From Marinobacter maroccanus (lineage in GTDB: Bacteria; Pseudomonadota; Gammaproteobacteria; Pseudomonadales; Oleiphilaceae), in NCBI RefSeq assembly GCF_002933275.1, contig NZ_PSSX01000018.1, positions 1 to 64,000 of the forward strand: a stretch of DNA of 64,000 bases, written 5' to 3'. Positions 1 through 64,000 of the stretch are shown one piece after another (position 1 is the stretch's first letter; every line of letters starts with the position of its first letter). The translations under genes were made by a program, and so were the position numbers. The notes beneath the pieces are model-generated. The model was not told the origin of the DNA, did not search any database, and was given only the letters and a program-made list of their open reading frames with translations.

Positions 1-107
1 ACAATCAAGATCATCACAAGGAAAAAGACAAGCCTGGCGTTAGATGAATATGCGCAAAGGGGGCTGATTCATATGGGTTTTTAGTCTTTCAAAGATATAC
101 AAAGAGA

Positions 108-136
108 TTGACACAAGAGCAAGGAAAACCGATAAT
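108..136 (+). promoter_or_regulatory. Predicted sigma70 promoter of ardC
   Basis: A perfect -35 hexamer TTGACA (108-113) is followed after 17 bases by GATAAT (131-136), five of six matches to the -10 consensus. It lies about 75 bases before the ardC start. Such a strong constitutive-looking promoter fits a leading-region antirestriction gene that must be expressed soon after DNA entry. Seen directly; activity is inferred. Confidence 0.7.
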
Positions 137-209
137 AACCACATGGTCAGCGGGGTGCTGGCCACCGGGTTCGCCGCCGGTTATCGAGGCGAGTTAGGAG
201 ATTCCCACC

Positions 210-1076
210 ATGGCAAAGCGCGACCTCTATCAAGAAATCACTTCCGAATTTTTGGCAGCCCTGAAAGAAGGTGTTAAGCCCTGGGTTTGTCCGTGGACCT
301 CTAACGGATCATTTGCCATGCCGGTCAACGGTACGACTGGAAAGCCGTATAACGGCATGAACGTTCTTTTGTTGGCCATGCGCGCACGCGCTGAAGGCTA
401 CCGATCCAACCAGTGGATGACTTTCCAGCAGGGCAAGCAGCAAGGCGCTTTTGTCCGCAAAGGTGAGAAGGGAACAACCTGTATTTTCTTCAAGCCGATG
501 GAGAAGGAGAACCGCGACACCGGCGAGACAGAATCCTACGCCGTGATGAAGGCATTCACGGTATTCAATCGCGAACAGTTCGAAGGTTTTGAAACACCCG
601 AGACAGAGCCGACTTGGGCCCCAATCGAGGATGCAGAGGCCATTTGTGAAGCGTTTCCGATTGAGACCCGGCACGGCGGCGATCAGGCCTGTTATATCCC
701 AAGCCTCGACATTATCAGAATGCCAACCCGTGAACAGTTCGCTAAGGGTGAGGATTACTACTGCACACGCCTGCATGAAATGGTTCACGCCACTGGCCAC
801 AAGACCCGCCTTAATCGGGAATTGATCGGTAAGTTTGGCTCTGATGCTTACGCTTTTGAGGAGCTGGTGGCCGAGTTGGGTAGCTGGATGCTGTGCAGCC
901 GAATCGGACTTCAGGGTGACTTGCAGCATAAGAGCTACCTGGCGCACTGGATCCGGATTCTGGACTTTGACAAAAAGGCCCTGTTTAAAGCGGCGACACT
1001 GGCGCAGAAGGCACATGATCTGTGCTTTGAATACCTGGCAGAGCAGGAAAGCAAAAAGGAGGACAAAGCCGCCTGA
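210..1076 (+). CDS. ardC: ArdC-type antirestriction protein (ssDNA-binding domain plus zincin-like metallopeptidase)
   Basis: 288 aa. The N-terminal half (about residues 1-120) has the ArdC_N single-strand DNA-binding pattern (KPWVCPW, then PYNGMN). The C-terminal half is a zincin-like metallopeptidase with HExxH at residues 189-193 and a downstream glutamate-rich helix (EELVAELGSW) that would give the third zinc ligand. ArdC proteins protect incoming plasmid DNA from host restriction in the cytoplasm of the recipient. The start is set by TTAGGAG nine bases upstream of ATG. It is transcribed away from the candidate oriT, on the side opposite the relaxase, which is where leading-region genes sit. 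A terminator follows at once. Confidence 0.9.
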   Translation: MAKRDLYQEITSEFLAALKEGVKPWVCPWTSNGSFAMPVNGTTGKPYNGMNVLLLAMRARAEGYRSNQWMTFQQGKQQGAFVRKGEKGTTCIFFKPMEKENRDTGETESYAVMKAFTVFNREQFEGFETPETEPTWAPIEDAEAICEAFPIETRHGGDQACYIPSLDIIRMPTREQFAKGEDYYCTRLHEMVHATGHKTRLNRELIGKFGSDAYAFEELVAELGSWMLCSRIGLQGDLQHKSYLAHWIRILDFDKKALFKAATLAQKAHDLCFEYLAEQESKKEDKAA

Positions 1077-1089
1077 GAGCGCAAATGAT

Positions 1090-1113
1090 AAAGGGCCGCG
1101 AGGCCCTTTTTTT
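1090..1113 (+). terminator. Rho-independent terminator after ardC
   Basis: Eight-base arms AAAGGGCC (1090-1097) and GGCCCTTT (1102-1109) around a four-base loop, running into seven T residues. It lies 13 bases after the ardC stop. Confidence 0.85.
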
Positions 1114-1163
1114 GTGTCTGAATTTTGAGCGGGGCTCGGCCACCTGGACGGCGGCCGAGCCGG

Positions 1164-1445
1164 TCAGAGCGTTTCCGCCGGTTGTTGAGAGTTTGAGGAT
1201 CCGAACGCGTTGTTCGACTCTTTCTCGACAGTCTTCTTCAACCTGGTTAATTCCTTCTCACCCTTATCTACAGCCTCTTCAATGGCGTCTCGGATTAAAA
1301 CGGAAAGATCAAACGATAGTTCGTCGTCAATTTCCTGGATCTGATCCCGCAGTTTGTCGGCTCGGAGTTTAAGCGAGCGCGGCACTTTGGCAGAGACGGT
1401 TACCGTATCTTCCCGCGATTTAATAAAAACCGATTGTTTTCCCAT
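1164..1445 (-). CDS. Small predicted regulator, unknown family
   Basis: 93 aa, read leftward from an ATG preceded by GGAGAG at good spacing. It begins with a short beta-like stretch (TVTVSAKVPRSLKLRADKL) followed by two predicted helices rich in charged residues (about 30-75), an arrangement like ribbon-helix-helix proteins or accessory relaxosome proteins. No family could be named with certainty. Its gene starts at the left edge of the candidate oriT and diverges from the small gene at 1749, so it may regulate transfer genes or bind oriT. The C-terminus is low-complexity (SSNSQQ). Confidence 0.65.
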   Translation of the reverse strand: MGKQSVFIKSREDTVTVSAKVPRSLKLRADKLRDQIQEIDDELSFDLSVLIRDAIEEAVDKGEKELTRLKKTVEKESNNAFGSSNSQQPAETL

Positions 1446-1593
1446 TTCGAACTCTCCTGGTCTACCTGTGGTTTACCGTTGGTTTACTGATGAAGACCCA
1501 GATGCCAAAAACACCTGGATGGAGCAGGGTATTGGACCTCAGCGACGCGGTCGCCTTGGTTTCGTCACACCCTACGCAGCTGACGCTGCTTTA

Positions 1594-1654
1594 CTCTATC
1601 CCTTGTGGCACAAGGGATAGAGCGCATACGCCCTGTGGGCGATGCGGTATGCGC
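1594..1654. repeat. Tandem hairpins inside the candidate oriT
   Basis: The first hairpin has arms CTCTATCCCTTGTG (1594-1607) and its perfect complement (1609-1622) around a single G. The second has outer arms GCGCATAC (1622-1629) and GTATGCGC (1647-1654) enclosing a small inner stem GCCC/GGGC (1630-1640). Such paired inverted repeats are usual near the nic site of MobF origins and are recognised by relaxase and accessory proteins. Confidence 0.75.
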
Positions 1655-1703
1655 CTCCGAGTACGGGCCCTGATTTCAGTAGTGCTGGCGCGCATACGCT
1701 CTT

Positions 1704-1715
1704 TATACTAGTATA
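1704..1715. promoter_or_regulatory. Palindromic operator candidate before the accessory/traD/traI genes
   Basis: TATACTAGTATA is a perfect 12-base palindrome 33 bases before the GTG of the small accessory gene. Related TATAC/GTATA palindromes lie in the traW-traU gap (16683-16694) and in the main tra promoter (27878-27891), which suggests one regulator for all transfer genes. Confidence 0.5.
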
Positions 1716-1748
1716 TGAATAAATATAAAGCTATAAGGAGCTATAGCC

Positions 1749-2030
1749 GTGAGAGCTGTTTCAATTCGGGTGTCGGAAGAAACGATTGCATTCGTTAAAC
1801 AGGAAACGAAAAAACGAGGGATCGCCACTGAGGCGGAAATGTGGCGCATCTTGATTGAGCGGGGTGTCGCTGCCAGTGAGGGTACTCAGGCGCAGATCGA
1901 CGCGCTTATAAAGATTGGGGTCCAATCCCTATGTCTTACACAGAGGTTCGCGGGTGCTCAAAACGAAAGCTTGATTGCTGAGGCGCGAGAGGATGCTCGC
2001 TCAATGCTTGATCGGATGGGGATGATCTAA
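1749..2030 (+). CDS. Ribbon-helix-helix accessory protein, TrwA/TraY-like
   Basis: 93 aa. The N-terminus (RAVSIRVSEETIAFVKQETKKRG) has the beta-strand then two-helix pattern of ribbon-helix-helix DNA-binding proteins. The remainder is helical. It starts with GTG behind AAGGAG (1735-1740) and its stop codon directly abuts the traD start. By position it corresponds to TrwA of R388 or TraY of F: an oriT-binding relaxosome protein that also represses its own operon. The assignment is by context and fold pattern, not by close sequence recognition. Confidence 0.65.
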   Translation: MRAVSIRVSEETIAFVKQETKKRGIATEAEMWRILIERGVAASEGTQAQIDALIKIGVQSLCLTQRFAGAQNESLIAEAREDARSMLDRMGMI

Positions 2031-3866
2031 ATGAGTATTTTCAGGGGCTCCAACATCGGTAACTTCACGCGCGGTGGTCAGACAACCATCCATTACTTGC
2101 GCATGATCTGGCAGGTTGTCGTTCAATTCTCCAGGCTCTGTTTGATCTTATTTGTACTGGCGATTGCGACGACCTATTGGGTCAAAACGACGCCCCTTGA
2201 GCGCTCATTGGCAGTCGGTTACATCGAAGCCTATGTGAAATATGAAGGCCTGAAGATTGACGATGCGACCGTATCTGTTACCTATCCCGATGGTCGTAGC
2301 CGGACTATTCCGGCGGTGGGTTTCCTGCGGAACCAGGAAATTCATCGAGTGCTAGATCGAAGCACACATGCTCTGGCCTTCGGCGTGGTGTTTGGGTTTC
2401 TGGCATTGGCGGTTTTTGGTTTTGTGGCCTGGCGATTCCTCAATAGCACTGGTGAGGACTTTGCCAACGAGGAATTTGTTCGTGGCGGGAAGCTAGTCGA
2501 TTCAAAGGAGCTGACAAAAGCGATTAAGCGCGCGACAAAAACAGGCGGTATGACCGTCGCGAATATACCGATCCCCAAGGATTCAGAGCCGGCTCACTTT
2601 TTGATTGTGGGTGCGCCAGGGACAGGCAAATCTGTCACCTATAAAGAAATGGCGGAGGTTATTCGAAAACGGGGTGAGCGTGCGATTTTCTACGACCCAT
2701 CCGGCGAAATGGTCGAGAACTTCTATCGCGAAGGGCATGACGTGATCTTGAGTCCGTTTGACGCCAGGGGGCGTGCTTGGGACATCTGGACTGAGTGTAA
2801 AGAGGATTATGAGTTTGATCAGCTGGCGACCTCGTTCATTCCTGATCAGAAGTCTAACGATCCTTTCTGGGCGACCGCCGCGCGGATTGTTTTTGCAGCT
2901 ATGGCTCGAAAGCTGGCAACCCATCCCCAGCGATCAAATAAGTTGCTAGTGGACAAAATCCTGAATGCCGATATGGAGGAAATTATCGGCTTTTTGAAAG
3001 GCACGGAAGGCGCGTCAATTCTGTCTGAAGGTGCTGAGAAAATGGCGTCATCCGTTCGAGCGGTTATGGCCACTTACATCAGGCCGCTGAAGTACCTCCA
3101 GGATAATGGGCCGACGTTTTCTATCAAGGAATGGGTGCGCAACGACGATGGTGATCAGTGGGTCTTTATCACCCGAAAAGACGACCAAAAGGACGTTGTT
3201 AAGCCGCTAATAACCGCGTGGTTGGATACTGCATCATCTGCGATTTTGAGTATGGAACCATGCAGGGACCGGAGGATCTGGTTGCTGATCGATGAGCTGC
3301 CAAGCTTGAACAGGCTTCCCACGATTACGGACACACTGGCGCAGTCCAGGAAGTTCGGTGGATGCGGGGTATTGGGAGTCCAGAGCTACCCCCAATTGGT
3401 GTCAATCTATGGTCGCGACGAAGCCGATACACTGGCCGGCATGTGTTCGACCTGGGCTGTATTTCGGTTCAACGAAGAGCGATCGGCCAAGTGGGCCAGT
3501 CTTGGTTTAGGAAGCATCGAACAATTGGAGACTAATGAAGGTATTTCTTACGGCGTAAATGACATTCGTGATGGTGTTTCGTTGAACCGGCAGCGCCATG
3601 TTCGCCCCATTGTTTTACCCACTGAGATCCAGTTTCTGCCCGATCTTGTCGGCTATTTGAAGCTTGGGCGGTCATTCCCAGTGGCACAGTTCAAGCTCAA
3701 GCGTAAGTCGCTCAAGAAGATTGCTGAGGGCTTTATTCATCGGGATTTGAAGGTCGCTCTGGCTGAGCCTGTTGAAGCGGCTGAGGAGGCGAAAGAAGGG
3801 CATTCAACGACGACCGCCCCTGCGGAGTCGAAGAAAAATGATTACGTCGACGGAGCGCTGTTCTGA
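2031..3866 (+). CDS. traD: Type IV coupling protein TraD
   Basis: 611 aa inner-membrane ATPase that brings the relaxase-DNA complex to the secretion channel. Two membrane segments (about residues 33-50 and 112-132) flank a periplasmic loop. Walker A GAPGTGKS is at about 193-200, and a Walker B-like LLIDELPSL is at about 420. A TraG/TraD-type QSYPQL motif follows. Length and layout match TraD of F/SXT-type systems, without the long acidic tail of F TraD. Its stop codon overlaps the traI start by one base. Confidence 0.92.
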   Translation: MSIFRGSNIGNFTRGGQTTIHYLRMIWQVVVQFSRLCLILFVLAIATTYWVKTTPLERSLAVGYIEAYVKYEGLKIDDATVSVTYPDGRSRTIPAVGFLRNQEIHRVLDRSTHALAFGVVFGFLALAVFGFVAWRFLNSTGEDFANEEFVRGGKLVDSKELTKAIKRATKTGGMTVANIPIPKDSEPAHFLIVGAPGTGKSVTYKEMAEVIRKRGERAIFYDPSGEMVENFYREGHDVILSPFDARGRAWDIWTECKEDYEFDQLATSFIPDQKSNDPFWATAARIVFAAMARKLATHPQRSNKLLVDKILNADMEEIIGFLKGTEGASILSEGAEKMASSVRAVMATYIRPLKYLQDNGPTFSIKEWVRNDDGDQWVFITRKDDQKDVVKPLITAWLDTASSAILSMEPCRDRRIWLLIDELPSLNRLPTITDTLAQSRKFGGCGVLGVQSYPQLVSIYGRDEADTLAGMCSTWAVFRFNEERSAKWASLGLGSIEQLETNEGISYGVNDIRDGVSLNRQRHVRPIVLPTEIQFLPDLVGYLKLGRSFPVAQFKLKRKSLKKIAEGFIHRDLKVALAEPVEAAEEAKEGHSTTTAPAESKKNDYVDGALF

Positions 3867-6655
3867 TGTTGTCGATCAAGGCGCTCGGGAGCGCGAAACA
3901 GGCTGGTTCCTATTACAAGGATGCCGATTACTACGGCAAAAATGAAAATGGCGAGAAAGAGGTTATTCCCAGCGAATGGGTTGGGAAGGGCGCCGAATTG
4001 ATGGGCTTGGAGGGGCCGGTCGATATAAAAGTTTTCCAGCAAGCTTTGGAGGGCCGATTGCCAACAGGAGACACCTTGGGACGGTCAGACGGAAAAGGTG
4101 GATTGGAACACAAGCCTGGTTGGGATTTTACGTTTTCAGCTCCTAAATCCGTTTCGATTATGGCGCTGATGGGAGGTGATGAGCGGCTGATGGCCGCTCA
4201 TAAAGAAGCGGTCAAATCGGCTGTCGGTTACATAGAAGATAAGCTGGTTGGAGCCCGGAATACCTCAGAAGGGGTTTCGCAGTTTGTACGCACTGAAAAC
4301 CTCGCTGCGGCGACATTCACGCATACGACCAGTAGGGCGCTGGATCCTCAATTGCATACGCATAGCGTGATACTGAACGCTACGCTGAGGAATGATGGTC
4401 AGTGGCGATCCATCGAAAGCCGGAAAATGTACGATCCGAATGTGGCTGCAGGACAGGTATACCGATCTGAACTTGCCATGAAAGCCCAAGAGCTCGGTTA
4501 CACCATTGAGCGCGGCAAGAACGGCACATTTGAGCTTCAAGAGGTGTCTCAGGAGCTTCGAGATCTTTATTCCAAGCGGCGAAAGGATATTGAGGCTGCC
4601 GCAAAGGAAAGGGGTCTGGAGGGTGCCAAAGCAATGGATAGGGCATCATTAATGACGCGCGATTCGAAGCAGTACACGACAGAAGATGTATTGCAGGAAC
4701 GGTGGCGGAGCGAGCTTAAAGAAGCTCGTTTGACGGTTCCTACCATCCCCGAGGCGCGGCCAAGTGCTGAAAGGGACAGTCCTGACCGCGCTAAAGACGA
4801 CGCGATTTTTGCTTATAAGAAATTGGCGGAACGTGAGGCCGTTTTCTCAGAAGGTGAACTGGTCAAGATGACCCTTGCGTGGGGCGTAGGCAACCACAGT
4901 ATTAAGGACGTAGAACAGGCAGTACGCAGCCTGAAGCAGGAAAAAGTCCTCCTTCAGGCCACTGGGGTTTCGCGGGATGAGGCGTATCTGACCACCCCCC
5001 AAGCTCTAAAGAAAGAGCGGTATATCGTAGATCTGGTGAAGACTGGCCAAAATGAATTAAAGCCGATATCCGGCAAAGGAGCGGTCAAGGAATACGGACA
5101 ATCTTTGGGTTTCACCAGGGGTCAGATGGAGGGTGCAACAACCATCTTGAATGGGAAAGATAGGGTCGTTGGCGTTCAAGGTTATGCCGGTACTGGTAAG
5201 ACCTACATGCTATCTGCGGTGCGCGAGGTCGCAGAGGGGAAGGGATACTCGGTCCGTGGTTTTGCCCCAACAGGATCTGCAAGCGATTCGCTAATGGAAG
5301 GCTCTGGGATTCGGAGTCAAACGCTTGCCAGCCACCTCTACGCATTGGCGCGGGAAGAGGAAGGGAAGGGCGGAAAGGGACTGGATCAGAAGAAGCTCTG
5401 GATTGTCGATGAAGGCTCTCTGGTAAACGCTAATCAAATGGCTGATCTGCTCACCTACGCTCGAAAGGAAGGTGCCCGAGTTGCGTTGGTTGGTGACCAC
5501 GCGCAGATCGGTTCAGTTGAGTGGGGTAAACCGTTCGCGCAGCTCGTAAGAGGCGGCATGAAGACGGCTCAGATGACTGAAATCCAGCGGCAGAAGAACA
5601 ATCCGATTCTTCTGCAAGCAGTGAAAGATGCGATGGTTGGTCAAGTTGCTAAAGCAATGAAGAACGTCGCGGGGCGGATTCACGAAGACCCGAATCGTGA
5701 AACTTTGGTGACACGAGTGATTGATGACTATGCCGGTATGACCGCCAGGGACCGCTCAGACACACTTTTGATGGTTCCGGATAATGAAACGCGGGCTGTT
5801 GTGAATCAGGGCATCCGAGAGAAGCTGCAACAATCTGGCGACCTGGGGAAAGATAAAGCCGAATTAAAGGCGTTGGTGAGTCTGGGGCTTACAGGGGTAG
5901 AAAAAGGAAGTTCACGGGGCTACCAGAAAGGTGATTTGGTTCAGTTTGCGAGGGATTTTAAAACCATTGGGGTTGAACGAAATGAATTGGTCAAAGTCCT
6001 TCGTGTTGACGGCGAAAAGGTAATATTTGCTAACAAGGACGGTCAGGAAGTTGAGTGGCGACCTGATAAAGTTGCTGGTCGTGCCAAGCATGGGGTCGAG
6101 GTTTATCGTGAAGAAGATAAGCGCCTGGCAGAGGGTGATCGCATAAGGTGGACCAAGACTGACAAGGACCGGGATCTTAAGAACGGTGCAAAGGGGGAAA
6201 TTGAGCGGATCGATGGGTCAACGGCCATAATAAAATTTCAGGATGGGCGTCGAATCTCGCTGGACCTGAAAGAGGATAAACATTGGGACCATGCTTATGC
6301 CTCAACAATTGTTTCTGCCCAGGGGCAGACCTACAAATCCGCAATGGCATTGGCAGAAAGTTGGCGGCGCAACCTCGTTAATCAGAAATCATTCTATGTT
6401 GGATTGTCCAGGGCTAAAGAAGATGCTCGGATTTATACCGACGATAGAGCCAAGCTCACCAAAGGTATTGAAGAGCGTACCGGCGAGAAAACGAGTGCCT
6501 TGGAAGGTCGCAACGTGAGCGTCGAGAAAATGTTTGCTGCTGATGGCCTGGTTAAAGAAACCAGGATGGAGAAGGTTGCTCAAAAAGTTAAGGATGTCTT
6601 CGATAAGACGTTTGGAAAGGCCAAGAATAGTCCGGATAAAGGAATGTCGCTTTAG
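3866..6655 (+). CDS. traI: MobF family conjugative relaxase-helicase
   Basis: 929 aa. The N-terminal TrwC-type relaxase domain has candidate catalytic tyrosines as two pairs (Y16/Y17 and Y22/Y23) and the three-histidine metal site H153, H164 and H166 (last part LHTH). The C-terminal part is a RecD/TraI-type helicase with Walker A GYAGTGKT (about 439-446), Walker B WIVDEGS and a C-terminal VGLSRAK motif. It would nick at oriT, stay bound to the 5' end and unwind the transferred strand. Length is close to TrwC (966 aa) and far shorter than F TraI, so the extra domains of F TraI are absent. Confidence 0.93.
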   Translation: MLSIKALGSAKQAGSYYKDADYYGKNENGEKEVIPSEWVGKGAELMGLEGPVDIKVFQQALEGRLPTGDTLGRSDGKGGLEHKPGWDFTFSAPKSVSIMALMGGDERLMAAHKEAVKSAVGYIEDKLVGARNTSEGVSQFVRTENLAAATFTHTTSRALDPQLHTHSVILNATLRNDGQWRSIESRKMYDPNVAAGQVYRSELAMKAQELGYTIERGKNGTFELQEVSQELRDLYSKRRKDIEAAAKERGLEGAKAMDRASLMTRDSKQYTTEDVLQERWRSELKEARLTVPTIPEARPSAERDSPDRAKDDAIFAYKKLAEREAVFSEGELVKMTLAWGVGNHSIKDVEQAVRSLKQEKVLLQATGVSRDEAYLTTPQALKKERYIVDLVKTGQNELKPISGKGAVKEYGQSLGFTRGQMEGATTILNGKDRVVGVQGYAGTGKTYMLSAVREVAEGKGYSVRGFAPTGSASDSLMEGSGIRSQTLASHLYALAREEEGKGGKGLDQKKLWIVDEGSLVNANQMADLLTYARKEGARVALVGDHAQIGSVEWGKPFAQLVRGGMKTAQMTEIQRQKNNPILLQAVKDAMVGQVAKAMKNVAGRIHEDPNRETLVTRVIDDYAGMTARDRSDTLLMVPDNETRAVVNQGIREKLQQSGDLGKDKAELKALVSLGLTGVEKGSSRGYQKGDLVQFARDFKTIGVERNELVKVLRVDGEKVIFANKDGQEVEWRPDKVAGRAKHGVEVYREEDKRLAEGDRIRWTKTDKDRDLKNGAKGEIERIDGSTAIIKFQDGRRISLDLKEDKHWDHAYASTIVSAQGQTYKSAMALAESWRRNLVNQKSFYVGLSRAKEDARIYTDDRAKLTKGIEERTGEKTSALEGRNVSVEKMFAADGLVKETRMEKVAQKVKDVFDKTFGKAKNSPDKGMSL

Positions 6656-6666
6656 GAGGATGGAGC

Positions 6667-7131
6667 ATGTTTTACACAATAGGGTTTATGAAAAGTGTCG
6701 TCGCGCCGACGCTTGGTATGGCGTTTTGGGCTTGGTTTGTAACCGAAGCTGTGGTTTTTCCTGAGCTGAGCGTAAATGAGGCGGCTATAGCGGGTATTTT
6801 AATGGCAGTGCCTTTGGCCGTGGTGTTTGGGGTATTCTGTCACTTCACCCGGGGCATATTGCGTGCAGTGGGTGTGGTTGCGGCTGTGATCGCCATCCTT
6901 TTTTTCACACCAGGGCTTTCTTCAGATAATAATCCAGATTTTATGCTGGCAGATATGCACCTGGTCTTGCCGCCGATGATGATGGTTATTTTTACTGGCT
7001 TTTTTGGATTTTGCTTCTGGCCAGTGATTTACCCTAGAGAAATCCTAGCGATACAAGGTGACATCGTTAGAGGTGGAGTGCAGGTAGCATTAGAAGACTC
7101 CAATGGAAACACGGGAAAACACAGGAGATAA
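6667..7131 (+). CDS. Predicted inner-membrane protein, unknown function
   Basis: 154 aa with about four hydrophobic segments (residues 8-30, 38-58, 64-82 and 100-122) and a short charged tail. AGGAGG precedes the ATG. It follows traI by 11 bases and is probably co-transcribed with it. No family recognised. It could be an entry-exclusion or transfer-accessory membrane protein, but nothing in the sequence proves this. Confidence 0.7.
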   Translation: MFYTIGFMKSVVAPTLGMAFWAWFVTEAVVFPELSVNEAAIAGILMAVPLAVVFGVFCHFTRGILRAVGVVAAVIAILFFTPGLSSDNNPDFMLADMHLVLPPMMMVIFTGFFGFCFWPVIYPREILAIQGDIVRGGVQVALEDSNGNTGKHRR

Positions 7132-7135
7132 GGAT

Positions 7136-7501
7136 ATGCCAAAGGAAATTGCGCGATGGGTGGCGTGTGTGACTCTGCTCATTGGCACTTCTCAAGTATC
7201 GGGACAACAACCTACGAGATCTTCTGATGGGGTCTACGATGTGCGGACCATAAAGGAAGTTACCAGCATTACCAAGCTCAACCAGGTCTGTTTGGAGGGG
7301 CTTGCCGGTGCGAGTCGTGAGATTTCATTAGTGGATCAACAGCGGTGTGCTTGTGTTGTGTATGAGCTCGGGGAGCTCATTAGTTACGGTGAGTACAAAG
7401 AAATCGAAAAAAATATCCTTTATGGTCGTGAGTGGAAATCGACTAATGCTATGGAAAGGGTAAAGCCCCACTTACGTGAGGCTTGTAATTGGCAAGGGTG
7501 A
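7136..7501 (+). CDS. Small predicted periplasmic protein, unknown function
   Basis: About 121 aa from the ATG at 7136, chosen over an in-frame ATG at 7103 because AGGAGATAAGG precedes it and a signal peptide (MPKEIARWVACVTLLIGTS...) then starts at residue 1. The mature part has cysteines near the middle (QRCACVVYELGELI) and near the C-terminus, enough for a disulfide. It ends exactly where the convergent S49 protease gene ends. Last gene of the accessory/traD/traI operon; no function assigned. Confidence 0.65.
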   Translation: MPKEIARWVACVTLLIGTSQVSGQQPTRSSDGVYDVRTIKEVTSITKLNQVCLEGLAGASREISLVDQQRCACVVYELGELISYGEYKEIEKNILYGREWKSTNAMERVKPHLREACNWQG

Positions 7502-8482
7502 TTAGAGGCGTGGTATCGAATTTGTAGCGCTGTTTAGAATGTTCAGCGTGGCATCTTCCAGCCAAGCCTCAGCCACTCTTGGCAGCTTTGAAAATAAGCC
7601 TGGTTTCTGCGTGTAATCTAGCGCATGTTGCGCTCCAAATTCTTTTTCAAGAACGCCATGATAGGTTGCGATTCCATCTACTAATCCCAGCTCTACAGCT
7701 TCGTGTCCTGTCCAATAATCCCCGGTAAACAGATTCTGATCGCTAGTTAGCTTGTCAGCGCGAGAATCCTTCACTACTGAGATAAATTGCTGATGTATGT
7801 CGTTCAGCACGGATTGAACCTTTTGAAGGTCTTCTGGATCAGTTTCAAGGAAAGGGTCCAGTCTGCGCTTATTTTCACCGGCAACAACGGTGCGGGCATG
7901 AACGCCAACCTTATCAGCAAGATCTTTGAATCCAAACGACTGCTGAAACACGCCAATCGACCCTGTGAGAGTTGAAGGGTTCACGAATATTTTGTCGGCT
8001 GCGACTGCGACCATATAGGCGCCTGAAGTGAGCATATCATCACCCAGAACGACCAGACGCTTGCCAGTCTCTTCCTTTAAGTCCTGCAGATATTTGTAGA
8101 GCTTATGCGATTGGACAGGCGTGCCTCCCGGCGAATTAATGACCAAAAGAACGCCTTTAGCGTCCTTGTCGTGAAACGCCTGGTAAAGGTGGTTCTCTAT
8201 TTGCTGGAACGAAGTTGGCTTGCCTGCTTCGATAGGTCCGTCCAGGCGCACGAGTGAGACGTATTTGCCGTCTTTTGGAATTGTGGTGCCCCCAACAATC
8301 CCTGTGCTGTAGAGCAAGTTGATTGCGAATATGGACACAATCACCAGAACGAACGCAAAGGTTCGCCAGTTCGCACTACGCCGCGTCTTTCGAGTCTCTG
8401 TCATTATTGCATCGGCGAACGCCCGTTGCTGTTGCGTAAAGGCCTCAATCAAGGTCTGTTCCGTGCTTTTTTGCGGTTCCAT
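7502..8482 (-). CDS. S49 family peptidase (SppA/SohB-like), membrane anchored
   Basis: 326 aa. One membrane segment (41-60) anchors a periplasmic S49 serine protease domain. The nucleophile is S153 (LTSGAYMVAVAADKI) and the likely general base is K205 (GENKRRLDPF). The INSPGGT oxyanion segment is at 116-121. It is about half the length of full-size SppA, like SohB or archaeal SppA. Four bases separate it from the lytic transglycosylase gene, so it is the last gene of the tra operon. It may digest leftover signal peptides or mature a Tra protein; the substrate is not evident. Confidence 0.85.
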   Translation of the reverse strand: MEPQKSTEQTLIEAFTQQQRAFADAIMTETRKTRRSANWRTFAFVLVIVSIFAINLLYSTGIVGGTTIPKDGKYVSLVRLDGPIEAGKPTSFQQIENHLYQAFHDKDAKGVLLVINSPGGTPVQSHKLYKYLQDLKEETGKRLVVLGDDMLTSGAYMVAVAADKIFVNPSTLTGSIGVFQQSFGFKDLADKVGVHARTVVAGENKRRLDPFLETDPEDLQKVQSVLNDIHQQFISVVKDSRADKLTSDQNLFTGDYWTGHEAVELGLVDGIATYHGVLEKEFGAQHALDYTQKPGLFSKLPRVAEAWLEDATLNILNSATNSIPRL

Positions 8483-8485
8483 ATT

Positions 8486-8953
8486 CTATTCTCCAATACG
8501 TTGAAGGGCATTGCGGACTTTCGCCACATACTTTCGGCGGGCTTTCTGTACTTTTGGTTTGGTTGAGAATCCTGCGTTATAGGCTCCCACGGCGGCCCAC
8601 AGGTTACCTTTTGTGGTGACGAGGTTTTCGGCAAGGATCCAGGCGCCTACATGGATATTGGTGCAAGGATCGCGAACCAGAACAGGAGCTGTTATGCGGT
8701 AGGGCTGCAACCGTTCTAAATGCTGGGAGTTGATCTGCATTAATCCATAATCCCTGGAGCCATCACTGTTTTTGCCGTTGATCGCATCGGTCTTGTTATT
8801 ACTTTCCACAAGAGCAATTGCTTTCAATAACTTTGCCGGGACCTTGTAGCGGCCGGCGGCTTCCATGAAACAGTTATCAATGTCAGCGATGGCGTGACCG
8901 GAGAGAGTTAGGGTTAGTGCAACTGATAAGAATGCCTGAAAGTGTTTTCTCAT
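8486..8953 (-). CDS. Lytic transglycosylase of the transfer apparatus (VirB1/TrbN-like)
   Basis: 155 aa with a signal peptide (cleavage near residue 23, AIA-D). The SLT fold is shown by catalytic E50 in ALVESNN, the YGLMQIN motif and the AVGAYNAG motif. It would locally open peptidoglycan so that the type IV channel can be assembled. The start overlaps the traG stop by four bases. Confidence 0.88.
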   Translation of the reverse strand: MRKHFQAFLSVALTLTLSGHAIADIDNCFMEAAGRYKVPAKLLKAIALVESNNKTDAINGKNSDGSRDYGLMQINSQHLERLQPYRITAPVLVRDPCTNIHVGAWILAENLVTTKGNLWAAVGAYNAGFSTKPKVQKARRKYVAKVRNALQRIGE

Positions 8954-11900
8954 CGGCGCCGTCCTCGCCTGTCAACGCCGTTATCTTCCTGCTGGGGATT
9001 GATTTCCGGGTCATCGAGGTTGGAGAAGAAATCGAATGCTGTTTGAGCCTCATCTCGGCTTTCGGCTTTATAGGACTGGAATTCTGACTGAACATATTTT
9101 GCGGCGGCCATTGATGCATCCTCTCCAGGACGGACTTCATCGCCGTTCAAAATTTCAAAGGTTTGCTCAGCCATCCGCGTAATTCGTTCGCGGTTCATGT
9201 TGGTACTTTCTGTTTCTTGAATGCCGGTACTGGTGTGGCCCGTGATCGATCCAGTGATACCAAAGTTTTCTAGCATGCCAGTGGAAACACCGCCTTCAGC
9301 TCGGGTACCAATACTGTCGTCACCAGTAATTGTGCTGGTGTTAATAGAATCCAGGACTTGGGTAAGGCGGGATATCGCGGCGAAGCGGTTACCCTCTTCG
9401 CCGTCTCCCTGAATTTTCTCAAGAATATTGGCCAGGTTACGGGTATCTTCCGGATCGCTGCTAAGAGCGAGGTGGGCAAGACTTGGTGTGTCAACTCGAC
9501 CGCCAGTGTCGATGTAGACAGAGTCAGTTTCAGAATAACGGCTATCCTTGGTTATACGATCGTCGTGGGTAGCGCTATGGCCGGAAAGGGCGCTGCTATT
9601 TATCACGCCACCGCTGCCGTCCGTGGCCAGGGTGACTCGGGCCCCATTAGGACTTGCAGCAACCTGTTGTTCTGTAAACCAGCCTGTATCAATTCCCTTC
9701 TGCATTTCCTCTTGGGAGAAGTAAAAGGAGCCAAAATTGGCGGATGTTTCTCTTTGTGCTTGTTCTTCCCAAGACCACCCGGTTTTCCCTTCAAGGGTGT
9801 TTGCGCGCTCAATGCCAGCGCCAGTGCTGGCGTGCTGAAGACGAGCAGAATCCCGCAAGTAACCCTCAACACCATTTTCCTGGTTGATTCCCTGGTTAAC
9901 GCCTGCTTCGGCATACGCAACTTGCTTGATGTTCTCGAAGGCGCTAGCCACTGCGAACTGTTGCGGTGTTAGCTCATCCAAGGCTACCTTTTCGCCGTGA
10001 GCGGTAGCCGCTCGCTTAGCACCCACAGACTCATAAATCTCAGAGGGAGTTATTCCAGTTTCGGCCATATAACCCATTACACCCCTGGTTTGTGAGTTAT
10101 TTAAATTGGAAGTAAATTCAGCCAAAGTAACCAACTCACTCGGGTGCCAATTCGTAGAGTCCAGTTGCCCCCAAAGATCGGCGTTTCTCGCCATCGCAAG
10201 AGCTTCGAAAGCTTCTCCTTTTTCCATTCCAGGATGCTGTTGGATGATGCGATCCAACATAGTGCCTGTGCGCAAGTTGTCGGCGCTTGTATTGGAAACG
10301 GCAAGAGCGGTGTCGTAGGCAGCTTGGGCGTGGACAGACCCATAGCCCATAGTCGCTGCTGATTCTTGGCGTCCAGCGGCAGACCCATGACGGGATTGGC
10401 TTTCTACATTCGAGGTGTTTAGCCCCTGCGTGAATAGAGCTTCAGGGGAGCTATCTCCACCGTTGGATTGCACGGCGCCAGCAACGCCACCCACAACTCC
10501 ACCGGCTCCATATGCGCCCAATGCTTTACCCGAGGTGATCGGATTGGTGTGGCCAAGATCTGCCATGCCAGACATCGTTTCGAGGCCTCGGTAGTGGCTT
10601 TCTGCTTGATTGTGCTCAGAAACAGAGGCGATATTGTTCCACCCGGTCTCGGCCATGAGGTTTGCGGATCCGCGAGCACTCGCAAGCGAATTCAAATGGT
10701 TCATGCTTTCTACAGGGGACTGAGCTTTGTTTGCTGCGTCAGAGCCTGCGCCGTCAGCATGCCCCGACCAATTTCCAGCCAGAGACGTCAGGCCATAGGG
10801 CGACATCTTGAAGAGCATGGCGGCGATGAAAGCCGAAATGGTGATACCCATGCCGCGGGCTTTTCCAAAAAGAGAAAGCGCCTGGGTTGCACTTTCGGGG
10901 GCAAGGAACATTGCGGATAGCCCCATGTTGTGACGCTGAATTTCGTCAACGGCATCGTAGGCTTGGTCGACCGCAATTTGTGCCAAGATCACATCCATGA
11001 CCCCCCAGAGCATTATCCAGCCGAGAAGAGCCACGATAAGCTTCAGGGCCATGGGGAATAGTGGCGTCACAATGAAAAGTGCCAGAATCGGGATCAGTCC
11101 CAACACTATGGCGGTAACTGAAGCCCTAATCTTTGGCATCCACTCGTTCGCGCTAACAGCAATTCCAAGTCCGTTGTTTACCATGGACCGGTTGGTTAAG
11201 GCGCGGATCCCCGCATCTGGGTTTTCATCAAGCATAACGCTGGCGATTGCATTACTAATGACCACGTTTCTAAGCAATTGCGCAGGTGGGGCGGCTGCGG
11301 CTCCAAACACGTTAAGATTCATGTTTTGAATCTTTGTTTCGCACGCTGTTTTTTGTGCGGGTACGGCTATATCAAAGCCGGTTTTGGTACAAACGGAATT
11401 CAGGTGCTCATCGTATGTTGGCGCGGCGTTTAGAGCCGGCGCCAGGACATTGTCATAAGCGTCTGAACAACTCATCACTGTGCCGGCCTTGCCCGCGCCA
11501 GAGGAATACATGGTCGTGAACATCGCAGGCGATTTCATATCGGCTAACTGGTTCAGCAAGTCGTCCGTGCCGCTTTTAATCTCGGCAAGATCCACTGCGT
11601 AGCTGGGAAGGACAAGTGCAAGCTTTGAGCAGTCTTTGAAATACTGTCGGATAGACTTCTGGAGGTAATAATCGGAGGAAAAGGTTTTATCCGACGTTGC
11701 GTTGAGCAGGAGCTCGAAGCCAACACCCATTCCCTCTGTCCCGTAGGGATGAGCGGCCGAGGCATCCACAATCTCTTGAACTGCCCGCTCCGCTTTGTTG
11801 GTCATACCAGCGACCAAAACAATCAAATCAGGAACGTCTGGCACAGCTTCATAGGCATTTCGGACCGGGTCATATACATGCACAGTGCCGGTGGGAGTGA

Positions 11901-12213
11901 TCAATGCTTTAAAGACAGCCACGCCAATTAAGGTCGTCATTAACCAGGACAGGCTGAGGCCAGTGGCCGACTGTTGGAAATTAATGATGCCTTTACCGAC
12001 TGTGAACAAACCACCGAGTAACAGGCCGAGTACCACGGCCACGGCGAATAATGTGGTGTACTGATTATTCGCAAATACCAGTGAAATGCGTTTAAAGGCG
12101 TTTACCGTTTCCGTGAAGCCGTCATAGGTATAGAAATCCATATCCAGGGCAAACGCTGTGCTTGGTAGCGCTGCCACGAGGATCAGAGCGATTATCGGAA
12201 GTGTGCGCTTCAT
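8950..12213 (-). CDS. traG: Mating-pair stabilisation protein TraG
   Basis: 1087 aa. A signal-like first segment and several hydrophobic helices lie in the N-terminal half (about 55-75, 85-105, 365-415 and 455-475), as in the TraG N-terminal domain family. A long hydrophilic, mostly periplasmic C-terminal half follows. In F, TraG acts in pilus assembly, mating-pair stabilisation and, through its C-terminus, entry exclusion. The length is slightly above F TraG (938 aa). Overlaps traH by four bases. Confidence 0.9.
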   Translation of the reverse strand: MKRTLPIIALILVAALPSTAFALDMDFYTYDGFTETVNAFKRISLVFANNQYTTLFAVAVVLGLLLGGLFTVGKGIINFQQSATGLSLSWLMTTLIGVAVFKALITPTGTVHVYDPVRNAYEAVPDVPDLIVLVAGMTNKAERAVQEIVDASAAHPYGTEGMGVGFELLLNATSDKTFSSDYYLQKSIRQYFKDCSKLALVLPSYAVDLAEIKSGTDDLLNQLADMKSPAMFTTMYSSGAGKAGTVMSCSDAYDNVLAPALNAAPTYDEHLNSVCTKTGFDIAVPAQKTACETKIQNMNLNVFGAAAAPPAQLLRNVVISNAIASVMLDENPDAGIRALTNRSMVNNGLGIAVSANEWMPKIRASVTAIVLGLIPILALFIVTPLFPMALKLIVALLGWIMLWGVMDVILAQIAVDQAYDAVDEIQRHNMGLSAMFLAPESATQALSLFGKARGMGITISAFIAAMLFKMSPYGLTSLAGNWSGHADGAGSDAANKAQSPVESMNHLNSLASARGSANLMAETGWNNIASVSEHNQAESHYRGLETMSGMADLGHTNPITSGKALGAYGAGGVVGGVAGAVQSNGGDSSPEALFTQGLNTSNVESQSRHGSAAGRQESAATMGYGSVHAQAAYDTALAVSNTSADNLRTGTMLDRIIQQHPGMEKGEAFEALAMARNADLWGQLDSTNWHPSELVTLAEFTSNLNNSQTRGVMGYMAETGITPSEIYESVGAKRAATAHGEKVALDELTPQQFAVASAFENIKQVAYAEAGVNQGINQENGVEGYLRDSARLQHASTGAGIERANTLEGKTGWSWEEQAQRETSANFGSFYFSQEEMQKGIDTGWFTEQQVAASPNGARVTLATDGSGGVINSSALSGHSATHDDRITKDSRYSETDSVYIDTGGRVDTPSLAHLALSSDPEDTRNLANILEKIQGDGEEGNRFAAISRLTQVLDSINTSTITGDDSIGTRAEGGVSTGMLENFGITGSITGHTSTGIQETESTNMNRERITRMAEQTFEILNGDEVRPGEDASMAAAKYVQSEFQSYKAESRDEAQTAFDFFSNLDDPEINPQQEDNGVDRRGRRR

Positions 12214-13589
12214 TGAGTGATGTCCTCTGCATTGCGCCGAAGAACTTCTTCTTGTCGCTTAGCCTGGGCAGCGGTAAATGCGATGTGTGCCATCTGCTCT
12301 TGGGTTTTTTTGAGATAGCTGGTTCGCGCGGCCATTCGGAATTGGTAAGCGTCTTTTTTTATTCCGGTTAGATGGTCGGCAACCTCGGCGTAAACTGTTC
12401 TGTCGCATTGTGGGCCGGCGGCGCCTGTGCTGTTCATAACTGCGTCGATTTCGCGGATCATGTTGTCGATGGTGTTGTAGAGATCATCGACCATATAAAA
12501 CGCATAGGCGTAGGCGACGACTTCTTCCGTGAGAGCGATCGCCATTGCTTTGTCTCCCAGTGCAATGGAATCGACAATAATTGGCAGGATTGGGATCGGA
12601 GAAGAGGTCAGGAACGCCTCATCTGCTGCACTTAAAGCGGTTTTGTTCTCGATTTTGGTGGCGATCGCATTCATCTGATTGCTCACTAGTGCCAGAAGAC
12701 CGCCTGGAGTCGCTGAATCCGTTTGGCAAACAGGTCCACCCGCACCGTTGACTTTCTTTTCGGCATTGCCGACAACGAAATCATCAATGCTGGATTCGTC
12801 GTTATTGGGACATGAGCTAATCGGTTCGATGACGGGGGCTTTCACGGCTGCCGTTGCGTTGATCATCACATCACCCACGAATCCGCGCATGGTATCGACG
12901 TACTGGAAACCGAATTCGTCAGCGGCATTCTGTAGTAGGGAGCCAGTCTTGAAGATGTTGTTGAATTGGGTCGGACAATCGGCAGTAAGCTGCTTGACGT
13001 CGACGGATGGCTCCTGGTTGGCTGCTACTTGATTTTCAGTCGTTTCATACCAGCTTGTAACTGACCCAAGTGCGGTGGCCGCCTTGCTATCCAGGGCTTT
13101 GAGACGGTTGCTGGCTGCGGTCCCGATAAAATCGCCAACGGGCTCGCCAAGCTTTTTGGCAAATTGGCAATCGTTGATCTGAATTCCGTTCAAGTCGTTG
13201 ATTATTTTTTCGAAACTTTTCATCGTCTCAGAGAGTTCTTTGCTCATCACTTTCATTGCTGTGTCGAAAGCGACGGCAGGAGCTGCCTGAATCATGTTCT
13301 GAAGCTTATCGACCAGGTAATCCGGGTCGAGCATCGACATCCCGCCAAGAAAAAGATCAACACCACCACACCCTGCCGATACCCTGGGGGGCGAAATAGT
13401 GAGAAGCGGGTCGTTGGACACGTTGAAGCGGGCTGAATAGGAGCCTGCAGAGTAGAAACCGCGTTGCTGGTTCTTGTAGCTTGATGCGCCACTGGACGTG
13501 GATGAAGCAAACCAGTCATCCGTCCAGTTTGCGGAGGCCACTGGCGCGGAAAGCGAAAGGATTAGGGTTGGGAGGGTAAGCCTTTTCAT
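12210..13589 (-). CDS. traH: Pilus assembly protein TraH
   Basis: 459 aa with a signal peptide (cleavage after VASA, about residue 20). A glycine/cysteine motif (SAGCGGVDLFLGG) near residue 75 is typical of TraH. The protein belongs to the periplasmic group TraF/TraH/TraU/TraW/TrbC needed for F pilus extension and retraction. It shares an overlapping start/stop with traF. Confidence 0.92.
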   Translation of the reverse strand: MKRLTLPTLILSLSAPVASANWTDDWFASSTSSGASSYKNQQRGFYSAGSYSARFNVSNDPLLTISPPRVSAGCGGVDLFLGGMSMLDPDYLVDKLQNMIQAAPAVAFDTAMKVMSKELSETMKSFEKIINDLNGIQINDCQFAKKLGEPVGDFIGTAASNRLKALDSKAATALGSVTSWYETTENQVAANQEPSVDVKQLTADCPTQFNNIFKTGSLLQNAADEFGFQYVDTMRGFVGDVMINATAAVKAPVIEPISSCPNNDESSIDDFVVGNAEKKVNGAGGPVCQTDSATPGGLLALVSNQMNAIATKIENKTALSAADEAFLTSSPIPILPIIVDSIALGDKAMAIALTEEVVAYAYAFYMVDDLYNTIDNMIREIDAVMNSTGAAGPQCDRTVYAEVADHLTGIKKDAYQFRMAARTSYLKKTQEQMAHIAFTAAQAKRQEEVLRRNAEDITQ

Positions 13590-14419
13590 CAGAACGATTC
13601 TCCCTTTGGCGCGCCCGGATCAAAGAATCCACCCTGGCGATATTCGGGTGTGAGGAATTGCTCAGGAGATGTCTCGCCTCTCAAATAGCGGATGGCGCGA
13701 TATGCGTTTGAGGTGATTTTGGTGGCTGATTCCACCCCAACTGCAATTGGCATCCAGCGTTCGCTATTACGCTCGATGAGAATAACCATCGGGGTCACTT
13801 GGACATCGAATCGCGCTTGAGCGGATGGGTTTTTGTTTATATTTACTTCAGTAGTTTCAAGCCCGGTGCGATCTGACACTAACTTGAGAATGTTTCTTTG
13901 AGGCGAGCAGTACGGGCACTCTTCAGTCGAGAAAAGTGCTAGGGCATATTTGCCCCTGAAGTTTTCTAGGTATTGAGCCTGGTTATTGGCGCGCTGCTGA
14001 AGTTCCGCTTTTCGGCCTGGGGAAGTAATCGGGTACTGTGATGCACCGCTGAGAGTTGGATTTTGCAGCATGACCATGTTGGACACGGCCGTAAATCCGG
14101 CAGCCTTGCGGCGCACGACATCCTGAATTCGATAATAGGCAAGTACACTCTCCGGAGTTCTAAGCCAAACAGCTTCCTTCAGGTAGTTTTCGAGCATGGC
14201 TTTTAAGTCATCCGGGTGCATATCCATCATCTCCGCTGCCGGTGGCGGTGGAGGAAGTGGTTGCCTCTCCTTCTTATCGGGATCTTCTTCGCTAGAAGGC
14301 TTAACCGGTTCTTCATACCAGTGATACCCCTTGATCTGAGTATCCTGGTTCGGCTGCTGGATGGCGTTTGCCTGTGAGGCAGCAAGAGCGAGCAAGAGCA
14401 GTGTCAGTACAAATTTCAT
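13589..14419 (-). CDS. traF: Periplasmic thioredoxin-like pilus assembly protein TraF
   Basis: 276 aa from the ATG at 14419, preceded by AAGGAGCC; a longer upstream reading has no signal peptide. The signal peptide spans residues 1-19. A proline-rich linker follows at about 54-60. The thioredoxin fold carries C168-P-Y-C171, so unlike F TraF it keeps a CxxC and may be redox-active, which fits the cysteine-rich TraN and TraU and the DsbC-like protein of this operon. Confidence 0.9.
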   Translation of the reverse strand: MKFVLTLLLLALAASQANAIQQPNQDTQIKGYHWYEEPVKPSSEEDPDKKERQPLPPPPPAAEMMDMHPDDLKAMLENYLKEAVWLRTPESVLAYYRIQDVVRRKAAGFTAVSNMVMLQNPTLSGASQYPITSPGRKAELQQRANNQAQYLENFRGKYALALFSTEECPYCSPQRNILKLVSDRTGLETTEVNINKNPSAQARFDVQVTPMVILIERNSERWMPIAVGVESATKITSNAYRAIRYLRGETSPEQFLTPEYRQGGFFDPGAPKGESF

Positions 14420-14430
14420 GGGTTGGCTCC

Positions 14431-14898
14431 TTAAAAGATCGCTTTGAGGCGCTTGGTTTTGGAGACGTCCACAAAACCCCAATACCGTGAGTCGAAAGAA
14501 TCGGGATGCGATCCATAGGCCCAAGCTTTGCCGGCAGGTACTACTCCCGAATAGGAAAATAGGGGTAAAGGATCGCCTTTGAGCGTTTCAGTCTTGGCGC
14601 GCCCCAGAGACTCTCCGTCGCAAAAAAACTCAAGATCCTTTTGGGTTATTGTTTGACCCTCCCAGCACATGAGCCTTTTGCTGATTAACACAGGTTCATG
14701 GCCCGCCAATTCATGAGAAAGCTCGAATGTCGCATAGTCGCCTGGCCCGGCAATGGCGTCGGTTTCCCAAAAAATTCTGTGATCGACAGACTCAGAGACC
14801 GTGATATTGAGGTGGTCTGAAACGAAGGAGATTGCAAAGGCAAGAGGCGCCCCTACAAGCAAAGTGAGAAGGACATTTTTCACTTTATTATTGAGCAT
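14431..14898 (-). CDS. S26 signal peptidase, TraF(RP4)/TrhF type
   Basis: 155 aa from the ATG at 14898 (GGAGAACC upstream). One N-terminal membrane segment (about 8-28) is followed by the S26 signs: a serine motif SVDHRIFW, a lysine motif ISKRLMCWEGQ, and the terminal DSRYWGFV box. Relatives in RP4 (TraF) and R27 (TrhF) process and, in RP4, cyclise the pilin. It lies between trbC and the thioredoxin-like traF, overlapping the end of trbC by 11 bases. Confidence 0.85.
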   Translation of the reverse strand: MLNNKVKNVLLTLLVGAPLAFAISFVSDHLNITVSESVDHRIFWETDAIAGPGDYATFELSHELAGHEPVLISKRLMCWEGQTITQKDLEFFCDGESLGRAKTETLKGDPLPLFSYSGVVPAGKAWAYGSHPDSFDSRYWGFVDVSKTKRLKAIF

Positions 14899-15655
14899 TT
14901 GGGTTCTCCAGCTTGGCAAGAATGGATTCGGCCGGTGCGCCGCCGGTCATCGTGGTTAAGCGTTTCAGGAGACTTTGTAGGCTTGAATCCCCGTAAACCA
15001 CGGGCAGTCGCATTCCGGGGGTTGCAGCGCCTTTCTCGCAATAACTTTGAAAATCAAAGTTCTGCTCAACGACCAGGGCGGGGACTTTGAAGATGTTGTG
15101 ATTCCTGAATTGGATGGGATCGATGACGACATCAAGCCCTCGCATTGCGCACTTTGGCCCCTCACACGTCGGGTTCTTGCGAAGAACCTTGGCCATGAAT
15201 TCCATGGTGGGCTGTGTTTTCTTGAGACCACCGATCATGCCGCGCATCACCATCACACCACCGACCTTTTCGAGATCCCTGGCGTAATTCCGCAAGGTGA
15301 TTTCCGGAATGGAGCTTGAGACGAATAGCAGGGCGCGGGAGCCAGTTGCTTTAGGGTCTGGGTTTTCAGGATCGCCAGCATCGAGGCCAGCATCGGCCCG
15401 AAGCAGACTGAGAAATTCATTCTTTCGGGCTTGCCATTGGTCGCTGTTCACCTCCTGCATGACTTCGGAGACGCGGGCCTTCATCGCCGGTGAATCCATC
15501 ACCCGTTCTTTGGCCTGTTTCGCGATCGCCAGGTATTCCTCCGGCACGTTGATCTGATCGGGGAGTGTGGGAATGGCATCCGATTCCGCAGAGGCTAATG
15601 GGCTCATTAGACAGAGGGTTAGGGCAAACCCCAGGTTACTTTTAATAAGAAACAC
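14888..15655 (-). CDS. trbC: Pilus assembly protein TrbC
   Basis: 255 aa from a GTG at 15655 with AGGAGG about ten bases upstream; this start puts the signal peptide (FLIKSNLGFALTLCLMSPLASA) at residue 1. The type-F TrbC domain with LLFVSSSIPE and VMRGMIGG follows. Periplasmic partner of TraW and TraU. It overlaps traU by 14 bases. Confidence 0.9.
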   Translation of the reverse strand: MFLIKSNLGFALTLCLMSPLASAESDAIPTLPDQINVPEEYLAIAKQAKERVMDSPAMKARVSEVMQEVNSDQWQARKNEFLSLLRADAGLDAGDPENPDPKATGSRALLFVSSSIPEITLRNYARDLEKVGGVMVMRGMIGGLKKTQPTMEFMAKVLRKNPTCEGPKCAMRGLDVVIDPIQFRNHNIFKVPALVVEQNFDFQSYCEKGAATPGMRLPVVYGDSSLQSLLKRLTTMTGGAPAESILAKLENPNAQ

Positions 15656-16628
15656 AGCAGTTGAGCCTCCTAAACACCATCCATGAAAAATTGTCACCGC
15701 CTGCGGGGGGGTGCTTGTAATGGCTCCACAACAAACCGGTTTGACCGATCGGCCGGCAGCTATCGTCCCGAACAGGCTTCATCAGTTGCAGCTTGTATTT
15801 GTCCTTGGACCAAATGGGAACTGGCGCGGTATAGCAGCCATCTGAGGAGGATTCTTTTAGTAGTCCCATCCGAGCCATGAAGTAGATTCCGCGGGCTGCG
15901 ATCCCGGCATTCGCCGTCACGTAATCCGTGCCGGTTATTGACCCGGCCAGGGGATAGGCTCCTGACCACGATCCCATACACCAGAAGAGGGAATTAACGG
16001 GCCTTCCAACCAAGGCGCCAGAGGAATCCGCAGCGCACGCCAGTTGAGCGACCGGGTTGGCGAACAGCAACGACTCGGGGTGAATCATCAGCGAGAGAAT
16101 TTCGTTGTTCCAGGTAGGGATGAGTTCAGTCATCATCGCTACGTCGAATTCTCGCTCTGCTATGCAGGGGATGTCATAGAACAGCCCCAAGATGCTAAAT
16201 GCGGGAAAGAAGTAGTAATGCATCTGCTGGAAGGTTTTGGACTGACCATCTTCCTGCATGTGCGATCCGCCCAGTTTCCCGCCGGTGTTCATCAACTTAA
16301 ATCCGAGCGGCATCATGCAGTAGGGATCTGAAACGGTATCAATGAGCCGTGCGGGCTCCCACATAGAAATACCAATGCCGTATCGATTGATCGCTCCTGA
16401 ATTACAGCTGCAGAGCACGGAAGGGGAGTCAGCACCAGGATCGGGCATTCCTGAATCGCCTTTACCGATGCTCAGCCCGCCAATGCGAATCGGGAAGATG
16501 CACTGCCAAGAGACGTCCGTAACAGGATTCAGGACGCCAGAGGGGCATTTGGACGCGAGGGCTGATTGAGGGGCCGTGTAAGCCCCTATCAGTGTTAAAA
16601 GAAGCAAGATTGCTCGAATACTCATCAT
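15642..16628 (-). CDS. traU: Conjugal transfer protein TraU
   Basis: 328 aa with a signal peptide (cleavage near ALAS-K26). It is cysteine-rich (CPSG, SWQCIFP, VLCSCNSG, CMMPLG, CAADSSG, FWCMG) as in all TraU proteins. Periplasmic; needed for DNA transfer more than for pilus formation in F. Two adjacent ATG codons (16628, 16625) could start it. A 72-base gap with a palindrome separates it from traW. Confidence 0.93.
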   Translation of the reverse strand: MMSIRAILLLLTLIGAYTAPQSALASKCPSGVLNPVTDVSWQCIFPIRIGGLSIGKGDSGMPDPGADSPSVLCSCNSGAINRYGIGISMWEPARLIDTVSDPYCMMPLGFKLMNTGGKLGGSHMQEDGQSKTFQQMHYYFFPAFSILGLFYDIPCIAEREFDVAMMTELIPTWNNEILSLMIHPESLLFANPVAQLACAADSSGALVGRPVNSLFWCMGSWSGAYPLAGSITGTDYVTANAGIAARGIYFMARMGLLKESSSDGCYTAPVPIWSKDKYKLQLMKPVRDDSCRPIGQTGLLWSHYKHPPAGGDNFSWMVFRRLNCCVSY

Positions 16629-16682
16629 GGCTAGAAACGTCCGGGAATTTCCCTAAGTTTAGCCTAACAATATATGCGAGTA

Positions 16683-16694
16683 TATAGCACTATA
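16683..16694. promoter_or_regulatory. Palindrome and possible internal promoter before traU
   Basis: TATAGCACTATA is a perfect palindrome in the only sizeable AT-rich gap of the early-middle tra operon. On the minus strand a TATACT hexamer next to it could serve as -10 for traU-trbC-traF-traH-traG. It resembles the palindromes at 1704 and 27878. Confidence 0.4.
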
Positions 16695-16700
16695 TGAAAA

Positions 16701-17279
16701 TTAGAGATTGATTGAGTGTTCTTCGATTCGGAGGGTGCTGCCCTCTTGTGTCACGATCGATGGAACAAACTGCAGTGAGAGTCGGTCGCGAACAGGAGGG
16801 GTAAGAATGAAAACAGGGCGCTGCAAAGCCATGGCGATAGCCCGGTAATCACCTGAGGTGATCATGACCATATCCGTGGATTTCAGGTGATCCTGTGCCC
16901 AGGCAAGGTCATCTTTTGAGATAAACATAAGCCGCTGGGGAAGACGAACATGCTCCAGGGGATTAAATTGGAATCCCTTTGGATAGATGATTTGCCCATT
17001 TTGGTCCTTAACATCGAATTCGGCCGTGTAATAAGGAATGTGGTACCGAATGCGGTCTTCCCGCGCGCGAGGCAGAGACACGGCTTGCGCGGCAGCATTG
17101 CGCGCAACACCGTCACTCATCACTGTTTCCCAATCAACTTGAGCCACCTTGCTCTGGATCTCAGTCAGTGCATCCGGTTCAGCAATCTCATAGGTGCGCC
17201 CAAGAACGTGGGATTCGGCGGCAATCAGGGATCCGGCAAGACAGCTACTGATTACTGTTATAAAAATCCGTAACACCAT
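16701..17279 (-). CDS. traW: Pilus assembly protein TraW
   Basis: 192 aa from ATG at 17279 (AAGGGAAG upstream); a TTG six codons earlier is less likely. A signal peptide ends near SLIAAES. The TraW family core (PYYTAEFDVKDQNGQIIYPKG, then QRLMFIS) is clear. Periplasmic, pairs with TrbC in F-like systems. It overlaps the upstream traN-like gene by 35 bases. Confidence 0.92.
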   Translation of the reverse strand: MVLRIFITVISSCLAGSLIAAESHVLGRTYEIAEPDALTEIQSKVAQVDWETVMSDGVARNAAAQAVSLPRAREDRIRYHIPYYTAEFDVKDQNGQIIYPKGFQFNPLEHVRLPQRLMFISKDDLAWAQDHLKSTDMVMITSGDYRAIAMALQRPVFILTPPVRDRLSLQFVPSIVTQEGSTLRIEEHSINL

Positions 17280-18717
17280 TAGAAATCTTCCCTTCAATTT
17301 GAGTCATGGTGTCTGGTACCAGGTCACCGTAATATTCGCTGAAATCGATCTTAGAAAAGTCGATTGATTGGAACTCCTCGGGTGTCAGCCCGCGACAGTT
17401 CGGAGCTTCCGGGGTACCGAAGCCGGCCACAGAGTTGAGCTGCGCTCGGCCTTGTTGATGGATGATGCGACCCATTTTCGAATTGAAACAGCAATACGAT
17501 TTTGCTTTTTGGACGCACCCAACAAATTCCCATTCTTCCCGGCAGTATTCTCCAATCTCGTAGCAAAACCCTGAGCCATTAAGAACACCCGTTTCCGTAG
17601 ATGTTTGATCGCAGGACTGTGTGAAGTAGTCGATTACAGCGCCGACCATGGCCGTTGGATCTACGACTACGCCATAGTTTGCCATGACATCCCCAGCCGC
17701 CGTGGCCGCCGCATTCGCCGCCACCATCGTAGGTGCGCCGGCGGCCAACGCAGCTTCATACTCCGATTTACCCTGCGTAATTGAGTCGTAGACTGAAGTA
17801 ATCATCTGGGTCGGGGAACCAGAGTCGCCGGTGTCATCCGCAAGCACTTTGCCTGTGTTTTTGCAGCAATTCTGAAACGCGGTAGATACTCCTGCTTTAT
17901 CACACCTCATTGCTCTACCTGCAAAAATCATCATCTGTCCCAGGCAGGTTCCATCGGCTGCGGTCGTGCCATCGTCCTGATACATTCCAGTATCGATGTC
18001 GTCGACCACCGGCACTTGGGTTGCCAGATCAACACAGGCATTGGGGCTGCACTGTTGTTGTCCGGCGGCGTTTTCCATGCAGGAATAGCTGTTACCTAAA
18101 GGGCAGGCGTGTTGGGTTTCTAGGGCGCAGGTTTCAGATGTGGTAGAGAAAGAAACTTGTCCGCCTGCTTGTGAGGGGAGGCCCCCAGTGTAATTGTCAG
18201 TGATCTGGATTGTGCCGACTAAACCGTTTGCACAGCTTGGGGCGGTCACTAGGTTCACAAGCGTTGTGCCCAGGAAGTTGCTACCGGATAGGCTCGGGGC
18301 GTCCCAAGTTGTGGAACCAGTAGCACTGATCGGATTGTTGTTTGTGCAAATGCTGTCGAAATCGAGCGTTGGGATCTGTGCGACCAAGCCAGTGGGGCCT
18401 GATGTTACGGCACCAGTCTTGAGATCGAATCCGACCGTGAAGGACCCGAATTGCCGAGCGACTTTTACATCAAAATTCAAAGCAACCGGGTTCGTGCAGA
18501 CCATTTGTTGACTTGAGCTACAGTCAACGGCGGAAATTGGACATAGTGCTCCCCCGCTTGGCGATTCAAAACATGAAGCCGTCTCACCTGGTTGGCCAAG
18601 ATCACCATTCATATTGAGATCTTGGCCACAGGACCAGTTGGCCGCATAAACTGAGCCGAGAGGGAGAAAGAGGCTTAAAAGTCCAATTAAAGCGGGTTGG
18701 CTGTGCCTGAACTGCAT
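17245..18717 (-). CDS. TraN-like secreted cysteine-rich protein, C-terminal part of a split TraN
   Basis: 490 aa with its own signal peptide (cleavage after SVYA, about residue 25) and over 25 cysteines. The last 180 residues (CCKNTGK, SFCYEIGEYC-like and CCFNSKMGRIIHQQGRAQL) carry the C-terminal TraN signature, which is the most conserved part of the mating-pair stabilisation protein. The start ATG lies inside the end of the preceding secreted protein (31-base overlap). Likely outer-membrane or secreted; in F, TraN contacts recipient surface proteins. Confidence 0.8.
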   Translation of the reverse strand: MQFRHSQPALIGLLSLFLPLGSVYAANWSCGQDLNMNGDLGQPGETASCFESPSGGALCPISAVDCSSSQQMVCTNPVALNFDVKVARQFGSFTVGFDLKTGAVTSGPTGLVAQIPTLDFDSICTNNNPISATGSTTWDAPSLSGSNFLGTTLVNLVTAPSCANGLVGTIQITDNYTGGLPSQAGGQVSFSTTSETCALETQHACPLGNSYSCMENAAGQQQCSPNACVDLATQVPVVDDIDTGMYQDDGTTAADGTCLGQMMIFAGRAMRCDKAGVSTAFQNCCKNTGKVLADDTGDSGSPTQMITSVYDSITQGKSEYEAALAAGAPTMVAANAAATAAGDVMANYGVVVDPTAMVGAVIDYFTQSCDQTSTETGVLNGSGFCYEIGEYCREEWEFVGCVQKAKSYCCFNSKMGRIIHQQGRAQLNSVAGFGTPEAPNCRGLTPEEFQSIDFSKIDFSEYYGDLVPDTMTQIEGKISNGVTDFYNSNQ

Positions 18718-20621
18718 ATCGTATCCCTTGATGCTTGGCGAACGGCCTGCAATGTTGCTGCGGCTTCTGCGAATTCATTAAGACATCCACACGACTGAAC
18801 GACTGTCTCTCCGGGTCCAGCCGGACAAACGCCAGCGGAACACTCGTGGAAGAAGTAATCGAAGGTATTGGGGTCTGTGCGGTTCTCCTGCACGACGCCG
18901 TTCTGAACCGCGTCAGTTGCTAAGCGCGGCTTTCTGGTCTTGCATGCCTGTGTGCAGGCAGGCACTGAAACCTCTTCCAGAACAGAAAGGCTTTCTGTCG
19001 GCGTCAGAACACTACCGTTAGACTGCTTCAAATAGTCTTGATAGCCAGTGTTCGTGGTGCTGGCTTGAACGTTGTCAGCCCGTTCGAGGGCGTCATCGAA
19101 ATCGTATGTACCGGTGACCTGACAGCGATATTTGCGCGTTTTTTGCCACCAGGGGCGTGTAGGTGTAAACGAGCAGGTTGAACCATTGATCACTTGGGTG
19201 GACGGCAACGGAGTAAGACCGGTATTGACGAAATTCTGATATGTCCAAACCCCGTCCACTTGTTCTTCCATGAGTGTGCATTCAGGGTCACTTTGGTATG
19301 CACTACAGCTGTTTGAAATGGTGTCAGGTTTGAGTTTACAGTCGGTATCGACCTTTATTTTTGCGAGCGCGTAGCCTTCGCCATTCCCCGTAACTTCCAC
19401 TCTAATTTTGAAGTCGACGGGTCCACCCGTCAGATAACTCTTAAAGTCGACATTTGGCGAGCGGACCCAGTTGGTTGAGAGCTCGCAAGCGCCCGGTGGT
19501 CGTCCGGTACCTGTCCAGTTTCCGTAGGGGCCATTCCAAAGCAGGTCGGCATCGGCGTAGATCTGCATCCAGTCATCGAATTTTGCGTAGTTGATTTTTG
19601 CTTCCAAAATCCGGCTTGGGTCCAAGACATTGAATTGAACCTGGCGCTCATACATTTTGCAGCTACCGGCCCAATAGTTGTCGCCAACTTGCCCTAATGA
19701 AAGCTGAAGGCAATCTGGGCCGCATGGAAAAATGTTTCCAGAACCGCCGGCATATTCAATGATGTCGTTCAGTGTGACTTCTTCCACTGGCACGTTCCGG
19801 GTTATTTGGCAGCTTTTGATTTGGACAGGGTCCGCTATAGCGGCCGGAGATGTCGTAATCAAATTAAATTCCGGATCAGCGGCAGAGGCGGAGAAAGCAT
19901 CGCTGGCGAGGTTACCCGGCGTGCTGTTGTAGGCTTTCAGCATTGGCGAGCCCGCAGCGCAGTCACCGGCCTTCTGTGCGTAAAACTTAATCATCGGTCC
20001 GGTCACACCCACTTCGGAAACCGTGAGATAGTCCATTTGCGATGTCAGCGCACCGGTTGCGCCTCCCCCCAAATCATTAAGGACTTTGTCCAAGTTGCTC
20101 ATAACTAGGCCAGTCCCGCATGAGTTATTCACGCAATAGCACCCGCCCAGCTTGTTTAGGGGAATCGGGGTCATGCCGATTTCGCCTGAGCCGTTCACCA
20201 CCCAAGACAGTCCCGAGCAGTTGTCCCAGGTCCCTGCGTTACACGAAACAGCTCCGTTTGCACATACACCGGACACCGGAACCCCTGGTGTAAATACCCG
20301 ATCAATCGTGCCGTCCAGGTCGCTATCTTGAGAGACCGTCAAGGTGCCAATGTCACCGCTGGCCGAGGGTGCAACGAATATTTCCAAAAACTTCTGAGAG
20401 CCGCTGCAGCCCAAATTGGCATCGAAGCTCTGGCCATCGAACGTCTTCATGGCGTCGGCAGACATCAGAGGTGTAGTGAAGTTCTGTTGGATGGCTTCGG
20501 CGCTTCCGTAGCTGCTTCTAGCATTGCCCACAGTGGTCTCGGCCTCAGTGACGGATGCCGGATCTGCCGATACAAATCCCGGTAAAAGTCCTATGAGGAC
20601 GAGCAGAATCCAGCGATCCAT
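18687..20621 (-). CDS. traN: TraN-like secreted cysteine-rich protein, N-terminal part of a split TraN
   Basis: 644 aa with a signal peptide (cleavage after FVSA, residue 19) and many CxxC/CxC patterns (CYCVNNSCG, CGPDCLQL, CQACKTRK-like). The N-terminal region with an SAEAIQQNFTTPLM segment resembles the start of large TraN/TrhN proteins, but the characteristic C-terminal block is absent and instead found in the next gene. Because both proteins have signal peptides, this is a gene split rather than a sequencing frameshift. It probably recognises the recipient surface. Confidence 0.75.
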   Translation of the reverse strand: MDRWILLVLIGLLPGFVSADPASVTEAETTVGNARSSYGSAEAIQQNFTTPLMSADAMKTFDGQSFDANLGCSGSQKFLEIFVAPSASGDIGTLTVSQDSDLDGTIDRVFTPGVPVSGVCANGAVSCNAGTWDNCSGLSWVVNGSGEIGMTPIPLNKLGGCYCVNNSCGTGLVMSNLDKVLNDLGGGATGALTSQMDYLTVSEVGVTGPMIKFYAQKAGDCAAGSPMLKAYNSTPGNLASDAFSASAADPEFNLITTSPAAIADPVQIKSCQITRNVPVEEVTLNDIIEYAGGSGNIFPCGPDCLQLSLGQVGDNYWAGSCKMYERQVQFNVLDPSRILEAKINYAKFDDWMQIYADADLLWNGPYGNWTGTGRPPGACELSTNWVRSPNVDFKSYLTGGPVDFKIRVEVTGNGEGYALAKIKVDTDCKLKPDTISNSCSAYQSDPECTLMEEQVDGVWTYQNFVNTGLTPLPSTQVINGSTCSFTPTRPWWQKTRKYRCQVTGTYDFDDALERADNVQASTTNTGYQDYLKQSNGSVLTPTESLSVLEEVSVPACTQACKTRKPRLATDAVQNGVVQENRTDPNTFDYFFHECSAGVCPAGPGETVVQSCGCLNEFAEAAATLQAVRQASRDTICSSGTANPL

Positions 20622-23122
20622 TAAAGTGGCACTCCGGATAGTTTGGACACCGCCTGAGCTGGCGTCATACCCTGAGCAATCAGTGCGTTATATTTGGCAA
20701 CCTCCTTGCCGTCGGACGTTGCGATCCAGTGATTCCAGGGATCCACAGACAGCCTGCCGATACCCCGGCCAAACGGCGTATCAAAGAAGATCTCAGAGTA
20801 TTTGGGTTTGTTGGCTTTTACGGAGGTCAGGAGATCGACAGCCAGGCCCTCGTAGTCGAGAACCCCTTCATCTACAGCCTTCGCGTAGTCCTCGCATTCA
20901 AGGTAAAACTTGAATGCAGCGTTATTCTTGATGACCTGTCCGACAGGGCCGAATTTCCGGAGATCCAGCGGGCTCTGCGTAACAATGCCAAAGGCCCCGG
21001 AGTACTTGCGGGCGCGGCGATAGCCCTCTTCAATCAGGTTGCCGAGTCGGTTGTTCTCCTCCCCCCGGGAATCTGAAAAGTATCGCCAGGCCTCTTCGAA
21101 CAGCACGAAGCGTTGTTCGGAGCGATCGGAAAGGTAAAGATCCTGGGTGACCGAGTTCATCACCTGCATAATCACCACGTTGAACAGCTCGGCTTGACCT
21201 GAAAGCTTTTCAAGCTCCAGAACTACGAAACCATCGTTCGAAATATCGAATCCGCCGGCGCCATTGAAAAAACGCCCGTACACGCCTTTCGTCGTGAAAT
21301 CGTGCAGGTTGAAGGCGAGTTCGTGAGCCTTGGAGACCGCACTAGGCAGCGGTTCGCCCTGGTCATAGGCGAGTTTTGGATAGGACTTCAAGTAGTGTTG
21401 AACAGCATCGATTCCGTTGACGATGTCGCCGCGGTCTGCAGTCCAACGAACGGCTTCTTTGATCAACGTCCATTCCGTTTCGTGCAGCGGTTGGCGAGAA
21501 GCGGAATATGCCATTTCAGCGAGGATGTTGGCGGTGGTCATGAGGTCCGCGTTTCGGTCATCCTCATCCTTGGAGTTGGTGTTGAACGGATTGATCGTGA
21601 TCCGCTCTTTGCCGAAATCCATAAACCGGCCGCCGACCATATCGCATTGCTTCTGAAGGCTGTAACCAATGTCGGTTACTCGAACCAATGAGCCTGCAGC
21701 GTAATAGTTTTTGCAGAGATCGTTGAGCGTGTAGGACTTGCCCGCACCCGAACCGGCGGCAATGAGGAAGTTATGGTTGGGTGCTCGCTTGTCGAACACG
21801 TCCATGCCGACCAGCTGCCCTTTGCGCCCGACGTAGAGTAGGGCGGGGTCGCTGGATCCTCGAAAATCGCCTTGAATGGGCATGAAACGAGCCACGGCGC
21901 TCAGTGGCGCGTAGAAATGTCGGTCGAGCAAGCCGATGTTTTTATCGATGTCATAGAGACCGAACGGCAAAGAGGCAATCAGCATCGGTTTCTCAAGCAC
22001 CGATTCTTCCTGCATCACGAAATCTTTGGATTCCCAGAGTCGACGGGCGCGCGACACCGAATCAATGCATTCAGCTTCGGTATCCCCGAGGATGACCAAG
22101 GATGGAATGATTGTCATAAACCGTTCCGATTCGAGCTTGTCCAGAGCCCAACTAAACTCCTCGGTTCTTTTCTGAATGGCCTTTGCAAAAGAGCCTGTGC
22201 CTTTTTGCGCCATGGTGGCGCTGGCCTTTTGGTGTAGAGAAGTTTTTATGTCTTCGAAGACAATGTTGAGGCTGAAAATAAAAGGCGTGGTGATCTGATC
22301 GGGATCATCCGGTGCGCCCATTACTCCGCCGGTCAGGGTATTGGTGGTGAAGGTATCGATGGATTTTGCGTTTACCTTTGGCGTAATCACCCGGCCAAAA
22401 CGCTTGCCGAGACGAAACGGTTTTTCGCCTCCTGAGAACTCAATTTTGGTTTCCGCATTGATGATCTGCTTTCGCAGCGGAAGCCGGGAATCAACATGGC
22501 CATTCGGATCAGCGTCGGCATCGTTGAAAAACTGCCGTGCCCAGGCAACCAGATGATTTGGACCCATCCGTGCCGGGGCAAGGTGTGCGGCTTGCAAGGT
22601 TTCTTCAGCGATCGATAATACTTCGCTTGATAGCGGTTTTGCAGTCTTGATGCAGACAAACGCTCGCCAATTTCGAACGGGAATGCCGTGATAGCAGCGC
22701 ATTCCCTTAGTGCCGGCTTTTAGGAAGCTGGTGTATTGCTCAATGGATTTCTGGAGCAGAGGTGTTCGGCGCTGTTTGTTGCGCGAATAGGCTTGAAGGA
22801 TACCGTTCACGTTGTGATCAGGCGCCAGCATAATTTGGATCTGGGTTCTTTTCGGGTAGGTGACCGATAAAAACGTTTCTAATTGTTTAAGGTCCCGCCC
22901 GCCTAAAAAGGTGAGAGGGCATATCTCGAAAAGGTAGCCGTAGCGGTTATCCAGGGTATGGAAGGCACCCAGCTCTTCATCGAAACTCACCCAGGGTAGA
23001 AAGTCAGAAAATTTGTTTCGGCGAAGTTCTTGCTCAAGGTCCCTGTGTGTGATGCCGCCATTGTCGCCAACGATCAACGACCAGATTTTTGAGAGGGGGC
23101 CTACTTTCTCTTCAGCGGTCAT
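20621..23122 (-). CDS. traC: Type IV secretion ATPase TraC (VirB4 family)
   Basis: 833 aa. Walker A AAGSGAGKS lies at about residues 454-462, Walker B-like FVLFEEAWRYF at about 685, and the Q-loop IVTQSPLDL follows. Cytoplasmic ATPase that powers pilus assembly at the inner membrane. The length is typical (F TraC 875 aa). Its ends overlap traV by four bases and the traN-like gene by one. Confidence 0.94.
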   Translation of the reverse strand: MTAEEKVGPLSKIWSLIVGDNGGITHRDLEQELRRNKFSDFLPWVSFDEELGAFHTLDNRYGYLFEICPLTFLGGRDLKQLETFLSVTYPKRTQIQIMLAPDHNVNGILQAYSRNKQRRTPLLQKSIEQYTSFLKAGTKGMRCYHGIPVRNWRAFVCIKTAKPLSSEVLSIAEETLQAAHLAPARMGPNHLVAWARQFFNDADADPNGHVDSRLPLRKQIINAETKIEFSGGEKPFRLGKRFGRVITPKVNAKSIDTFTTNTLTGGVMGAPDDPDQITTPFIFSLNIVFEDIKTSLHQKASATMAQKGTGSFAKAIQKRTEEFSWALDKLESERFMTIIPSLVILGDTEAECIDSVSRARRLWESKDFVMQEESVLEKPMLIASLPFGLYDIDKNIGLLDRHFYAPLSAVARFMPIQGDFRGSSDPALLYVGRKGQLVGMDVFDKRAPNHNFLIAAGSGAGKSYTLNDLCKNYYAAGSLVRVTDIGYSLQKQCDMVGGRFMDFGKERITINPFNTNSKDEDDRNADLMTTANILAEMAYSASRQPLHETEWTLIKEAVRWTADRGDIVNGIDAVQHYLKSYPKLAYDQGEPLPSAVSKAHELAFNLHDFTTKGVYGRFFNGAGGFDISNDGFVVLELEKLSGQAELFNVVIMQVMNSVTQDLYLSDRSEQRFVLFEEAWRYFSDSRGEENNRLGNLIEEGYRRARKYSGAFGIVTQSPLDLRKFGPVGQVIKNNAAFKFYLECEDYAKAVDEGVLDYEGLAVDLLTSVKANKPKYSEIFFDTPFGRGIGRLSVDPWNHWIATSDGKEVAKYNALIAQGMTPAQAVSKLSGVPL

Positions 23123-23709
23123 TGGTTGCTCCCCTGCACCTGGTCAATAAGCGAGTCAGTAAGTTCCGGCTTCTTATAAAGGTATTGGCCCATAACGAAA
23201 CGCGGTTCCTCGACAATGCTGTAGACGAATCGGGGCATGTATAGCCGGTTGCGTTTCAGTTCACTGGAGTAGGGAAGAATCATGGTGCGGACTGAGCGCG
23301 GAGGTTTGATCATAGGCGTCCGAGGCGCCTGAATCATGGTTCCAAGCTGATCATAAACCTGGTCGCGGTAGCCGCTGTATGCTGACTGAGGGGGCGCAAA
23401 AGAAGGATCTTCTGTGTGAGAGGGCGTCGGCGCGTCATAGGATGTCGACACAGCGATTGGTTGCTCCTTTACACGCCGGGATCCAGCCAACTTGTTTTTT
23501 CGCTCCGCTCTGGCTTGCCGCGCTTGCTCGGACGCCCTGGTCATGTGCGGATACTTTTCTACCCCTGTCACCGCCTCCTCATAAGCATCTTCGACAGAGA
23601 TACATTTTCCAAAGTTGTCCTGTAAGTTGCAGGAGAACTCGTTTTCATAAGGCACCAGAGAACAGCCGCCCAAGAGGCTAACCGCTAACAGCAGAGTAAA
23701 TTTTTTCAT
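23119..23709 (-). CDS. traV: Outer-membrane lipoprotein TraV
   Basis: 196 aa with a lipoprotein signal peptide (lipobox LLGGC, C16). A second cysteine pair FSCNLQDNFGKC is typical of TraV. It forms the outer-membrane core complex with TraK and TraB. The start overlaps traB by one base. Confidence 0.92.
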   Translation of the reverse strand: MKKFTLLLAVSLLGGCSLVPYENEFSCNLQDNFGKCISVEDAYEEAVTGVEKYPHMTRASEQARQARAERKNKLAGSRRVKEQPIAVSTSYDAPTPSHTEDPSFAPPQSAYSGYRDQVYDQLGTMIQAPRTPMIKPPRSVRTMILPYSSELKRNRLYMPRFVYSIVEEPRFVMGQYLYKKPELTDSLIDQVQGSNQ

Positions 23710-24884
23710 TAGCCTTTCTCCATAATGCTGAGATCCGTTCCTTTCTGGATGACGACGGTCAGCCTTTTGGCTGCGCCGACCTCAATGATGGGAACGGTTT
23801 GTTTTGCGAGATCCAAAAACAGTTTTTGGACGGCTTCAGAGCCAGACTTGAGAGCTTGGCCGCCGGCGGATTGAACGATTGAGTCTGTGTCGACGATTTG
23901 TGTTGTTCCAAGCGCCGAGGTCGAGGTTGTAGCAGCCGCACCCGCAATGCCGTTTCCTGCTCCCTCGAAGAGGCCTGCGACGATCATCCGCATTACATGA
24001 GCGCCCATCTTTGAAACAACTGGACCGGTAAGCCCGCGCACGCCGTCACTATCAGCGACGAACCCCTGAACTGGCTGATCAATGACCGCTGTTCCATCCA
24101 AACTCATGCAGGAAAGACTGACCAGCTGAAGGTTTACACGCTCTTGAGCGAGATTTGCCGTCGCATTGGCGATGACAAAGCAGCCTTTCAGGTTGGCTTT
24201 GACACTGTTTGGAAGCACCGCCGGCGCCTGAACCCGAAGCATTACAGGCTCAGGGTTTGCGTCACCTAGTTCCGAAGTAAGGGCACGAATACCAGTCAGC
24301 AGAATTGCAGGCATGTGGCTGGGTGGCATGTAGATCGAATTCTTTTTTTTTGAAACTGTCTCCGGTTGAAAGTCGGCACCAGGAGCACGGCCAATACCGC
24401 CGACAATTCTCGCTTCAACCGGAATATCGTTGAGGGAGGATTCGGACGCGCTATAACTGGGAACATAGGTTGGAGGCTCCGGGTAAGACACTTCGCCTCC
24501 GGCTTCCGGGGCTTCGAGGTCGGAAAGGGGATTCACCATTTCCTCTTTTCCGGTTTCCTCACCCCGACCCTGCCGCTTCAAATCGTTCTGAGAGGTCTCA
24601 AGCGCCGCAAGCAGAGAGTCATATTGGCGTTGTCGACGCTCCATTTCGGCAAGTGTCTCGCCAACGTGCTTCAAATCCTTGTCTACTTTTGCACGGATGT
24701 CGTCTTCCAGGAGATCGGCACCTAGAGATAGGTCTGTCGTTTCAACCTCTTTGACTGGCTCTTTTTCGTCTTGACCGGAGGCATAGTAAACGAACAGCAA
24801 GAGAGCGAGGAAACCAGTGGCAATGCTATATTTCCGGTACTTGAGTCTGTCTTCGGCTCCGAGGCCATTCCACCAAGTCTTCAT
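23709..24884 (-). CDS. traB: Core-complex protein TraB (VirB10 family)
   Basis: 391 aa. A cytoplasmic N-terminus, one membrane helix (about 21-40), a coiled-coil and proline-rich stretch (70-150), and the VirB10-like C-terminal barrel domain starting near the PAILLTGIRA segment. It spans the envelope and links TraK/TraV to the inner-membrane ATPases. Tight overlaps on both sides indicate translational coupling. Confidence 0.93.
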   Translation of the reverse strand: MKTWWNGLGAEDRLKYRKYSIATGFLALLLFVYYASGQDEKEPVKEVETTDLSLGADLLEDDIRAKVDKDLKHVGETLAEMERRQRQYDSLLAALETSQNDLKRQGRGEETGKEEMVNPLSDLEAPEAGGEVSYPEPPTYVPSYSASESSLNDIPVEARIVGGIGRAPGADFQPETVSKKKNSIYMPPSHMPAILLTGIRALTSELGDANPEPVMLRVQAPAVLPNSVKANLKGCFVIANATANLAQERVNLQLVSLSCMSLDGTAVIDQPVQGFVADSDGVRGLTGPVVSKMGAHVMRMIVAGLFEGAGNGIAGAAATTSTSALGTTQIVDTDSIVQSAGGQALKSGSEAVQKLFLDLAKQTVPIIEVGAAKRLTVVIQKGTDLSIMEKG

Positions 24885-25636
24885 CAGAAGCCCTCCTTAG
24901 AGACCACAAACAGACGGCCTACTTGGCCAGGTTCCAAGCTCAGCGGATCCATGGTTACCGCAAAGATCGATTCGCCAATGGCCGAGCTCAGGAAATCCGT
25001 CTCGCTGAAGGTGGTCGTGGTGCTGGTTCTGACCAAAAACTCTTTTAAGGAAAGCCCCAACCCATCCACTCGAATAGTCCGGCGCAACGCGAGTTGTGTG
25101 TTTGGCTTGCCGGCGGTCATGCGGGACTCCCATTCACTGTTCGTGTTTGTGCTGACCGAAAAGCTGTCCGGGATGTCGTCCTCAAGAGCCGCCATAGTCA
25201 AATAGACTGCGCGCTCTTCATCGGGAAGGGGGGAGAGCAGTTCCTGGTTGTCTTTGATGCGGTTTTTCGCGCCTGTAGAAAGGCGGATTGTTTGCCCGGG
25301 AATGTCCTTTGGAGACACCATTAAGGTGTAAATCTCGCCGGCGCATACCAGATAGAACTCGGATCGCGCTGAAACATATTCCTGATGCAGCCCATCATCC
25401 TGAATCAGAAATTTGATGAAGCTATTATTCCCGTTGTTCTCAACCACGATCCCTTTCTCTTGAGAGAAAAAAGCATCGTTAATTGCACCGTCGACACAGG
25501 TAACTCTGTTGATGTCTCGATTGGACATTTCCACTGGTGTGACAACATCAGGCTTCACAACCTGGGTGTGAGCAAGTGCCGGCAAGCTTACTAACATCAC
25601 GGCCAGTGCAGCGTTGAAAAATTGTTTATTAAGCAT
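24884..25636 (-). CDS. traK: Core-complex protein TraK (VirB9 family)
   Basis: 250 aa with a signal peptide ending near LAHT. The TraK secretin-like domain is seen from NRDINRVTCVDG onward. It forms the periplasmic ring with TraV and TraB. Overlaps traE by eight bases. Confidence 0.91.
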   Translation of the reverse strand: MLNKQFFNAALAVMLVSLPALAHTQVVKPDVVTPVEMSNRDINRVTCVDGAINDAFFSQEKGIVVENNGNNSFIKFLIQDDGLHQEYVSARSEFYLVCAGEIYTLMVSPKDIPGQTIRLSTGAKNRIKDNQELLSPLPDEERAVYLTMAALEDDIPDSFSVSTNTNSEWESRMTAGKPNTQLALRRTIRVDGLGLSLKEFLVRTSTTTTFSETDFLSSAIGESIFAVTMDPLSLEPGQVGRLFVVSKEGF

Positions 25637-26210
25637 CGTTCGATACCTCCTTGATGCCGGTAAGCCAAAATCTTCCTTGCTCGAATGAATAAGAGATCTG
25701 GTAGGTGACGTTTTCCGTGCTGGTCACCGAGTCACCAACAATCCGCTTTTTCACGCCAGCAACGTGAATGGTGTCGTCGCCTACTTTTTTAATGTCTCGA
25801 TTACCGCGCCATTGAACGACATAGGAGACTGTCGGGTAGCGCTCAATACCATCTGCCAGTCGGGTAAATAGATCGCGGTAACGGGAGTATTCGTCGGGGT
25901 GAATGAGTGGCAACAACTCATTCAGCTGCCTTCTGGCAGTGGCGGCTGAAAGGTCGCCCGCCATATGAACGATGTAACGACTCATCGAGCGCAAGTAGTC
26001 GTCGGATGCAGTCGAACCTGAAATAACGAAGTCGCCTTGCCCACCAATGGGGATCAGGTGAACGCGTTGTTCATCTAGCTTCGATGAAATTGTGGCTGTC
26101 TGAAGACCAGCAAAAATCACCACAGCCACAAACCCAAATTTGAGCAGCCGGTTTTCGGCAAAGACATTGCTCGAATCCTGGACAAACAGATTGGAGAAGA
26201 GACTTTTCAT
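25629..26210 (-). CDS. traE: Inner-membrane transfer protein TraE (VirB5/VirB8-like)
   Basis: 193 aa with one N-terminal membrane helix (about 25-42) and a periplasmic domain ending in the LTGIKEV segment typical of TraE. Part of the inner-membrane assembly platform. Three bases separate it from traL. Confidence 0.9.
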   Translation of the reverse strand: MKSLFSNLFVQDSSNVFAENRLLKFGFVAVVIFAGLQTATISSKLDEQRVHLIPIGGQGDFVISGSTASDDYLRSMSRYIVHMAGDLSAATARRQLNELLPLIHPDEYSRYRDLFTRLADGIERYPTVSYVVQWRGNRDIKKVGDDTIHVAGVKKRIVGDSVTSTENVTYQISYSFEQGRFWLTGIKEVSNDA

Positions 26211-26213
26211 GGG

Positions 26214-26483
26214 TCACTCGTGAAATTTGGTGGCAGTGGGAACGGGATAGCCTTTGAGTTCAAAGAACCCGTTGGCATAGGCCAGATGGCTGAACCAGCC
26301 TCGGGCGCGTTTTCGTTTCATAGGAATAAGGAGGGCCGGACCAATGAACAGCGTTATCCAGGCGAGGCCACCAAAGATGGCGGCGCCAAGATAAAAAATC
26401 ACGATGATCGCCATTTCATGCGCGTCAAACCAAAGGACTTGAAGCGGCTGATGAAGGTAAATCGGTAGTCGTGATTCGTTCAT
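26214..26483 (-). CDS. traL: Pilus assembly protein TraL (VirB3-like)
   Basis: 89 aa with two hydrophobic segments (about 22-40 and 42-56), then a basic stretch and the C-terminal YPVPTATKFHE end, as in TraL. Cytoplasmic membrane partner of TraE and TraC. Confidence 0.88.
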   Translation of the reverse strand: MNESRLPIYLHQPLQVLWFDAHEMAIIVIFYLGAAIFGGLAWITLFIGPALLIPMKRKRARGWFSHLAYANGFFELKGYPVPTATKFHE

Positions 26484-26507
26484 GGTCGGCCTCCGGTCAT
26501 TGCTCGC

Positions 26508-26873
26508 TTAGATGATCATGCCAAGCGAAGTTGTGATGCTGTCAGCCTTGATCATGGCGGTACCGCCCAGAACGCCACCGGCAGCAAGCATCCAGTTCTT
26601 GGTGATCTGGACTGCTGAAAGGACAATCGCGGCAAGTCCGCCGACGAAGCCGACGGGGCCTTTCAGCATGTCGTTCACAGCTACGTCGTACAGGTCATAT
26701 GCGAAGGTGCCGGTGGCTGGCGCGGTGATCGCACTGGCAGTCATCGAACCCAAAACAAGCATGGGAACTGCGGCTACCGGAGCAGCGGAACGGAAGGAAC
26801 CAAAACGGGCCTTGGCGATGGCGCTCAGACGAGACAGTTCAGCGTGAGCAGTTTGAGAAGCAGACACTTTCAT
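26508..26873 (-). CDS. traA: Pilin precursor TraA
   Basis: 121 aa from the ATG at 26873 behind GGAGAG; a longer upstream reading is not supported. A long leader (about 50 residues) ends at TASA, giving a mature pilin of about 70 residues with two hydrophobic segments, the size of F-like and TrbC-like pilins. It sits between the DsbC-like gene and traL. The S26 peptidase at 14431 could process it, as in RP4 and R27. Confidence 0.88.
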   Translation of the reverse strand: MKVSASQTAHAELSRLSAIAKARFGSFRSAAPVAAVPMLVLGSMTASAITAPATGTFAYDLYDVAVNDMLKGPVGFVGGLAAIVLSAVQITKNWMLAAGGVLGGTAMIKADSITTSLGMII

Positions 26874-26875
26874 TT

Positions 26876-27592
26876 TTAACTCTCCTTGGTTTTGTTGGCG
26901 AGGTAATTGGCGATCACCTCTTTCCGAAAGCCCGTTACCGGGCTTCCATCGAGGATCAGTGTCGGCGTTCCTTGAACTCGCCACTGACTCGATACATTGG
27001 CGTGAACGTCCAATTGAGCAGCACCGGTTTCGCAGGTTGCTGTTGGTTGGATTCGACGCAGATAAATGTCATCAAACGCGGCGGCTTTATCTTCCGAGCA
27101 CAAAATGTGCTGAGCTTTGGCTGGCGCAGTTTGGGGATGAATCGCGGTCATGAAGAAGATCACCCGCTTAACCGGCACATGTGAATCTCGAATGAATTCG
27201 TCGTAGCGCAGGCAATAAGGGCAGTCCGGGTCGGTAAATTCGATAATGGGCACGCCGTCTTCCGGCCCAAGAACAAGGGCTTGGTCATAGGGAAGATCTT
27301 CCAACCGGAGGCGGTTGGCCCTGGCGATCGCTTCGGCGGTAAGTGACTGCCCCTCAAGGTCGTAGATCTCGCCAAACACAAGAGCGTTATTGGCGGGCGA
27401 AAAATAAATCACCTGGGCTCCGCTCAACGTTACTTCATAGAGCCCATCGACTGGCGCCGGCCGCACGTCCTGGATTTTGGAATTCGAAAATTTCACGGCG
27501 AGCGTTTGCTTTACCTCATCAATGGTCGCGGCATTGACGTTCAGTGCGAGCGCAATCAACACGATTGCAGAAGCGATGCGAGAAAATTTCAT
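26876..27592 (-). CDS. dsbC: DsbC-type thiol:disulfide isomerase
   Basis: 238 aa with a signal peptide (cleavage after NVNA, residue 21), a DsbC-like dimerisation domain (about 25-90) and a thioredoxin fold with C124-P-Y-C127. A cis-proline segment (QGTPTLIL) follows. It would shuffle disulfides in the cysteine-rich TraN-type proteins, TraU and TraV. Overlaps the upstream small gene by four bases. Confidence 0.92.
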   Translation of the reverse strand: MKFSRIASAIVLIALALNVNAATIDEVKQTLAVKFSNSKIQDVRPAPVDGLYEVTLSGAQVIYFSPANNALVFGEIYDLEGQSLTAEAIARANRLRLEDLPYDQALVLGPEDGVPIIEFTDPDCPYCLRYDEFIRDSHVPVKRVIFFMTAIHPQTAPAKAQHILCSEDKAAAFDDIYLRRIQPTATCETGAAQLDVHANVSSQWRVQGTPTLILDGSPVTGFRKEVIANYLANKTKES

Positions 27593-27822
27593 TGAGAAGA
27601 CTTCCGTGGTTGGGTTTTGGTCAGCTCCTGCAAGAGCCGAGGATCGATATGTACACCGCGTGCGATCTTTTCCAGCTTCGGTTTCGGCAGACGGGCATGA
27701 TCCAGAATGACCCAGCGGCCATCTGAGAAAACGATTTCACTGGTTGGCTTGCTTGCCAGAGTGGGAGTGGTGATCGCACTCAGCAGTGCAGCTACTAGAA
27801 ATATAGAGTTAGTCAATTTCAT
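27589..27822 (-). CDS. Small periplasmic protein, first gene of the tra operon
   Basis: 77 aa with a signal peptide (cleavage after TLAS, about residue 24) and a short polar mature part (VFSDGRWVILDHARLPKPKLEKIARG). No family recognised. Because it leads the operon directly behind the promoter and overlaps the DsbC-like gene, it is most likely a real transfer accessory protein. Confidence 0.65.
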   Translation of the reverse strand: MKLTNSIFLVAALLSAITTPTLASKPTSEIVFSDGRWVILDHARLPKPKLEKIARGVHIDPRLLQELTKTQPRKSSQ

Positions 27823-27862
27823 ATAATCTGTGCAACCTACAGGCGGTGACTGACACAGATGG

Positions 27863-27891
27863 AGTATAGGACAGGTTTATACGCTTGTATA
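27863..27891 (-). promoter_or_regulatory. Main tra operon promoter with overlapping operator
   Basis: On the minus strand TATACA (27891-27886) and TATACT (27868-27863) are 17 bases apart, about 40 bases before the first gene. The -35 is inside a perfect inverted repeat TATAC-N4-GTATA (27878-27891), so a repressor bound there would block the polymerase. No other promoter of this quality is seen ahead of the 20-kb operon. Confidence 0.6.
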
Positions 27892-27896
27892 TATTT

Positions 27897-28268
27897 TTAT
27901 ATGATTTTTCCGGAGTGCTTTGCGAGGTACTTCACGAGCGAGGTGTAGATAACCCGATTTTGAGGTTGGCTATCAACCTCGGCGCGCGATTTCACTTCCA
28001 TAACGATGGGATCTGGAAGCCAGATACTGATATAAACTCCGTCTCGGGGGGAGGCCAGGTATTCGGGGTCGTTTGACGCAAGGAACCAGCTCACTGCATC
28101 GCGGTATAGCTGTTTTAGAAAAATTCCTTCCCGAGCAGCATACGATTTCAATGCAGATCGGGTTTCTTCACCCAGCTTGAGTTGCTTGAGAGTTTCTTGC
28201 GTGTCCAATGATGTCGCTTCCTGGTGAGTTGTTAGGCACCGTCCATGGTGTGCCGCGACGGATCCCAT
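27897..28268 (-). CDS. Small predicted DNA-binding regulator, paralog of the gene at 42102
   Basis: 123 aa from ATG at 28268; an in-frame TTG near 28207 behind CAGGAAG is an alternative start and fits the paralog better. The two proteins share an N-terminal LKQLKL/LQQVKM segment, a YLASPR-D/E-G motif, WL-D-I, and an AE-DS-P-NRV-YT-LV C-terminus. The pattern (basic helix pairs, short strands) suggests a ribbon-helix-helix-like fold, but no family could be named. It ends just upstream of the tra promoter, so it is a candidate tra regulator. Confidence 0.7.
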   Translation of the reverse strand: MGSVAAHHGRCLTTHQEATSLDTQETLKQLKLGEETRSALKSYAAREGIFLKQLYRDAVSWFLASNDPEYLASPRDGVYISIWLPDPIVMEVKSRAEVDSQPQNRVIYTSLVKYLAKHSGKII

Positions 28269-28272
28269 CCAG

Positions 28273-28292
28273 ATTATATATCATTATATGAA
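28273..28292. promoter_or_regulatory. AT-rich 10-base direct repeat upstream of the regulator gene
   Basis: ATTATATATC and ATTATATGAA are adjacent near-identical 10-mers (one helical turn apart) just before the ATG at 28268. This is a plausible autoregulatory site; ribbon-helix-helix proteins often bind such tandem half-sites. Confidence 0.4.
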
Positions 28293-28382
28293 AATGTCTA
28301 AAATAAATTTTGGATTACCGTTATGTGGAGAAAGTGTAGGTTTAGCACTACAAACTGTGTGCCTGTATTCGGAGGCGCTAAG

Positions 28383-28402
28383 GTCGCAAAGCGAACATTC
28401 AG
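28383..28402. repeat. Half copy of a dispersed intergenic repeat
   Basis: Contains GTCGCAAAGCGAACATTCAG. Nearly the same sequence (one base different) occurs at 29873-29892, and its complement GAATGTTCGCT recurs at 29832, 42042 and 54659. It lies downstream of the lipoprotein gene in a 165-base gap that otherwise holds only the AT-rich repeat. Confidence 0.55.
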
Positions 28403-28433
28403 ATGGTGCGATAACGTTGCGGATCAGGCGCGG

Positions 28434-29114
28434 CTATAAGCCGTCGCCTGTATCCGGCTTGTTCGATTCTTGAATCGCAACGAGTTCTCCCTGGTTAATG
28501 TCGATTTTGAACAGAGTTCGTGGACTAGCGTCTCTTTCCGTCCTGACCGCAATTGTATCGTAGCGATTGCTGATTCGTACAAATGAGCCTTTGGGTAGAG
28601 GACCTGTGTCCTGCTGGAACACAAGGTTGTCCGGGGTGTTGGCTACTTCTGAATCTTGCCCATCTCCGTCAATCCTGTAGACCACCTTGTTAGTCTTAGT
28701 CTCATTGAGACTCGTTCCTTTTTGCCCAGATATCTGAAAGTACAAACTTTCACCCACCCATCCCAGAACCCACGGCTGCCATCCGAGCTTAACAATGTCC
28801 GGTGGGGTTGCCGATACGAGTCGACGTACTTCGAGGGTCTCCACATTACACAAGTATATTTTTACCTTCTCACTGAGGTACTTGGGTATGCCGCCATTGG
28901 GAAAAGCGTTGATTCCTGTTGGTTCCTGGTAATGCTGGTATTCAACCGCAACAGCGATCCAGTGGGAATCGGGTTTCGCTCTGGCATTCGTGATATAAGC
29001 ACGAATCTGCGGTGGCCCATACGAGCAAGATGCCAGAAAGGTGGCGCACAGCAAAACGACTGCACTGCGAATTAATTTGCCGCCTATGGCTTTTTGATTG
29101 GATGAATACGCCAT
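28434..29114 (-). CDS. Predicted lipoprotein, unknown function
   Basis: 226 aa from ATG at 29114 (AGAGGA upstream); an earlier in-frame start would bury the signal peptide. A lipoprotein signal ends in the lipobox LASC (C30). The mature part is beta-rich with a hydrophobic/aromatic pattern (LGWQPWVLGWVGESLYFQI) reminiscent of beta-propeller or WD-like repeats, but too short for a full propeller. No family recognised. Separate from the tra operon and the phosphonate cluster. Confidence 0.7.
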   Translation of the reverse strand: MAYSSNQKAIGGKLIRSAVVLLCATFLASCSYGPPQIRAYITNARAKPDSHWIAVAVEYQHYQEPTGINAFPNGGIPKYLSEKVKIYLCNVETLEVRRLVSATPPDIVKLGWQPWVLGWVGESLYFQISGQKGTSLNETKTNKVVYRIDGDGQDSEVANTPDNLVFQQDTGPLPKGSFVRISNRYDTIAVRTERDASPRTLFKIDINQGELVAIQESNKPDTGDGL

Positions 29115-29295
29115 GTCTAAGTCCTCTGACTCGAACGCAGAAATAAGCGGCGGCCCGACAGAGACGTCCGGTGGAGGCCGCAGGCCAATCATAGGCCAGG
29201 AGTGTCTAGTGGACCGGGGTAAGTCCAGGAGTTATCGATGCGTATCTACTGAAGTGGGGAGGCAGTGCAGAACGTATTTGACGCAATTATTTTGA

Positions 29296-29727
29296 CTATT
29301 CGAACCCGATTTGGGACAGCACTGCCGCGACCAGAATTGCCACCACTATTGCACCCAATGCCACAACAGCAAACTGAAACGCTATCGCGATCCCTCCAAG
29401 CAGAACGGCGCCACCAGCAACACGTATATGTTCTTTTTTAGCAAAACCAATTACAGCAAGGATGATGGCTAAACCGCCAAGAACAGCAGTGCCGATGCTT
29501 ACCATTTGATCCATGTCTATTGGTGGAGATTTTGGCGCAGGTGCCTCTTTTCCTTGAAGCACAGCAACAGTTGCCTGTTTTATTGACACTGCTTTTTCTG
29601 CCACCGTTTGCTCAAGCGATGGCTGCGAAGAAAAGGGGCCAGCCCAAAAGTGAACGATGGCCAGTAGAAAAGCAATCGAACCTAGTCCAATACCGATAAA
29701 GCTCAAAGTAGATTTAGACTCTTCCAT
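29296..29727 (-). CDS. Predicted inner-membrane protein, unknown function
   Basis: 143 aa from ATG at 29727 behind GGAGAGA. One N-terminal hydrophobic helix (about 9-27), a polar linker, then three closely spaced hydrophobic segments (about 72-92, 98-113 and 116-135). Similar layout to small YidI-like membrane proteins, but this is only a resemblance in topology. It reads away from the phosphonate cluster. Confidence 0.65.
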   Translation of the reverse strand: MEESKSTLSFIGIGLGSIAFLLAIVHFWAGPFSSQPSLEQTVAEKAVSIKQATVAVLQGKEAPAPKSPPIDMDQMVSIGTAVLGGLAIILAVIGFAKKEHIRVAGGAVLLGGIAIAFQFAVVALGAIVVAILVAAVLSQIGFE

Positions 29728-29831
29728 CAGATCTCTCCGAAAATATAACGCCCGGCCCACGCGCCGTGATCCCGCAACGCTTACATGGACACGTTGGGGC
29801 TGAGCTTTTCACGAATGTCTATCTAAAGGCA

Positions 29832-29892
29832 AATGTTCGCTTTTGTTTGCTGAGGCCCGTGAGCAGCCTTGGTCGCAAAGCGAACCTTCAGG
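29832..29892. repeat. Dispersed intergenic inverted repeat, left of the phn cluster
   Basis: AATGTTCGCTTT (29832-29843) pairs imperfectly with AAAGCGAACCTT (29878-29889), a 61-base inverted repeat. The first 17 bases (29832-29848) are identical to 42042-42058 on the other side of the phosphonate cluster. It lies in a 410-base stretch (29728-30137) without genes; the rest of that stretch holds the Pho box and phnF promoter. Confidence 0.6.
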
Positions 29893-30067
29893 CGGATAGA
29901 CCAACACTCACCTTTGGAGACCCCTCTTTGGGTATGTCCGCAGCAAAGGAGTAAAACCCATCTCGTTCCCAATGTCCGAGAAATTCGCCCGGTAGGCATT
30001 CCCCAAATCCGGCAAACGACATTGATGGAATTTAAGTTTCAGTAAAGCCCGTTCGGTGATGGCAGTC

Positions 30068-30096
30068 TCGTCACTAAATCATCACAACTTTGTCAC
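30068..30096 (+). promoter_or_regulatory. Three-unit Pho box upstream of phnF
   Basis: Three 7-base units TCGTCAC, TCATCAC and TTGTCAC start at 30068, 30079 and 30090, separated by the AT-rich spacers TAAA and AACT: the exact 11-base period of PhoB-binding sites (consensus CTGTCAT units). A TAGGCT hexamer ten bases after the last unit (30107-30112) could be the -10. It predicts activation of phn genes under phosphate starvation. Confidence 0.75.
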
Positions 30097-30127
30097 ATTA
30101 GTCCTTTAGGCTCTTTTACAAATCAAC

Positions 30128-30139
30128 TTGTATAGACAT
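30128..30139 (+). promoter_or_regulatory. PhnF operator candidate 1
   Basis: TTGTATAGACAT overlaps the first possible ATG of phnF. Ten of twelve bases match a second site before phnG (33799-33810). It resembles the TNGTATAGACNA-type operators described for PhnF/HutC regulators, which suggests autorepression. Confidence 0.6.
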
Positions 30140-30872
30140 GCCTATGAGCCTTTACACCCTGCAACGCGAAACCGGCCACGCCCTCTACCGTCAGATTGCC
30201 CGGCACCTGGAGCGTGACGTTCTGAACCAGTATGCCCCCGGCGACATGCTGCCCTCGGAAAATGAGATGGCGGATCGTTTTGGTGTAAATCGCCACACAC
30301 TCCGACGCGCCATTGATCTTCTGGTTGCCGATGGCCTTCTGGAGCGCCAGCACGGTCGCGGTGTGTTCGTGATCAATAACCAGATCGACTACCCCTTGGG
30401 CACTGACACCCGGTTTACCGAAAACCTGACGGCCATGGGCGCGTCCACGGGCGGGCGTGTTGTTCGTAAGCAGGTTCTGCCTGCCATTGAGCGGGTGGCG
30501 GAACGCCTGAACATCGAGGTGGGAGATCCGGTGATCTGGATTGAAAGCGTGCGAACCGTAGATGGCTCGCCCTTCTGCGTTATCTCGCACTTCCTGCCAG
30601 AAGCCAGGTTCGCAAAAGTCCGGGATGACTATGAGGGCGGCTCTCTACACGGCTTTCTGGCGGACCATTACGGTTACACGCTCAAACGCGTCCAGAGCCT
30701 GGTAACTGCGATGCTCCCGCAGGGCGACGACGCCGGTCTTCTGGCGATGCCCCGGACCCAGCCCGTGCTGCGGGTAAAGAGTACCAACGTGCATGAGCGG
30801 GATCTGACCCCGCTTGAGTACGTGATTACCCGGTTTCGCGCAGACCGGATCCAACTGTGCATCAACCCATGA
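30138..30872 (+). CDS. phnF: GntR/HutC-family transcriptional regulator PhnF
   Basis: 244 aa (238 if it starts at the ATG at 30144). The winged-helix GntR domain covers about residues 14-80 (PSENEMADRFGVNRHTLRRAIDLL, then RGVFV). The UTRA ligand-binding domain fills the rest. PhnF is the usual regulator of C-P lyase operons. No Shine-Dalgarno sequence is visible at either start; the operator overlaps the start region. It is followed by phnD in the same direction after 52 bases. Confidence 0.93.
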   Translation: MPMSLYTLQRETGHALYRQIARHLERDVLNQYAPGDMLPSENEMADRFGVNRHTLRRAIDLLVADGLLERQHGRGVFVINNQIDYPLGTDTRFTENLTAMGASTGGRVVRKQVLPAIERVAERLNIEVGDPVIWIESVRTVDGSPFCVISHFLPEARFAKVRDDYEGGSLHGFLADHYGYTLKRVQSLVTAMLPQGDDAGLLAMPRTQPVLRVKSTNVHERDLTPLEYVITRFRADRIQLCINP

Positions 30873-30924
30873 CTGTCTGCTAACGGTCGAACACCTGAAT
30901 CAACACCCTACGGGAGCTTTAGTA

Positions 30925-31872
30925 ATGTATCCGAAACTGCACACTCTTCTCAAATACGCGGTGTCCGTAATAACCGCCATCGTTCTGCTCGGTTCGGCCA
31001 GTGCCATGGCTGCGGCCAATGACGGCTCAAGCAAGCAGCCCCTCCGGGTCGTCCTGATTCCGGCTGACGGTGGCACGGAAGACGGAACCCGCAAAGACTT
31101 CGAACCGATCTTCAATGCCATTTCAGAAGCCACAGGCCTGAACTTTGAACTGAAAGTCGGCCAAAGCTACGGCGCGGTTGTTGAAGCCATGTGTAACGGC
31201 TCGGCCGACATTGCCTGGTTTGGCCCTGTCAGTTACCTCCAGGCCCATGGGCGTGGTTGCGCCAACCTTCTGGCCATGGCGGTCAGGAAAGGCGGGTCCG
31301 TCTATTACTCCGGCATTTTTGCCCGCAAGGACAGTGGTATCGACACCATTACCGACATCCGCGGCAAACGCATCGCCCTGGGCGATATCAACTCCACCTC
31401 CAGCTTCAATATTCCTGTGGCCATGATGCTTCGTGAGGGCGTTGATCCAGCGAGAGATACCGCCAAGGTCAACCTCGCCGGCAGCCATGCAAATGTTCTG
31501 TCCGCGCTGTCCCAGGGCATCGTGGATGTAGGTGGCGCTTCCTTCGACTCCTACGAAAAAGCCCTGAACGCGGGCGCTATTGACGGCAAGGACATCAAGG
31601 TGGTTGCCAAAAGCGCTCCTCTTCCGTATCCACCGCTGGCCATTCAGCCGCAAGTCAGCGAAGACGTTAAAAGTCGTCTCCAGAAGGCATTCAATAATGT
31701 CCATGCCATGCCTGGCATCAAGCCCGAGCAGATTCGTGGCTATGGCGGTAAGCAGGTTGACCGTTACACCAGCGATGTAAGCGAAGAAACCATGGCGGAA
31801 GTCGGCGACATGCTGAACGCCGTCACGCGTGACGTTAAACAGTCCATTCTGGCAGCTGGTAACCAGCGCTGA
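30925..31872 (+). CDS. phnD: Phosphonate ABC transporter, periplasmic binding protein
   Basis: 315 aa with a signal peptide (cleavage after SAMA, about residue 29). It has PhnD family signs: LIPADGGTEDG, the YGAVVEAMCNGSADIAWFGPVSYLQA region, and ALGDINSTSSFNIP, which forms the phosphonate pocket. It captures phosphonates in the periplasm for PhnCE. A strong hairpin follows the stop. Confidence 0.95.
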   Translation: MYPKLHTLLKYAVSVITAIVLLGSASAMAAANDGSSKQPLRVVLIPADGGTEDGTRKDFEPIFNAISEATGLNFELKVGQSYGAVVEAMCNGSADIAWFGPVSYLQAHGRGCANLLAMAVRKGGSVYYSGIFARKDSGIDTITDIRGKRIALGDINSTSSFNIPVAMMLREGVDPARDTAKVNLAGSHANVLSALSQGIVDVGGASFDSYEKALNAGAIDGKDIKVVAKSAPLPYPPLAIQPQVSEDVKSRLQKAFNNVHAMPGIKPEQIRGYGGKQVDRYTSDVSEETMAEVGDMLNAVTRDVKQSILAAGNQR

Positions 31873-31884
31873 GGATGGCTGATA

Positions 31885-31910
31885 GCGGCCCGCCTCATAA
31901 GGCGGGCCGC
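31885..31910 (+). terminator. GC-rich hairpin between phnD and phnC (mRNA-stabilising or partial terminator)
   Basis: Ten-base perfect arms GCGGCCCGCC (31885-31894) and GGCGGGCCGC (31901-31910) around a six-base loop, without a T tract. Hairpins after genes for periplasmic binding proteins commonly protect the upstream mRNA so that binding protein outnumbers permease. Attenuation is the alternative. Confidence 0.7.
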
Positions 31911-31928
31911 CATAGAGGAGAAACGATT

Positions 31929-32744
31929 ATGAGCCAGACATCAATGGTCAAGCTCGGTGCTATCGAAAAGACCTGGGCCGACGGCACACGTGCGCTGAAC
32001 AACGTCGATCTTGAGGTCCCGAAGGGGCAGTTCTGCGTCATCCTTGGTCCTTCCGGCGCGGGTAAATCCACGCTGTTGCGGGCTGTTAACGGGTTGATGA
32101 GACCGACAGCAGGAAAGATACAGGTTGATGGGCTTGAGTTGACACAAGCGAGCGAACGCGAACTTCGCAAACGGGTCGCGATGATTCATCAGCATTTCAA
32201 CCTGGCAACTCGTGCCAGTGTGGCCGCCAATGTGCTCTCCGGTGCACTGCCCGAAGTGTCATTGGCCCGGGCCCTGTGTGGCTGGTTTCATCCGGAGCAG
32301 CGCAAGAAGGCTTGCCACTACCTTGAACGGGTGGGCTTGAAGCCGGAACACCTTCATCGCCGGGCCGGCGAACTCTCTGGTGGCCAGCAGCAACGCGTCG
32401 GTATCGCAAGAGCCTTCATGCTCGACCCGAAGGTGGTACTGGCCGATGAACCCGTCGCCAGCCTGGATCCTCAGATCTCACGGGATATTCTTACCCTGCT
32501 GAAGGACGCCGCTCGCGAACTCAATGCCACCGTTATCTGCAGCCTGCACCAAGTGGACCTGGCCCGTGAATTCGGCGACCGGATTGTAGGTATGCGCAGT
32601 GGCGAGGTTGTCTTTGACGGCGCCCCGACAGAGTTCGACGACCAGCGACTGAGCAGACTCTACCAGAATGCTGACTGGGGCGATGGCGAACCCACACCGG
32701 TTACTGAAGATAGTCTGGAACTCGAAGCGGCGGGAGGTATGTGA
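31929..32744 (+). CDS. phnC: Phosphonate ABC transporter, ATP-binding protein
   Basis: 271 aa from ATG at 31929, preceded by GAGGAG; an upstream in-frame start lies inside the hairpin. Walker A GPSGAGKST, signature LSGGQQQRVGIARA and Walker B VVLADEPVASLD are intact. Energises PhnD/PhnE uptake. Its TGA overlaps the phnE ATG. Confidence 0.95.
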   Translation: MSQTSMVKLGAIEKTWADGTRALNNVDLEVPKGQFCVILGPSGAGKSTLLRAVNGLMRPTAGKIQVDGLELTQASERELRKRVAMIHQHFNLATRASVAANVLSGALPEVSLARALCGWFHPEQRKKACHYLERVGLKPEHLHRRAGELSGGQQQRVGIARAFMLDPKVVLADEPVASLDPQISRDILTLLKDAARELNATVICSLHQVDLAREFGDRIVGMRSGEVVFDGAPTEFDDQRLSRLYQNADWGDGEPTPVTEDSLELEAAGGM

Positions 32745-33769
32745 TGAGCACCCGACCCATTCCCGTGCCACCCCAGGGTACCCGTTTGCACTGGCATCTG
32801 GATCAGCCGTTCCGGCTAAAACACCTGGTGATCGCCGTTCTGATTCTGGCCTTGCTGTTGGTCACCGGTCACCGGACTGAAATGGACCGGATGGTCTCCA
32901 TGACCACCCAGGCCGTTGGCAACCTTGTGGGTCTGAACGACGAATCTCAGGTGGTGCGCGGCCTTAGCAAGGTGGCCGATTCCATGTGGCCGCCACAAAT
33001 GGCGACATCCGAAGAAGTGGCCCGCATGAACGATTTCAACGCCGACGAGCTGCCCGTGTTCGCCCGCGTTGAAAGCCGGGAAACCACTACCCAACGCCTG
33101 AATGAAGACACACTGCAACTGGAAAGCGTTACCGAAACAACAGAGGTGCTTTACGACCCTCTGGGCTATGTGAAAACCGTATTTGGCAAGATGATAGAGA
33201 CCCTGGAAATTGCACTCTGGGGCACGCTTCTGGCCGTCAGCCTGTCTATTCCTCTGGCCTGGTTTGCAGCAAGTAACTACTCCCCGAACCGGGTGACTTA
33301 CACGCTCGCCCGCGGCTTTATCAGCCTGCTGCGCTCGGTCCCGGAACTCATCGTGGCGTTGTTTCTGGTGCTGGCTTATGGCTTCGGCCCCATCGCCGGG
33401 GTGCTTGCCCTGGGCATGCACGCCGCCGGTTTTCTGGGCAAGTTCTATGCCGAGGACATCGAAAATGCCGACAAGCAGCCTCAGGAAGCGCTGGAGGCCA
33501 TTGGCGCGGGCAAGATCAAGACAGTGCTCTATGCCGTGATGCCACAGGTGCTTCCCCAGTATGTGGCCTACACCGCCTATATTCTGGATCGCAACCTGCG
33601 AATGGCCACCGTGGTGGGCCTGGTAGGGGCCGGTGGTATTGGCCAGGAGCTCAAAGGCCGCTTCGACATGTACGACTACGGCCATGTCATGACCATTCTG
33701 ATTGCCATCTTCCTGTTCGTTTTTCTGCTGGATCAGCTGTCAGCGCGCATACGGTCCCGGATGATCTGA
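32744..33769 (+). CDS. phnE: Phosphonate ABC transporter, permease
   Basis: 341 aa from ATG at 32744 (a GTG at 32741 is directly adjacent; GGGAGG upstream serves both). One N-terminal helix, a periplasmic stretch of about 100 residues, then the five- to six-helix binding-protein-dependent permease domain with the EAA-like loop EALEAIGAGKIKTVLYAVMPQ. Last gene of the uptake segment; a 64-base gap follows. Confidence 0.94.
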   Translation: MSTRPIPVPPQGTRLHWHLDQPFRLKHLVIAVLILALLLVTGHRTEMDRMVSMTTQAVGNLVGLNDESQVVRGLSKVADSMWPPQMATSEEVARMNDFNADELPVFARVESRETTTQRLNEDTLQLESVTETTEVLYDPLGYVKTVFGKMIETLEIALWGTLLAVSLSIPLAWFAASNYSPNRVTYTLARGFISLLRSVPELIVALFLVLAYGFGPIAGVLALGMHAAGFLGKFYAEDIENADKQPQEALEAIGAGKIKTVLYAVMPQVLPQYVAYTAYILDRNLRMATVVGLVGAGGIGQELKGRFDMYDYGHVMTILIAIFLFVFLLDQLSARIRSRMI

Positions 33770-33798
33770 GCATGCGACATTTTTATTTAAATACAGAC

Positions 33799-33810
33799 AT
33801 GTATAGATAT
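33799..33810 (+). promoter_or_regulatory. PhnF operator candidate 2, before phnG
   Basis: ATGTATAGATAT in the 64-base AT-rich gap between phnE and phnG matches operator 1 at ten of twelve positions. AAGGAG for phnG lies 13 bases downstream. It suggests a second PhnF-controlled promoter for the lyase genes. Confidence 0.55.
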
Positions 33811-33833
33811 CTGAACAATAAGGAGCACTGCTC

Positions 33834-34325
33834 ATGAACACTCACGAAACCGAGGCTAGCTGGCCACCGCCTCGCAGCCAGTGGCTTAGATACTGGTCTG
33901 CGGCTCCCGCTGAAAAAGCCGAAACTCTGGCGGCCGAAATCGCCGGGCACTGCGACGTAAGGGATATCACCCTTCCGCAGAGTGGCCTTGGCCTGCTCAA
34001 ACTGCCGGATTCTGCCCTGAACGATCTGTATTTTCTCGGTGAAGTGCCGGTCAGCCATGCCCATGTGGAAGTCATTGCCCCGGATGGAACCCGTGCCGAA
34101 GGCGGTGCCCGTCTTCTGGATGACCGGCGCTCACTGGCCCGGGCACTGGCGGTTCTCGATGCCACTCTGGCCGCCAGACTGCCTCATCACGAACAGGCGC
34201 TCAGATTACTGGAAACCGGCAGGGCAACGCTTCAGGAAACCGAAGCCAGCCGCAACGCCATTCTGACCTCGACCCGGGTGGACTTCTCCCTGCTGGGCGA
34301 TGGAAGTGAGGACGATGATGAATAA
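33834..34325 (+). CDS. phnG: C-P lyase complex subunit PhnG
   Basis: 163 aa, PhnG family (GLGLLKLPDSALNDLYFLGEVPVSHAHVEV region). Forms the (PhnGHIJ)2 core that, with PhnI, attaches the phosphonate to ribose triphosphate. AAGGAG precedes the ATG. Overlaps phnH by eleven bases. Confidence 0.94.
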   Translation: MNTHETEASWPPPRSQWLRYWSAAPAEKAETLAAEIAGHCDVRDITLPQSGLGLLKLPDSALNDLYFLGEVPVSHAHVEVIAPDGTRAEGGARLLDDRRSLARALAVLDATLAARLPHHEQALRLLETGRATLQETEASRNAILTSTRVDFSLLGDGSEDDDE

Positions 34326-34896
34326 TCCAAACACAGCCCTACAACCTGACAGCGTCTGGAGCCCGCTTTTCCAGCAACGGGCTTTCCGGGCGCTGATGAC
34401 CGCTTTTTCCTTTCCAGGGCGACGCCAGCCACTGCCGCCCTGCGTTGATGCCAAAGGGCCCGCCTGTATTGCCGCCGTGCTGTGTGACAACGAGGTGACC
34501 CTGGCAGACCCGGACCACCTGATTCAACCGGATGATATACGGCGGCTTGGAATCGGCGAGGCGAGCGTCGAAAACGCCGGGTTTATTATTGCTGATGGCA
34601 GCCGCGCTCCCAGCTTTGAGCCGGCCCTGGGCAGCCTGGCTGAACCCGAGCAAGGCGCAACATTGATTATTCGCGTTGCCAGCCTGGACGGCACCACGGC
34701 GTTTCCGCTTACGCTGCGAGGGCCGGGCATCGAAGGCACACAGTCGCTTGGGCTTCGTGGCCTGCACGACGGCTGGCTGGCTGAGAGAGCCCGCTGGAAC
34801 CGGAATTTTCCCATGGGCGTCGACCTGATTCTGGTGGACGACACGCAAGTAGTCGCCTTGCCGCGCACTACCCAAATCAGCGGAGGAGGCAACTGA
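34315..34896 (+). CDS. phnH: C-P lyase complex subunit PhnH
   Basis: 193 aa from the ATG at 34315 behind GTGAGG; the next codon is also ATG. PhnH family with the FRALMTAFSFPG N-terminus and RWNRNFPMGVDLILVD near the C-terminus. Structural subunit of the PhnGHIJ core. Stop overlaps the phnI start. Confidence 0.94.
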   Translation: MMNNPNTALQPDSVWSPLFQQRAFRALMTAFSFPGRRQPLPPCVDAKGPACIAAVLCDNEVTLADPDHLIQPDDIRRLGIGEASVENAGFIIADGSRAPSFEPALGSLAEPEQGATLIIRVASLDGTTAFPLTLRGPGIEGTQSLGLRGLHDGWLAERARWNRNFPMGVDLILVDDTQVVALPRTTQISGGGN

Positions 34897-36035
34897 TGGG
34901 TTACGTTGCAATCAAAGGTGGCGGAAAAGCCATCGAAGGAGCTGCCGAGGCCCTCGAAGCGCTCAGAGCCGGTGGGTCAGGTTCCGATCCGCTGTCCCTC
35001 AACGCCATTGAGCACCAACTGCGGCTGCTAACCTCTCGGATTATGTCCGAGGGTGGGCTCTATCATCCCCAGCTCGCGGCCCTGGCCATCAAACAGATGC
35101 AAGGGGACACCCTGGAAGCCGGTTTTGCGTTACGGGCCTACCGTTCCACCAAACCCAGGCTGCTGGAAACCCCGCCCCAGGACACCGGAAACATGCGGTT
35201 GATCCGTCGGATTTCCAGTGCGTTCAAGGACATCCCCGGTGGCCAGATGCTCGGGCCAACCCACGATTACGCCCTGCGCCTGATGCGGTTTGAACTGGCC
35301 GAGGAATCCCCGGAGCCATTCCGGAGGATGGCATCAACGTTTCTGAAAAACGCGCCGGAGGAAGCGCTTCCGGACAGCTTCCCGAAAGTGCTGGACTCCC
35401 TGCGCTCCGAGGGCCTGCTGCCACCGAAGGCCACGAACAGAAACCCCGCGTTCGACATCACCCGGGACCCGCTGATCTTCCCGGTCAGCCGCTCTGCAGC
35501 ATTGGCCACCATGGCCCGGGCAGAAACCGGCTCCATGCTGGCCATTGCCTACTCCAACATGCGCGGTTACGGCGATATCCACCCCACCGTGGCCGAGCTG
35601 CGGGTCGGTTACCTGCCGGTGATGCTACCCCATCCGGTGACCGGCGAGCTGACCGAGGCTGGCGAAGTGCTGATGACCGAGTGCGAAGTCATTGCTATGT
35701 ACGAGCCGGATGAATCCGAATCCGCCAAGGGCGCGGCGCCCGAGTTCACCCTGGGCTACGGCGCCTGCTTCGGCCACAACGAAACCAAGGCCATCAGCAT
35801 GGCGATTCTGGACCGCGCACTGCAGAAAGGCATGCGAGACGGCCCGGAAAACCCCTCAGAAGACCCGGAGTTCGTGCTGATGCACATCGACGGCGTGGAC
35901 TCTATGGGCTTTGCCAACCACTACAAAATGCCTCACTACGTCACCTTCCAGTCCGATATGGACCGGTTGCGCTCTACCCGGGAAAAGTACGGTGAACGCG
36001 GCGAAACACCGCAGGAGGAAAGCCATGAATCCTAA
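34896..36035 (+). CDS. phnI: C-P lyase complex subunit PhnI (nucleosidase-like)
   Basis: 379 aa, typical PhnI (MGYVAIKGGGKAIEGA start, RLIRRISSAFKDIPGGQMLGPT region). Known to displace adenine from ATP and form ribose-1-phosphonate triphosphate with PhnGHL. Preceded by GGAGGAGG. Overlaps phnJ by eleven bases. Confidence 0.96.
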   Translation: MGYVAIKGGGKAIEGAAEALEALRAGGSGSDPLSLNAIEHQLRLLTSRIMSEGGLYHPQLAALAIKQMQGDTLEAGFALRAYRSTKPRLLETPPQDTGNMRLIRRISSAFKDIPGGQMLGPTHDYALRLMRFELAEESPEPFRRMASTFLKNAPEEALPDSFPKVLDSLRSEGLLPPKATNRNPAFDITRDPLIFPVSRSAALATMARAETGSMLAIAYSNMRGYGDIHPTVAELRVGYLPVMLPHPVTGELTEAGEVLMTECEVIAMYEPDESESAKGAAPEFTLGYGACFGHNETKAISMAILDRALQKGMRDGPENPSEDPEFVLMHIDGVDSMGFANHYKMPHYVTFQSDMDRLRSTREKYGERGETPQEESHES

Positions 36036-36924
36036 TTACCAACTGACCGACAGCCAGGACAGTTACGGCTTTGGTTTTCTGGACGAATTCGCCAAGCGGG
36101 AAATTCGCCGGGTCATTCTCAAGGCCATCAGCATTCCAGGATATCAGACGCCCTATGCCTCGCGGGAAATGCCCATGGGCCGGGGCTTTGGTACCGGCGG
36201 CCTGCAGTTGACCCTGTCCATGATCGGCCCTGAGGACACGCTGAAGGTGATCGACCAGGGCTCGGATGACTCCGTCAACGCCGTGAATCTGCGCAAATTT
36301 GCGGAGCTGACCTGCCCGGATGTGTCCACCACCGAGAGCACCACCGAAGCGACTCTGATCCAGACTCGCCATCGGGTACCGGAGATTGCCTTGCGGGAAG
36401 ATCAGGTTCTGAACCTCCAGGTGCCTTATCCCGACCCCCTTGTAATAGTGGAACCGTCCGAGGCCAAGCGGAAGATCATGCACGGCGAGGGGGATTATGC
36501 CCGTCTGCTGACCAAACTGTACGAGGACCTGGTGAAGTTCGATGAGATCACCATTTCCCACCGCTATCCCACGCGGATCAATGGTCATTACGTCATCGAT
36601 CCGAGCCCGATCCCGCGTTATGACGTACCCAAGCTCCATCAGTCCCAAGCACTGCTGCTGTTTGGCGCCGGTCGTGAGAAAAAAATCTATGCGGTACCGC
36701 CTTACACCAACGCCGAACCGCTGGTGTTTGACGACGTGCCCTTCCGTACCGAGAACTTCTATAACGCCGACGGTAAGCGCAGGGCCTGCAACCGCTGCGG
36801 CAGCACTAACAGTTTCCTGGACGAGCTGAACCTGGAAGACGGCAGCAAGGCCTGGCAGTGCTCAGACACCGACTTCTGCAACCGCCAGTTAGCCAGAACA
36901 GACGCCGGGGAGGTTACCCAATGA
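36025..36924 (+). CDS. phnJ: Carbon-phosphorus lyase PhnJ (radical SAM)
   Basis: 299 aa from ATG at 36025 (CAGGAGGAA upstream). It cleaves the C-P bond of 5-phosphoribosyl phosphonate. The [4Fe-4S] cysteines are at the C-terminus with spacing C-x2-C-x20-C-x5-C (RACNRCGS ... WQCSDTDFC). The DSYGFGFLDEFAKREIRR start and the MGRGFGTGGLQLT glycine-rich segment are family typical. ATGA overlap with phnK. Confidence 0.96.
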   Translation: MNPNYQLTDSQDSYGFGFLDEFAKREIRRVILKAISIPGYQTPYASREMPMGRGFGTGGLQLTLSMIGPEDTLKVIDQGSDDSVNAVNLRKFAELTCPDVSTTESTTEATLIQTRHRVPEIALREDQVLNLQVPYPDPLVIVEPSEAKRKIMHGEGDYARLLTKLYEDLVKFDEITISHRYPTRINGHYVIDPSPIPRYDVPKLHQSQALLLFGAGREKKIYAVPPYTNAEPLVFDDVPFRTENFYNADGKRRACNRCGSTNSFLDELNLEDGSKAWQCSDTDFCNRQLARTDAGEVTQ

Positions 36925-37751
36925 AACCGATTCTTGAAGTAAAGGGCCTGACCCGCATCCACGGCACCGAGTGTCCATCCTGCCTGGATATGACCGGCCC
37001 GGAGCACGACACCAACGTGTGCCCCGCCTGCGGCTCTGTGGTTGCAGCGGCCAATGTCAGCTTCAGCCTCCAGCCGGGGGAGATTCTCGGTATCATGGGA
37101 GAATCCGGGAGCGGCAAGTCCACGGTGGTGAAAACCCTGTATTTCGATCAGGCGCCCAGCCGGGGCAGCGCCATCTTCCGGGACGGCGACCAGAACCACG
37201 AGCTGTTCAACCTTAACGGCGCGGAACAGCGCTGGTTGCGCAATCACCGCTTCGGCATGGTGTACCAGAATCCCAATCTTGGCCTGAATTTCGGCATCTC
37301 CGCAGGTGGCAACATTGCCGAGCGGTTGCTGATGAACGACCTCAACCACTACGGCGACATCCGCCGCCGGGCCGGCGAACTGCTTACCCGCACTGATGTG
37401 ATGGTCAGCCGTATGGACGAGTCGCCCAAGCAGTTCTCCGGTGGCATGCAACAGCGCGTTCAGATCGCCAAGGCCCTGGCAACACGACCACCTCTGCTAT
37501 ACCTCGATGAAGTGACCACCGGGCTGGACCTGTCGGTACAGGCGCGCATTCTCGACCTGATTCTGGAAATCCAGCACGAGCTGGGCACCGCCATGATTGT
37601 GGTCACCCACGACCTGGGCGTTATCCGCCTGCTGGCCAGTCGCACCCTGGTGATGAAATACGGTCGGGTGATCGAATCCGGGCTGACCGATCAGATTCTG
37701 GAAGATCCGCAGCAGGCCTACACCCAGCAACTGGTGGCATCCACCCTGTGA
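36921..37751 (+). CDS. phnK: C-P lyase ABC-type ATPase PhnK with a four-cysteine insertion
   Basis: 276 aa from ATG at 36921. Walker A GESGSGKST (60-68), signature FSGGMQQRVQIAKAL and Walker B LLYLDEVTTGLD are intact. Between the first strand and Walker A there is an insertion carrying C18-P-S-C21 and C34-P-A-C37, a likely zinc ribbon that the E. coli protein, as I recall it, lacks. PhnK docks on PhnJ in the lyase complex, so the insertion may contact the iron-sulfur region. Confidence 0.94.
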   Translation: MKPILEVKGLTRIHGTECPSCLDMTGPEHDTNVCPACGSVVAAANVSFSLQPGEILGIMGESGSGKSTVVKTLYFDQAPSRGSAIFRDGDQNHELFNLNGAEQRWLRNHRFGMVYQNPNLGLNFGISAGGNIAERLLMNDLNHYGDIRRRAGELLTRTDVMVSRMDESPKQFSGGMQQRVQIAKALATRPPLLYLDEVTTGLDLSVQARILDLILEIQHELGTAMIVVTHDLGVIRLLASRTLVMKYGRVIESGLTDQILEDPQQAYTQQLVASTL

Positions 37752-37762
37752 GGCAAAAACCC

Positions 37763-38509
37763 ATGACAAACATCTCTGAAACACCCATTCTCGACGTTCA
37801 GGGCCTGGCCAAACAGTTTCGCCTGCACGCACAGGACGAACTCGTTCCGTCTTGTTCGGACGTCAACATGCGTGCGTTTCCCGGCCAGCTGGCCGCCCTG
37901 ACCGGGCCCACCGGTGCGGGTAAATCGTCGGTACTGAAGTGCATCTACCGCACCTATCTGCCCAGCGAGGGCAGCATCCATTTTCGTCGGGCCGATGGCG
38001 AGGTCGTCGACCTGGCGCGGATCAGCGAACAGGACATGTTGCATTTGCGCCTGAGCGAACTGGGCTTTGTGACCCAGTTTCTGCACTGCGTACCGCGACG
38101 CCCGGCGGACGAAGTCGTGGCAGAACCACTGATCCTGCGGGGTATGGCCCTTGCAGATGCCCTGGCACAGGCCCGTGAGCTACTCAGGCGCCTGAACGTG
38201 CCGGAGCGCCTGTGGCGTTTGCCACCGGCTACCTTCTCCGGCGGCGAGAAGCAACGGGTCAACCTGGCACGGGGCCTCATTGCCAAACCCCGCCTACTCC
38301 TGCTGGATGAGCCGACTGCCAGCCTGGACAAAAACACTACGGGGCAAGTCATCGAACTGCTGCGGGAATTCAAGCAGGCCGGAGTGGCCATGGTCGCCAT
38401 TTTCCACGACCCGGAACTGGTTACCGCCCTGGCCGATGCCGAATACCGGCTGGCACCGCCCCAAAGCCTGAGCCATTCAACCCCTGCCCCGGAGGCCTTA
38501 CAGTCATGA
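37763..38509 (+). CDS. phnL: C-P lyase ABC-type ATPase PhnL
   Basis: 248 aa from ATG at 37763 (GAGG nine bases upstream). Walker A GPTGAGKSS, signature FSGGEKQRVNLARGL and Walker B LLLLDEPTASLD. Binds the PhnK-lyase complex and is required for ribose-1-phosphonate formation. Overlaps phnM by four bases. Confidence 0.95.
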   Translation: MTNISETPILDVQGLAKQFRLHAQDELVPSCSDVNMRAFPGQLAALTGPTGAGKSSVLKCIYRTYLPSEGSIHFRRADGEVVDLARISEQDMLHLRLSELGFVTQFLHCVPRRPADEVVAEPLILRGMALADALAQARELLRRLNVPERLWRLPPATFSGGEKQRVNLARGLIAKPRLLLLDEPTASLDKNTTGQVIELLREFKQAGVAMVAIFHDPELVTALADAEYRLAPPQSLSHSTPAPEALQS

Positions 38510-39654
38510 GACGCCAATTACTGACCAACGCCCGACTTGTTCTGGAAGACACCGTTGAAGAGCGGGCCGACCTGTTGATCGAAAACGGCACCATTGCCGC
38601 CATCGGACCGACGGACACGCATGGAGCAGAACACATTGACCTAGAGGGCTGCCTGTTGGCACCGGGCCTGATCGACCTGCACTGCGATGCGCTGGAAAAA
38701 GAAGCCGAGCCCCGGCCCAACGTGCATTTTCCATTCGAGCTGGCCGCAGCCCTGGCGGACAAACGAAACGCCGTGGCAGGCATCACCACCGTTTACCACG
38801 CGCTGTCTTTTGCCAACCACGAACTTGGCGTTCGGAACAACGCGGTGGCCGCCGACCTGGCCCGGGCCATGGCCCGACACCGGCCCAACGGCATGGTGGA
38901 TAACCGGGTGCATGCCCGTTACGAAGTGACCGATGAAAGCGCCCCGGATATCCTGAATGCCCTGTTGGCAGAGGGTTCCCTGCAGATGCTGTCCTTTATG
39001 GACCACAGCCCTGGCCAGGGCCAGTTCCGCGATGTGGAAGCCTATCGGGCTTATCTGGCCAAAACCTACAAGACATCCGCCGATGACGTGGATGCCATTC
39101 TGGACCAGAAACGCGCCGCCGCTCGGGGTGCCATGGCCCGCATGGAAAAGCTTGCCGGCGAGGCCCGGCATCACCAGGTCCCGTTAGCCAGCCACGATGA
39201 CGACAGCGCTGAAAAAGTCGCTGTGCTGAAAGGCCTAGGCGCCCGCATATCGGAATTCCCGGTTAACCTTGAAACAGCAGTCGCGGCCCGGGATAACGGC
39301 CTTTCCACCCTGTTTGGTGCGCCCAACATCCTGCGCAACGCGTCCCAGTCCGGCAATATGAAGGCGCTGGACGCGGTTAAAGAAGGAGTGGCCGACTGTC
39401 TGTGCAGCGATTATTCACCGGCGGCGCTGTTACCGTCCGTCCTGCGGCTTGTAGAGAACGGCCACCTCTCGCTGCCGCAAGCTTTTGCTCTGGTTACTCG
39501 CAACCCGGCCAGAGCCACAGGTCTTGAAGATCGGGGCACCATTGCTCAAGGCAAGCGGGCGGACCTGATTGCCATCACAGGCAGCGGATTGCTCGCGCAG
39601 GCACGCCAGGTCTGGTCCGGTGGCCGGGAGGTGCTCAGATGGCAGGCACACTGA
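38506..39654 (+). CDS. phnM: RPnTP diphosphohydrolase PhnM
   Basis: 382 aa amidohydrolase that removes pyrophosphate from ribose-1-phosphonate triphosphate. Metal motif LIDLHCDALEKE near residue 55, ASHDDDS near 230, and a C-terminal DYSPAALLP box. Overlaps phnN by 16 bases. Confidence 0.95.
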   Translation: MRRQLLTNARLVLEDTVEERADLLIENGTIAAIGPTDTHGAEHIDLEGCLLAPGLIDLHCDALEKEAEPRPNVHFPFELAAALADKRNAVAGITTVYHALSFANHELGVRNNAVAADLARAMARHRPNGMVDNRVHARYEVTDESAPDILNALLAEGSLQMLSFMDHSPGQGQFRDVEAYRAYLAKTYKTSADDVDAILDQKRAAARGAMARMEKLAGEARHHQVPLASHDDDSAEKVAVLKGLGARISEFPVNLETAVAARDNGLSTLFGAPNILRNASQSGNMKALDAVKEGVADCLCSDYSPAALLPSVLRLVENGHLSLPQAFALVTRNPARATGLEDRGTIAQGKRADLIAITGSGLLAQARQVWSGGREVLRWQAH

Positions 39655-40208
39655 TCTACCTCGTGGGCCCCTCGGGCAGTGGCAAGGACACCTTGATCAG
39701 CCTGGCCCGGCAACAGCTGGGTCAGGAGCCCGATGTCTGTTTTGCCCACCGCTACATTACCCGGCCGGCTTCAGCCGGTGGTGAAAATCATGTTGCCCTG
39801 ACGGAAGAGGAATTCCTGGCGCGCCAGCGTGCCGGACTCTTCGCCATGAGCTGGGCAAGCCACGGTTGTCATTACGGTATTGGTATCGAGATCAATCAAT
39901 GGCTGGCCAAGGGCCTGACCGTTGTGATGAACGGCTCAAGGGGGTATCTGAAGACCGCGTTACAGAATTACCCCGAACTGTGTCCGGTACTGATTGAGGT
40001 GGCCCCGGAGGTGCTCAAGGAACGGCTGGCCCGACGCGGCCGGGAAACACTGCAAGACATTGAACTGCGGCTGAACCGCAACAGCCAGTTCGACCTGGAT
40101 GCAGAGACAGGCTACCTGCGGGTGGACAACACCCACTCGCCAGACGCCGCTAGCCAACGATTACTGACCATCATCAACCAGCACAGGAGACAGGGCGCGT
40201 GCGCGTAA
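39639..40208 (+). CDS. phnN: Ribose 1,5-bisphosphate phosphokinase PhnN
   Basis: 189 aa P-loop kinase (GPSGSGKDT at about 10-18) of the guanylate-kinase-like PhnN family, with FAHRYITRPAS and RLARRGRETLQDIELRL. Converts ribose 1,5-bisphosphate to PRPP, the last step from phosphonate to central metabolism. Confidence 0.95.
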   Translation: MAGTLIYLVGPSGSGKDTLISLARQQLGQEPDVCFAHRYITRPASAGGENHVALTEEEFLARQRAGLFAMSWASHGCHYGIGIEINQWLAKGLTVVMNGSRGYLKTALQNYPELCPVLIEVAPEVLKERLARRGRETLQDIELRLNRNSQFDLDAETGYLRVDNTHSPDAASQRLLTIINQHRRQGACA

Positions 40209-40984
40209 CCTTTCTTGGCACCGGGGGCGCCGGCGGTGTTCCCCGGTTTGGCTGCACTTGCCTCGCCTGCCAGCGGGCAAAAGGTAACCATAGGCATGTC
40301 CGGAGGCCCTGCTCGGCACTGATTGAAGACGGCAACCACAAGATACTGCTGGATGCCGGGCTGATGGACCTGCACGATCGCTTCGAACCGGGTGAGCTGA
40401 GCGCCATTGTGCTCACCCACTACCATCCCGATCACGTTCAGGGGTTGCTGCACCTGCGCTGGGGTAAAGGCGAGTCGATACCGGTTTACGGGCCACCCGA
40501 TCCAGGTGGCTTCACCGATCTGTTCAAGCACCCCGGCATTCTGGACATCTTCGATCTGAGTGCGTTCGGGGCGTTAGAACTGGGAGATTTCATTCTAACG
40601 CCGCTGCCGTTGAATCATTCGAAACTCACCTTCGGTTACGCCATCGCCCATCGCAACGGCGCTCGGTTTGCGTACCTGACCGACACGCTTGGACTACCAC
40701 AGGTAACGGACGATTTTCTCAGCCGCTGGCGTCCCAGCCACATAGCCGTGGATTGCAGTCATCCACCGGCTGATGTCTCGGGCAAAACACCGCAGAACCA
40801 CAACGATGTCACCGCAGCCCTGGCAATGATTGAACGCAGTGGCGCGGAACAGGGCTGGCTGACCCATCTGGGCCACGAAACTGACTGCTGGCTGATGGCA
40901 AATGCCAGCGCTCTGCCGAAAAATGTGACGCCGGCAGCGGACGGGCTGAGCTTCGACATCACAACCAGCCATTCCCCGACATGA
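40199..40984 (+). CDS. phnP: Phosphoribosyl cyclic phosphodiesterase PhnP
   Basis: 261 aa starting with GTG. Metallo-beta-lactamase fold with H74-Y-H76-P-D78-H79 and a later CSHPP/NHNDV region; FLGTGGAGGVPRFGCTC at the N-terminus is PhnP-like. Opens the cyclic phosphate left by C-P bond cleavage. Overlaps phnN and the permease gene. Confidence 0.94.
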   Translation: MRVTFLGTGGAGGVPRFGCTCLACQRAKGNHRHVRRPCSALIEDGNHKILLDAGLMDLHDRFEPGELSAIVLTHYHPDHVQGLLHLRWGKGESIPVYGPPDPGGFTDLFKHPGILDIFDLSAFGALELGDFILTPLPLNHSKLTFGYAIAHRNGARFAYLTDTLGLPQVTDDFLSRWRPSHIAVDCSHPPADVSGKTPQNHNDVTAALAMIERSGAEQGWLTHLGHETDCWLMANASALPKNVTPAADGLSFDITTSHSPT

Positions 40985-41829
40985 TCAGCGCCACGGCCGC
41001 CCTGGCTGCATCGGTATTGATGCACGTGCTCTGGAACCTGATCGCCCGGCACCAGCCCGGCGCGGCCTGGCCGCTGTGGTGGGCTTTATTGGCGCATCTT
41101 GTACTACTGGCTCCCTGGGGGGCTTACGCACTTTGGCAAGCCGATGCTTGGTCATCCTCATTTCTGGGTTTAATGGCTGTTTCTGCCACCGCGAATGCTC
41201 TGTATTTTTTCAGTTTATGGAAATCCTACAAACACGCTCCCGTGGCCATGGTGTACCCGCTGGTGCGCAGCTCACCGGTTCTGATTGCGTTGTGGTGGTT
41301 GATGCTGACCGGCGAGTCGCCCAGCCCAGTGGGCTTGCTGGGCATTATGATCAGTGTTGCCGGGCTTATGATCCTGGCAGGCAGTCAATCGGAGGTCGGA
41401 GAGAGCGCCGCTATTCCCTGGGCGCTCCTGGCGATGGCATGCACCAGCGTGTATTCCATTTCCGACAAACTGGCGACCGGCCAATTGCCCGGGTTCGCTG
41501 CGATCATCGGGTTTGTATCGGTGGGATACAGTGCTGCCTTCCTGGTGCTGACTCTGGCATTGCGACGGCAGACGGGTCGTTGGACGCCGCCACAAAGACT
41601 GCCGGTTCCGATCATCGTGATTGGTGGGCTGTGCATCGGACTGGCCTATGCATTGGTTATCCATGCTATGCGGTTCTTACCTTCCGCGGAAGTCGTTGCC
41701 TATTCGAATACGGGAATTGTGCTCGCAACGCTCGCTTCCATTTACTGGTTTGGTGAAAAATCGAACACGGGCAGGCGCCTTATAGGCTCTGCAGTTATTT
41801 GCACCGGCCTTCTATTACTAGCGCTCTAA
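40981..41829 (+). CDS. EamA/DMT family membrane protein linked to phosphonate use
   Basis: 282 aa with ten predicted hydrophobic helices in two EamA halves. A family of such proteins is regularly encoded at the end of phn operons and called phosphonate-utilisation-associated membrane protein; its substrate is not known. Four-base overlap with phnP shows it is part of the operon. No terminator is visible behind it. Confidence 0.85.
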   Translation: MISATAALAASVLMHVLWNLIARHQPGAAWPLWWALLAHLVLLAPWGAYALWQADAWSSSFLGLMAVSATANALYFFSLWKSYKHAPVAMVYPLVRSSPVLIALWWLMLTGESPSPVGLLGIMISVAGLMILAGSQSEVGESAAIPWALLAMACTSVYSISDKLATGQLPGFAAIIGFVSVGYSAAFLVLTLALRRQTGRWTPPQRLPVPIIVIGGLCIGLAYALVIHAMRFLPSAEVVAYSNTGIVLATLASIYWFGEKSNTGRRLIGSAVICTGLLLLAL

Positions 41830-42041
41830 GACCGAAAACAATCTGTGACCATCCCCTATGTGTAATTTGCTGTGAGTACCTGATATCGGCAGCTTGAGGA
41901 TGAAATGAGGAATCAATAGCTCAACCGAGCACGAACACCTCTGCCATGGCAATCATTCAGCGTCGGAAATTTGCTTTGCCAATCATACTGGATGAAAGAA
42001 CTTTGATTGGCCTGGAGTCTGTGAAGAAAAGCCCCGACTCG

Positions 42042-42070
42042 AATGTTCGCTTTTGTTTATAAAGCGAGAT
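42042..42070. repeat. Dispersed intergenic repeat, right of the phn cluster
   Basis: AATGTTCGCTTTTGTTT (42042-42058) is identical to 29832-29848 and is followed by a weak return arm AAAGCGAGAT. The 272 bases between the permease gene and the next regulator gene (41830-42101) contain no gene. The two copies are 12,210 bases apart and bracket the phosphonate cluster. Confidence 0.6.
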
Positions 42071-42101
42071 AGCTCGCCTGTAACCTCTAACGAAAGGCGT
42101 T

Positions 42102-42413
42102 CTATTCGAAGAAACGAACCAACGCAGTGTATTCGACACGATTCACTGGCACGCTGTCCTCTTCCGCTGCGGCCTGCACACTAGAAAGAATCGAATCTCG
42201 TAGCCAAAAGGAGCGAGATTTTCCTTCACGGGGAGAGGCGAGGTACTGAATTTTTGTTGTCTTTCGGTCCGCGATCAGCTTCTCCATGGCCTCATCGAAC
42301 ACCTCTTGCATCAAGACGTCGTCTTGGACGGCCTTCATTTTAATGGATCGATGAAGGTCATCTGGCATTTTGACTTGTTGAAGGGTTCTCTCTGCTTTTT
42401 TCGCGGTGGTCAT
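42102..42413 (-). CDS. Small predicted DNA-binding regulator, paralog of the gene at 27897
   Basis: 103 aa from ATG at 42413 (GAGG upstream); a TTG further upstream is less likely. Shares LQQVKM, YLASPREG, WLRDSI and AEEDSVPVNRVEYTALV with the regulator at 27897-28268. The residues between are helical and charged. A strong palindrome lies about 120 bases upstream. Function unknown; the duplicate on the other side of the phosphonate cluster suggests a common regulon or an insertion between duplicated genes. Confidence 0.7.
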   Translation of the reverse strand: MTTAKKAERTLQQVKMPDDLHRSIKMKAVQDDVLMQEVFDEAMEKLIADRKTTKIQYLASPREGKSRSFWLRDSILSSVQAAAEEDSVPVNRVEYTALVRFFE

Positions 42414-42530
42414 TGACTGCCTCGTTCTTTGCACACCGGCGCAGCAGGCGGGGCGGCGTCCGGTGGTGCAACTTGTTAGAGAATTCAATCCGTTTTAACT
42501 AGGACCAAATCTATAGTTGTTTACGAATGT

Positions 42531-42553
42531 GATTAATTTTATATGAATTAATC
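42531..42553. promoter_or_regulatory. Operator candidate upstream of the small regulator
   Basis: Perfect inverted repeat GATTAATT (42531-42538) and AATTAATC (42546-42553) with a seven-base spacer containing TATATG. It lies between the sensor kinase stop and the regulator start. Confidence 0.55.
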
Positions 42554-42590
42554 AGGATCGGATATACAACTTGAATCTCAAGAAGGCAGG

Positions 42591-45500
42591 CTATTTCAGT
42601 GAACCTCGGTCTCTGTTACCGCGGGGGGAGGAAGGGAGCACCTGTTGCGCTAATGGCAAAGTGAGTTTGAAAGTAGCGCCGAGCTGGCTTGGTTCTAGAA
42701 CAATCAAGCCACCCATTTTCTCAACAAGCGTTTTACAGATGGAAAGGCCTAGCCCGAGACCACTGGATTTATTGGAGTGGATAAAGGGTTCGAAAACCTG
42801 GGAGCCAAGATGGGATGGAACGCCAGGCCCATTGTCCGAAATGGATAAGATCAGGTGCTGATCCTTCTCACGAAGTTTGCCAACAATCTCAATGCGCGGA
42901 TTCTCCGCCGAGGACTCAAGAAGAGCTTCAAGAGCATTATCAATCAAATTTCCAAGAACGTGCATGAGAGCCGACTCGGAAACAAGGACATTCACCTCAA
43001 CTCCCTGAGTCGAGAAAGCAACACCGGACAAGCGATCGGCGTTGAGCTTGGCGGCACGTTGAATCACTTTGGACAAGGGTGTGGGCTTCAATTCCAGTTC
43101 ATGAGCAGATGTGGGCGCTAGAAAATCTCTCAGCTCACTTATCATGAGCTGGATTCTTTGAAGGCCCTCTGTGGCATCGGCTAGCGCCTCGCTACGTACT
43201 GTGTCACTGCTGTGACTCGCAGCGACGCGGGCAGCCGATAGCGCGTAGTTGAGAGGATTACCAATTTCGTGGATTAGGCCCCCCGCAAAATGGTTGAGGG
43301 TCCTCCACCGTTCCGAATGGATAAGCTGGGCTTCGCTGGCTTTCAGATCGCTGACGGCCCTTTCCAAATCGTTGTTCTTCGCTTCCAGCATCCTTTCTAG
43401 GCGGGTTCGCTGAATCAGATTGAACAGGCGAGTGGTAAGCTCTGGGCCAGAGAATGGCTTTGACAGAAAATCGTCTACGCCCAGTTTTAATGCCTGTTCT
43501 CGGACATTGCCTTTGGTATTGGCAGTTAGAAGGATGACCGGAATAGATCTGAGATCCTTGCTTGCCTTCAGCTCTTTCAGAATGTCGATACCATCCTTAT
43601 CAGGCAGCATATGGTCGAGAAGTATCGCCGTCGGTTGAAGCTTTCGGATAACGTCGACCGCAGAGCCGCCTTCTGATACCCACTCAATGTCGTAACTGCT
43701 CTGCAGAAGATCCATGAGAACGGCGGCGATGTCTCTTTCATCCTCAACAATGACCAGCGTCGGACGATCGCTCAGAGCCCTCGTGGTTGATCGCACCAGA
43801 TAGTGGAGTGATTGTCGCAGTTCAACCGCATCGAAAGGCTTTATTAAGAACGCATCCGCCCCGGCATCAGCGGCCGCTTGCTTTGTTGATGGACCGTTTT
43901 TGGCTGTGAGCATCACGATGGGCACGGTTTGACCGTGGGGATGCCGTCTGCACCAAGTCACAAATTCTGTTCCGCTCATGCCAGGAAGCATTTGGTCACT
44001 GATAACGCAGCTTGGCTTCAGTTGATCAAATAACTTTTGCCCCTCAAAAGCGTCGCATGCGATTTGAACCTGGAAGTCAGAGGACAACACCGTTCTTATG
44101 TAAGCCGCCATATCCGGTTCGTCATCAACCACCAGGCACAGAGGTTTATTGTTTTGGCTCCCTTGAACCTCTTTCTTGAAGCAGTTGAGATAATCAACTT
44201 CTGCGCTTCGTAAAAGATCCGAGCGATCATCCTCAATTACTGAGGGAGCTGGGATGTCTTGGTGGCACAGTGGAAGCGAGACAGTGAACGTTGCACCTGC
44301 TTCAAGTTTACTCTGGACGAAGATATTGCCGCCGTGGGATGAAACAATCTCTTTGACAAGTGCCAGGCCAATGCCCGTTCCGTGGTAGCGCCTGGTTTGT
44401 GAACCGTCGGCTTGGCGGTACCGCTCAAAAATCACGTCATGATCTTTTGGGTCAATGCCTATGCCATTGTCCGCGACGGTCAAAACCGCATGATCGTCGT
44501 CCTTCATGAGCGAGACAGACACTTCGCCTTCCTTGGCCGGTGAAAATTTAAAGGCGTTCTGAATAAGGTTGAAGCAAACGCGCTCTAGCTGCATCTCGCT
44601 TCCCAGGACGGGAACAACGTCATTGCTCACCGTGACCTTTAAACTCTTACCGTTTGCATCGCTGAATAACGCCGAAAGCTGTGATGCCGTGGATCTAACA
44701 ATCTGATCAAAGGCTAACGGGGAAAACTTTGGTTGTTTTCTCCCAGATTCGAAAGACATGACCTCCAAAACATCGTTGACGAGTTTTATTAACCGAGCGC
44801 CGTTTCTTACGATCCGCTCAATAACAACTCGGGCCTGTTCAGAAAGGCGTTCACTTTCAGTGTCTAGAAGGTGCTTTGCAGGTCCGACAATAACGGTTAG
44901 AGGGGTGCGAAGCTCATGAGATACATTGGCTAGGAACTCTGACTTGAGGCGATCCATTTCCTCAAGTTCTTGGTTCTTTCTCTGAATTTCCTGTTCCTGG
45001 CAGAACGTGTAGAACCGCTCCCTCTCTGAAAAATAGGCAGCAATATTTGCCACGACGCCTGTCAGGAAGATGAAGTAGGAATTGTTGATGACGATGCGCC
45101 AGGCACCTTCTGGTATACCGGACGCAGCGCTTACGGCCCAGTAGCTTGCCAAGGTGAGAAAGGTATAAAAAAGCGCTTCTTTGAAGGTGAGACCCAGCAT
45201 GAATCCGATGCCGAGCAGAACGAGGTTGATGCCAGCGTAGTAGGTCGATGTGGCTCCATCCGTTTGGTAGATGATGATTACGACTGTGAGAATGACCGAC
45301 GACGTAAAAGCCGCGGTGACCAAAAATAGGTATGGCCGGACGCGAGGTAAGGTCGTTATGGCGTACATCGCCATAAGAAACGCAACTTCAGCGATTCTCA
45401 GGAAGGCAAAATGAACAAATTTCTCGGGGTAGACCACGTAATCAAGCGGAATGCCAAGCGTAACAATGATGATGGAAATCAGGCAGCCGATCCGGTTCAG

Positions 45501-45617
45501 GTACGCACGATCCGCCAAATTCTTGTGTTTGTAGGCCTGGCGATAATGCTTCAGATGCGAGACATCGCCAAAAGCTGGGCTGAATTGAGCGAGGCTACGC
45601 GTAAGCGACTTGATCAT
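42591..45617 (-). CDS. Membrane hybrid sensor kinase with two kinase modules (6TM-HK-REC-REC-HK)
   Basis: 1008 aa from ATG at 45617. Six hydrophobic segments (about 44-62, 66-90, 95-117, 127-146, 148-168 and 178-196) with tiny loops, so the ligand is probably sensed in the membrane. Kinase 1: phospho-acceptor H234 (NVSHELRTPL), N-box NAFKF, G-boxes DNGIGID and GTGIGLAL. Receiver 1 with D541, receiver 2 with D668. Kinase 2: H783 (IHEIGNPLNY), N-box DNALEALL, G-boxes DNGPGV and GLGLGLSI. The gene overlaps the hydrolase gene by 23 bases. Resembles CqsS/LqsS-type quorum sensors in topology, but the double kinase is different. Confidence 0.9.
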   Translation of the reverse strand: MIKSLTRSLAQFSPAFGDVSHLKHYRQAYKHKNLADRAYLNRIGCLISIIIVTLGIPLDYVVYPEKFVHFAFLRIAEVAFLMAMYAITTLPRVRPYLFLVTAAFTSSVILTVVIIIYQTDGATSTYYAGINLVLLGIGFMLGLTFKEALFYTFLTLASYWAVSAASGIPEGAWRIVINNSYFIFLTGVVANIAAYFSERERFYTFCQEQEIQRKNQELEEMDRLKSEFLANVSHELRTPLTVIVGPAKHLLDTESERLSEQARVVIERIVRNGARLIKLVNDVLEVMSFESGRKQPKFSPLAFDQIVRSTASQLSALFSDANGKSLKVTVSNDVVPVLGSEMQLERVCFNLIQNAFKFSPAKEGEVSVSLMKDDDHAVLTVADNGIGIDPKDHDVIFERYRQADGSQTRRYHGTGIGLALVKEIVSSHGGNIFVQSKLEAGATFTVSLPLCHQDIPAPSVIEDDRSDLLRSAEVDYLNCFKKEVQGSQNNKPLCLVVDDEPDMAAYIRTVLSSDFQVQIACDAFEGQKLFDQLKPSCVISDQMLPGMSGTEFVTWCRRHPHGQTVPIVMLTAKNGPSTKQAAADAGADAFLIKPFDAVELRQSLHYLVRSTTRALSDRPTLVIVEDERDIAAVLMDLLQSSYDIEWVSEGGSAVDVIRKLQPTAILLDHMLPDKDGIDILKELKASKDLRSIPVILLTANTKGNVREQALKLGVDDFLSKPFSGPELTTRLFNLIQRTRLERMLEAKNNDLERAVSDLKASEAQLIHSERWRTLNHFAGGLIHEIGNPLNYALSAARVAASHSSDTVRSEALADATEGLQRIQLMISELRDFLAPTSAHELELKPTPLSKVIQRAAKLNADRLSGVAFSTQGVEVNVLVSESALMHVLGNLIDNALEALLESSAENPRIEIVGKLREKDQHLILSISDNGPGVPSHLGSQVFEPFIHSNKSSGLGLGLSICKTLVEKMGGLIVLEPSQLGATFKLTLPLAQQVLPSSPRGNRDRGSLK

Positions 45618-46497
45618 TTTTCTGGCCCACCCTGGCCATGAAGGTTTTGATGGCCGCCTCGTATTGAGGCCAGTTTTCAAACATTGGCATGTGGCCGCTC
45701 CCGTCTATAAGCGCGACATTGCTGTTCGGAAACATTGATGCCAGCTCATCGGTGCGCTCAATGGACACATAGGGGTCGCGGTTTCCACACATTACCAATA
45801 CCGGACATTGAATGCTCGGGATTATGTCGCTCAGGTCCATGTTTGCCAGATCCCTGAAGTACACTCCCATCGATGCGCCGCTGATTTTTTGAAGAGCCGG
45901 AAAGTAGTAGGGCAGGTAGGCTTGAAACGCGGTTGTATTGACGGTCTTCTTGGGTTCGGCGAGCACATCACCGATAAACAACCTGTGAATGCCCAATGAG
46001 AGAGAACTGGCTCGTAATGCCGGCGAAATTAACGCGCGTCCGAAGGCGCCGAGTTTATTGGCCATCCACTGGAAAGCAGCGTATATGCCACCTTCCTCTT
46101 CTCCCGTCACTGCACCGCCGATGGAAATGAGGCCTTGAACACGATCGGGCGCCACTGCCGCTGCGGCGATGGCCGCGTGTGCTCCCGTAGAATGCCCAAT
46201 GAGGATAAATGGTGCGGTCGGGCCCAGAAGATAATTGACCTGGTCGAGAACGGCGGTGGCAAGGCTGTCTGCGTCGAGTGTCGCAGAAGATTGAATCGAG
46301 GCCGACGGGTAGTGCCCAGGCAAGCCTATGATGAAGATCGGGCGATTACCAAACACAGATAGATGATCGGGCCACCAAAAATAGATAGAGCAAAGAAGGC
46401 CGTGGATCAGAACAACGGGTGTGCCTGGAGCATTTTCGTTAAATGCCAGGCATTTGAAGCCGTTGATGCCCGTTTCCTTGGGAGGCTGCGCTATCAT
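45595..46497 (-). CDS. Alpha/beta hydrolase, operon partner of the sensor kinase
   Basis: 300 aa from ATG at 46497 (GAAGG upstream; a GTG 25 codons earlier is possible). Oxyanion IHGLL, nucleophile elbow G-H-S103-T-G, acid D241 (CGNRDPYV) and H269 (GSGHMPMFE) form a full catalytic triad, with a helical cap between about 130 and 220. Soluble, no signal peptide. Translational overlap with the kinase gene implies a common process: making, releasing or degrading the ligand sensed by the kinase is the obvious idea, but the substrate is unknown. Confidence 0.85.
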   Translation of the reverse strand: MIAQPPKETGINGFKCLAFNENAPGTPVVLIHGLLCSIYFWWPDHLSVFGNRPIFIIGLPGHYPSASIQSSATLDADSLATAVLDQVNYLLGPTAPFILIGHSTGAHAAIAAAAVAPDRVQGLISIGGAVTGEEEGGIYAAFQWMANKLGAFGRALISPALRASSLSLGIHRLFIGDVLAEPKKTVNTTAFQAYLPYYFPALQKISGASMGVYFRDLANMDLSDIIPSIQCPVLVMCGNRDPYVSIERTDELASMFPNSNVALIDGSGHMPMFENWPQYEAAIKTFMARVGQKNDQVAYA

Positions 46498-46638
46498 CTT
46501 AAAACCTTCTATTACATTCCTTTGCGTGCAAAGATACGGTAGTTTGGCGGGAGTTTCCGGGGACGGAGCCACAAAACCGGATAACCTACCGCTAAAATGG
46601 GCACTGGTCAGCAGATTTAGCTTCGCTGATCCGGAAGA

Positions 46639-47028
46639 ATGGGTCTTTATCTAAAGACAACACCACAAGGACTGTGTGTGATTCACTGCATTTCAGGGCA
46701 ACCTGATGTGATTCGTTGTCAGCTTCCTTGCGACAACATCATATTTCACAACTACGAAAGCCCGCTTCCAACGCTATCAGTTGGAGGCATTCTCATATTT
46801 CACGAACCTTCTAGGCCATGGCTGACGAATCCTCCACGTTTGCCAACTTCGACGCATCGGATCCTGCTTGCGGAAAATCCCAGTGCCGGAGATATTAAGG
46901 CTGCAGTCAATCGCCTCGGAATTGCCCGAGTAACTGACCTGGCCGGGCTCTCCGCTTCAATAAAGAGCGTATTGCAGCTTTCGGCGCTTTCAGTTGCTCA
47001 AAGCCGCATCGAGGATTCGGCCTTATGA
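46639..47028 (+). CDS. Protein of unknown function, signalling module
   Basis: 129 aa, divergent from the hydrolase gene across a 141-base gap that should hold promoters for both. No recognisable family. Beta-rich first half (VIHCISGQPDVIRCQLPCDNIIFH) and helical end (IKAAVNRLGI...SASIKSVLQLSAL). It overlaps the receiver gene by four bases (ATGA), so it is a genuine part of that operon. Confidence 0.6.
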   Translation: MGLYLKTTPQGLCVIHCISGQPDVIRCQLPCDNIIFHNYESPLPTLSVGGILIFHEPSRPWLTNPPRLPTSTHRILLAENPSAGDIKAAVNRLGIARVTDLAGLSASIKSVLQLSALSVAQSRIEDSAL

Positions 47029-47996
47029 CTGACTTGCCGATTTCCGTTGCTTTTGTTGATGACGAACCTCGCGCACTGAGAGCCTTCACTTGGGAGTTTG
47101 GCGAGGATTTTCAGGTTAAAACCTTTCCTGGTGGTGCAGAGCTATTGAGCGCGTTGGACGCTGGGGAGCATTTCGACGTGCTGATTAGTGATCAGCGAAT
47201 GCCGGGGATGACGGGCGATCAAGTTCTTAGGCAGGTAAGCGAGAAATATCCGCAGATGCGGCGATTGGTAATGACAGCCTATGCTGATGTCGCGCCGCTT
47301 CAGAATTGTATTAATGACGCCGGCATTGACGGCTACCTTGAAAAACCGTGGGATCCGGCTGAGGTTCGTGAATTTGTCCAGCGCTCGCATGAGCGCCGTT
47401 CGCAAGAGATAGAAAGAGAAAAACGCCGCATATTTGCAGCGGGTGAGCGATGGACGATTATCCGGAAAGATAGAGAACGGGACCTTGCTCAGATCTGTGC
47501 GGCCTTGGGTTTCGACCACAATGTGTGCTCCACTTTTTTTCACGTTTTAGAACTTGCGTCGACGCCGCGGGCTTATGATTGGTCCGATTTGTTGCTTGTT
47601 GATAAAAATCTAGAACAAGAGCTTGCGCTAGATTTTCTGTCGATGATCGAGTCGCTAATGCTGACAGGGTCAGAACTGCCAGACCCTGCACGGCGAGCTC
47701 TTTTTTATTGGTGGATGCTGCTACGAGGGTGTCCAGAAGGGCAGGGTAGCCGCTTTTTCCAGCATGAAAATCAAGAAAAAAACATCTCCCTTTCCTTCGA
47801 TGCCGGTGCCCCGTTTGGAGACAGCATCCTGGATCCCTGTGGTGATCGGGACTCCAATACCTTGCGGCAAAATGCTCTGCTCTTGCTAATTATTCGGGAG
47901 CTTGAAAATCTGGGTGGCCGTTTGGATCTGGAGGCAGATAAGACTCGGTTTCGTGGGGATTTGCTCATTCAAGCCTATTCGGGGGTTACAGGATGA
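47025..47996 (+). CDS. Response regulator with an unrecognised C-terminal output domain
   Basis: 323 aa. The receiver domain (about 5-125) has the acidic pair V-D-D-E, phospho-acceptor D56 (ISDQRMPGM), T84-like TAYAD and K in YLEKPWDP. A short coiled linker (HERRSQEIEREKRRIF) leads into about 185 residues without any known DNA-binding or enzymatic motif. The ISDQRMPGM...EKPWDP style is that of receivers working with hybrid kinases and HD-GYP/PAS outputs, but neither is present here. Overlaps the LuxR-type gene by four bases. Confidence 0.8.
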   Translation: MTDLPISVAFVDDEPRALRAFTWEFGEDFQVKTFPGGAELLSALDAGEHFDVLISDQRMPGMTGDQVLRQVSEKYPQMRRLVMTAYADVAPLQNCINDAGIDGYLEKPWDPAEVREFVQRSHERRSQEIEREKRRIFAAGERWTIIRKDRERDLAQICAALGFDHNVCSTFFHVLELASTPRAYDWSDLLLVDKNLEQELALDFLSMIESLMLTGSELPDPARRALFYWWMLLRGCPEGQGSRFFQHENQEKNISLSFDAGAPFGDSILDPCGDRDSNTLRQNALLLLIIRELENLGGRLDLEADKTRFRGDLLIQAYSGVTG

Positions 47997-48595
47997 GTTA
48001 CGTGAATATAACCATCATTTACCCCTACCGACTTCTTGCCGATGCATTTGCAATCAGCATTAACAAGCTGCCGGATTTTTACGTTGCTCATCAAATCGAA
48101 GCTTTGAGCGAGTTGTGGGAAAGCGTAGAAGACACCGATCTGATCCTAGTGGATTCGGACCTTTTGAAACAGTCTTCGTTCAGAGACATCGTAAAAATTA
48201 AAAAGCGGTTTCCACAGGCAGAATTAGTCGTCCTGGGTATCGTTTCTGCACCAGAGGTTTTGATTGCCAGAGGTTGTGCTGGCTATATCGACCTTCACAG
48301 AGGTTTCGATGAAGCCATTCATCTGATCACCAGAGTAGGTCGCGGTGCTGCGGGTGGCATTTTGTCGAGCTCTAAGTCGGCGTCGGTGAGCGCTATGGAC
48401 ACACTTTCCTTGCGAGAAAGCCAAACCCTGAATCTCATATGGGACGGCATGACGAATAAAGAGATCTGCGATTTCCTTGGGGTAAAGCAACAAACGGTTA
48501 GCTCTTACGTGAACCGCTTGTGTGAAAAGCTCGGTGTGGAAACACGCAACGGCATCTTTCTTCTCAGTAGCCGGCTGCGGGATAAAACCTTGTAG
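47993..48595 (+). CDS. LuxR-type regulator with a degenerate receiver-like N-terminus
   Basis: 200 aa. The C-terminal LuxR/FixJ helix-turn-helix (LSLRESQTLNLIWDGMTNKEICDFLGVKQQTVSSYVNRLCEKLGV, about 138-185) is clear. The N-terminal 120 residues have the length and strand pattern of a receiver (LILVDSDLL) but lack the usual acidic pair, so phosphorylation is uncertain. Probably the transcriptional output of the module; the gene that follows is a possible target. Confidence 0.85.
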   Translation: MSYVNITIIYPYRLLADAFAISINKLPDFYVAHQIEALSELWESVEDTDLILVDSDLLKQSSFRDIVKIKKRFPQAELVVLGIVSAPEVLIARGCAGYIDLHRGFDEAIHLITRVGRGAAGGILSSSKSASVSAMDTLSLRESQTLNLIWDGMTNKEICDFLGVKQQTVSSYVNRLCEKLGVETRNGIFLLSSRLRDKTL

Positions 48596-48603
48596 GTTTT
48601 TTA

Positions 48604-48635
48604 AGACATTTTTTGTCTGTTTTTTACTACAGACA
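48604..48635 (+). promoter_or_regulatory. Mutually exclusive hairpins downstream of the LuxR-type gene
   Basis: AGACA (48604-48608), TGTCTG (48614-48619) and CAGACA (48630-48635) allow two alternative stems; both are followed by or enclose T tracts. It could terminate the regulator operon, act as an attenuator, or be a dyad operator (AGACA/TGTCT half-sites) for the next gene. Confidence 0.4.
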
Positions 48636-48697
48636 CTTTACAATCCGTAACATAAACTCTCCTCCTATATAAGGACATATATTGAGGAAACGGACTA

Positions 48698-49081
48698 ATG
48701 ATTGCTCTAACGAAAGGAAGCTCCATCTCAACCTCATTGTTTGTGTGTATTCGGGATGGAAGAACGGGCGGCTTCACAACAAATTTTCATCAAATCGTGT
48801 CGACGGATCCTTCTGTATCTTTTCATTCCCCGAACCCCTCAAAAGGCGCACTTGAGGCCATTGCGCTAAACATCTTGACGCTTGTATTTCCAGGCGAGGA
48901 AATCGAACTACCTATTGGCCGCTGCTCTACCCTAGCCATGAGTTTGCACAGGATGTTTGTGGAAGACGTGCTTTCGACGATGCCTGAGGAAGGCGGCAAT
49001 CTTCCGTTTGCAGTCGTTAGGGACTGGGCACTGGAAATCAGTGCAAACAGCGCGCAGCACTTTGCGAAGATCCCCGCTTGA
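48698..49081 (+). CDS. Protein of unknown function downstream of the LuxR-type regulator
   Basis: 127 aa, start ATG at 48698 with TTGAGGAAAC upstream. No recognised family; a mixed alpha/beta protein with no signal peptide or membrane segment. Its own promoter region carries the AGACA/TGTCT dyads, so it may be the target of the LuxR-type regulator. Confidence 0.6.
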   Translation: MIALTKGSSISTSLFVCIRDGRTGGFTTNFHQIVSTDPSVSFHSPNPSKGALEAIALNILTLVFPGEEIELPIGRCSTLAMSLHRMFVEDVLSTMPEEGGNLPFAVVRDWALEISANSAQHFAKIPA

Positions 49082-49198
49082 ACACTGGCCTTGCGGAGTC
49101 CTGATTTATGACGGCTAGTGACGAAACGCTCGTAAAGCACTTTGAACTTTCACCCAAGCGTCCATTGGACGGCTTTCAAACTGTCAAAGGGAAATGGC

Positions 49199-49810
49199 AT
49201 GAAAAAATTACGCGCTCTCTTGGCCAATCTCATGGTCGTCACCAGCTCTTTCACGTTTGCCGATTCTATTCGAGGCGTCACCGTTGGTGATCATTACTCA
49301 GCTCTTGACCTCTATTTCACAGAAGGTGAGCTCGACACTTCTGATGACCCGATGGGCAAGGACTACGGGTTTCAAGTTCACAGACTTGAGGTAGAGGATG
49401 CGATTCTCTTTGCCAGGTCACTTCCAACGGGCGAGCTCTACGACATCAATTTCGCTCAACTAGTGCCGATGAACCAGGCCGACGAATTCAAAGATGCTTT
49501 GTGTGAAAAGTACGCGATTTCACCTTGTGAGTGGGATACCACCACTCTGAAAACTCTCACCGGAAAGCCCTTACCCCAGTTCCAGGGTATGCGGACGGCG
49601 GGTGATACCACCATTACGGTGGGGATCTCCCAACCAAGACGATCTGATCAGAGGGGATTTGTCTGGGCCGGTGCAGACATCAACAAGGGTCATCCAAAGG
49701 ATTTGATTAATAAGTGGAAGCATGAGGCGCGCCTTGCTGAAGAAGAACAAAATGTAAAGGCGGCCCGTGAAATCAGCGAAAAAGCCGATCGTGTTGAAAT
49801 GAAGTTTTAG
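49199..49810 (+). CDS. Predicted secreted protein, unknown function
   Basis: 203 aa from ATG at 49199 (AAAGGGAA upstream). A signal peptide (MKKLRALLANLMVVTSSFTFA) precedes a mature periplasmic domain with two cysteines (LCEKYAISPCEW), probably a disulfide, and a charged C-terminal helix. No family recognised. May belong to the signalling module or be independent; an overlapping short reading frame at 49108 is not supported. Confidence 0.7.
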   Translation: MKKLRALLANLMVVTSSFTFADSIRGVTVGDHYSALDLYFTEGELDTSDDPMGKDYGFQVHRLEVEDAILFARSLPTGELYDINFAQLVPMNQADEFKDALCEKYAISPCEWDTTTLKTLTGKPLPQFQGMRTAGDTTITVGISQPRRSDQRGFVWAGADINKGHPKDLINKWKHEARLAEEEQNVKAAREISEKADRVEMKF

Positions 49811-49830
49811 GCCCTTTCCGGTGCAATCTG

Positions 49831-49914
49831 GCCGTCATTGGGTTGCCCCTTGCCGCGATTCAGTTGCCCCTCGCCGTCATCGGGTTGTGACAAACCTTCC
49901 TTGGGTTGTTTCTC
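49831..49914. repeat. Four tandem 21-base repeats (iteron-like)
   Basis: Units start at 49831, 49852, 49873 and 49894. The first, GCCGTCATTGGGTTGCCCCTT, is matched at about 16, 15 and 14 of 21 positions by the next three, and the GTTG core at unit positions 12-15 is kept in all four. The period of two helical turns fits iterons bound by a replication initiator; the repA gene is 600 bases downstream. Remnants of an IS21-type multi-repeat end are the alternative. Confidence 0.6.
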
Positions 49915-49925
49915 ATGTGACACGA

Positions 49926-49953
49926 TTGCGCGATGTATCGCGTATGGTACACT
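49926..49953 (+). promoter_or_regulatory. Promoter and palindromic operator of the HigA-type gene
   Basis: TTGCGC (49926-49931) and TACACT (49948-49953) are 16 bases apart. A perfect palindrome CGCGAT-GT-ATCGCG (49929-49942) covers the end of the -35 and the spacer, the usual place for autorepression by a HigA-type protein. Confidence 0.6.
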
Positions 49954-49984
49954 TCGGAAAGGTTGTCATCGGAGGAACCGCACA

Positions 49985-50308
49985 ATGAGCAGCGCCGCCC
50001 CGATCCACCCCGGAATACATCTGGGACACGAAATTGAGCGCCACGAACTGAATAAGCGCCAAACTGCTGGATCGCTACAGATAGGAAGGATGACGCTTTA
50101 TCGCCTGATTAAAGGCGAGGCTGACATCACCGTTGATTTGGCACTGCGCCTGGAAGCAGGGTTTGGGGTTCCAGCGGTGAAGTGGTTGGAAATGCAGGCT
50201 GATTATGATCGATGGCAACATCAAGTGAAGGGATCTGAGTTGTCTCGTATTCCCCGGCTAGTAGAGCCAGAAACCAAGTCTCAGCAGGAACTAAATATGC
50301 TTTTCTAA
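49985..50308 (+). CDS. higA: HigA-family antitoxin-like regulator, no toxin gene beside it
   Basis: 107 aa from ATG at 49985 behind GGAGGAACC. HigA/VapI type helix-turn-helix (PIHPGIHLGHEIERHELNKRQTA, then MTLYRLIKGEADITVDLALRLEAGF). HigA normally lies downstream of higB; no HigB-like gene is found on either side, so this is either an orphan antitoxin (possibly neutralising a toxin encoded elsewhere) or a free regulator, perhaps of replication since repA follows. A terminator lies directly downstream. Confidence 0.8.
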   Translation: MSSAAPIHPGIHLGHEIERHELNKRQTAGSLQIGRMTLYRLIKGEADITVDLALRLEAGFGVPAVKWLEMQADYDRWQHQVKGSELSRIPRLVEPETKSQQELNMLF

Positions 50309-50319
50309 CAGGCAAAAGA

Positions 50320-50348
50320 AAAGGCCCGATCTGGTAAATCGGGCCTTT
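50320..50348. terminator. Strong hairpin after the HigA-type gene
   Basis: Perfect 11-base arms AAAGGCCCGAT (50320-50330) and ATCGGGCCTTT (50338-50348) with a seven-base loop. A-rich flank on one side and a short T run on the other make it usable in both directions. Confidence 0.75.
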
Positions 50349-50532
50349 CCAAGAAAATGGGCACCAAGCTGCAACTTGAGTGCCTGATGTGCGAGCTCCG
50401 CGCTAAACGAAGGAACACACGAACAGCCTTCAATATAGCGCGTCATGGCTCCCTTTTGCAAGAAATAAGGGTAGAGAATGACGATAGCACCTCTCTACAC
50501 GCTCTATTCACCCATGGAAAGGGGAATTCAGC
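50349..50532 (+). promoter_or_regulatory. Leader region of repA with inverted repeats
   Basis: Holds two stem candidates: CCCTT/AAGGG (50451-50455 and 50467-50471) and GTAGAGA/TCTCTAC (50471-50477 and 50492-50498). They lie 35-80 bases before the rep start, where copy-number control by leader structure or antisense RNA is common. A 65-codon reading frame here has no family features and no good ribosome site. Confidence 0.4.
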
Positions 50533-51783
50533 GTGGCAACATCACCTGACGTAAGGCCGGATAACGAGGCCTTCTCCATGCCTGGGTCGTCTTTGCTTCG
50601 TGTTTTTGACGAAGCGCCCTATCTGTGTCGCTGTTCCGACAATAAGACCGCGGCTTACGTTAAACCCAGGGCAAATGCGGTGAATTGGCCTTACATGCAG
50701 GTCAATCGCAAGAACGTGGTCTCTTGGCTGGTTTTCGATTTAGACCATAACAATCCGATGATTTGGGAAGACGCAGCGTTACCGCCTCCTAACCTCATCG
50801 TTCGTAACCCGGAAACCAGCAGTGCTCACCTTTTTTATGCAATCACACCGGTTCTTACGGGCCCTGAAGCCCGACAGCAACCGATTGATTTCCTGAAAGC
50901 TGTTTATCGCTCAATGGCGCTGAAATTAAAGGCGGATCTTGCTTACAGCGGACCTGTGGCAAAGACACCGGGCCATCCCTGGTGGCAGACCACGGAGCTT
51001 CATAATTCTGAATACTCTCTTGGTGAATTGCAGCCGGCGAGCGACCTTGAGTACATACCTCCATGGCGAGGCGTTCCAGATCTGGAGACCGTCAGCCACT
51101 CCAGACACTGTACGTTGTTCGAGCAGGTTCGATTCTTTGCCTATGCGATCGTGCGGCAGGAACGTGAACAGGGCTCTGAAAGCTCCTTTATAAAGAGGGT
51201 GGAGCAGTACGCACGGAGTAAGAACCGATTTTCCGGACGTCACTACAAATCCGGCAAGCTTCGCCAGAGCCAGGTTCGTGCGACGGTAAAATCGATTACT
51301 CGCTGGACCTGGTCAAAGTATTACGGCGCCGCCGATTGTGCTCGTGGCACCATGCTGTTAGATCGCTCAATACCGCTGCCTGAGAAGCAGCGTTTGGCAG
51401 CCAGGTACACGCACAAGGAGCGCGTTAAGAAGACCGAAGAGAGGATTCGGACAGCCGTTACCAATCTTGAAGCTGAGGGGATTGCACTGACACAGAAGGC
51501 AGTTGCTGAAGCTTCAGGACTTTCCCGCCAAACCGTTGCAAAACACAAACATTTACTCGCGCCGGCCGGCCGCAATGTTGTCGATTTTCTTGTCGAAAAG
51601 CGGCGTCTAAACGCTGGCAAATCCCATGTTAAAAATGCTGTCTATCAGATAACTGCTTCGCTTTTGGTTCCTTTGTTGTTTGATCGTGGTCGCTCTCTAG
51701 TGCCGGCGCGGACGATTAGAATGTTGTCCGATTCAGGCAGTGTGTCTGAGAATTGTGAGAGTGTGAGGCTGGATACCAGCTAA
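50533..51783 (+). CDS. repA: Plasmid replication initiation protein (RepA, Replicase/primase C-terminal type)
   Basis: 416 aa, starting at GTG behind AAAGGGGAA; ATG at 50578 is the alternative. Replicase-family signs: WLVFDLDHNNPMIWEDAALPPPNLIVRNPETSSAHLFYAI, then PWWQTTELH and a PriCT-like helical segment around residue 200-270. A C-terminal helix-turn-helix (LTQKAVAEASGLSRQTVAKHKHLL, about 315-340) may bind the origin. It defines the window as part of a plasmid replicon. Confidence 0.88.
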   Translation: MATSPDVRPDNEAFSMPGSSLLRVFDEAPYLCRCSDNKTAAYVKPRANAVNWPYMQVNRKNVVSWLVFDLDHNNPMIWEDAALPPPNLIVRNPETSSAHLFYAITPVLTGPEARQQPIDFLKAVYRSMALKLKADLAYSGPVAKTPGHPWWQTTELHNSEYSLGELQPASDLEYIPPWRGVPDLETVSHSRHCTLFEQVRFFAYAIVRQEREQGSESSFIKRVEQYARSKNRFSGRHYKSGKLRQSQVRATVKSITRWTWSKYYGAADCARGTMLLDRSIPLPEKQRLAARYTHKERVKKTEERIRTAVTNLEAEGIALTQKAVAEASGLSRQTVAKHKHLLAPAGRNVVDFLVEKRRLNAGKSHVKNAVYQITASLLVPLLFDRGRSLVPARTIRMLSDSGSVSENCESVRLDTS

Positions 51784-51857
51784 GTCGTGTCTTCGTATTT
51801 TCTTGGTTCTTTGCTGTTGGCTTTTAAAGGGTAGAGTGGATTTTAAAGAAATGACGG

Positions 51858-51891
51858 CGCCATTGTGGTATTCTATTTTTGCCAAATGGCG
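51858..51891. promoter_or_regulatory. Operator/promoter of the Xre-RES module
   Basis: Inverted repeat CGCCATT (51858-51864) and AATGGCG (51885-51891) brackets a TATTCT hexamer (51869-51874) that could be the -10. The GGGAGG ribosome site of the antitoxin follows directly. Confidence 0.5.
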
Positions 51892-51901
51892 GGAGGTTCA
51901 T

Positions 51902-52408
51902 ATGTCAGCGATTACTGAGAAAAAACAGAGCCCTAAAGGGCATTTTGGGCCTGGGAAGGCGAATGTTAGCGGTGTTTATGGGGGGCGTGGTGCTGTGAAA
52001 GCCCATCGCTCAACTATCACCGGAAAGTACGTATTTTCGGGCGTTCAGGGCGTAAAAAAAATCCGACGCGGGGGCAAGGCTAAGGAACTGGATGCCCTGA
52101 AGGCCCTTTACGACATCGACGACACTGTTTTGTGCACATTGTTGGATATTTCCCCGCGCACCTTGGTGCGCAGACGTGAAGATGGAACCGTGAACAAAGC
52201 AGAACTGGATCGAGTAGCGACTTTGCACCTGGTGATGCGTGACGCCGTGGAACTGTTCGAAGGTGATAGGGATAAGGCACGACGTTGGCTGAAGCGTCCG
52301 GTGCGAGCCCTTGAGCACCAGTGCCCAATAGATCTTCTGGATACCGAGGCTGGTATTCGTATGGTACGGGATCTGATTGGTCAGCTTGAGCACGGCGTGT
52401 ACGCATGA
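51902..52408 (+). CDS. Xre/MbcA/ParS-type antitoxin
   Basis: 168 aa from ATG at 51902 (GGGAGG upstream). A glycine-rich basic N-terminus, an Xre-like helix-turn-helix (LKALYDIDDTVLCTLLDISPRTLVRRREDG) and the MbcA/ParS toxin-binding C-terminal domain (ELFEGDRDKARRWLKRPVRAL, then PIDLLDTEAGIRMVRDLIGQLEHGVYA). It ends four bases inside the RES toxin gene. Confidence 0.92.
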   Translation: MSAITEKKQSPKGHFGPGKANVSGVYGGRGAVKAHRSTITGKYVFSGVQGVKKIRRGGKAKELDALKALYDIDDTVLCTLLDISPRTLVRRREDGTVNKAELDRVATLHLVMRDAVELFEGDRDKARRWLKRPVRALEHQCPIDLLDTEAGIRMVRDLIGQLEHGVYA

Positions 52409-52872
52409 AGGCGTACCGTATTACAAAACGAAAACACAAGGATACCGCGTTTTCCGGGTTTGGTGCGCGCCAATATGGGGGGCGTTGGAATCTGCCCAAT
52501 CACTCTGCGGTATATCTGTCGGAGAGCATTGCCCTTGCTCAACTAGAAGTCCTGGTTAACCTGGGTGAAGAGGATAGTCTTCAGAATTATCTATTGTTTC
52601 AAATTGAAGTCCCAGACAGCCAACTTATGGTCCTGGCCGATGACGCTTACCCAAAAGATTGGAACGCGACAAGAGTCTCAGCAGATACTCAAGAGATCGG
52701 AACTGATTTTCTTATCAGCGGTGAAGCGCTTGCATTGGCGGTTCGTTCGTGTGTTGTGCCACAAGAATATAATCTCGTTCTTAATCCAGAACACCCTGGC
52801 GCCGAAGCGGTTATCGAAGAGGCAGTTGAGGTAACATTCCAATTTGATGATCGACTGCGCTCTGATTCCTGA
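52405..52872 (+). CDS. RES-domain toxin
   Basis: 155 aa RES family protein. The conserved R27 (YGGRWN), Y37 (VYLSES), E48 (LAQLEVL) and S115 (AVRSCVVPQEYNLVLNP) match the residues known to be needed in RES toxins, which degrade NAD+ or ADP-ribosylate a target. Forms an addiction module with the Xre antitoxin and would stabilise the plasmid. Confidence 0.92.
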   Translation: MKAYRITKRKHKDTAFSGFGARQYGGRWNLPNHSAVYLSESIALAQLEVLVNLGEEDSLQNYLLFQIEVPDSQLMVLADDAYPKDWNATRVSADTQEIGTDFLISGEALALAVRSCVVPQEYNLVLNPEHPGAEAVIEEAVEVTFQFDDRLRSDS

Positions 52873-53123
52873 AGAGTTGACTGCGTATCACCTAAAGAAC
52901 ATAAGGGAACGTTCGAGTCAGGCCTTTTCTTCAAAGATTTCGAGCCATCGCATGCAGTATGATTAGAGCGCAAATTGCATAGGCTGAATGAATACATGGT
53001 AGTAGAGTTCAGTACCCGGCTAAGTCATTGTTTTGTTGATTTATGTGCAATGTGATCGATGGTTCAAAGTCAGTAATATACGGTCAAATTTCTGTGATGG
53101 TAAAGCGCGTTGTCCAATCGCTG

Positions 53124-54014
53124 TTATGCCCTAAGGTGCTATGAGTAACTATTACGTCTACGTGTACATTGATCCCAGGAATTTCGAGGAGTTTTACTAT
53201 GGGAAAGGTAAAGGCTCCCGGAAACATGCTCACCTCAATGACGACTCAGATAGCGAAAAATCCCGGCGGATAAAGGCCATCAAGAAAGAAGGATTGGAGC
53301 CAATCATAAGGGTTATTGCTCGCAATCTATCTGAACACGATGCGCTGCTTGTTGAGAAGACCTTACTCTGGAAGTTGGGTAAGCAGCTTACGAATATTTC
53401 CTCTGGCCATTATGCAGACAATTTTCGTCCCCACGACTCTCTGCACAAATATCTTTCGGGGTTCGATTTTCAAAATGGGCTGTATTACTACAACGTAGGG
53501 GAAGGCGTGCATCGCAACTGGGATGACTACGTAACCCATGGGTTTATCTCCGCAGGCCAGGCACCAAGATTCCGGGATGCAATGCTAGGCTTGCAGACAG
53601 GGGATTTTGTCGCAGCATACCTTAAGCGTCACGGTTTTGTAGGGGTTGGCCAGATTACTCAAAGCGCTCGGCCGGCGCGTGACGTTCTGGTAGGTGGTGT
53701 CCCACTTTTGCAGAAAGATCTGGTATGCCCGAATATTGCAGAAAACTCGAACGATCTCGAGAAGTCGGAGTATGTCGCACTCGTAGACTGGATCCGGACT
53801 GTTCCGCGAAACGAGGCAAAATGGAAATCAAAGAGTGGGTTGTTTACCTCGCAGCTCATTCGAGCTTCGTTAGATGGCCAGCCAGAAACTGTAAAGTTTT
53901 TGGAACAGGAGTTTGCCGTTGATTTCACGGAACTTTTGTCATGACAATCGATTGCGCAATGCTAACTAACTTTCCGCCGCCTCGCGGCTTCAAACACAGC
54001 CCGTGTGCCGGGCG
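53124..54014 (+). mobile_element. Integron gene cassette 1 (GIY-YIG/EVE-like protein plus attC)
   Basis: Starts after the G of a GTTATGC core (53123-53129) and ends at the G of the next GTTATGC (54014-54020). It holds a single gene starting 17 bases in, and an attC-like element behind it, the standard build of an integron cassette. The 250 bases upstream (52873-53122) show no gene, no integrase and no clear attI. Confidence 0.65.
53141..53944 (+). CDS. GIY-YIG nuclease-like protein fused to an EVE/PUA-like domain
   Basis: 267 aa. N-terminal GIY-YIG module (YVYVYIDP, YYGKGKGSR at 19-27, and E72 in VEKTLLWKLG). From about residue 118 a second domain (NVGEGVHRNWDDYVTHGFISAG, LQTGDFVAAYLK and GFVGVGQI) has the pattern of EVE/PUA-like modified-base readers. 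The fusion suggests a modification-dependent restriction enzyme; the alternative is DNA repair. It is the only gene of an integron cassette. Confidence 0.7.
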   Translation: MSNYYVYVYIDPRNFEEFYYGKGKGSRKHAHLNDDSDSEKSRRIKAIKKEGLEPIIRVIARNLSEHDALLVEKTLLWKLGKQLTNISSGHYADNFRPHDSLHKYLSGFDFQNGLYYYNVGEGVHRNWDDYVTHGFISAGQAPRFRDAMLGLQTGDFVAAYLKRHGFVGVGQITQSARPARDVLVGGVPLLQKDLVCPNIAENSNDLEKSEYVALVDWIRTVPRNEAKWKSKSGLFTSQLIRASLDGQPETVKFLEQEFAVDFTELLS

Positions 54015-54020
54015 TTATGC
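53960..54020 (+). repeat. attC: attC site 1
   Basis: R''-like TGCTAAC at 53960-53966 and core GTTATGC at 54014-54020, 61 bases in all. Inner stems GCCGC-CTC-GCGGC and CACA-N5-TGTG give the folded imperfect hairpin expected for attC; CCGGGCGTTATGC has the usual attC ending. The left core is not an exact complement of the right. Confidence 0.65.
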
Positions 54021-54643
54021 GCTAGGAACAAGTTGAGAGTATGGCATCAGGGGTATCGAATAAATTAACAGGGCAGGTCGGGGAGCATCTGGTGTCGGCA
54101 GTACTGGGTACTCTGGGTTACTACGCTTCCCCTTACTCTGGAAACGTACCGGGATTTGATGTCACGGCTGTGCACTCCGAATCCCTCAAATCGTTTCCTG
54201 TTCAGGTGAAAGCTAGTACCAAGGGTGCATTAGTCCAGTCCTCAATCGATAAATGGTGTAACCACAGTATCGATGAAGATAACCGTCAAACAATGGGTAT
54301 ATTGAAACCGCTTAAGCACCCGAGCTTGGTTTGGGTTTTGGTGCGGTTGAGCAACTCGGGAACAAGCGGAGCAAGATTTTTTATCTGTACAGAGCGAGAT
54401 ATCCAGAAGAAGATCGTTGCGAGGTACTCGGCTTTTATGGAGAAGCACGACCATCGCCGTCCTGGAGGTGGCTCATCACCGCAGGCAATTCTCAACATTA
54501 AGGACGTTGTTGAGTTTGAGGATAACTGGAAAATTCTTCCGGATTATCAGGCTGCCGATGGCCCCGCATAACCACTGCAGGCACGGCGATGCCAATTACA
54601 CTGCGCCTTCGGCTCCATTCCATATGCGCTTATGCAGCAAGCG
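54015..54643 (+). mobile_element. Integron gene cassette 2 (PD-(D/E)XK-like protein plus attC)
   Basis: From the TT of GTTATGC (54015) to the G of GTTATCC (54643). It contains one gene. Its own inverse core GCATAAC (54566-54572) is the exact complement of the core at the cassette start, which is the rule for cassettes derived from a circle. Confidence 0.7.
54041..54571 (+). CDS. PD-(D/E)XK nuclease-like cassette protein
   Basis: 176 aa. The pattern GQVGEHLV (E15), GFDV (D40) and QVKAS (Q55-x-K57) is the PD-(D/E)XK nuclease core with Q in the last acidic position, as in several small restriction-like proteins. No other domain is seen. The stop codon lies inside the attC site, common in cassettes. 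Target unknown. Confidence 0.65.
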   Translation: MASGVSNKLTGQVGEHLVSAVLGTLGYYASPYSGNVPGFDVTAVHSESLKSFPVQVKASTKGALVQSSIDKWCNHSIDEDNRQTMGILKPLKHPSLVWVLVRLSNSGTSGARFFICTERDIQKKIVARYSAFMEKHDHRRPGGGSSPQAILNIKDVVEFEDNWKILPDYQAADGPA

Positions 54644-54649
54644 TTATCC
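54566..54649 (+). repeat. attC: attC site 2
   Basis: Inverse core GCATAAC (54566-54572), inner pairing CTGCA/TGCAG, a central GCCTTCGGC stem, and core GTTATCC (54643-54649). About 84 bases long, within the known range for attC. Confidence 0.7.
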
Positions 54650-55028
54650 CCAAATCTGAATGTTCGCTCTCGGCCGGACTGCACTCTAAAGATCAAATTT
54701 GCGCGTTGTTCCAAGTGCCCTGAATTAATTTATGGACTGCGCGTAAGACCAGTAGACGTGTCTCGGTGGTATCTACAGGAAACCTCACAGCCACTGGGCT
54801 ACAGGCCGACCCAAAACCTCCTGAACCTTTCGGTACACTGCATGTGCTTTAACATAATGTTTATTATGCGTAGTAACCTAATATATAGGAAGCTATGCAT
54901 AATCCGCCAATAGACTTCTTAACACTGTATAAAAAAACACATATGAGACGTTTCGTCACATGTATATAGTGAGGTGGAGTTTGTGATCAGAGCTCTTTAA
55001 CTTTAAACGAAAACATTGGGGCAGCGTG
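54650..55028 (+). promoter_or_regulatory. Upstream region of the Wadjet-like operon
   Basis: About 380 bases without a convincing gene. It starts with a copy of the dispersed repeat (CTGAATGTTCGCT at 54657). A perfect 16-base palindrome CATAAT-GTTT-ATTATG lies at 54853-54868 and a smaller GACG-TTT-CGTC at 54947-54957. TATAGT (54965-54970) could be a -10. The palindromes are operator candidates for the WYL regulator encoded at the end of the operon. Confidence 0.5.
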
Positions 55029-58000
55029 ATGGAGTTCGGACTAAGGAAAATCGTCCTTATTGACAGCTATGTTGAAGGCAGAGCCTCAGAGCTTGATGTT
55101 TCTGGTCACACCAACATCAGTGGTGCTAACGGCATTGGTAAAACCAGCTTCTTGAAACTGATTCCGATCTTTTACGGGGAGAGTCCCCGGCGCCTTACGG
55201 TTGAGAGCGCCAACGGGAATGAGAGTTTCAACTCTTTCTACCTGAAGCGGAACGGATCCTATCTGGTGTTTGAGTATCTGAGTCATGGGCAGCCCAAGAT
55301 GGCGGTATTCTGTAACCGGCGAAACGAGGCCAGGCACCGGCACGTCTTTATTGACTCCCCATACCGGGAAGACCTTTTCATAGATGTCGCAAATGAAGAG
55401 ATCTACCCTGCCCACACCTTGCTGTCTCGCCTGAATGCCGAAGGCATTGGTCACATGAGTGTGGATACGACGCAGCAGTATCGGCAAATCCTGCTCGATG
55501 GGACGGTATCAAAGGCGTATCACTTCAGTCTTTGCCCCAGGAATGGCCGGATGTCCAAGCTGACGCCCCTGTTTACCGGCATGTTCAAACGTTCGGTTCA
55601 GTTCGCGGATCTGTCCAAGGTTATTCAAGAGTATGCCATGGACAAGCTGGATGATGATGCCCGGCAGATTCTGGAGAATTTTTCAGTCCACCGTGATCAC
55701 CTGACTGCTACTCTCACCCAGTACGACGCTTATCAGGCACTGGAGAAGGCTCGCCCGGAAAGCGACCAACTAAGCATTTTGCTTGATGATTACACCCTCA
55801 CGAACACAAAACTATCCGCCGTGGTGGTGGCCTCCCGTGATCGTCAGACGGCGCTGGAGCTCCAGGTTCGCGCCTACGACGAAGAGAACCAGGAGATTGG
55901 CCAGAAAATATCTGATGAAGACAAGGCGCACTCCAAGGCCCTCGAGGAGCTTGATAAGCAGAAGAAAGCCCATGAAGAGCAACGCGGCCCCATAGCCACG
56001 CGAATCGACAACATCCAGCGCAGCAAGACCTCCTATGATGAACAGGAACTACCCAAATGGGAGCAAAAGCTGGCCGGTATCTGGGAACTGGTCGGCCGTC
56101 ATGAGAGTTACGCCAACCAACTGAAGATCCTCGCTGATAAGTCGGAAGAGATACGCCGACCTATTGAGGCGGAAATCAGTACTACCCGTGAGCGCGCCCA
56201 GCAGGAACTCGACCGACTGGAAGGCCGCTACAAGGAACTGACTGGTCAGCAGCAGAGCGAGCGCAAAGTCATTTCGGATCGCCAGAGCCGTGAAATCCGC
56301 GAACAGGCGAAGAAACAGCAGCAGTCAGCCAGCACCCTGCAGGGAAGTCTGTCTGACCTGACCAGCAAGATCAGTCGACTTGAGGAGCGCCGAGATAACC
56401 CACAGGCGTCAGAGGAACTGGTTCGTCAGTTCACGATTGCCGAGTCGGCCAGAGACAAGGCTCAGGAAGCATTCGACACGGCTCAGACCGACAACTTAAA
56501 TGCGAGTCAGCGATTCGAGACAGCGGACAATTATTACCGGGCAGCGGACCAACGGTTCACCGACGCCCGGGAGTGTTGCGAAAAGCTTGAAGAAGCACAT
56601 GCCAATGCCCTGAGTCTTGTCAACGGCAAAGAATCTTCGCTGATCTACTTCCTCAATGAAAACAAGCCCGGATGGCAGAACACCTTGGGCCGCGTTCTTG
56701 AGCCAGAAATTTTGCGCAATGAGAACCTGTCACCTTCTCTTGACCGGGACTACCCGGACAGTCAGGGCCTGTGTGGTGTGTCCATTGATTTTTCGAGGCT
56801 CCCTGAGCAGGAACTCACTCCGGCTGCCCTACGCTCCCAGATGGAAGAAGCTGCCGAGGATTTAGGCAAGGCCGAATCTGAGGAAGCGGCTGCCGAGAAG
56901 GCCCTGGCACGGGCCAATAACGATCGGAACGACGCCAAGGAACATCTGAGCAAAAAGAAAGCCGCCTTTCAACGTGCCCATACCGAACTCGAGAGCGCAA
57001 AGGACACGTTGTCGACTATCCGGCAGAAGAAAGCGCAATCCGAGCTGAATAATAAGGCCGAAACCGAGCGTGAGCTGAGCAAGCTTTTCGCTGAAAAGGG
57101 TCAGCTGGACAAGCGGATGGAGGCGCTTGAAAGTTCTCAGGATTCGGAAGCCGAACAACTGGAGGCCCGTCACGAAGAAGAGATTGAGGCTTTCGATACG
57201 GCTTATAAAGACGCCCTGGCGGCAATTGAGGCCAGTAAGACCCAGACCAGAGATACCCGGGATGCCGACGTTAAGCGCCTTCAGGAGCAATTGGATCAGG
57301 CCCTTGCTGGACATGACATCGACCCGGAAGAGATGGAAAGGCTAAGCCGTTCGGTAAAGCAACTGGCCGAAGAGATCGAAACGATACGCGCCAAAGAAAT
57401 CCACGTGAAAAGCTACAAGCGATTCATGGAGGAAGAATACGCGCTACTGTCGGGCCTGAAAGAAGATGTTTCCTCCCTGGACAAGAAGCTGAGTTTTCTC
57501 CGGGATGAGCGGGCCGAGGCGGTCAGCAACTGGAACGCACGGCGCAAGGAGCTTGAGGGGCGCATAGAGAAGAATAACAAGGCCAAGACCCAGGCCAACA
57601 CCGATATGACAACCCTGCAGGTTAGCATTCTGCAAACGGCCGAAGACCGGGAACTGCACGTTTCAGAGCACAATGAAAGTCTTGCTCTGTTTCGGGAAAT
57701 GGACGCCAACAGTCTAACCCATGAGTACCAGATGCTGCTCCAGCGGGAAAGCAGCAAAATCAACGAGCTCAAGAAGGTGGGTACCCGGTTCGCGACTATC
57801 TTTGAGCGGTTCACCGGGACGCCAAGCACCCAGTATTGGCAGGAGGCCGAGCTGGATTGGGACGGCACAGCGGCCCAGGTCATTATCCGGGCCCGGGCGA
57901 TTCTTGAATACTTTCGGGGCGGGAAGCATGACCTGGTGCGGGACACGCTGGCCTCTGGATTCAGTAATCTAGACCAGATCGATATCTACCGTCGCGCCAT

Positions 58001-58718
58001 GGAGGGCTTCGATAAACGCATCAAACGCTTCAACAAGGAGCTTTCGAGCAGCATAGAGCAAAACCTGAACTTCAAAGCGATTGAGCGGGTGGAGCCAACA
58101 GTTACCTTTGAGCTTGAGGAACTGGACTACTGGAAGGACATTAAATCTCTGGCCGATAGCGTTCGAACCTGGCGAGAAAACACTACCCTGAACAGCCTGC
58201 CGGATGAAGACCTGATTCTGAGTCTGCGGAACTACCTGGACACCTTTGAAGAGTCTCGGGCGAACGTGACCGTTAAAGAGCTTTGGCGATTGATCCGGTT
58301 CCGATTCTTCATCATCGAAAATGGCAAACCAAAGACCGGTTCTAGCTCGAAAGATCTTTCTGGAGATGAAGGCCTGTCTTCCAATGGGCTCTCGTACATC
58401 GTCATGATTGTGCTCTTCCTTGGCTTCGTCAACATGCTGCGCAAGGGCCAGCCTGTTCACCTTACTTGGTCCCTGGATGAGCTGAGTGCCTTCGACAATG
58501 ACAATAAACGGACTCTGCTGGCACTACTTGCTGAACACCACATCAGTCTGATAACCGCGTGTCCGGACATGGGCGATCGTCAGCTGGGTATGTTCAACCA
58601 GGTTTACCGGATGGAGCGTTGTGATGGTGGCAAACGCTTTGTCCGCTGGCGCATGCCCAAGCCCGGCACCACCGCAGCGAACAACCCGTTCAAAGATATC
58701 AGCCAGGGAGAAGTCTGA
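55029..58718 (+). CDS. SMC-like ATPase of a Wadjet/MksB-type complex (JetC-like)
   Basis: 1229 aa from ATG at 55029. Walker A GANGIGKTS (about 32-40) near the N-terminus, about 800 residues of coiled coil, and at the C-terminus the ABC signature LSGDEGLSSNGLSY and Walker B HLTWSLDELSAFD: the SMC/SbcC head layout. Together with two small partner proteins and a Toprim protein it makes a four-part loop-extruding complex of the Wadjet/MksBEFG kind, which destroys plasmid DNA. The first gene of the operon; Wadjet operons usually place the ATPase third. Stop overlaps the next start by one base. Confidence 0.85.
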   Translation: MEFGLRKIVLIDSYVEGRASELDVSGHTNISGANGIGKTSFLKLIPIFYGESPRRLTVESANGNESFNSFYLKRNGSYLVFEYLSHGQPKMAVFCNRRNEARHRHVFIDSPYREDLFIDVANEEIYPAHTLLSRLNAEGIGHMSVDTTQQYRQILLDGTVSKAYHFSLCPRNGRMSKLTPLFTGMFKRSVQFADLSKVIQEYAMDKLDDDARQILENFSVHRDHLTATLTQYDAYQALEKARPESDQLSILLDDYTLTNTKLSAVVVASRDRQTALELQVRAYDEENQEIGQKISDEDKAHSKALEELDKQKKAHEEQRGPIATRIDNIQRSKTSYDEQELPKWEQKLAGIWELVGRHESYANQLKILADKSEEIRRPIEAEISTTRERAQQELDRLEGRYKELTGQQQSERKVISDRQSREIREQAKKQQQSASTLQGSLSDLTSKISRLEERRDNPQASEELVRQFTIAESARDKAQEAFDTAQTDNLNASQRFETADNYYRAADQRFTDARECCEKLEEAHANALSLVNGKESSLIYFLNENKPGWQNTLGRVLEPEILRNENLSPSLDRDYPDSQGLCGVSIDFSRLPEQELTPAALRSQMEEAAEDLGKAESEEAAAEKALARANNDRNDAKEHLSKKKAAFQRAHTELESAKDTLSTIRQKKAQSELNNKAETERELSKLFAEKGQLDKRMEALESSQDSEAEQLEARHEEEIEAFDTAYKDALAAIEASKTQTRDTRDADVKRLQEQLDQALAGHDIDPEEMERLSRSVKQLAEEIETIRAKEIHVKSYKRFMEEEYALLSGLKEDVSSLDKKLSFLRDERAEAVSNWNARRKELEGRIEKNNKAKTQANTDMTTLQVSILQTAEDRELHVSEHNESLALFREMDANSLTHEYQMLLQRESSKINELKKVGTRFATIFERFTGTPSTQYWQEAELDWDGTAAQVIIRARAILEYFRGGKHDLVRDTLASGFSNLDQIDIYRRAMEGFDKRIKRFNKELSSSIEQNLNFKAIERVEPTVTFELEELDYWKDIKSLADSVRTWRENTTLNSLPDEDLILSLRNYLDTFEESRANVTVKELWRLIRFRFFIIENGKPKTGSSSKDLSGDEGLSSNGLSYIVMIVLFLGFVNMLRKGQPVHLTWSLDELSAFDNDNKRTLLALLAEHHISLITACPDMGDRQLGMFNQVYRMERCDGGKRFVRWRMPKPGTTAANNPFKDISQGEV

Positions 58719-59380
58719 TGGTCGATCAAGTCACCCCAGCCAACGAGAGCGTTGCCAACTCGGAAACCTATCGCACCCTGCTTACCCGCCTTCTGGCCGG
58801 GAACGTTGTCTGCCAGTGGTCAGCGCCTTCGCTGGCGAGGTTGATAGAGCGCGAGGACATTCAGAACCGGGTTAACCGATGGAGCAGCGAACTGGGAATG
58901 GAACTGGCTGAAACTAGCTCCGGAAACGGTCGGTATCTGGTATACCAAGGCTTCGACAACACCGTGAAAGCTGTGGCCCGCGAGACTTTCACCAAATTGA
59001 TGAAGAACCTGCGCTTCTACGTTCAGACGCTGGAAATGCTGATGAACGCGCTGCATCCGGAGTCCTCCCTGCTGCCAGGAGAAGAGCTACGCTTTCACGA
59101 TCTGCTCAGCCAGGTCAGCCAAAGCCCGAGTCTGCAAACCCAACTGAGCAACCTGCCCTCTTCCAGGAAGTACACGGCTTACAAGGAACAGCTGGAAGGC
59201 CTGTTCTCACAACTGATCAAAGAAGGTTTGCTGGTCGAGGCCAACGCCAAACACTCGATCTATCAGGTAACCTCCCGAATTGAACTGGTTCAGGACCTGA
59301 TCATTTTCATCCAGGATAACGAACACCTCCCTGAGCCGGAGGTGGACACTGCAAGTGGTCGGCAAGGGCAACTAGCATGA
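58718..59380 (+). CDS. MksE/JetB-like subunit
   Basis: 220 aa, mostly helical with a winged-helix-like pattern (LAGNVVCQWSAPSLARLIE, KYTAYKEQLEGLFSQLIKEGLLVE, then IYQVTSRIELVQDLIIFI). Size and position between the ATPase and the kleisin-like protein fit a KITE subunit of an Mks-type condensin. Assigned by context and fold pattern. Confidence 0.7.
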   Translation: MVDQVTPANESVANSETYRTLLTRLLAGNVVCQWSAPSLARLIEREDIQNRVNRWSSELGMELAETSSGNGRYLVYQGFDNTVKAVARETFTKLMKNLRFYVQTLEMLMNALHPESSLLPGEELRFHDLLSQVSQSPSLQTQLSNLPSSRKYTAYKEQLEGLFSQLIKEGLLVEANAKHSIYQVTSRIELVQDLIIFIQDNEHLPEPEVDTASGRQGQLA

Positions 59381-60684
59381 GGGGACCGAACGGCCATCAT
59401 CCTCTGCTCGATCTTATTCAGCAGCTTTACAATGCCCGGGAACTGGTTGTAGATGCGTATGAGCGCTCTGGCGTGGATCTGGACGACAAAGCGTTAAGTC
59501 AGATAGAACCCCTGATGAAAACTCACCTGCTGCGCAAGGAAGGGTCCTCGGGCATACGGCTGAATCAGAAACTGCAGAAGGTGTTTGATGCGGCGCTACG
59601 CAAAGATCGGATAGCGGCCATCAATACTGACCTCAATTCAGAACTGCAGGCAGCGGAACTGGCTATGCGTCAGCTCCAGGATGTGAAGTATCAGGGCATG
59701 TTCGATGAAATGCTGGCTGCTCGGGACGAGGTAGAACAGCACCTGTTGTCCATTTACGACATTCTGGATGACAGCAGTACGACTATCTTCAACCGGGTCA
59801 CCAGCAGTTACGGGATTCGGAGCAATCCGGATATTCGGCGCCGTGAAAATGAACTTTACAGCCGGCAGCTTGCGAACCTGGTGGAAAGCTACAACCAGAT
59901 GCGTTCAAGCCTCAATGACGAGCCGTTCTCGCTGGATCCGGAGATAAGTGGGTTTATCGCTAACCTCGATATCCGGTGTATGGAAGTGGTGGATCGGATA
60001 CGGCGGACTCAGAACACCATCCGGGACAACCTGTTCAAGGTGCGAGAGCTTGAGGCACGAGCTCGGAAGATCCGAGCGGTTGCCGATCATATGCGGCACA
60101 ATCCGGGATTCGAAGCCTTGAGGACACAGGATGCGCTGGATAAGCACCCGTATTTCAGGACCATCAATCCCTTGCCGGCGGTCGCCATACCCAACCTCAA
60201 CGATGTCGGGGTAGAGGAAGCCTGCACTGAGCTGGTTGGACGGCTCAGCGAGACACTTAAGTACGAAGCCCCGAAGGTGACGCGAGAAGATTCCACGCTG
60301 CGCGAGAAAACTCAGGCAGAGCATGTTGCCGAAGTGTCCCCGCTCGACAAGATGGTTAAACGGATGCTGGCACAGTGCATTGAGAACAACGCGCCTATTT
60401 CCGCACTTGAATTCTGGAACTCTGAAGGGCGAGACAACGAGATTGCCAATCTGGACGAAAGTGAATGGCTTTACGCAATTGCACTGTATATGGATGGCGA
60501 TCCGGTATTGCCCGGCGGCCAGGATACCTCTCATTTTGTAGGCCTCTACACCCATGCGACCTCCGCTCACCCACTGGCTGGTTCTTGTGATCTAGTTGAC
60601 CTGTATGTGTACCCGGTCGGCATTTCCCTTGAAGATGTGAAAAAGAAGGTGCACGAAACTCCAAGCCCTGAGGTTTTCTCATGA
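59377..60684 (+). CDS. MksF/JetA-like kleisin subunit
   Basis: 435 aa, helical, with an N-terminal helix-turn-helix-like region and a long coiled middle (about 80-220). It overlaps the JetB-like gene by four bases and the JetD-like gene by four. Length agrees with JetA/MksF (450-500 aa). Sequence similarity to known JetA could not be judged by eye, so the assignment rests on context. Confidence 0.65.
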   Translation: MRGPNGHHPLLDLIQQLYNARELVVDAYERSGVDLDDKALSQIEPLMKTHLLRKEGSSGIRLNQKLQKVFDAALRKDRIAAINTDLNSELQAAELAMRQLQDVKYQGMFDEMLAARDEVEQHLLSIYDILDDSSTTIFNRVTSSYGIRSNPDIRRRENELYSRQLANLVESYNQMRSSLNDEPFSLDPEISGFIANLDIRCMEVVDRIRRTQNTIRDNLFKVRELEARARKIRAVADHMRHNPGFEALRTQDALDKHPYFRTINPLPAVAIPNLNDVGVEEACTELVGRLSETLKYEAPKVTREDSTLREKTQAEHVAEVSPLDKMVKRMLAQCIENNAPISALEFWNSEGRDNEIANLDESEWLYAIALYMDGDPVLPGGQDTSHFVGLYTHATSAHPLAGSCDLVDLYVYPVGISLEDVKKKVHETPSPEVFS

Positions 60685-61544
60685 AACCGACACGCCGTGA
60701 AATCAAACAGGCGCTGAAGGTTGCTCAATCCCCGGAAACGACATTCACGCGAAACAAGACACTGGAAAGCCTCGCGGCTCGAGGCCTGGGTTTCGTTAAC
60801 GGTAAGGCTTATTCGATTTCCCGGCAGCAAAAGCTGGACTTGAAAGGCTGGCTCTCTCACCAGTCGATTGATTGGACCACTCCATGGTCCGCTTTTGAAG
60901 GTGACCGGTTGGAGACGGCCGAGGTCGCTACCGATGAGAAGCTGTCCGCGTCTACCGATAATCGGGAGCGGGTCCTAGTCAGTGCCATTGGGCCCACTGT
61001 GAGGGTAAACAGTACCACCCTCCCCGAGCTAGAGGGTTCTCATGTTTCACTGGTGACCGAATTCGTCCGCACCATCGAGTGCGACCACCTGCTGGTTGTG
61101 GAGAACCTGCCTGCCTTTAACTCCCTGTACCGGTTATTGCTCAATTTCCAGGGCCAAAGCGTTCTTGCCGTGTATAGAGGCGATCCGACACGGCCTATGG
61201 GCCAGACATGGGCAAAACGTATGTCTGAGGAGATGGACATCCCCCTGGCAGCCTATATGGATTATGACCCTGCTGGACTTGTCATCGCGATCGGGTCTGG
61301 TGCCCAGACCATTATCCTTCCCCGTGTATCGGATTTGGAAAATGTAAATGGTAGTCAAACCGATTTCACCAATCAGCACATTCAATGGGAACAATTGCGC
61401 CGGATGGGGGTGCCAGGCCAACTTTCATTTCATTGCGATTACCTCGGAGCTCGCAAAAGAGGGTTTACGCAGGAGCGGATGCTGGCTCTAGGTATAGCTC
61501 ACCAGTGGTTTCCTATCTCCCCGGGGACAGCGCATGGCAAATAA
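60681..61544 (+). CDS. Toprim-domain nuclease subunit (JetD/MksG-like)
   Basis: 287 aa. C-terminal Toprim domain with E141 (VVENLPAF) and D194-x-D196 (YMDYDPAG), the metal-binding triad that cuts DNA in JetD and MksG. The N-terminal 100 residues are helical with a winged-helix look. It is shorter than classical JetD (about 380-400 aa), so the N-terminal arm is reduced. It overlaps the WYL gene by eleven bases. Confidence 0.8.
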   Translation: MKPTRREIKQALKVAQSPETTFTRNKTLESLAARGLGFVNGKAYSISRQQKLDLKGWLSHQSIDWTTPWSAFEGDRLETAEVATDEKLSASTDNRERVLVSAIGPTVRVNSTTLPELEGSHVSLVTEFVRTIECDHLLVVENLPAFNSLYRLLLNFQGQSVLAVYRGDPTRPMGQTWAKRMSEEMDIPLAAYMDYDPAGLVIAIGSGAQTIILPRVSDLENVNGSQTDFTNQHIQWEQLRRMGVPGQLSFHCDYLGARKRGFTQERMLALGIAHQWFPISPGTAHGK

Positions 61545-62391
61545 AAGCGATTTCCGGGAGTTTTCAAGACAGGACCGGTACCGGGCAATGGAAGTACTTC
61601 TGAACTGGGAAGGGGGATGCAACGCCTCGCGGCTCGGGCGCTTGTTCAACGTCCGGCGTGAAAATGTCACCCGATACATTCAGGATTACCGGGAAACCTA
61701 TCCGGGACAAATGTGGTACGACTCGGTCGGAAAGATCTTCAAACCGACTACTACGTTTACGCCGAAGTGCACTCGGGGCATCATCAGTGAGTATATCGAC
61801 TTCGCCCGGCGGTTCCCTGCTGAGCACAGTGGATCTTTTAACGGAGGAAACTGGCTCGATTGCGGTCCACGGCCCCACATTGAGCCGGAACCCAAAGTTT
61901 TCCGGACAATCGTTCAGGCGATCAAGGAATGCCAGGTCATCGCGGTCCGGTACCGTTCATGGAACCATCCGAGCGGCCGGGACCGAAAGGTACACCCGCA
62001 TGCCCTCGCCTATTCTGGCCTGAGATGGCATTGCCGGGCCTTTGATGAAGAAACTCAGAGCTACCGAGATTTCCATCTGGGAAGGTTCGAGTCGATTGCT
62101 TTGGTGGGTAAAGCCGGCGAAGCAATCATGGGAGAAGCTGATCACGACTGGCATCAACAGGTTGATTTACTCCTGATACCGAACCCGGAGCTTAGTGAAC
62201 AAGAACAACAGCTCGTTCGCGCAGATTACAGTATGGACCGGGGTTGCTTGACCGTCAGATCGCGTCGCGCTATGGCGCAGTACGTTCTGATGAGCTATCA
62301 CGTCTCCCCCAATGGAGACATTCCAGAAAACCCACGGCAACGGCCCCTAGTGTGTTCCAACCTTGATATTGTTGCGAGTGTGTTGTTTTAG
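61534..62391 (+). CDS. WYL-domain regulator (CapW/BrxR type)
   Basis: 285 aa. N-terminal winged-helix (about 8-60, GRLFNVRRENVTRYIQDYRE), a middle linker and a WYL domain (about 135-190: VRYRSWNHPSG, HPHALAYSGLRWHCRAF and YRDFHLGRFESI), then a C-terminal extension. Proteins of this build repress phage-defence operons and release them on sensing a nucleic-acid signal. Here the regulator is the last gene of the operon it probably controls. Confidence 0.88.
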   Translation: MANKSDFREFSRQDRYRAMEVLLNWEGGCNASRLGRLFNVRRENVTRYIQDYRETYPGQMWYDSVGKIFKPTTTFTPKCTRGIISEYIDFARRFPAEHSGSFNGGNWLDCGPRPHIEPEPKVFRTIVQAIKECQVIAVRYRSWNHPSGRDRKVHPHALAYSGLRWHCRAFDEETQSYRDFHLGRFESIALVGKAGEAIMGEADHDWHQQVDLLLIPNPELSEQEQQLVRADYSMDRGCLTVRSRRAMAQYVLMSYHVSPNGDIPENPRQRPLVCSNLDIVASVLF

Positions 62392-62442
62392 TTAATACGC
62401 ATGGTCTGACTTCAGCTTTCACCTATAACTCAGGGTGCTGCT

Positions 62443-64000
62443 TTATACGGTGTGCCATGTGCCAGTCGACGCCTCATACTCAGCAACACCCACCGCCACT
62501 AGCGATTGCAGGCCCTCCTCAACTGACTTTATGGGTTTCCGTTTGAACAGCTCGGCCAGGCTTTCAGTGGTGTGAGAGCGCTCTGCTAAAGCCTCCCGGA
62601 GCACTCTAAGTTGGTCGGGAATGGCTTTCGGGAACGCCGCTTTGCTCTTGCTAGTGACGGCTTCCATTTTCGAGGCGGCTGCCTTCGGAGCTATATCTAC
62701 TTCCGTCTGGATAGCATCTGGAGCCTGATACTCAGGACGCAGCCAGCGAACGACGCCTCGTGACTCTTCCTCGGCTCGCTGCTTGTTGAGGTCGACCAAC
62801 CTAATCAGTAATTCTTCCTCAGCTTCCGCTTGGTCAGACCTCTTGTCAGTAAGTGGAGTTGTAGCACCTGGGCATCCTACTAACTTATCGGCTAAGTCTG
62901 ACCAACCGTAGGCTTCAAATACAGCGCGGTCCAGGTCGTCGTGGAGTTCTTTGACAAGCTCAATCAACCCATTTTCATATATTTCTTTTTCTCTTGGTTT
63001 GTTGTGTATCGATTTGCCAGCGTTTACCAATTCGAGAACGTTATACATGTTGGTGAGTGTGAGGCCGGGATAAATCGCCTGTTGAGCTTTGCGGTGAGCG
63101 TCAATGCGATTGGCTAAGTCATTAATCCTCGCGAGCAAATCGGTTGTAGCGTTAGGAAAAGGAAAGTTTAGAAAGCATGGACCGTTCTGCCATCTGGGCC
63201 GGCTCTCAAGAAGCCCTCCCTGCGCTAATGCCCAACAAACATGCAGGCGACTCGACAATACTCCGAGTGTCATTGCATCTTCCAGCGCAACAACTGCTAA
63301 GGAGCCGTCAGCTATAGAGTCTCCAGCATCTAGAAAAACAAATATACGGTGTTTAGAAACTTCGCTGGTAGCGATGTATCGTTTTAATGAGGAAATCGCA
63401 TGTCGCATATCACCTCTACCGCGACCAAACAGCCACCAATTTTCTTTAAAGAATTTGTCCTTACTCTGGCTACGAAATGGCCGAACATCCGAGAGAATCT
63501 TCTGGAACCCTTGTGGGAAATTTTTCCGAGCTGAGTCAGAATCCAGTCCAAAAAAATCTATGCAATATCGCGGTGATCGCCGTTTCGTCAAATCACTACC
63601 CGCCACTAGCTGAGGAAGAAAACGCTGGCTTTCGGGAAAAGAGTTAAGCCATTCCTCACGCTGCTCCGGTGAGACTAGGAAACCATCTCCCACAAGCTTG
63701 ACCCCTTGAAACACCATGCCCGAGTTAGCGGTCAGCCCCTTAGCTTCCACCAGAGCGGCGCCCACGCCAAGGTCGGGGAATATTCTTCCTGATGCTGAAG
63801 AAAACTGCACATGACGAGCGTCACTTCCCGCTGAAGCAGTTTCGGCTGTAACCTTTAATCGTACTCCGCTACCCTCACCAGAGGCCAAAACTGTCATCGA
63901 AATGCGCACAGCGGCTCCGTCGTTGCCGTCCACCCAAGGGTGGTCAGGAATGGCCAAGCGAATATGTGTATTATTTTCGAGGTGTGGCGCGGTTACCCCA
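62443..64000 (-). CDS. MmeI-like DNA methyltransferase/restriction enzyme, C-terminal part (runs off the window)
   Basis: 519 codons in the window, open at the right edge (coding continues through 64000 as APHLENNTHIRLAIPDHPW). Target-recognition signs of type IIL/MmeI-like and DISARM-type methyltransferases are visible: DHPWVDG-AVRISMTV, ENWWLFGR, RYIATSEVSKHRIFVFLD, and LGVLSSRLHVCWALAQGG. The last 60 residues form a winged-helix-like end (LREALAERSHTTESLAELFKRK). The catalytic methylase and nuclease parts would be outside the window. Converges with the WYL gene, 51 bases apart. Confidence 0.8.
   Translation of the reverse strand, partial: GVTAPHLENNTHIRLAIPDHPWVDGNDGAAVRISMTVLASGEGSGVRLKVTAETASAGSDARHVQFSSASGRIFPDLGVGAALVEAKGLTANSGMVFQGVKLVGDGFLVSPEQREEWLNSFPESQRFLPQLVAGSDLTKRRSPRYCIDFFGLDSDSARKNFPQGFQKILSDVRPFRSQSKDKFFKENWWLFGRGRGDMRHAISSLKRYIATSEVSKHRIFVFLDAGDSIADGSLAVVALEDAMTLGVLSSRLHVCWALAQGGLLESRPRWQNGPCFLNFPFPNATTDLLARINDLANRIDAHRKAQQAIYPGLTLTNMYNVLELVNAGKSIHNKPREKEIYENGLIELVKELHDDLDRAVFEAYGWSDLADKLVGCPGATTPLTDKRSDQAEAEEELLIRLVDLNKQRAEEESRGVVRWLRPEYQAPDAIQTEVDIAPKAAASKMEAVTSKSKAAFPKAIPDQLRVLREALAERSHTTESLAELFKRKPIKSVEEGLQSLVAVGVAEYEASTGTWHTV

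Follow-up and report, generated by a model that had tools for sequence, protein, structure and literature searches.

What purpose is served by the six genes lying between positions 42,591 and 49,081 of the window, the 64,000-nucleotide stretch of Marinobacter maroccanus contig NZ_PSSX01000018.1 analysed here? A preliminary description had proposed an undescribed signalling system, and the six open reading frames that it named are each present where it placed them. The minus strand encodes a hybrid sensor kinase of 1008 aa (42591..45617) and an alpha/beta-hydrolase (45595..46497; 300 aa from the ATG at 46497, with an alternative GTG at 46572). The ATG of the kinase gene (45617) lies upstream of the hydrolase stop codon (45595-45597), giving a 23-bp overlap that is also found in loci L033 and L060. 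Beyond a conserved divergent intergenic region (46498..46638; alignment A11, seven rows), presumed to hold the promoters of both arms, the plus strand encodes P129 (46639..47028; 129 aa, no assigned function), a receiver protein with a family-specific output domain that we call RECQ (47025..47996), a LuxR/NarL-type regulator (47993..48595) and P127 (48698..49081; 127 aa, no assigned function), a candidate output gene with a conserved region upstream. As described, the first three of these form an ATGA-linked trio, P129/RECQ and RECQ/LuxR each overlapping by 4 bp.

This gene order, with hydrolase-kinase on one arm and P129-receiver-LuxR-P127 on the other, is kept in each of the seven distinct genomes found to carry the set, namely the window, G007, G009 (M. 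flavimaris contig), G354 (M. guineae contig), G817, G834 (Bin_10 contig) and the MAG UBA11143, labelled only Gammaproteobacteria. The proposed coupling of hydrolase and kinase is thus conserved in 7/7 distinct genomes, where the two are always neighbours. The dN/dS ratios against G007 (sensor 0.02, hydrolase 0.12, P129 0.21, P127 0.12) are as expected for real genes. Synonymous divergence is heavy for all six genes in four of five comparisons (dS >1.2 or not computable), and despite this the gene order, the 23-bp overlap and a low dN are retained. Since the sensor is 92-95% identical across carriers, versus 66-75% for RECQ and 59-66% for P129, ligand recognition seems to be held constant.

The set occurs in 6 of 124 Marinobacter genomes, and the same six carry one plasmid replication initiator (at least 83% identity; Pfam Replicase), encoded 0.7-1.5 kb from the set in every carrier. 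In the window, this neighbour outside the signalling set lies at 50533..51783 on the plus strand. All six also share the same tra system, and traC is nearly identical among plasmids whose sets diverge strongly at synonymous sites. The location of the set together with rep and tra genes was correctly described; the suggested functional tie to transfer stands as a link of position only, and the tie to phn genes has to be abandoned, as tra adjoins the set without phn in L033-L035, phn being cargo. The best reading is that the module would be a backbone feature fixed in a Marinobacter conjugative plasmid family. Among 72,556 records of a plasmid database, the sensor matched one (Paraburkholderia graminis), the hydrolase 29 (all <60% identity) and the receiver protein 183 (none covering 80% of the query). 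Viral contigs gave no sensor match and two matches to the receiver only. A role in anti-phage defence was considered and rejected, PADLOC giving only weak matches, to the hybrid kinase (in its kinase and receiver domains) and to the LuxR HTH.

What does the kinase sense? Pfam, hydropathy and motifs delineate a membrane sensor (residues 1-205), kinase 1 (H234), two receivers (REC1 and REC2) and kinase core 2 (H783), both kinase modules having a His motif and N and G boxes. Six transmembrane segments had been claimed; the hydropathy scan gives five clear hydrophobic stretches and a likely sixth under the threshold, and a count of six is plausible. Kinase 2 aligns with the PhcS of locus L104 at 34% over 249 aa (E 4e-37) and with the PhcS core of L074 at E 4e-33, whereas kinase 1 matches the same cores far more weakly (about E 1e-13). 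Furthermore, H783 (HEIGNP) aligns with His230 (HELNNP) of the L104 PhcS, and in the passages available from PMC11960443 His230 is the residue reported to be autophosphorylated in Ralstonia PhcS. In a sensor tree of 35 rows, from which L107, L112, L113 and L114 had been removed beforehand, a branch supported at 99/99 groups the Marinobacter sensors with all seven PhcB-linked sensors, from which they differ considerably (identity only 23-30%); none of the 16 rows beyond this branch is linked to PhcB. The NCBIfam scan of the sensor alone found no quorum-sensor family. PhcS is the sensor of a quorum system based on 3-hydroxy-fatty-acid methyl esters. On these comparisons, the sensor and kinase core 2 are assigned to the PhcS class, relative to which an additional kinase module and two receivers are inserted here. 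The hydrophobic-signal logic proposed for the locus is likely.

In Phc systems, the enzyme gene beside the sensor is that of a synthase. Of 28 loci read outside Marinobacter, the 7 best-scoring have a gene for a PhcB-type methyltransferase immediately upstream of the kinase gene, and none of the other 21 has one there; the name 'extracellular factor (EF) 3-hydroxypalmitic acid methyl ester biosynthesis protein' is attached to some of the proteins related to the L074 methyltransferase. As judged from gene order, this position is taken over in Marinobacter by the alpha/beta-hydrolase (Pfam Abhydrolase_6, E 2e-18). Its Ser103-Asp241-His269 triad is intact, as claimed, when counted from ATG 46497 (S128/D266/H294 in the longer GTG frame), and the triad (GHSTG elbow, D241, H269) and the Met at 46497 are invariant in 6/6 aligned rows. 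The PhcB profile (A10) matched none of the six carrier genomes, one of which is 82% complete, and both controls, whose genes are themselves rows of the profile. Within the set there is, as already noticed, no known autoinducer synthase. Esterases that cleave 3-OH PAME do exist, according to excerpts of PMC10349395, and the passages retrieved from PMC3355433 contained nothing on them.

On the other arm, the RECQ receiver is intact (D12/D13, D56, T84, K107), and its output domain, earlier described as unrecognised, is family-specific and without a recognised DNA-binding domain. Of 369 genomes searched with a profile of the output domain, only its own genome matched, and the receiver protein downstream in L067 aligns with RECQ at 25%. 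Since receivers filled the fold search with full RECQ, the output domain was folded alone. It is perhaps a degenerate histidine-kinase fold; its match to kinase core 2 is faint (E 0.034, probability 1.5%). In sections of PMC8578825 and PMC13320629, PhcQ is described as lacking a DNA-binding site and binding PhcA. The RECQ receiver is compatible with a PhcQ, profile comparison of the RECQ and PhcQ outputs gave no match, and RECQ is PhcQ-like in layout only. The LuxR protein has a GerE HTH (Pfam) and an N-terminal receiver that appears degenerate by reading, its acidic pair and Lys being replaced. P129 was also tried as a pseudo-receiver, a reading we do not adopt: its C-terminal third faintly resembles alpha4-beta5-alpha5, without significance (probability 22%).

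The 'dyad repeats' reported ahead of P127 proved to be terminator-like hairpins at the operon end (48575..48619, plus strand) and one perfect palindrome, TGTCTGT-N8-ACAGACA (48614..48635), a candidate regulator site 5' of P127. The hairpins show one compensatory change across five distinct sequences; since 58 of 500 shuffles equalled or beat it, the covariation is weak. The palindrome is the sole exact copy in the window, where two 3-mismatch matches are consistent with chance, and L033-type loci differ from it by one mismatch. No consensus sigma-70 pair was found in the intergenic region 46498-46638.

We give about an even chance to the locus being a Phc-class module for sensing a lipid signal, in which the synthase is replaced by a hydrolase and which belongs to the backbone of a Marinobacter conjugative plasmid family. 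From this we infer the ligand, the hydrolase substrate and the regulated genes. The ligand of the membrane sensor would be a hydrophobic ester, probably one of a 3-hydroxy fatty acid, or a close analogue, and phosphate would pass via kinase 1, REC1, REC2 and H783 of kinase 2 to D56 of RECQ. RECQ may then act by contact on the co-transcribed LuxR, as PhcQ does on PhcA, placing the divergent promoters and P127 under LuxR control. The hydrolase would cleave the sensed ester inside the cell and thereby set the threshold and the off-time. The likely purpose would be to tune plasmid replication or transfer to signal-making neighbours.

The same observations can be read in other ways. Marinobacter grows on hydrocarbons and wax esters, and the kinase might sense host or environmental esters rather than cell-cell signals, with the hydrolase as a catabolic or detoxifying partner. 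We consider this rather unlikely: the unmatched PhcB in the carrier genomes and the generic alpha/beta family of the hydrolase agree with it, but all seven best-scoring relatives of the sensor are linked to PhcB, the signal synthase, no transport or catabolic genes lie within the set, and the set adjoins rep, not catabolic genes, in 6/6 carriers. Alternatively, the hydrolase could itself make the signal, releasing or forming the ligand (a free hydroxy acid, or an ester by the reverse reaction) in the role of PhcB, so that the quorum system would be complete and its synthase new. It does occupy the position of PhcB and overlap the sensor gene in 7/7 distinct genomes, in carriers lacking a PhcB match and beside an almost invariant sensor. 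However, soluble serine hydrolases normally consume esters, the closest solved structures are mostly esterases, and no precursor-making gene lies within the set; we find this quite improbable. It is more doubtful still that the locus is an ordinary hybrid two-component system to whose signalling the hydrolase, P129 and P127 contribute nothing, being carried along through plasmid linkage. One Rep is common to every carrier found in the genus search, which makes the conserved order less telling than the same order across distant genomes would be. Yet order, overlap and low dN have survived the heavy synonymous divergence, and linkage by itself would not preserve P129 and P127 as open frames.

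The preferred reading of a Phc-class module with a hydrolase for a synthase can also be taken further, to a plasmid that eavesdrops. The Phc-type receptor would have been kept, the synthase lost and a receptor-coupled esterase gained that erases the signal inside the cell, so that the system reports only signal from other (plasmid-free or foreign) cells and times the plasmid's own replication or transfer. This extension, which we hold to be unlikely, agrees with how little the sensor varies, with the overlap of the hydrolase gene, with the lack of a synthase and with the tight linkage to rep and tra. If true, the strong synonymous divergence on plasmids with near-identical traC would mean that allelic receiver types are swapped among plasmids.

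According to a published survey (PMC10653808), the distribution of the phc gene cluster is limited, lying in Betaproteobacteria; the Marinobacter set places a Phc-class receptor on the backbone of a conjugative plasmid, where a hydrolase stands in for the synthase gene. A literature search combining Marinobacter and '3-OH PAME' found no paper, Marinobacter was unnamed among the matches listed for PhcS, PhcB and methyltransferase, and those listed for Marinobacter conjugative plasmids, quorum sensing, histidine kinase and hydrolase included no such system in title or beginning of abstract. Should the sensed lipid be a substrate of the hydrolase, the module would have sense-and-erase built in, and it would become testable whether a plasmid listens to its hosts' neighbours. 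The plasmid may perceive a lipid signal not of its own making and turn it off, and the defined sensor-enzyme pair could serve in finding marine lipid ester signals.

How does the set compare with known systems? The best NCBIfam profile for the kinase is LvrA, at 363 bits far under the curated cutoff of 1200 bits, and LvrB chains are among the full-RECQ fold matches (ranks 45 and 47) with poor superposition (rmsd 18-20); the LvrA/LvrB pair of hybrid kinase and receiver-kinase also lacks a hydrolase. The alpha-hydroxyketone systems Lqs (LqsA/LqsS/LqsR) and Cqs (CqsA/CqsS) share, by description, the plan of membrane sensor kinase and response regulator. They differ by their PLP-dependent synthase (LqsA/CqsA), a domain that Pfam did not find among the six set proteins; LqsR is absent from the RECQ fold-match lists, an absence that excludes nothing. 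The Lqs system is outlined in excerpts of PMC10653808. The 3-OH PAME esterases, able to abolish a Phc signal, are comparable in function only and are reported as quenching enzymes of other bacteria in the consulted part of PMC10349395. The Phc-like loci L067 (G098) and L068 (G065) share the sensor-kinase-REC-kinase plan, a LuxR gene divergent from the operon and receiver proteins, but keep a PhcB-type methyltransferase directly upstream of the kinase, with one REC instead of two and no hydrolase.

The reference system is PhcBSRQ, known in print from Ralstonia and Cupriavidus and compared here through L104 and L074 (Paraburkholderia graminis plasmid pPHS1_P). Both have a sensor of the same domain class, a kinase core of the PhcS type including its His, a receiver protein in which no DNA-binding domain is recognised, and an enzyme encoded immediately upstream of the kinase. 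In contrast, the Marinobacter set has an alpha/beta-hydrolase instead of PhcB, its kinase is larger by kinase 1 and two receivers, and it contains neither a separate ORF for PhcR (receiver and kinase) nor a LysR-type PhcA, the final regulator there; it has a LuxR regulator, a divergent layout and a location on a conjugative plasmid. A match of the whole set to an already named system, which would have refuted the claim of an undescribed one, is thus half reached. With a sensor and a kinase core 2 of the PhcS class, the set is related, though divergently, to a named quorum system and is not wholly undescribed.

Between 42591 and 49081, our reading of open reading frames identified six genes (bases 1-64000 of contig C10 were read; genome G000, genus Marinobacter, 4.34 Mb). 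Two of them are oriented leftward and overlap by 23 bp: they encode an alpha/beta-hydrolase (300 aa, start ATG at 46497) and a hybrid kinase (1008 aa). The others are oriented rightward and encode, in this order, P129, RECQ (a receiver with an output domain), a LuxR-type regulator and P127. The Pfam domains found across the set are HisKA, HATPase, REC, Abhydrolase and GerE; none was found in P129 and P127. The REC domain of RECQ has the acidic pair, D56, T84 and K107. Since the receiver of the LuxR-type regulator reads as having neither the acidic pair nor the lysine, it is probably not phosphorylated.

The second kinase of the hybrid protein is related to PhcS, the sensor kinase of the PhcBSRQ quorum system, from two loci, L104 (34% identity over 249 aa, E 4e-37) and L074 (E 4e-33), whereas the first kinase matches both at about E 1e-13. 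Furthermore, H783 of kinase 2 aligns with H230 of the L104 PhcS, the residue reported as the phosphorylation site of Ralstonia PhcS (PMC11960443). Since kinase 2 is far closer to PhcS than kinase 1 and H783 corresponds to H230, we infer that the window kinase is a PhcS in which the sensor and the kinase core are separated by a second kinase and two receivers. In the kinases of two non-Marinobacter genomes, G098 and G065, the arrangement is the same except that there is only one receiver.

These two genomes are the non-Marinobacter ones among the four (of 390 from the order) that match sensor profile A3 at E 1e-8, and both carry a SAM methyltransferase gene directly upstream of the kinase gene. 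On a Paraburkholderia graminis plasmid, genes for a methyltransferase, a kinase and two receivers are consecutive. Among the 120 listed relatives of this methyltransferase, several are named extracellular factor 3-hydroxypalmitic acid methyl ester biosynthesis protein, which is the function of PhcB; for most of those with a name, it is simply 'class I SAM-dependent methyltransferase'. The wider sensor profile A8 matches in 12 of 369 genomes of the class and 18 of 390 of the order. We read 28 non-Marinobacter loci, i.e. all 25 further A8 places plus L067, L068 and L074. By order, matches and reading, one of them (L104) has the layout phcB, phcS, phcR, phcQ. A PhcB-type methyltransferase is encoded directly upstream of the kinase at the seven loci with the top sensor scores (248, 240, 236, 135, 69, 65 and 64 bits), three of which (L067, L068 and L074) are rows of the sensor profile itself. 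None was found in this position at E 1e-4 at the remaining 21 loci (sensor at most 63.0 bits), the score gap at this cut being less than 1 bit and little upstream sequence being visible at L105. A 99/99 branch divides a maximum-likelihood tree built from 35 sensors (L107 and L112-L114 omitted). One side comprises all seven PhcB-linked sensors, three from Marinobacter, eight proteins of unknown neighbourhood and L118, which lacks PhcB; the other comprises 16 sensors, all without PhcB. Several long branches meet (program warning), so that the finer order is unsure. Within the Marinobacter order, a PhcB-type methyltransferase and a sensor kinase are paired in five genomes (loci L067, L068, L115, L116 and L117). 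At L116 (9090-9587) and L117 (4264-4947), a generic alpha/beta-hydrolase with 22-24% identity to that of the window is encoded on the strand opposite to the pair, about 1 kb away.

In the Marinobacter set, the hydrolase occupies the position that PhcB has in the relatives. The PhcB profile A10 at E 0.01 matched none of the six Marinobacter genomes carrying the set (one of which is 82% complete) and matched both PhcB-bearing controls, whose genes are rows of the profile. The solved structures nearest to the hydrolase are mostly esterases. Other bacteria are known to possess esterases cleaving 3-OH PAME (PMC10349395), the analogy being one of function. That the set is homologous to Phc is highly probable. 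The whole reading, a Phc variant that would sense and erase the signal, has about an even chance of being right and is the most likely one. With PhcB undetected in the carriers, the set might instead be a sensor of environmental lipids, which we consider unlikely; that the hydrolase itself acts as the signal synthase, in the place of PhcB, seems more doubtful still.

A plain two-component system accompanied by hitchhiker genes is the least probable reading. The whole set is syntenic in all seven distinct genomes containing it: that of the window, G007, G009 (M. flavimaris, contig L036), G354 (M. guineae, contig L033), G817, G834 (contig L035) and the MAG contig UBA11143. Identity with the window proteins is 92-95% for the sensor, 78-85% for the hydrolase, 66-75% for RECQ, 59-66% for P129 and 66-82% for P127. 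The dN/dS values between the window and G007 are 0.02 (sensor), 0.12 (hydrolase), 0.21 (P129) and 0.12 (P127).

The set is carried by six of 124 Marinobacter genomes, and the same six of the 124 encode a neighbouring replication initiator (Rep) of at least 83% identity; in three further genomes of the genus, which do not carry the set, the identity of Rep is 35-52%. By coordinates, Rep and P127 are 0.7-1.5 kb apart in all six carriers. A search for TraC in these carriers alone found it in each of them, at 94-100% identity (99-100% in four other genomes, 94% in G007); its gene is on the contig of the set in five of them and on another contig in G009. ORF reading labels an F-type conjugation module at 2031-27592 (coupling protein, TraI-like relaxase, TraC, pilus assembly genes) and, between it and the set, a run of phosphonate genes (phn, C-P lyase) at 30138-41829 (57-62% GC). 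This run looks like inserted cargo because the contigs L033-L035 have the same tra genes about 1-2 kb from the kinase gene, without phn.

Synonymous divergence was compared between the window set (42594-49078) and L060, L061, L069, L129 and L130. On four plasmids, dS from the window is only 0.05-0.11 for traC, whereas it exceeds 1.2 or is not computable for all six set genes; for Rep, three of them give 0.55-0.71 and G009 gives 2.0. For G007, traC is saturated (dS not computable), whereas the set genes are mostly less diverged (0.7-1.1; LuxR 1.9, RECQ not computable) and Rep is at 0.31. From these values, we conclude that tra and the block formed by rep and the set have recombined. The divergence of the set equals or exceeds that of Rep; the set may have diverged into allelic types of signalling set on plasmids with near-identical traC.

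Other genes lie downstream in the window. The pair at 51803-52872 resembles, from reading, an Xre/RES toxin-antitoxin system, and the 267-aa protein encoded at 53141-53944 matches the PADLOC candidate defence families PDC-S11 and PD-T4-3. Four genes at 55026-61544, one encoding a 1230-aa SMC-like protein, have a layout like that of a Wadjet/Jet plasmid-defence system; PADLOC gave no match for the four proteins at E 1e-5. Moreover, a 504-aa frame (62443-63957), still open at the window end, matches positions 654-1134 of a type IIG restriction-modification profile, only the C-terminal part of that profile.

Our literature search found no Phc-type system of this kind in Marinobacter. According to a published survey, phc clusters have a restricted distribution, in Betaproteobacteria (PMC10653808). 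The Phc-like loci of the Marinobacter order (G098, G065 and others) and the plasmid set fall outside the published Betaproteobacterial range of phc.
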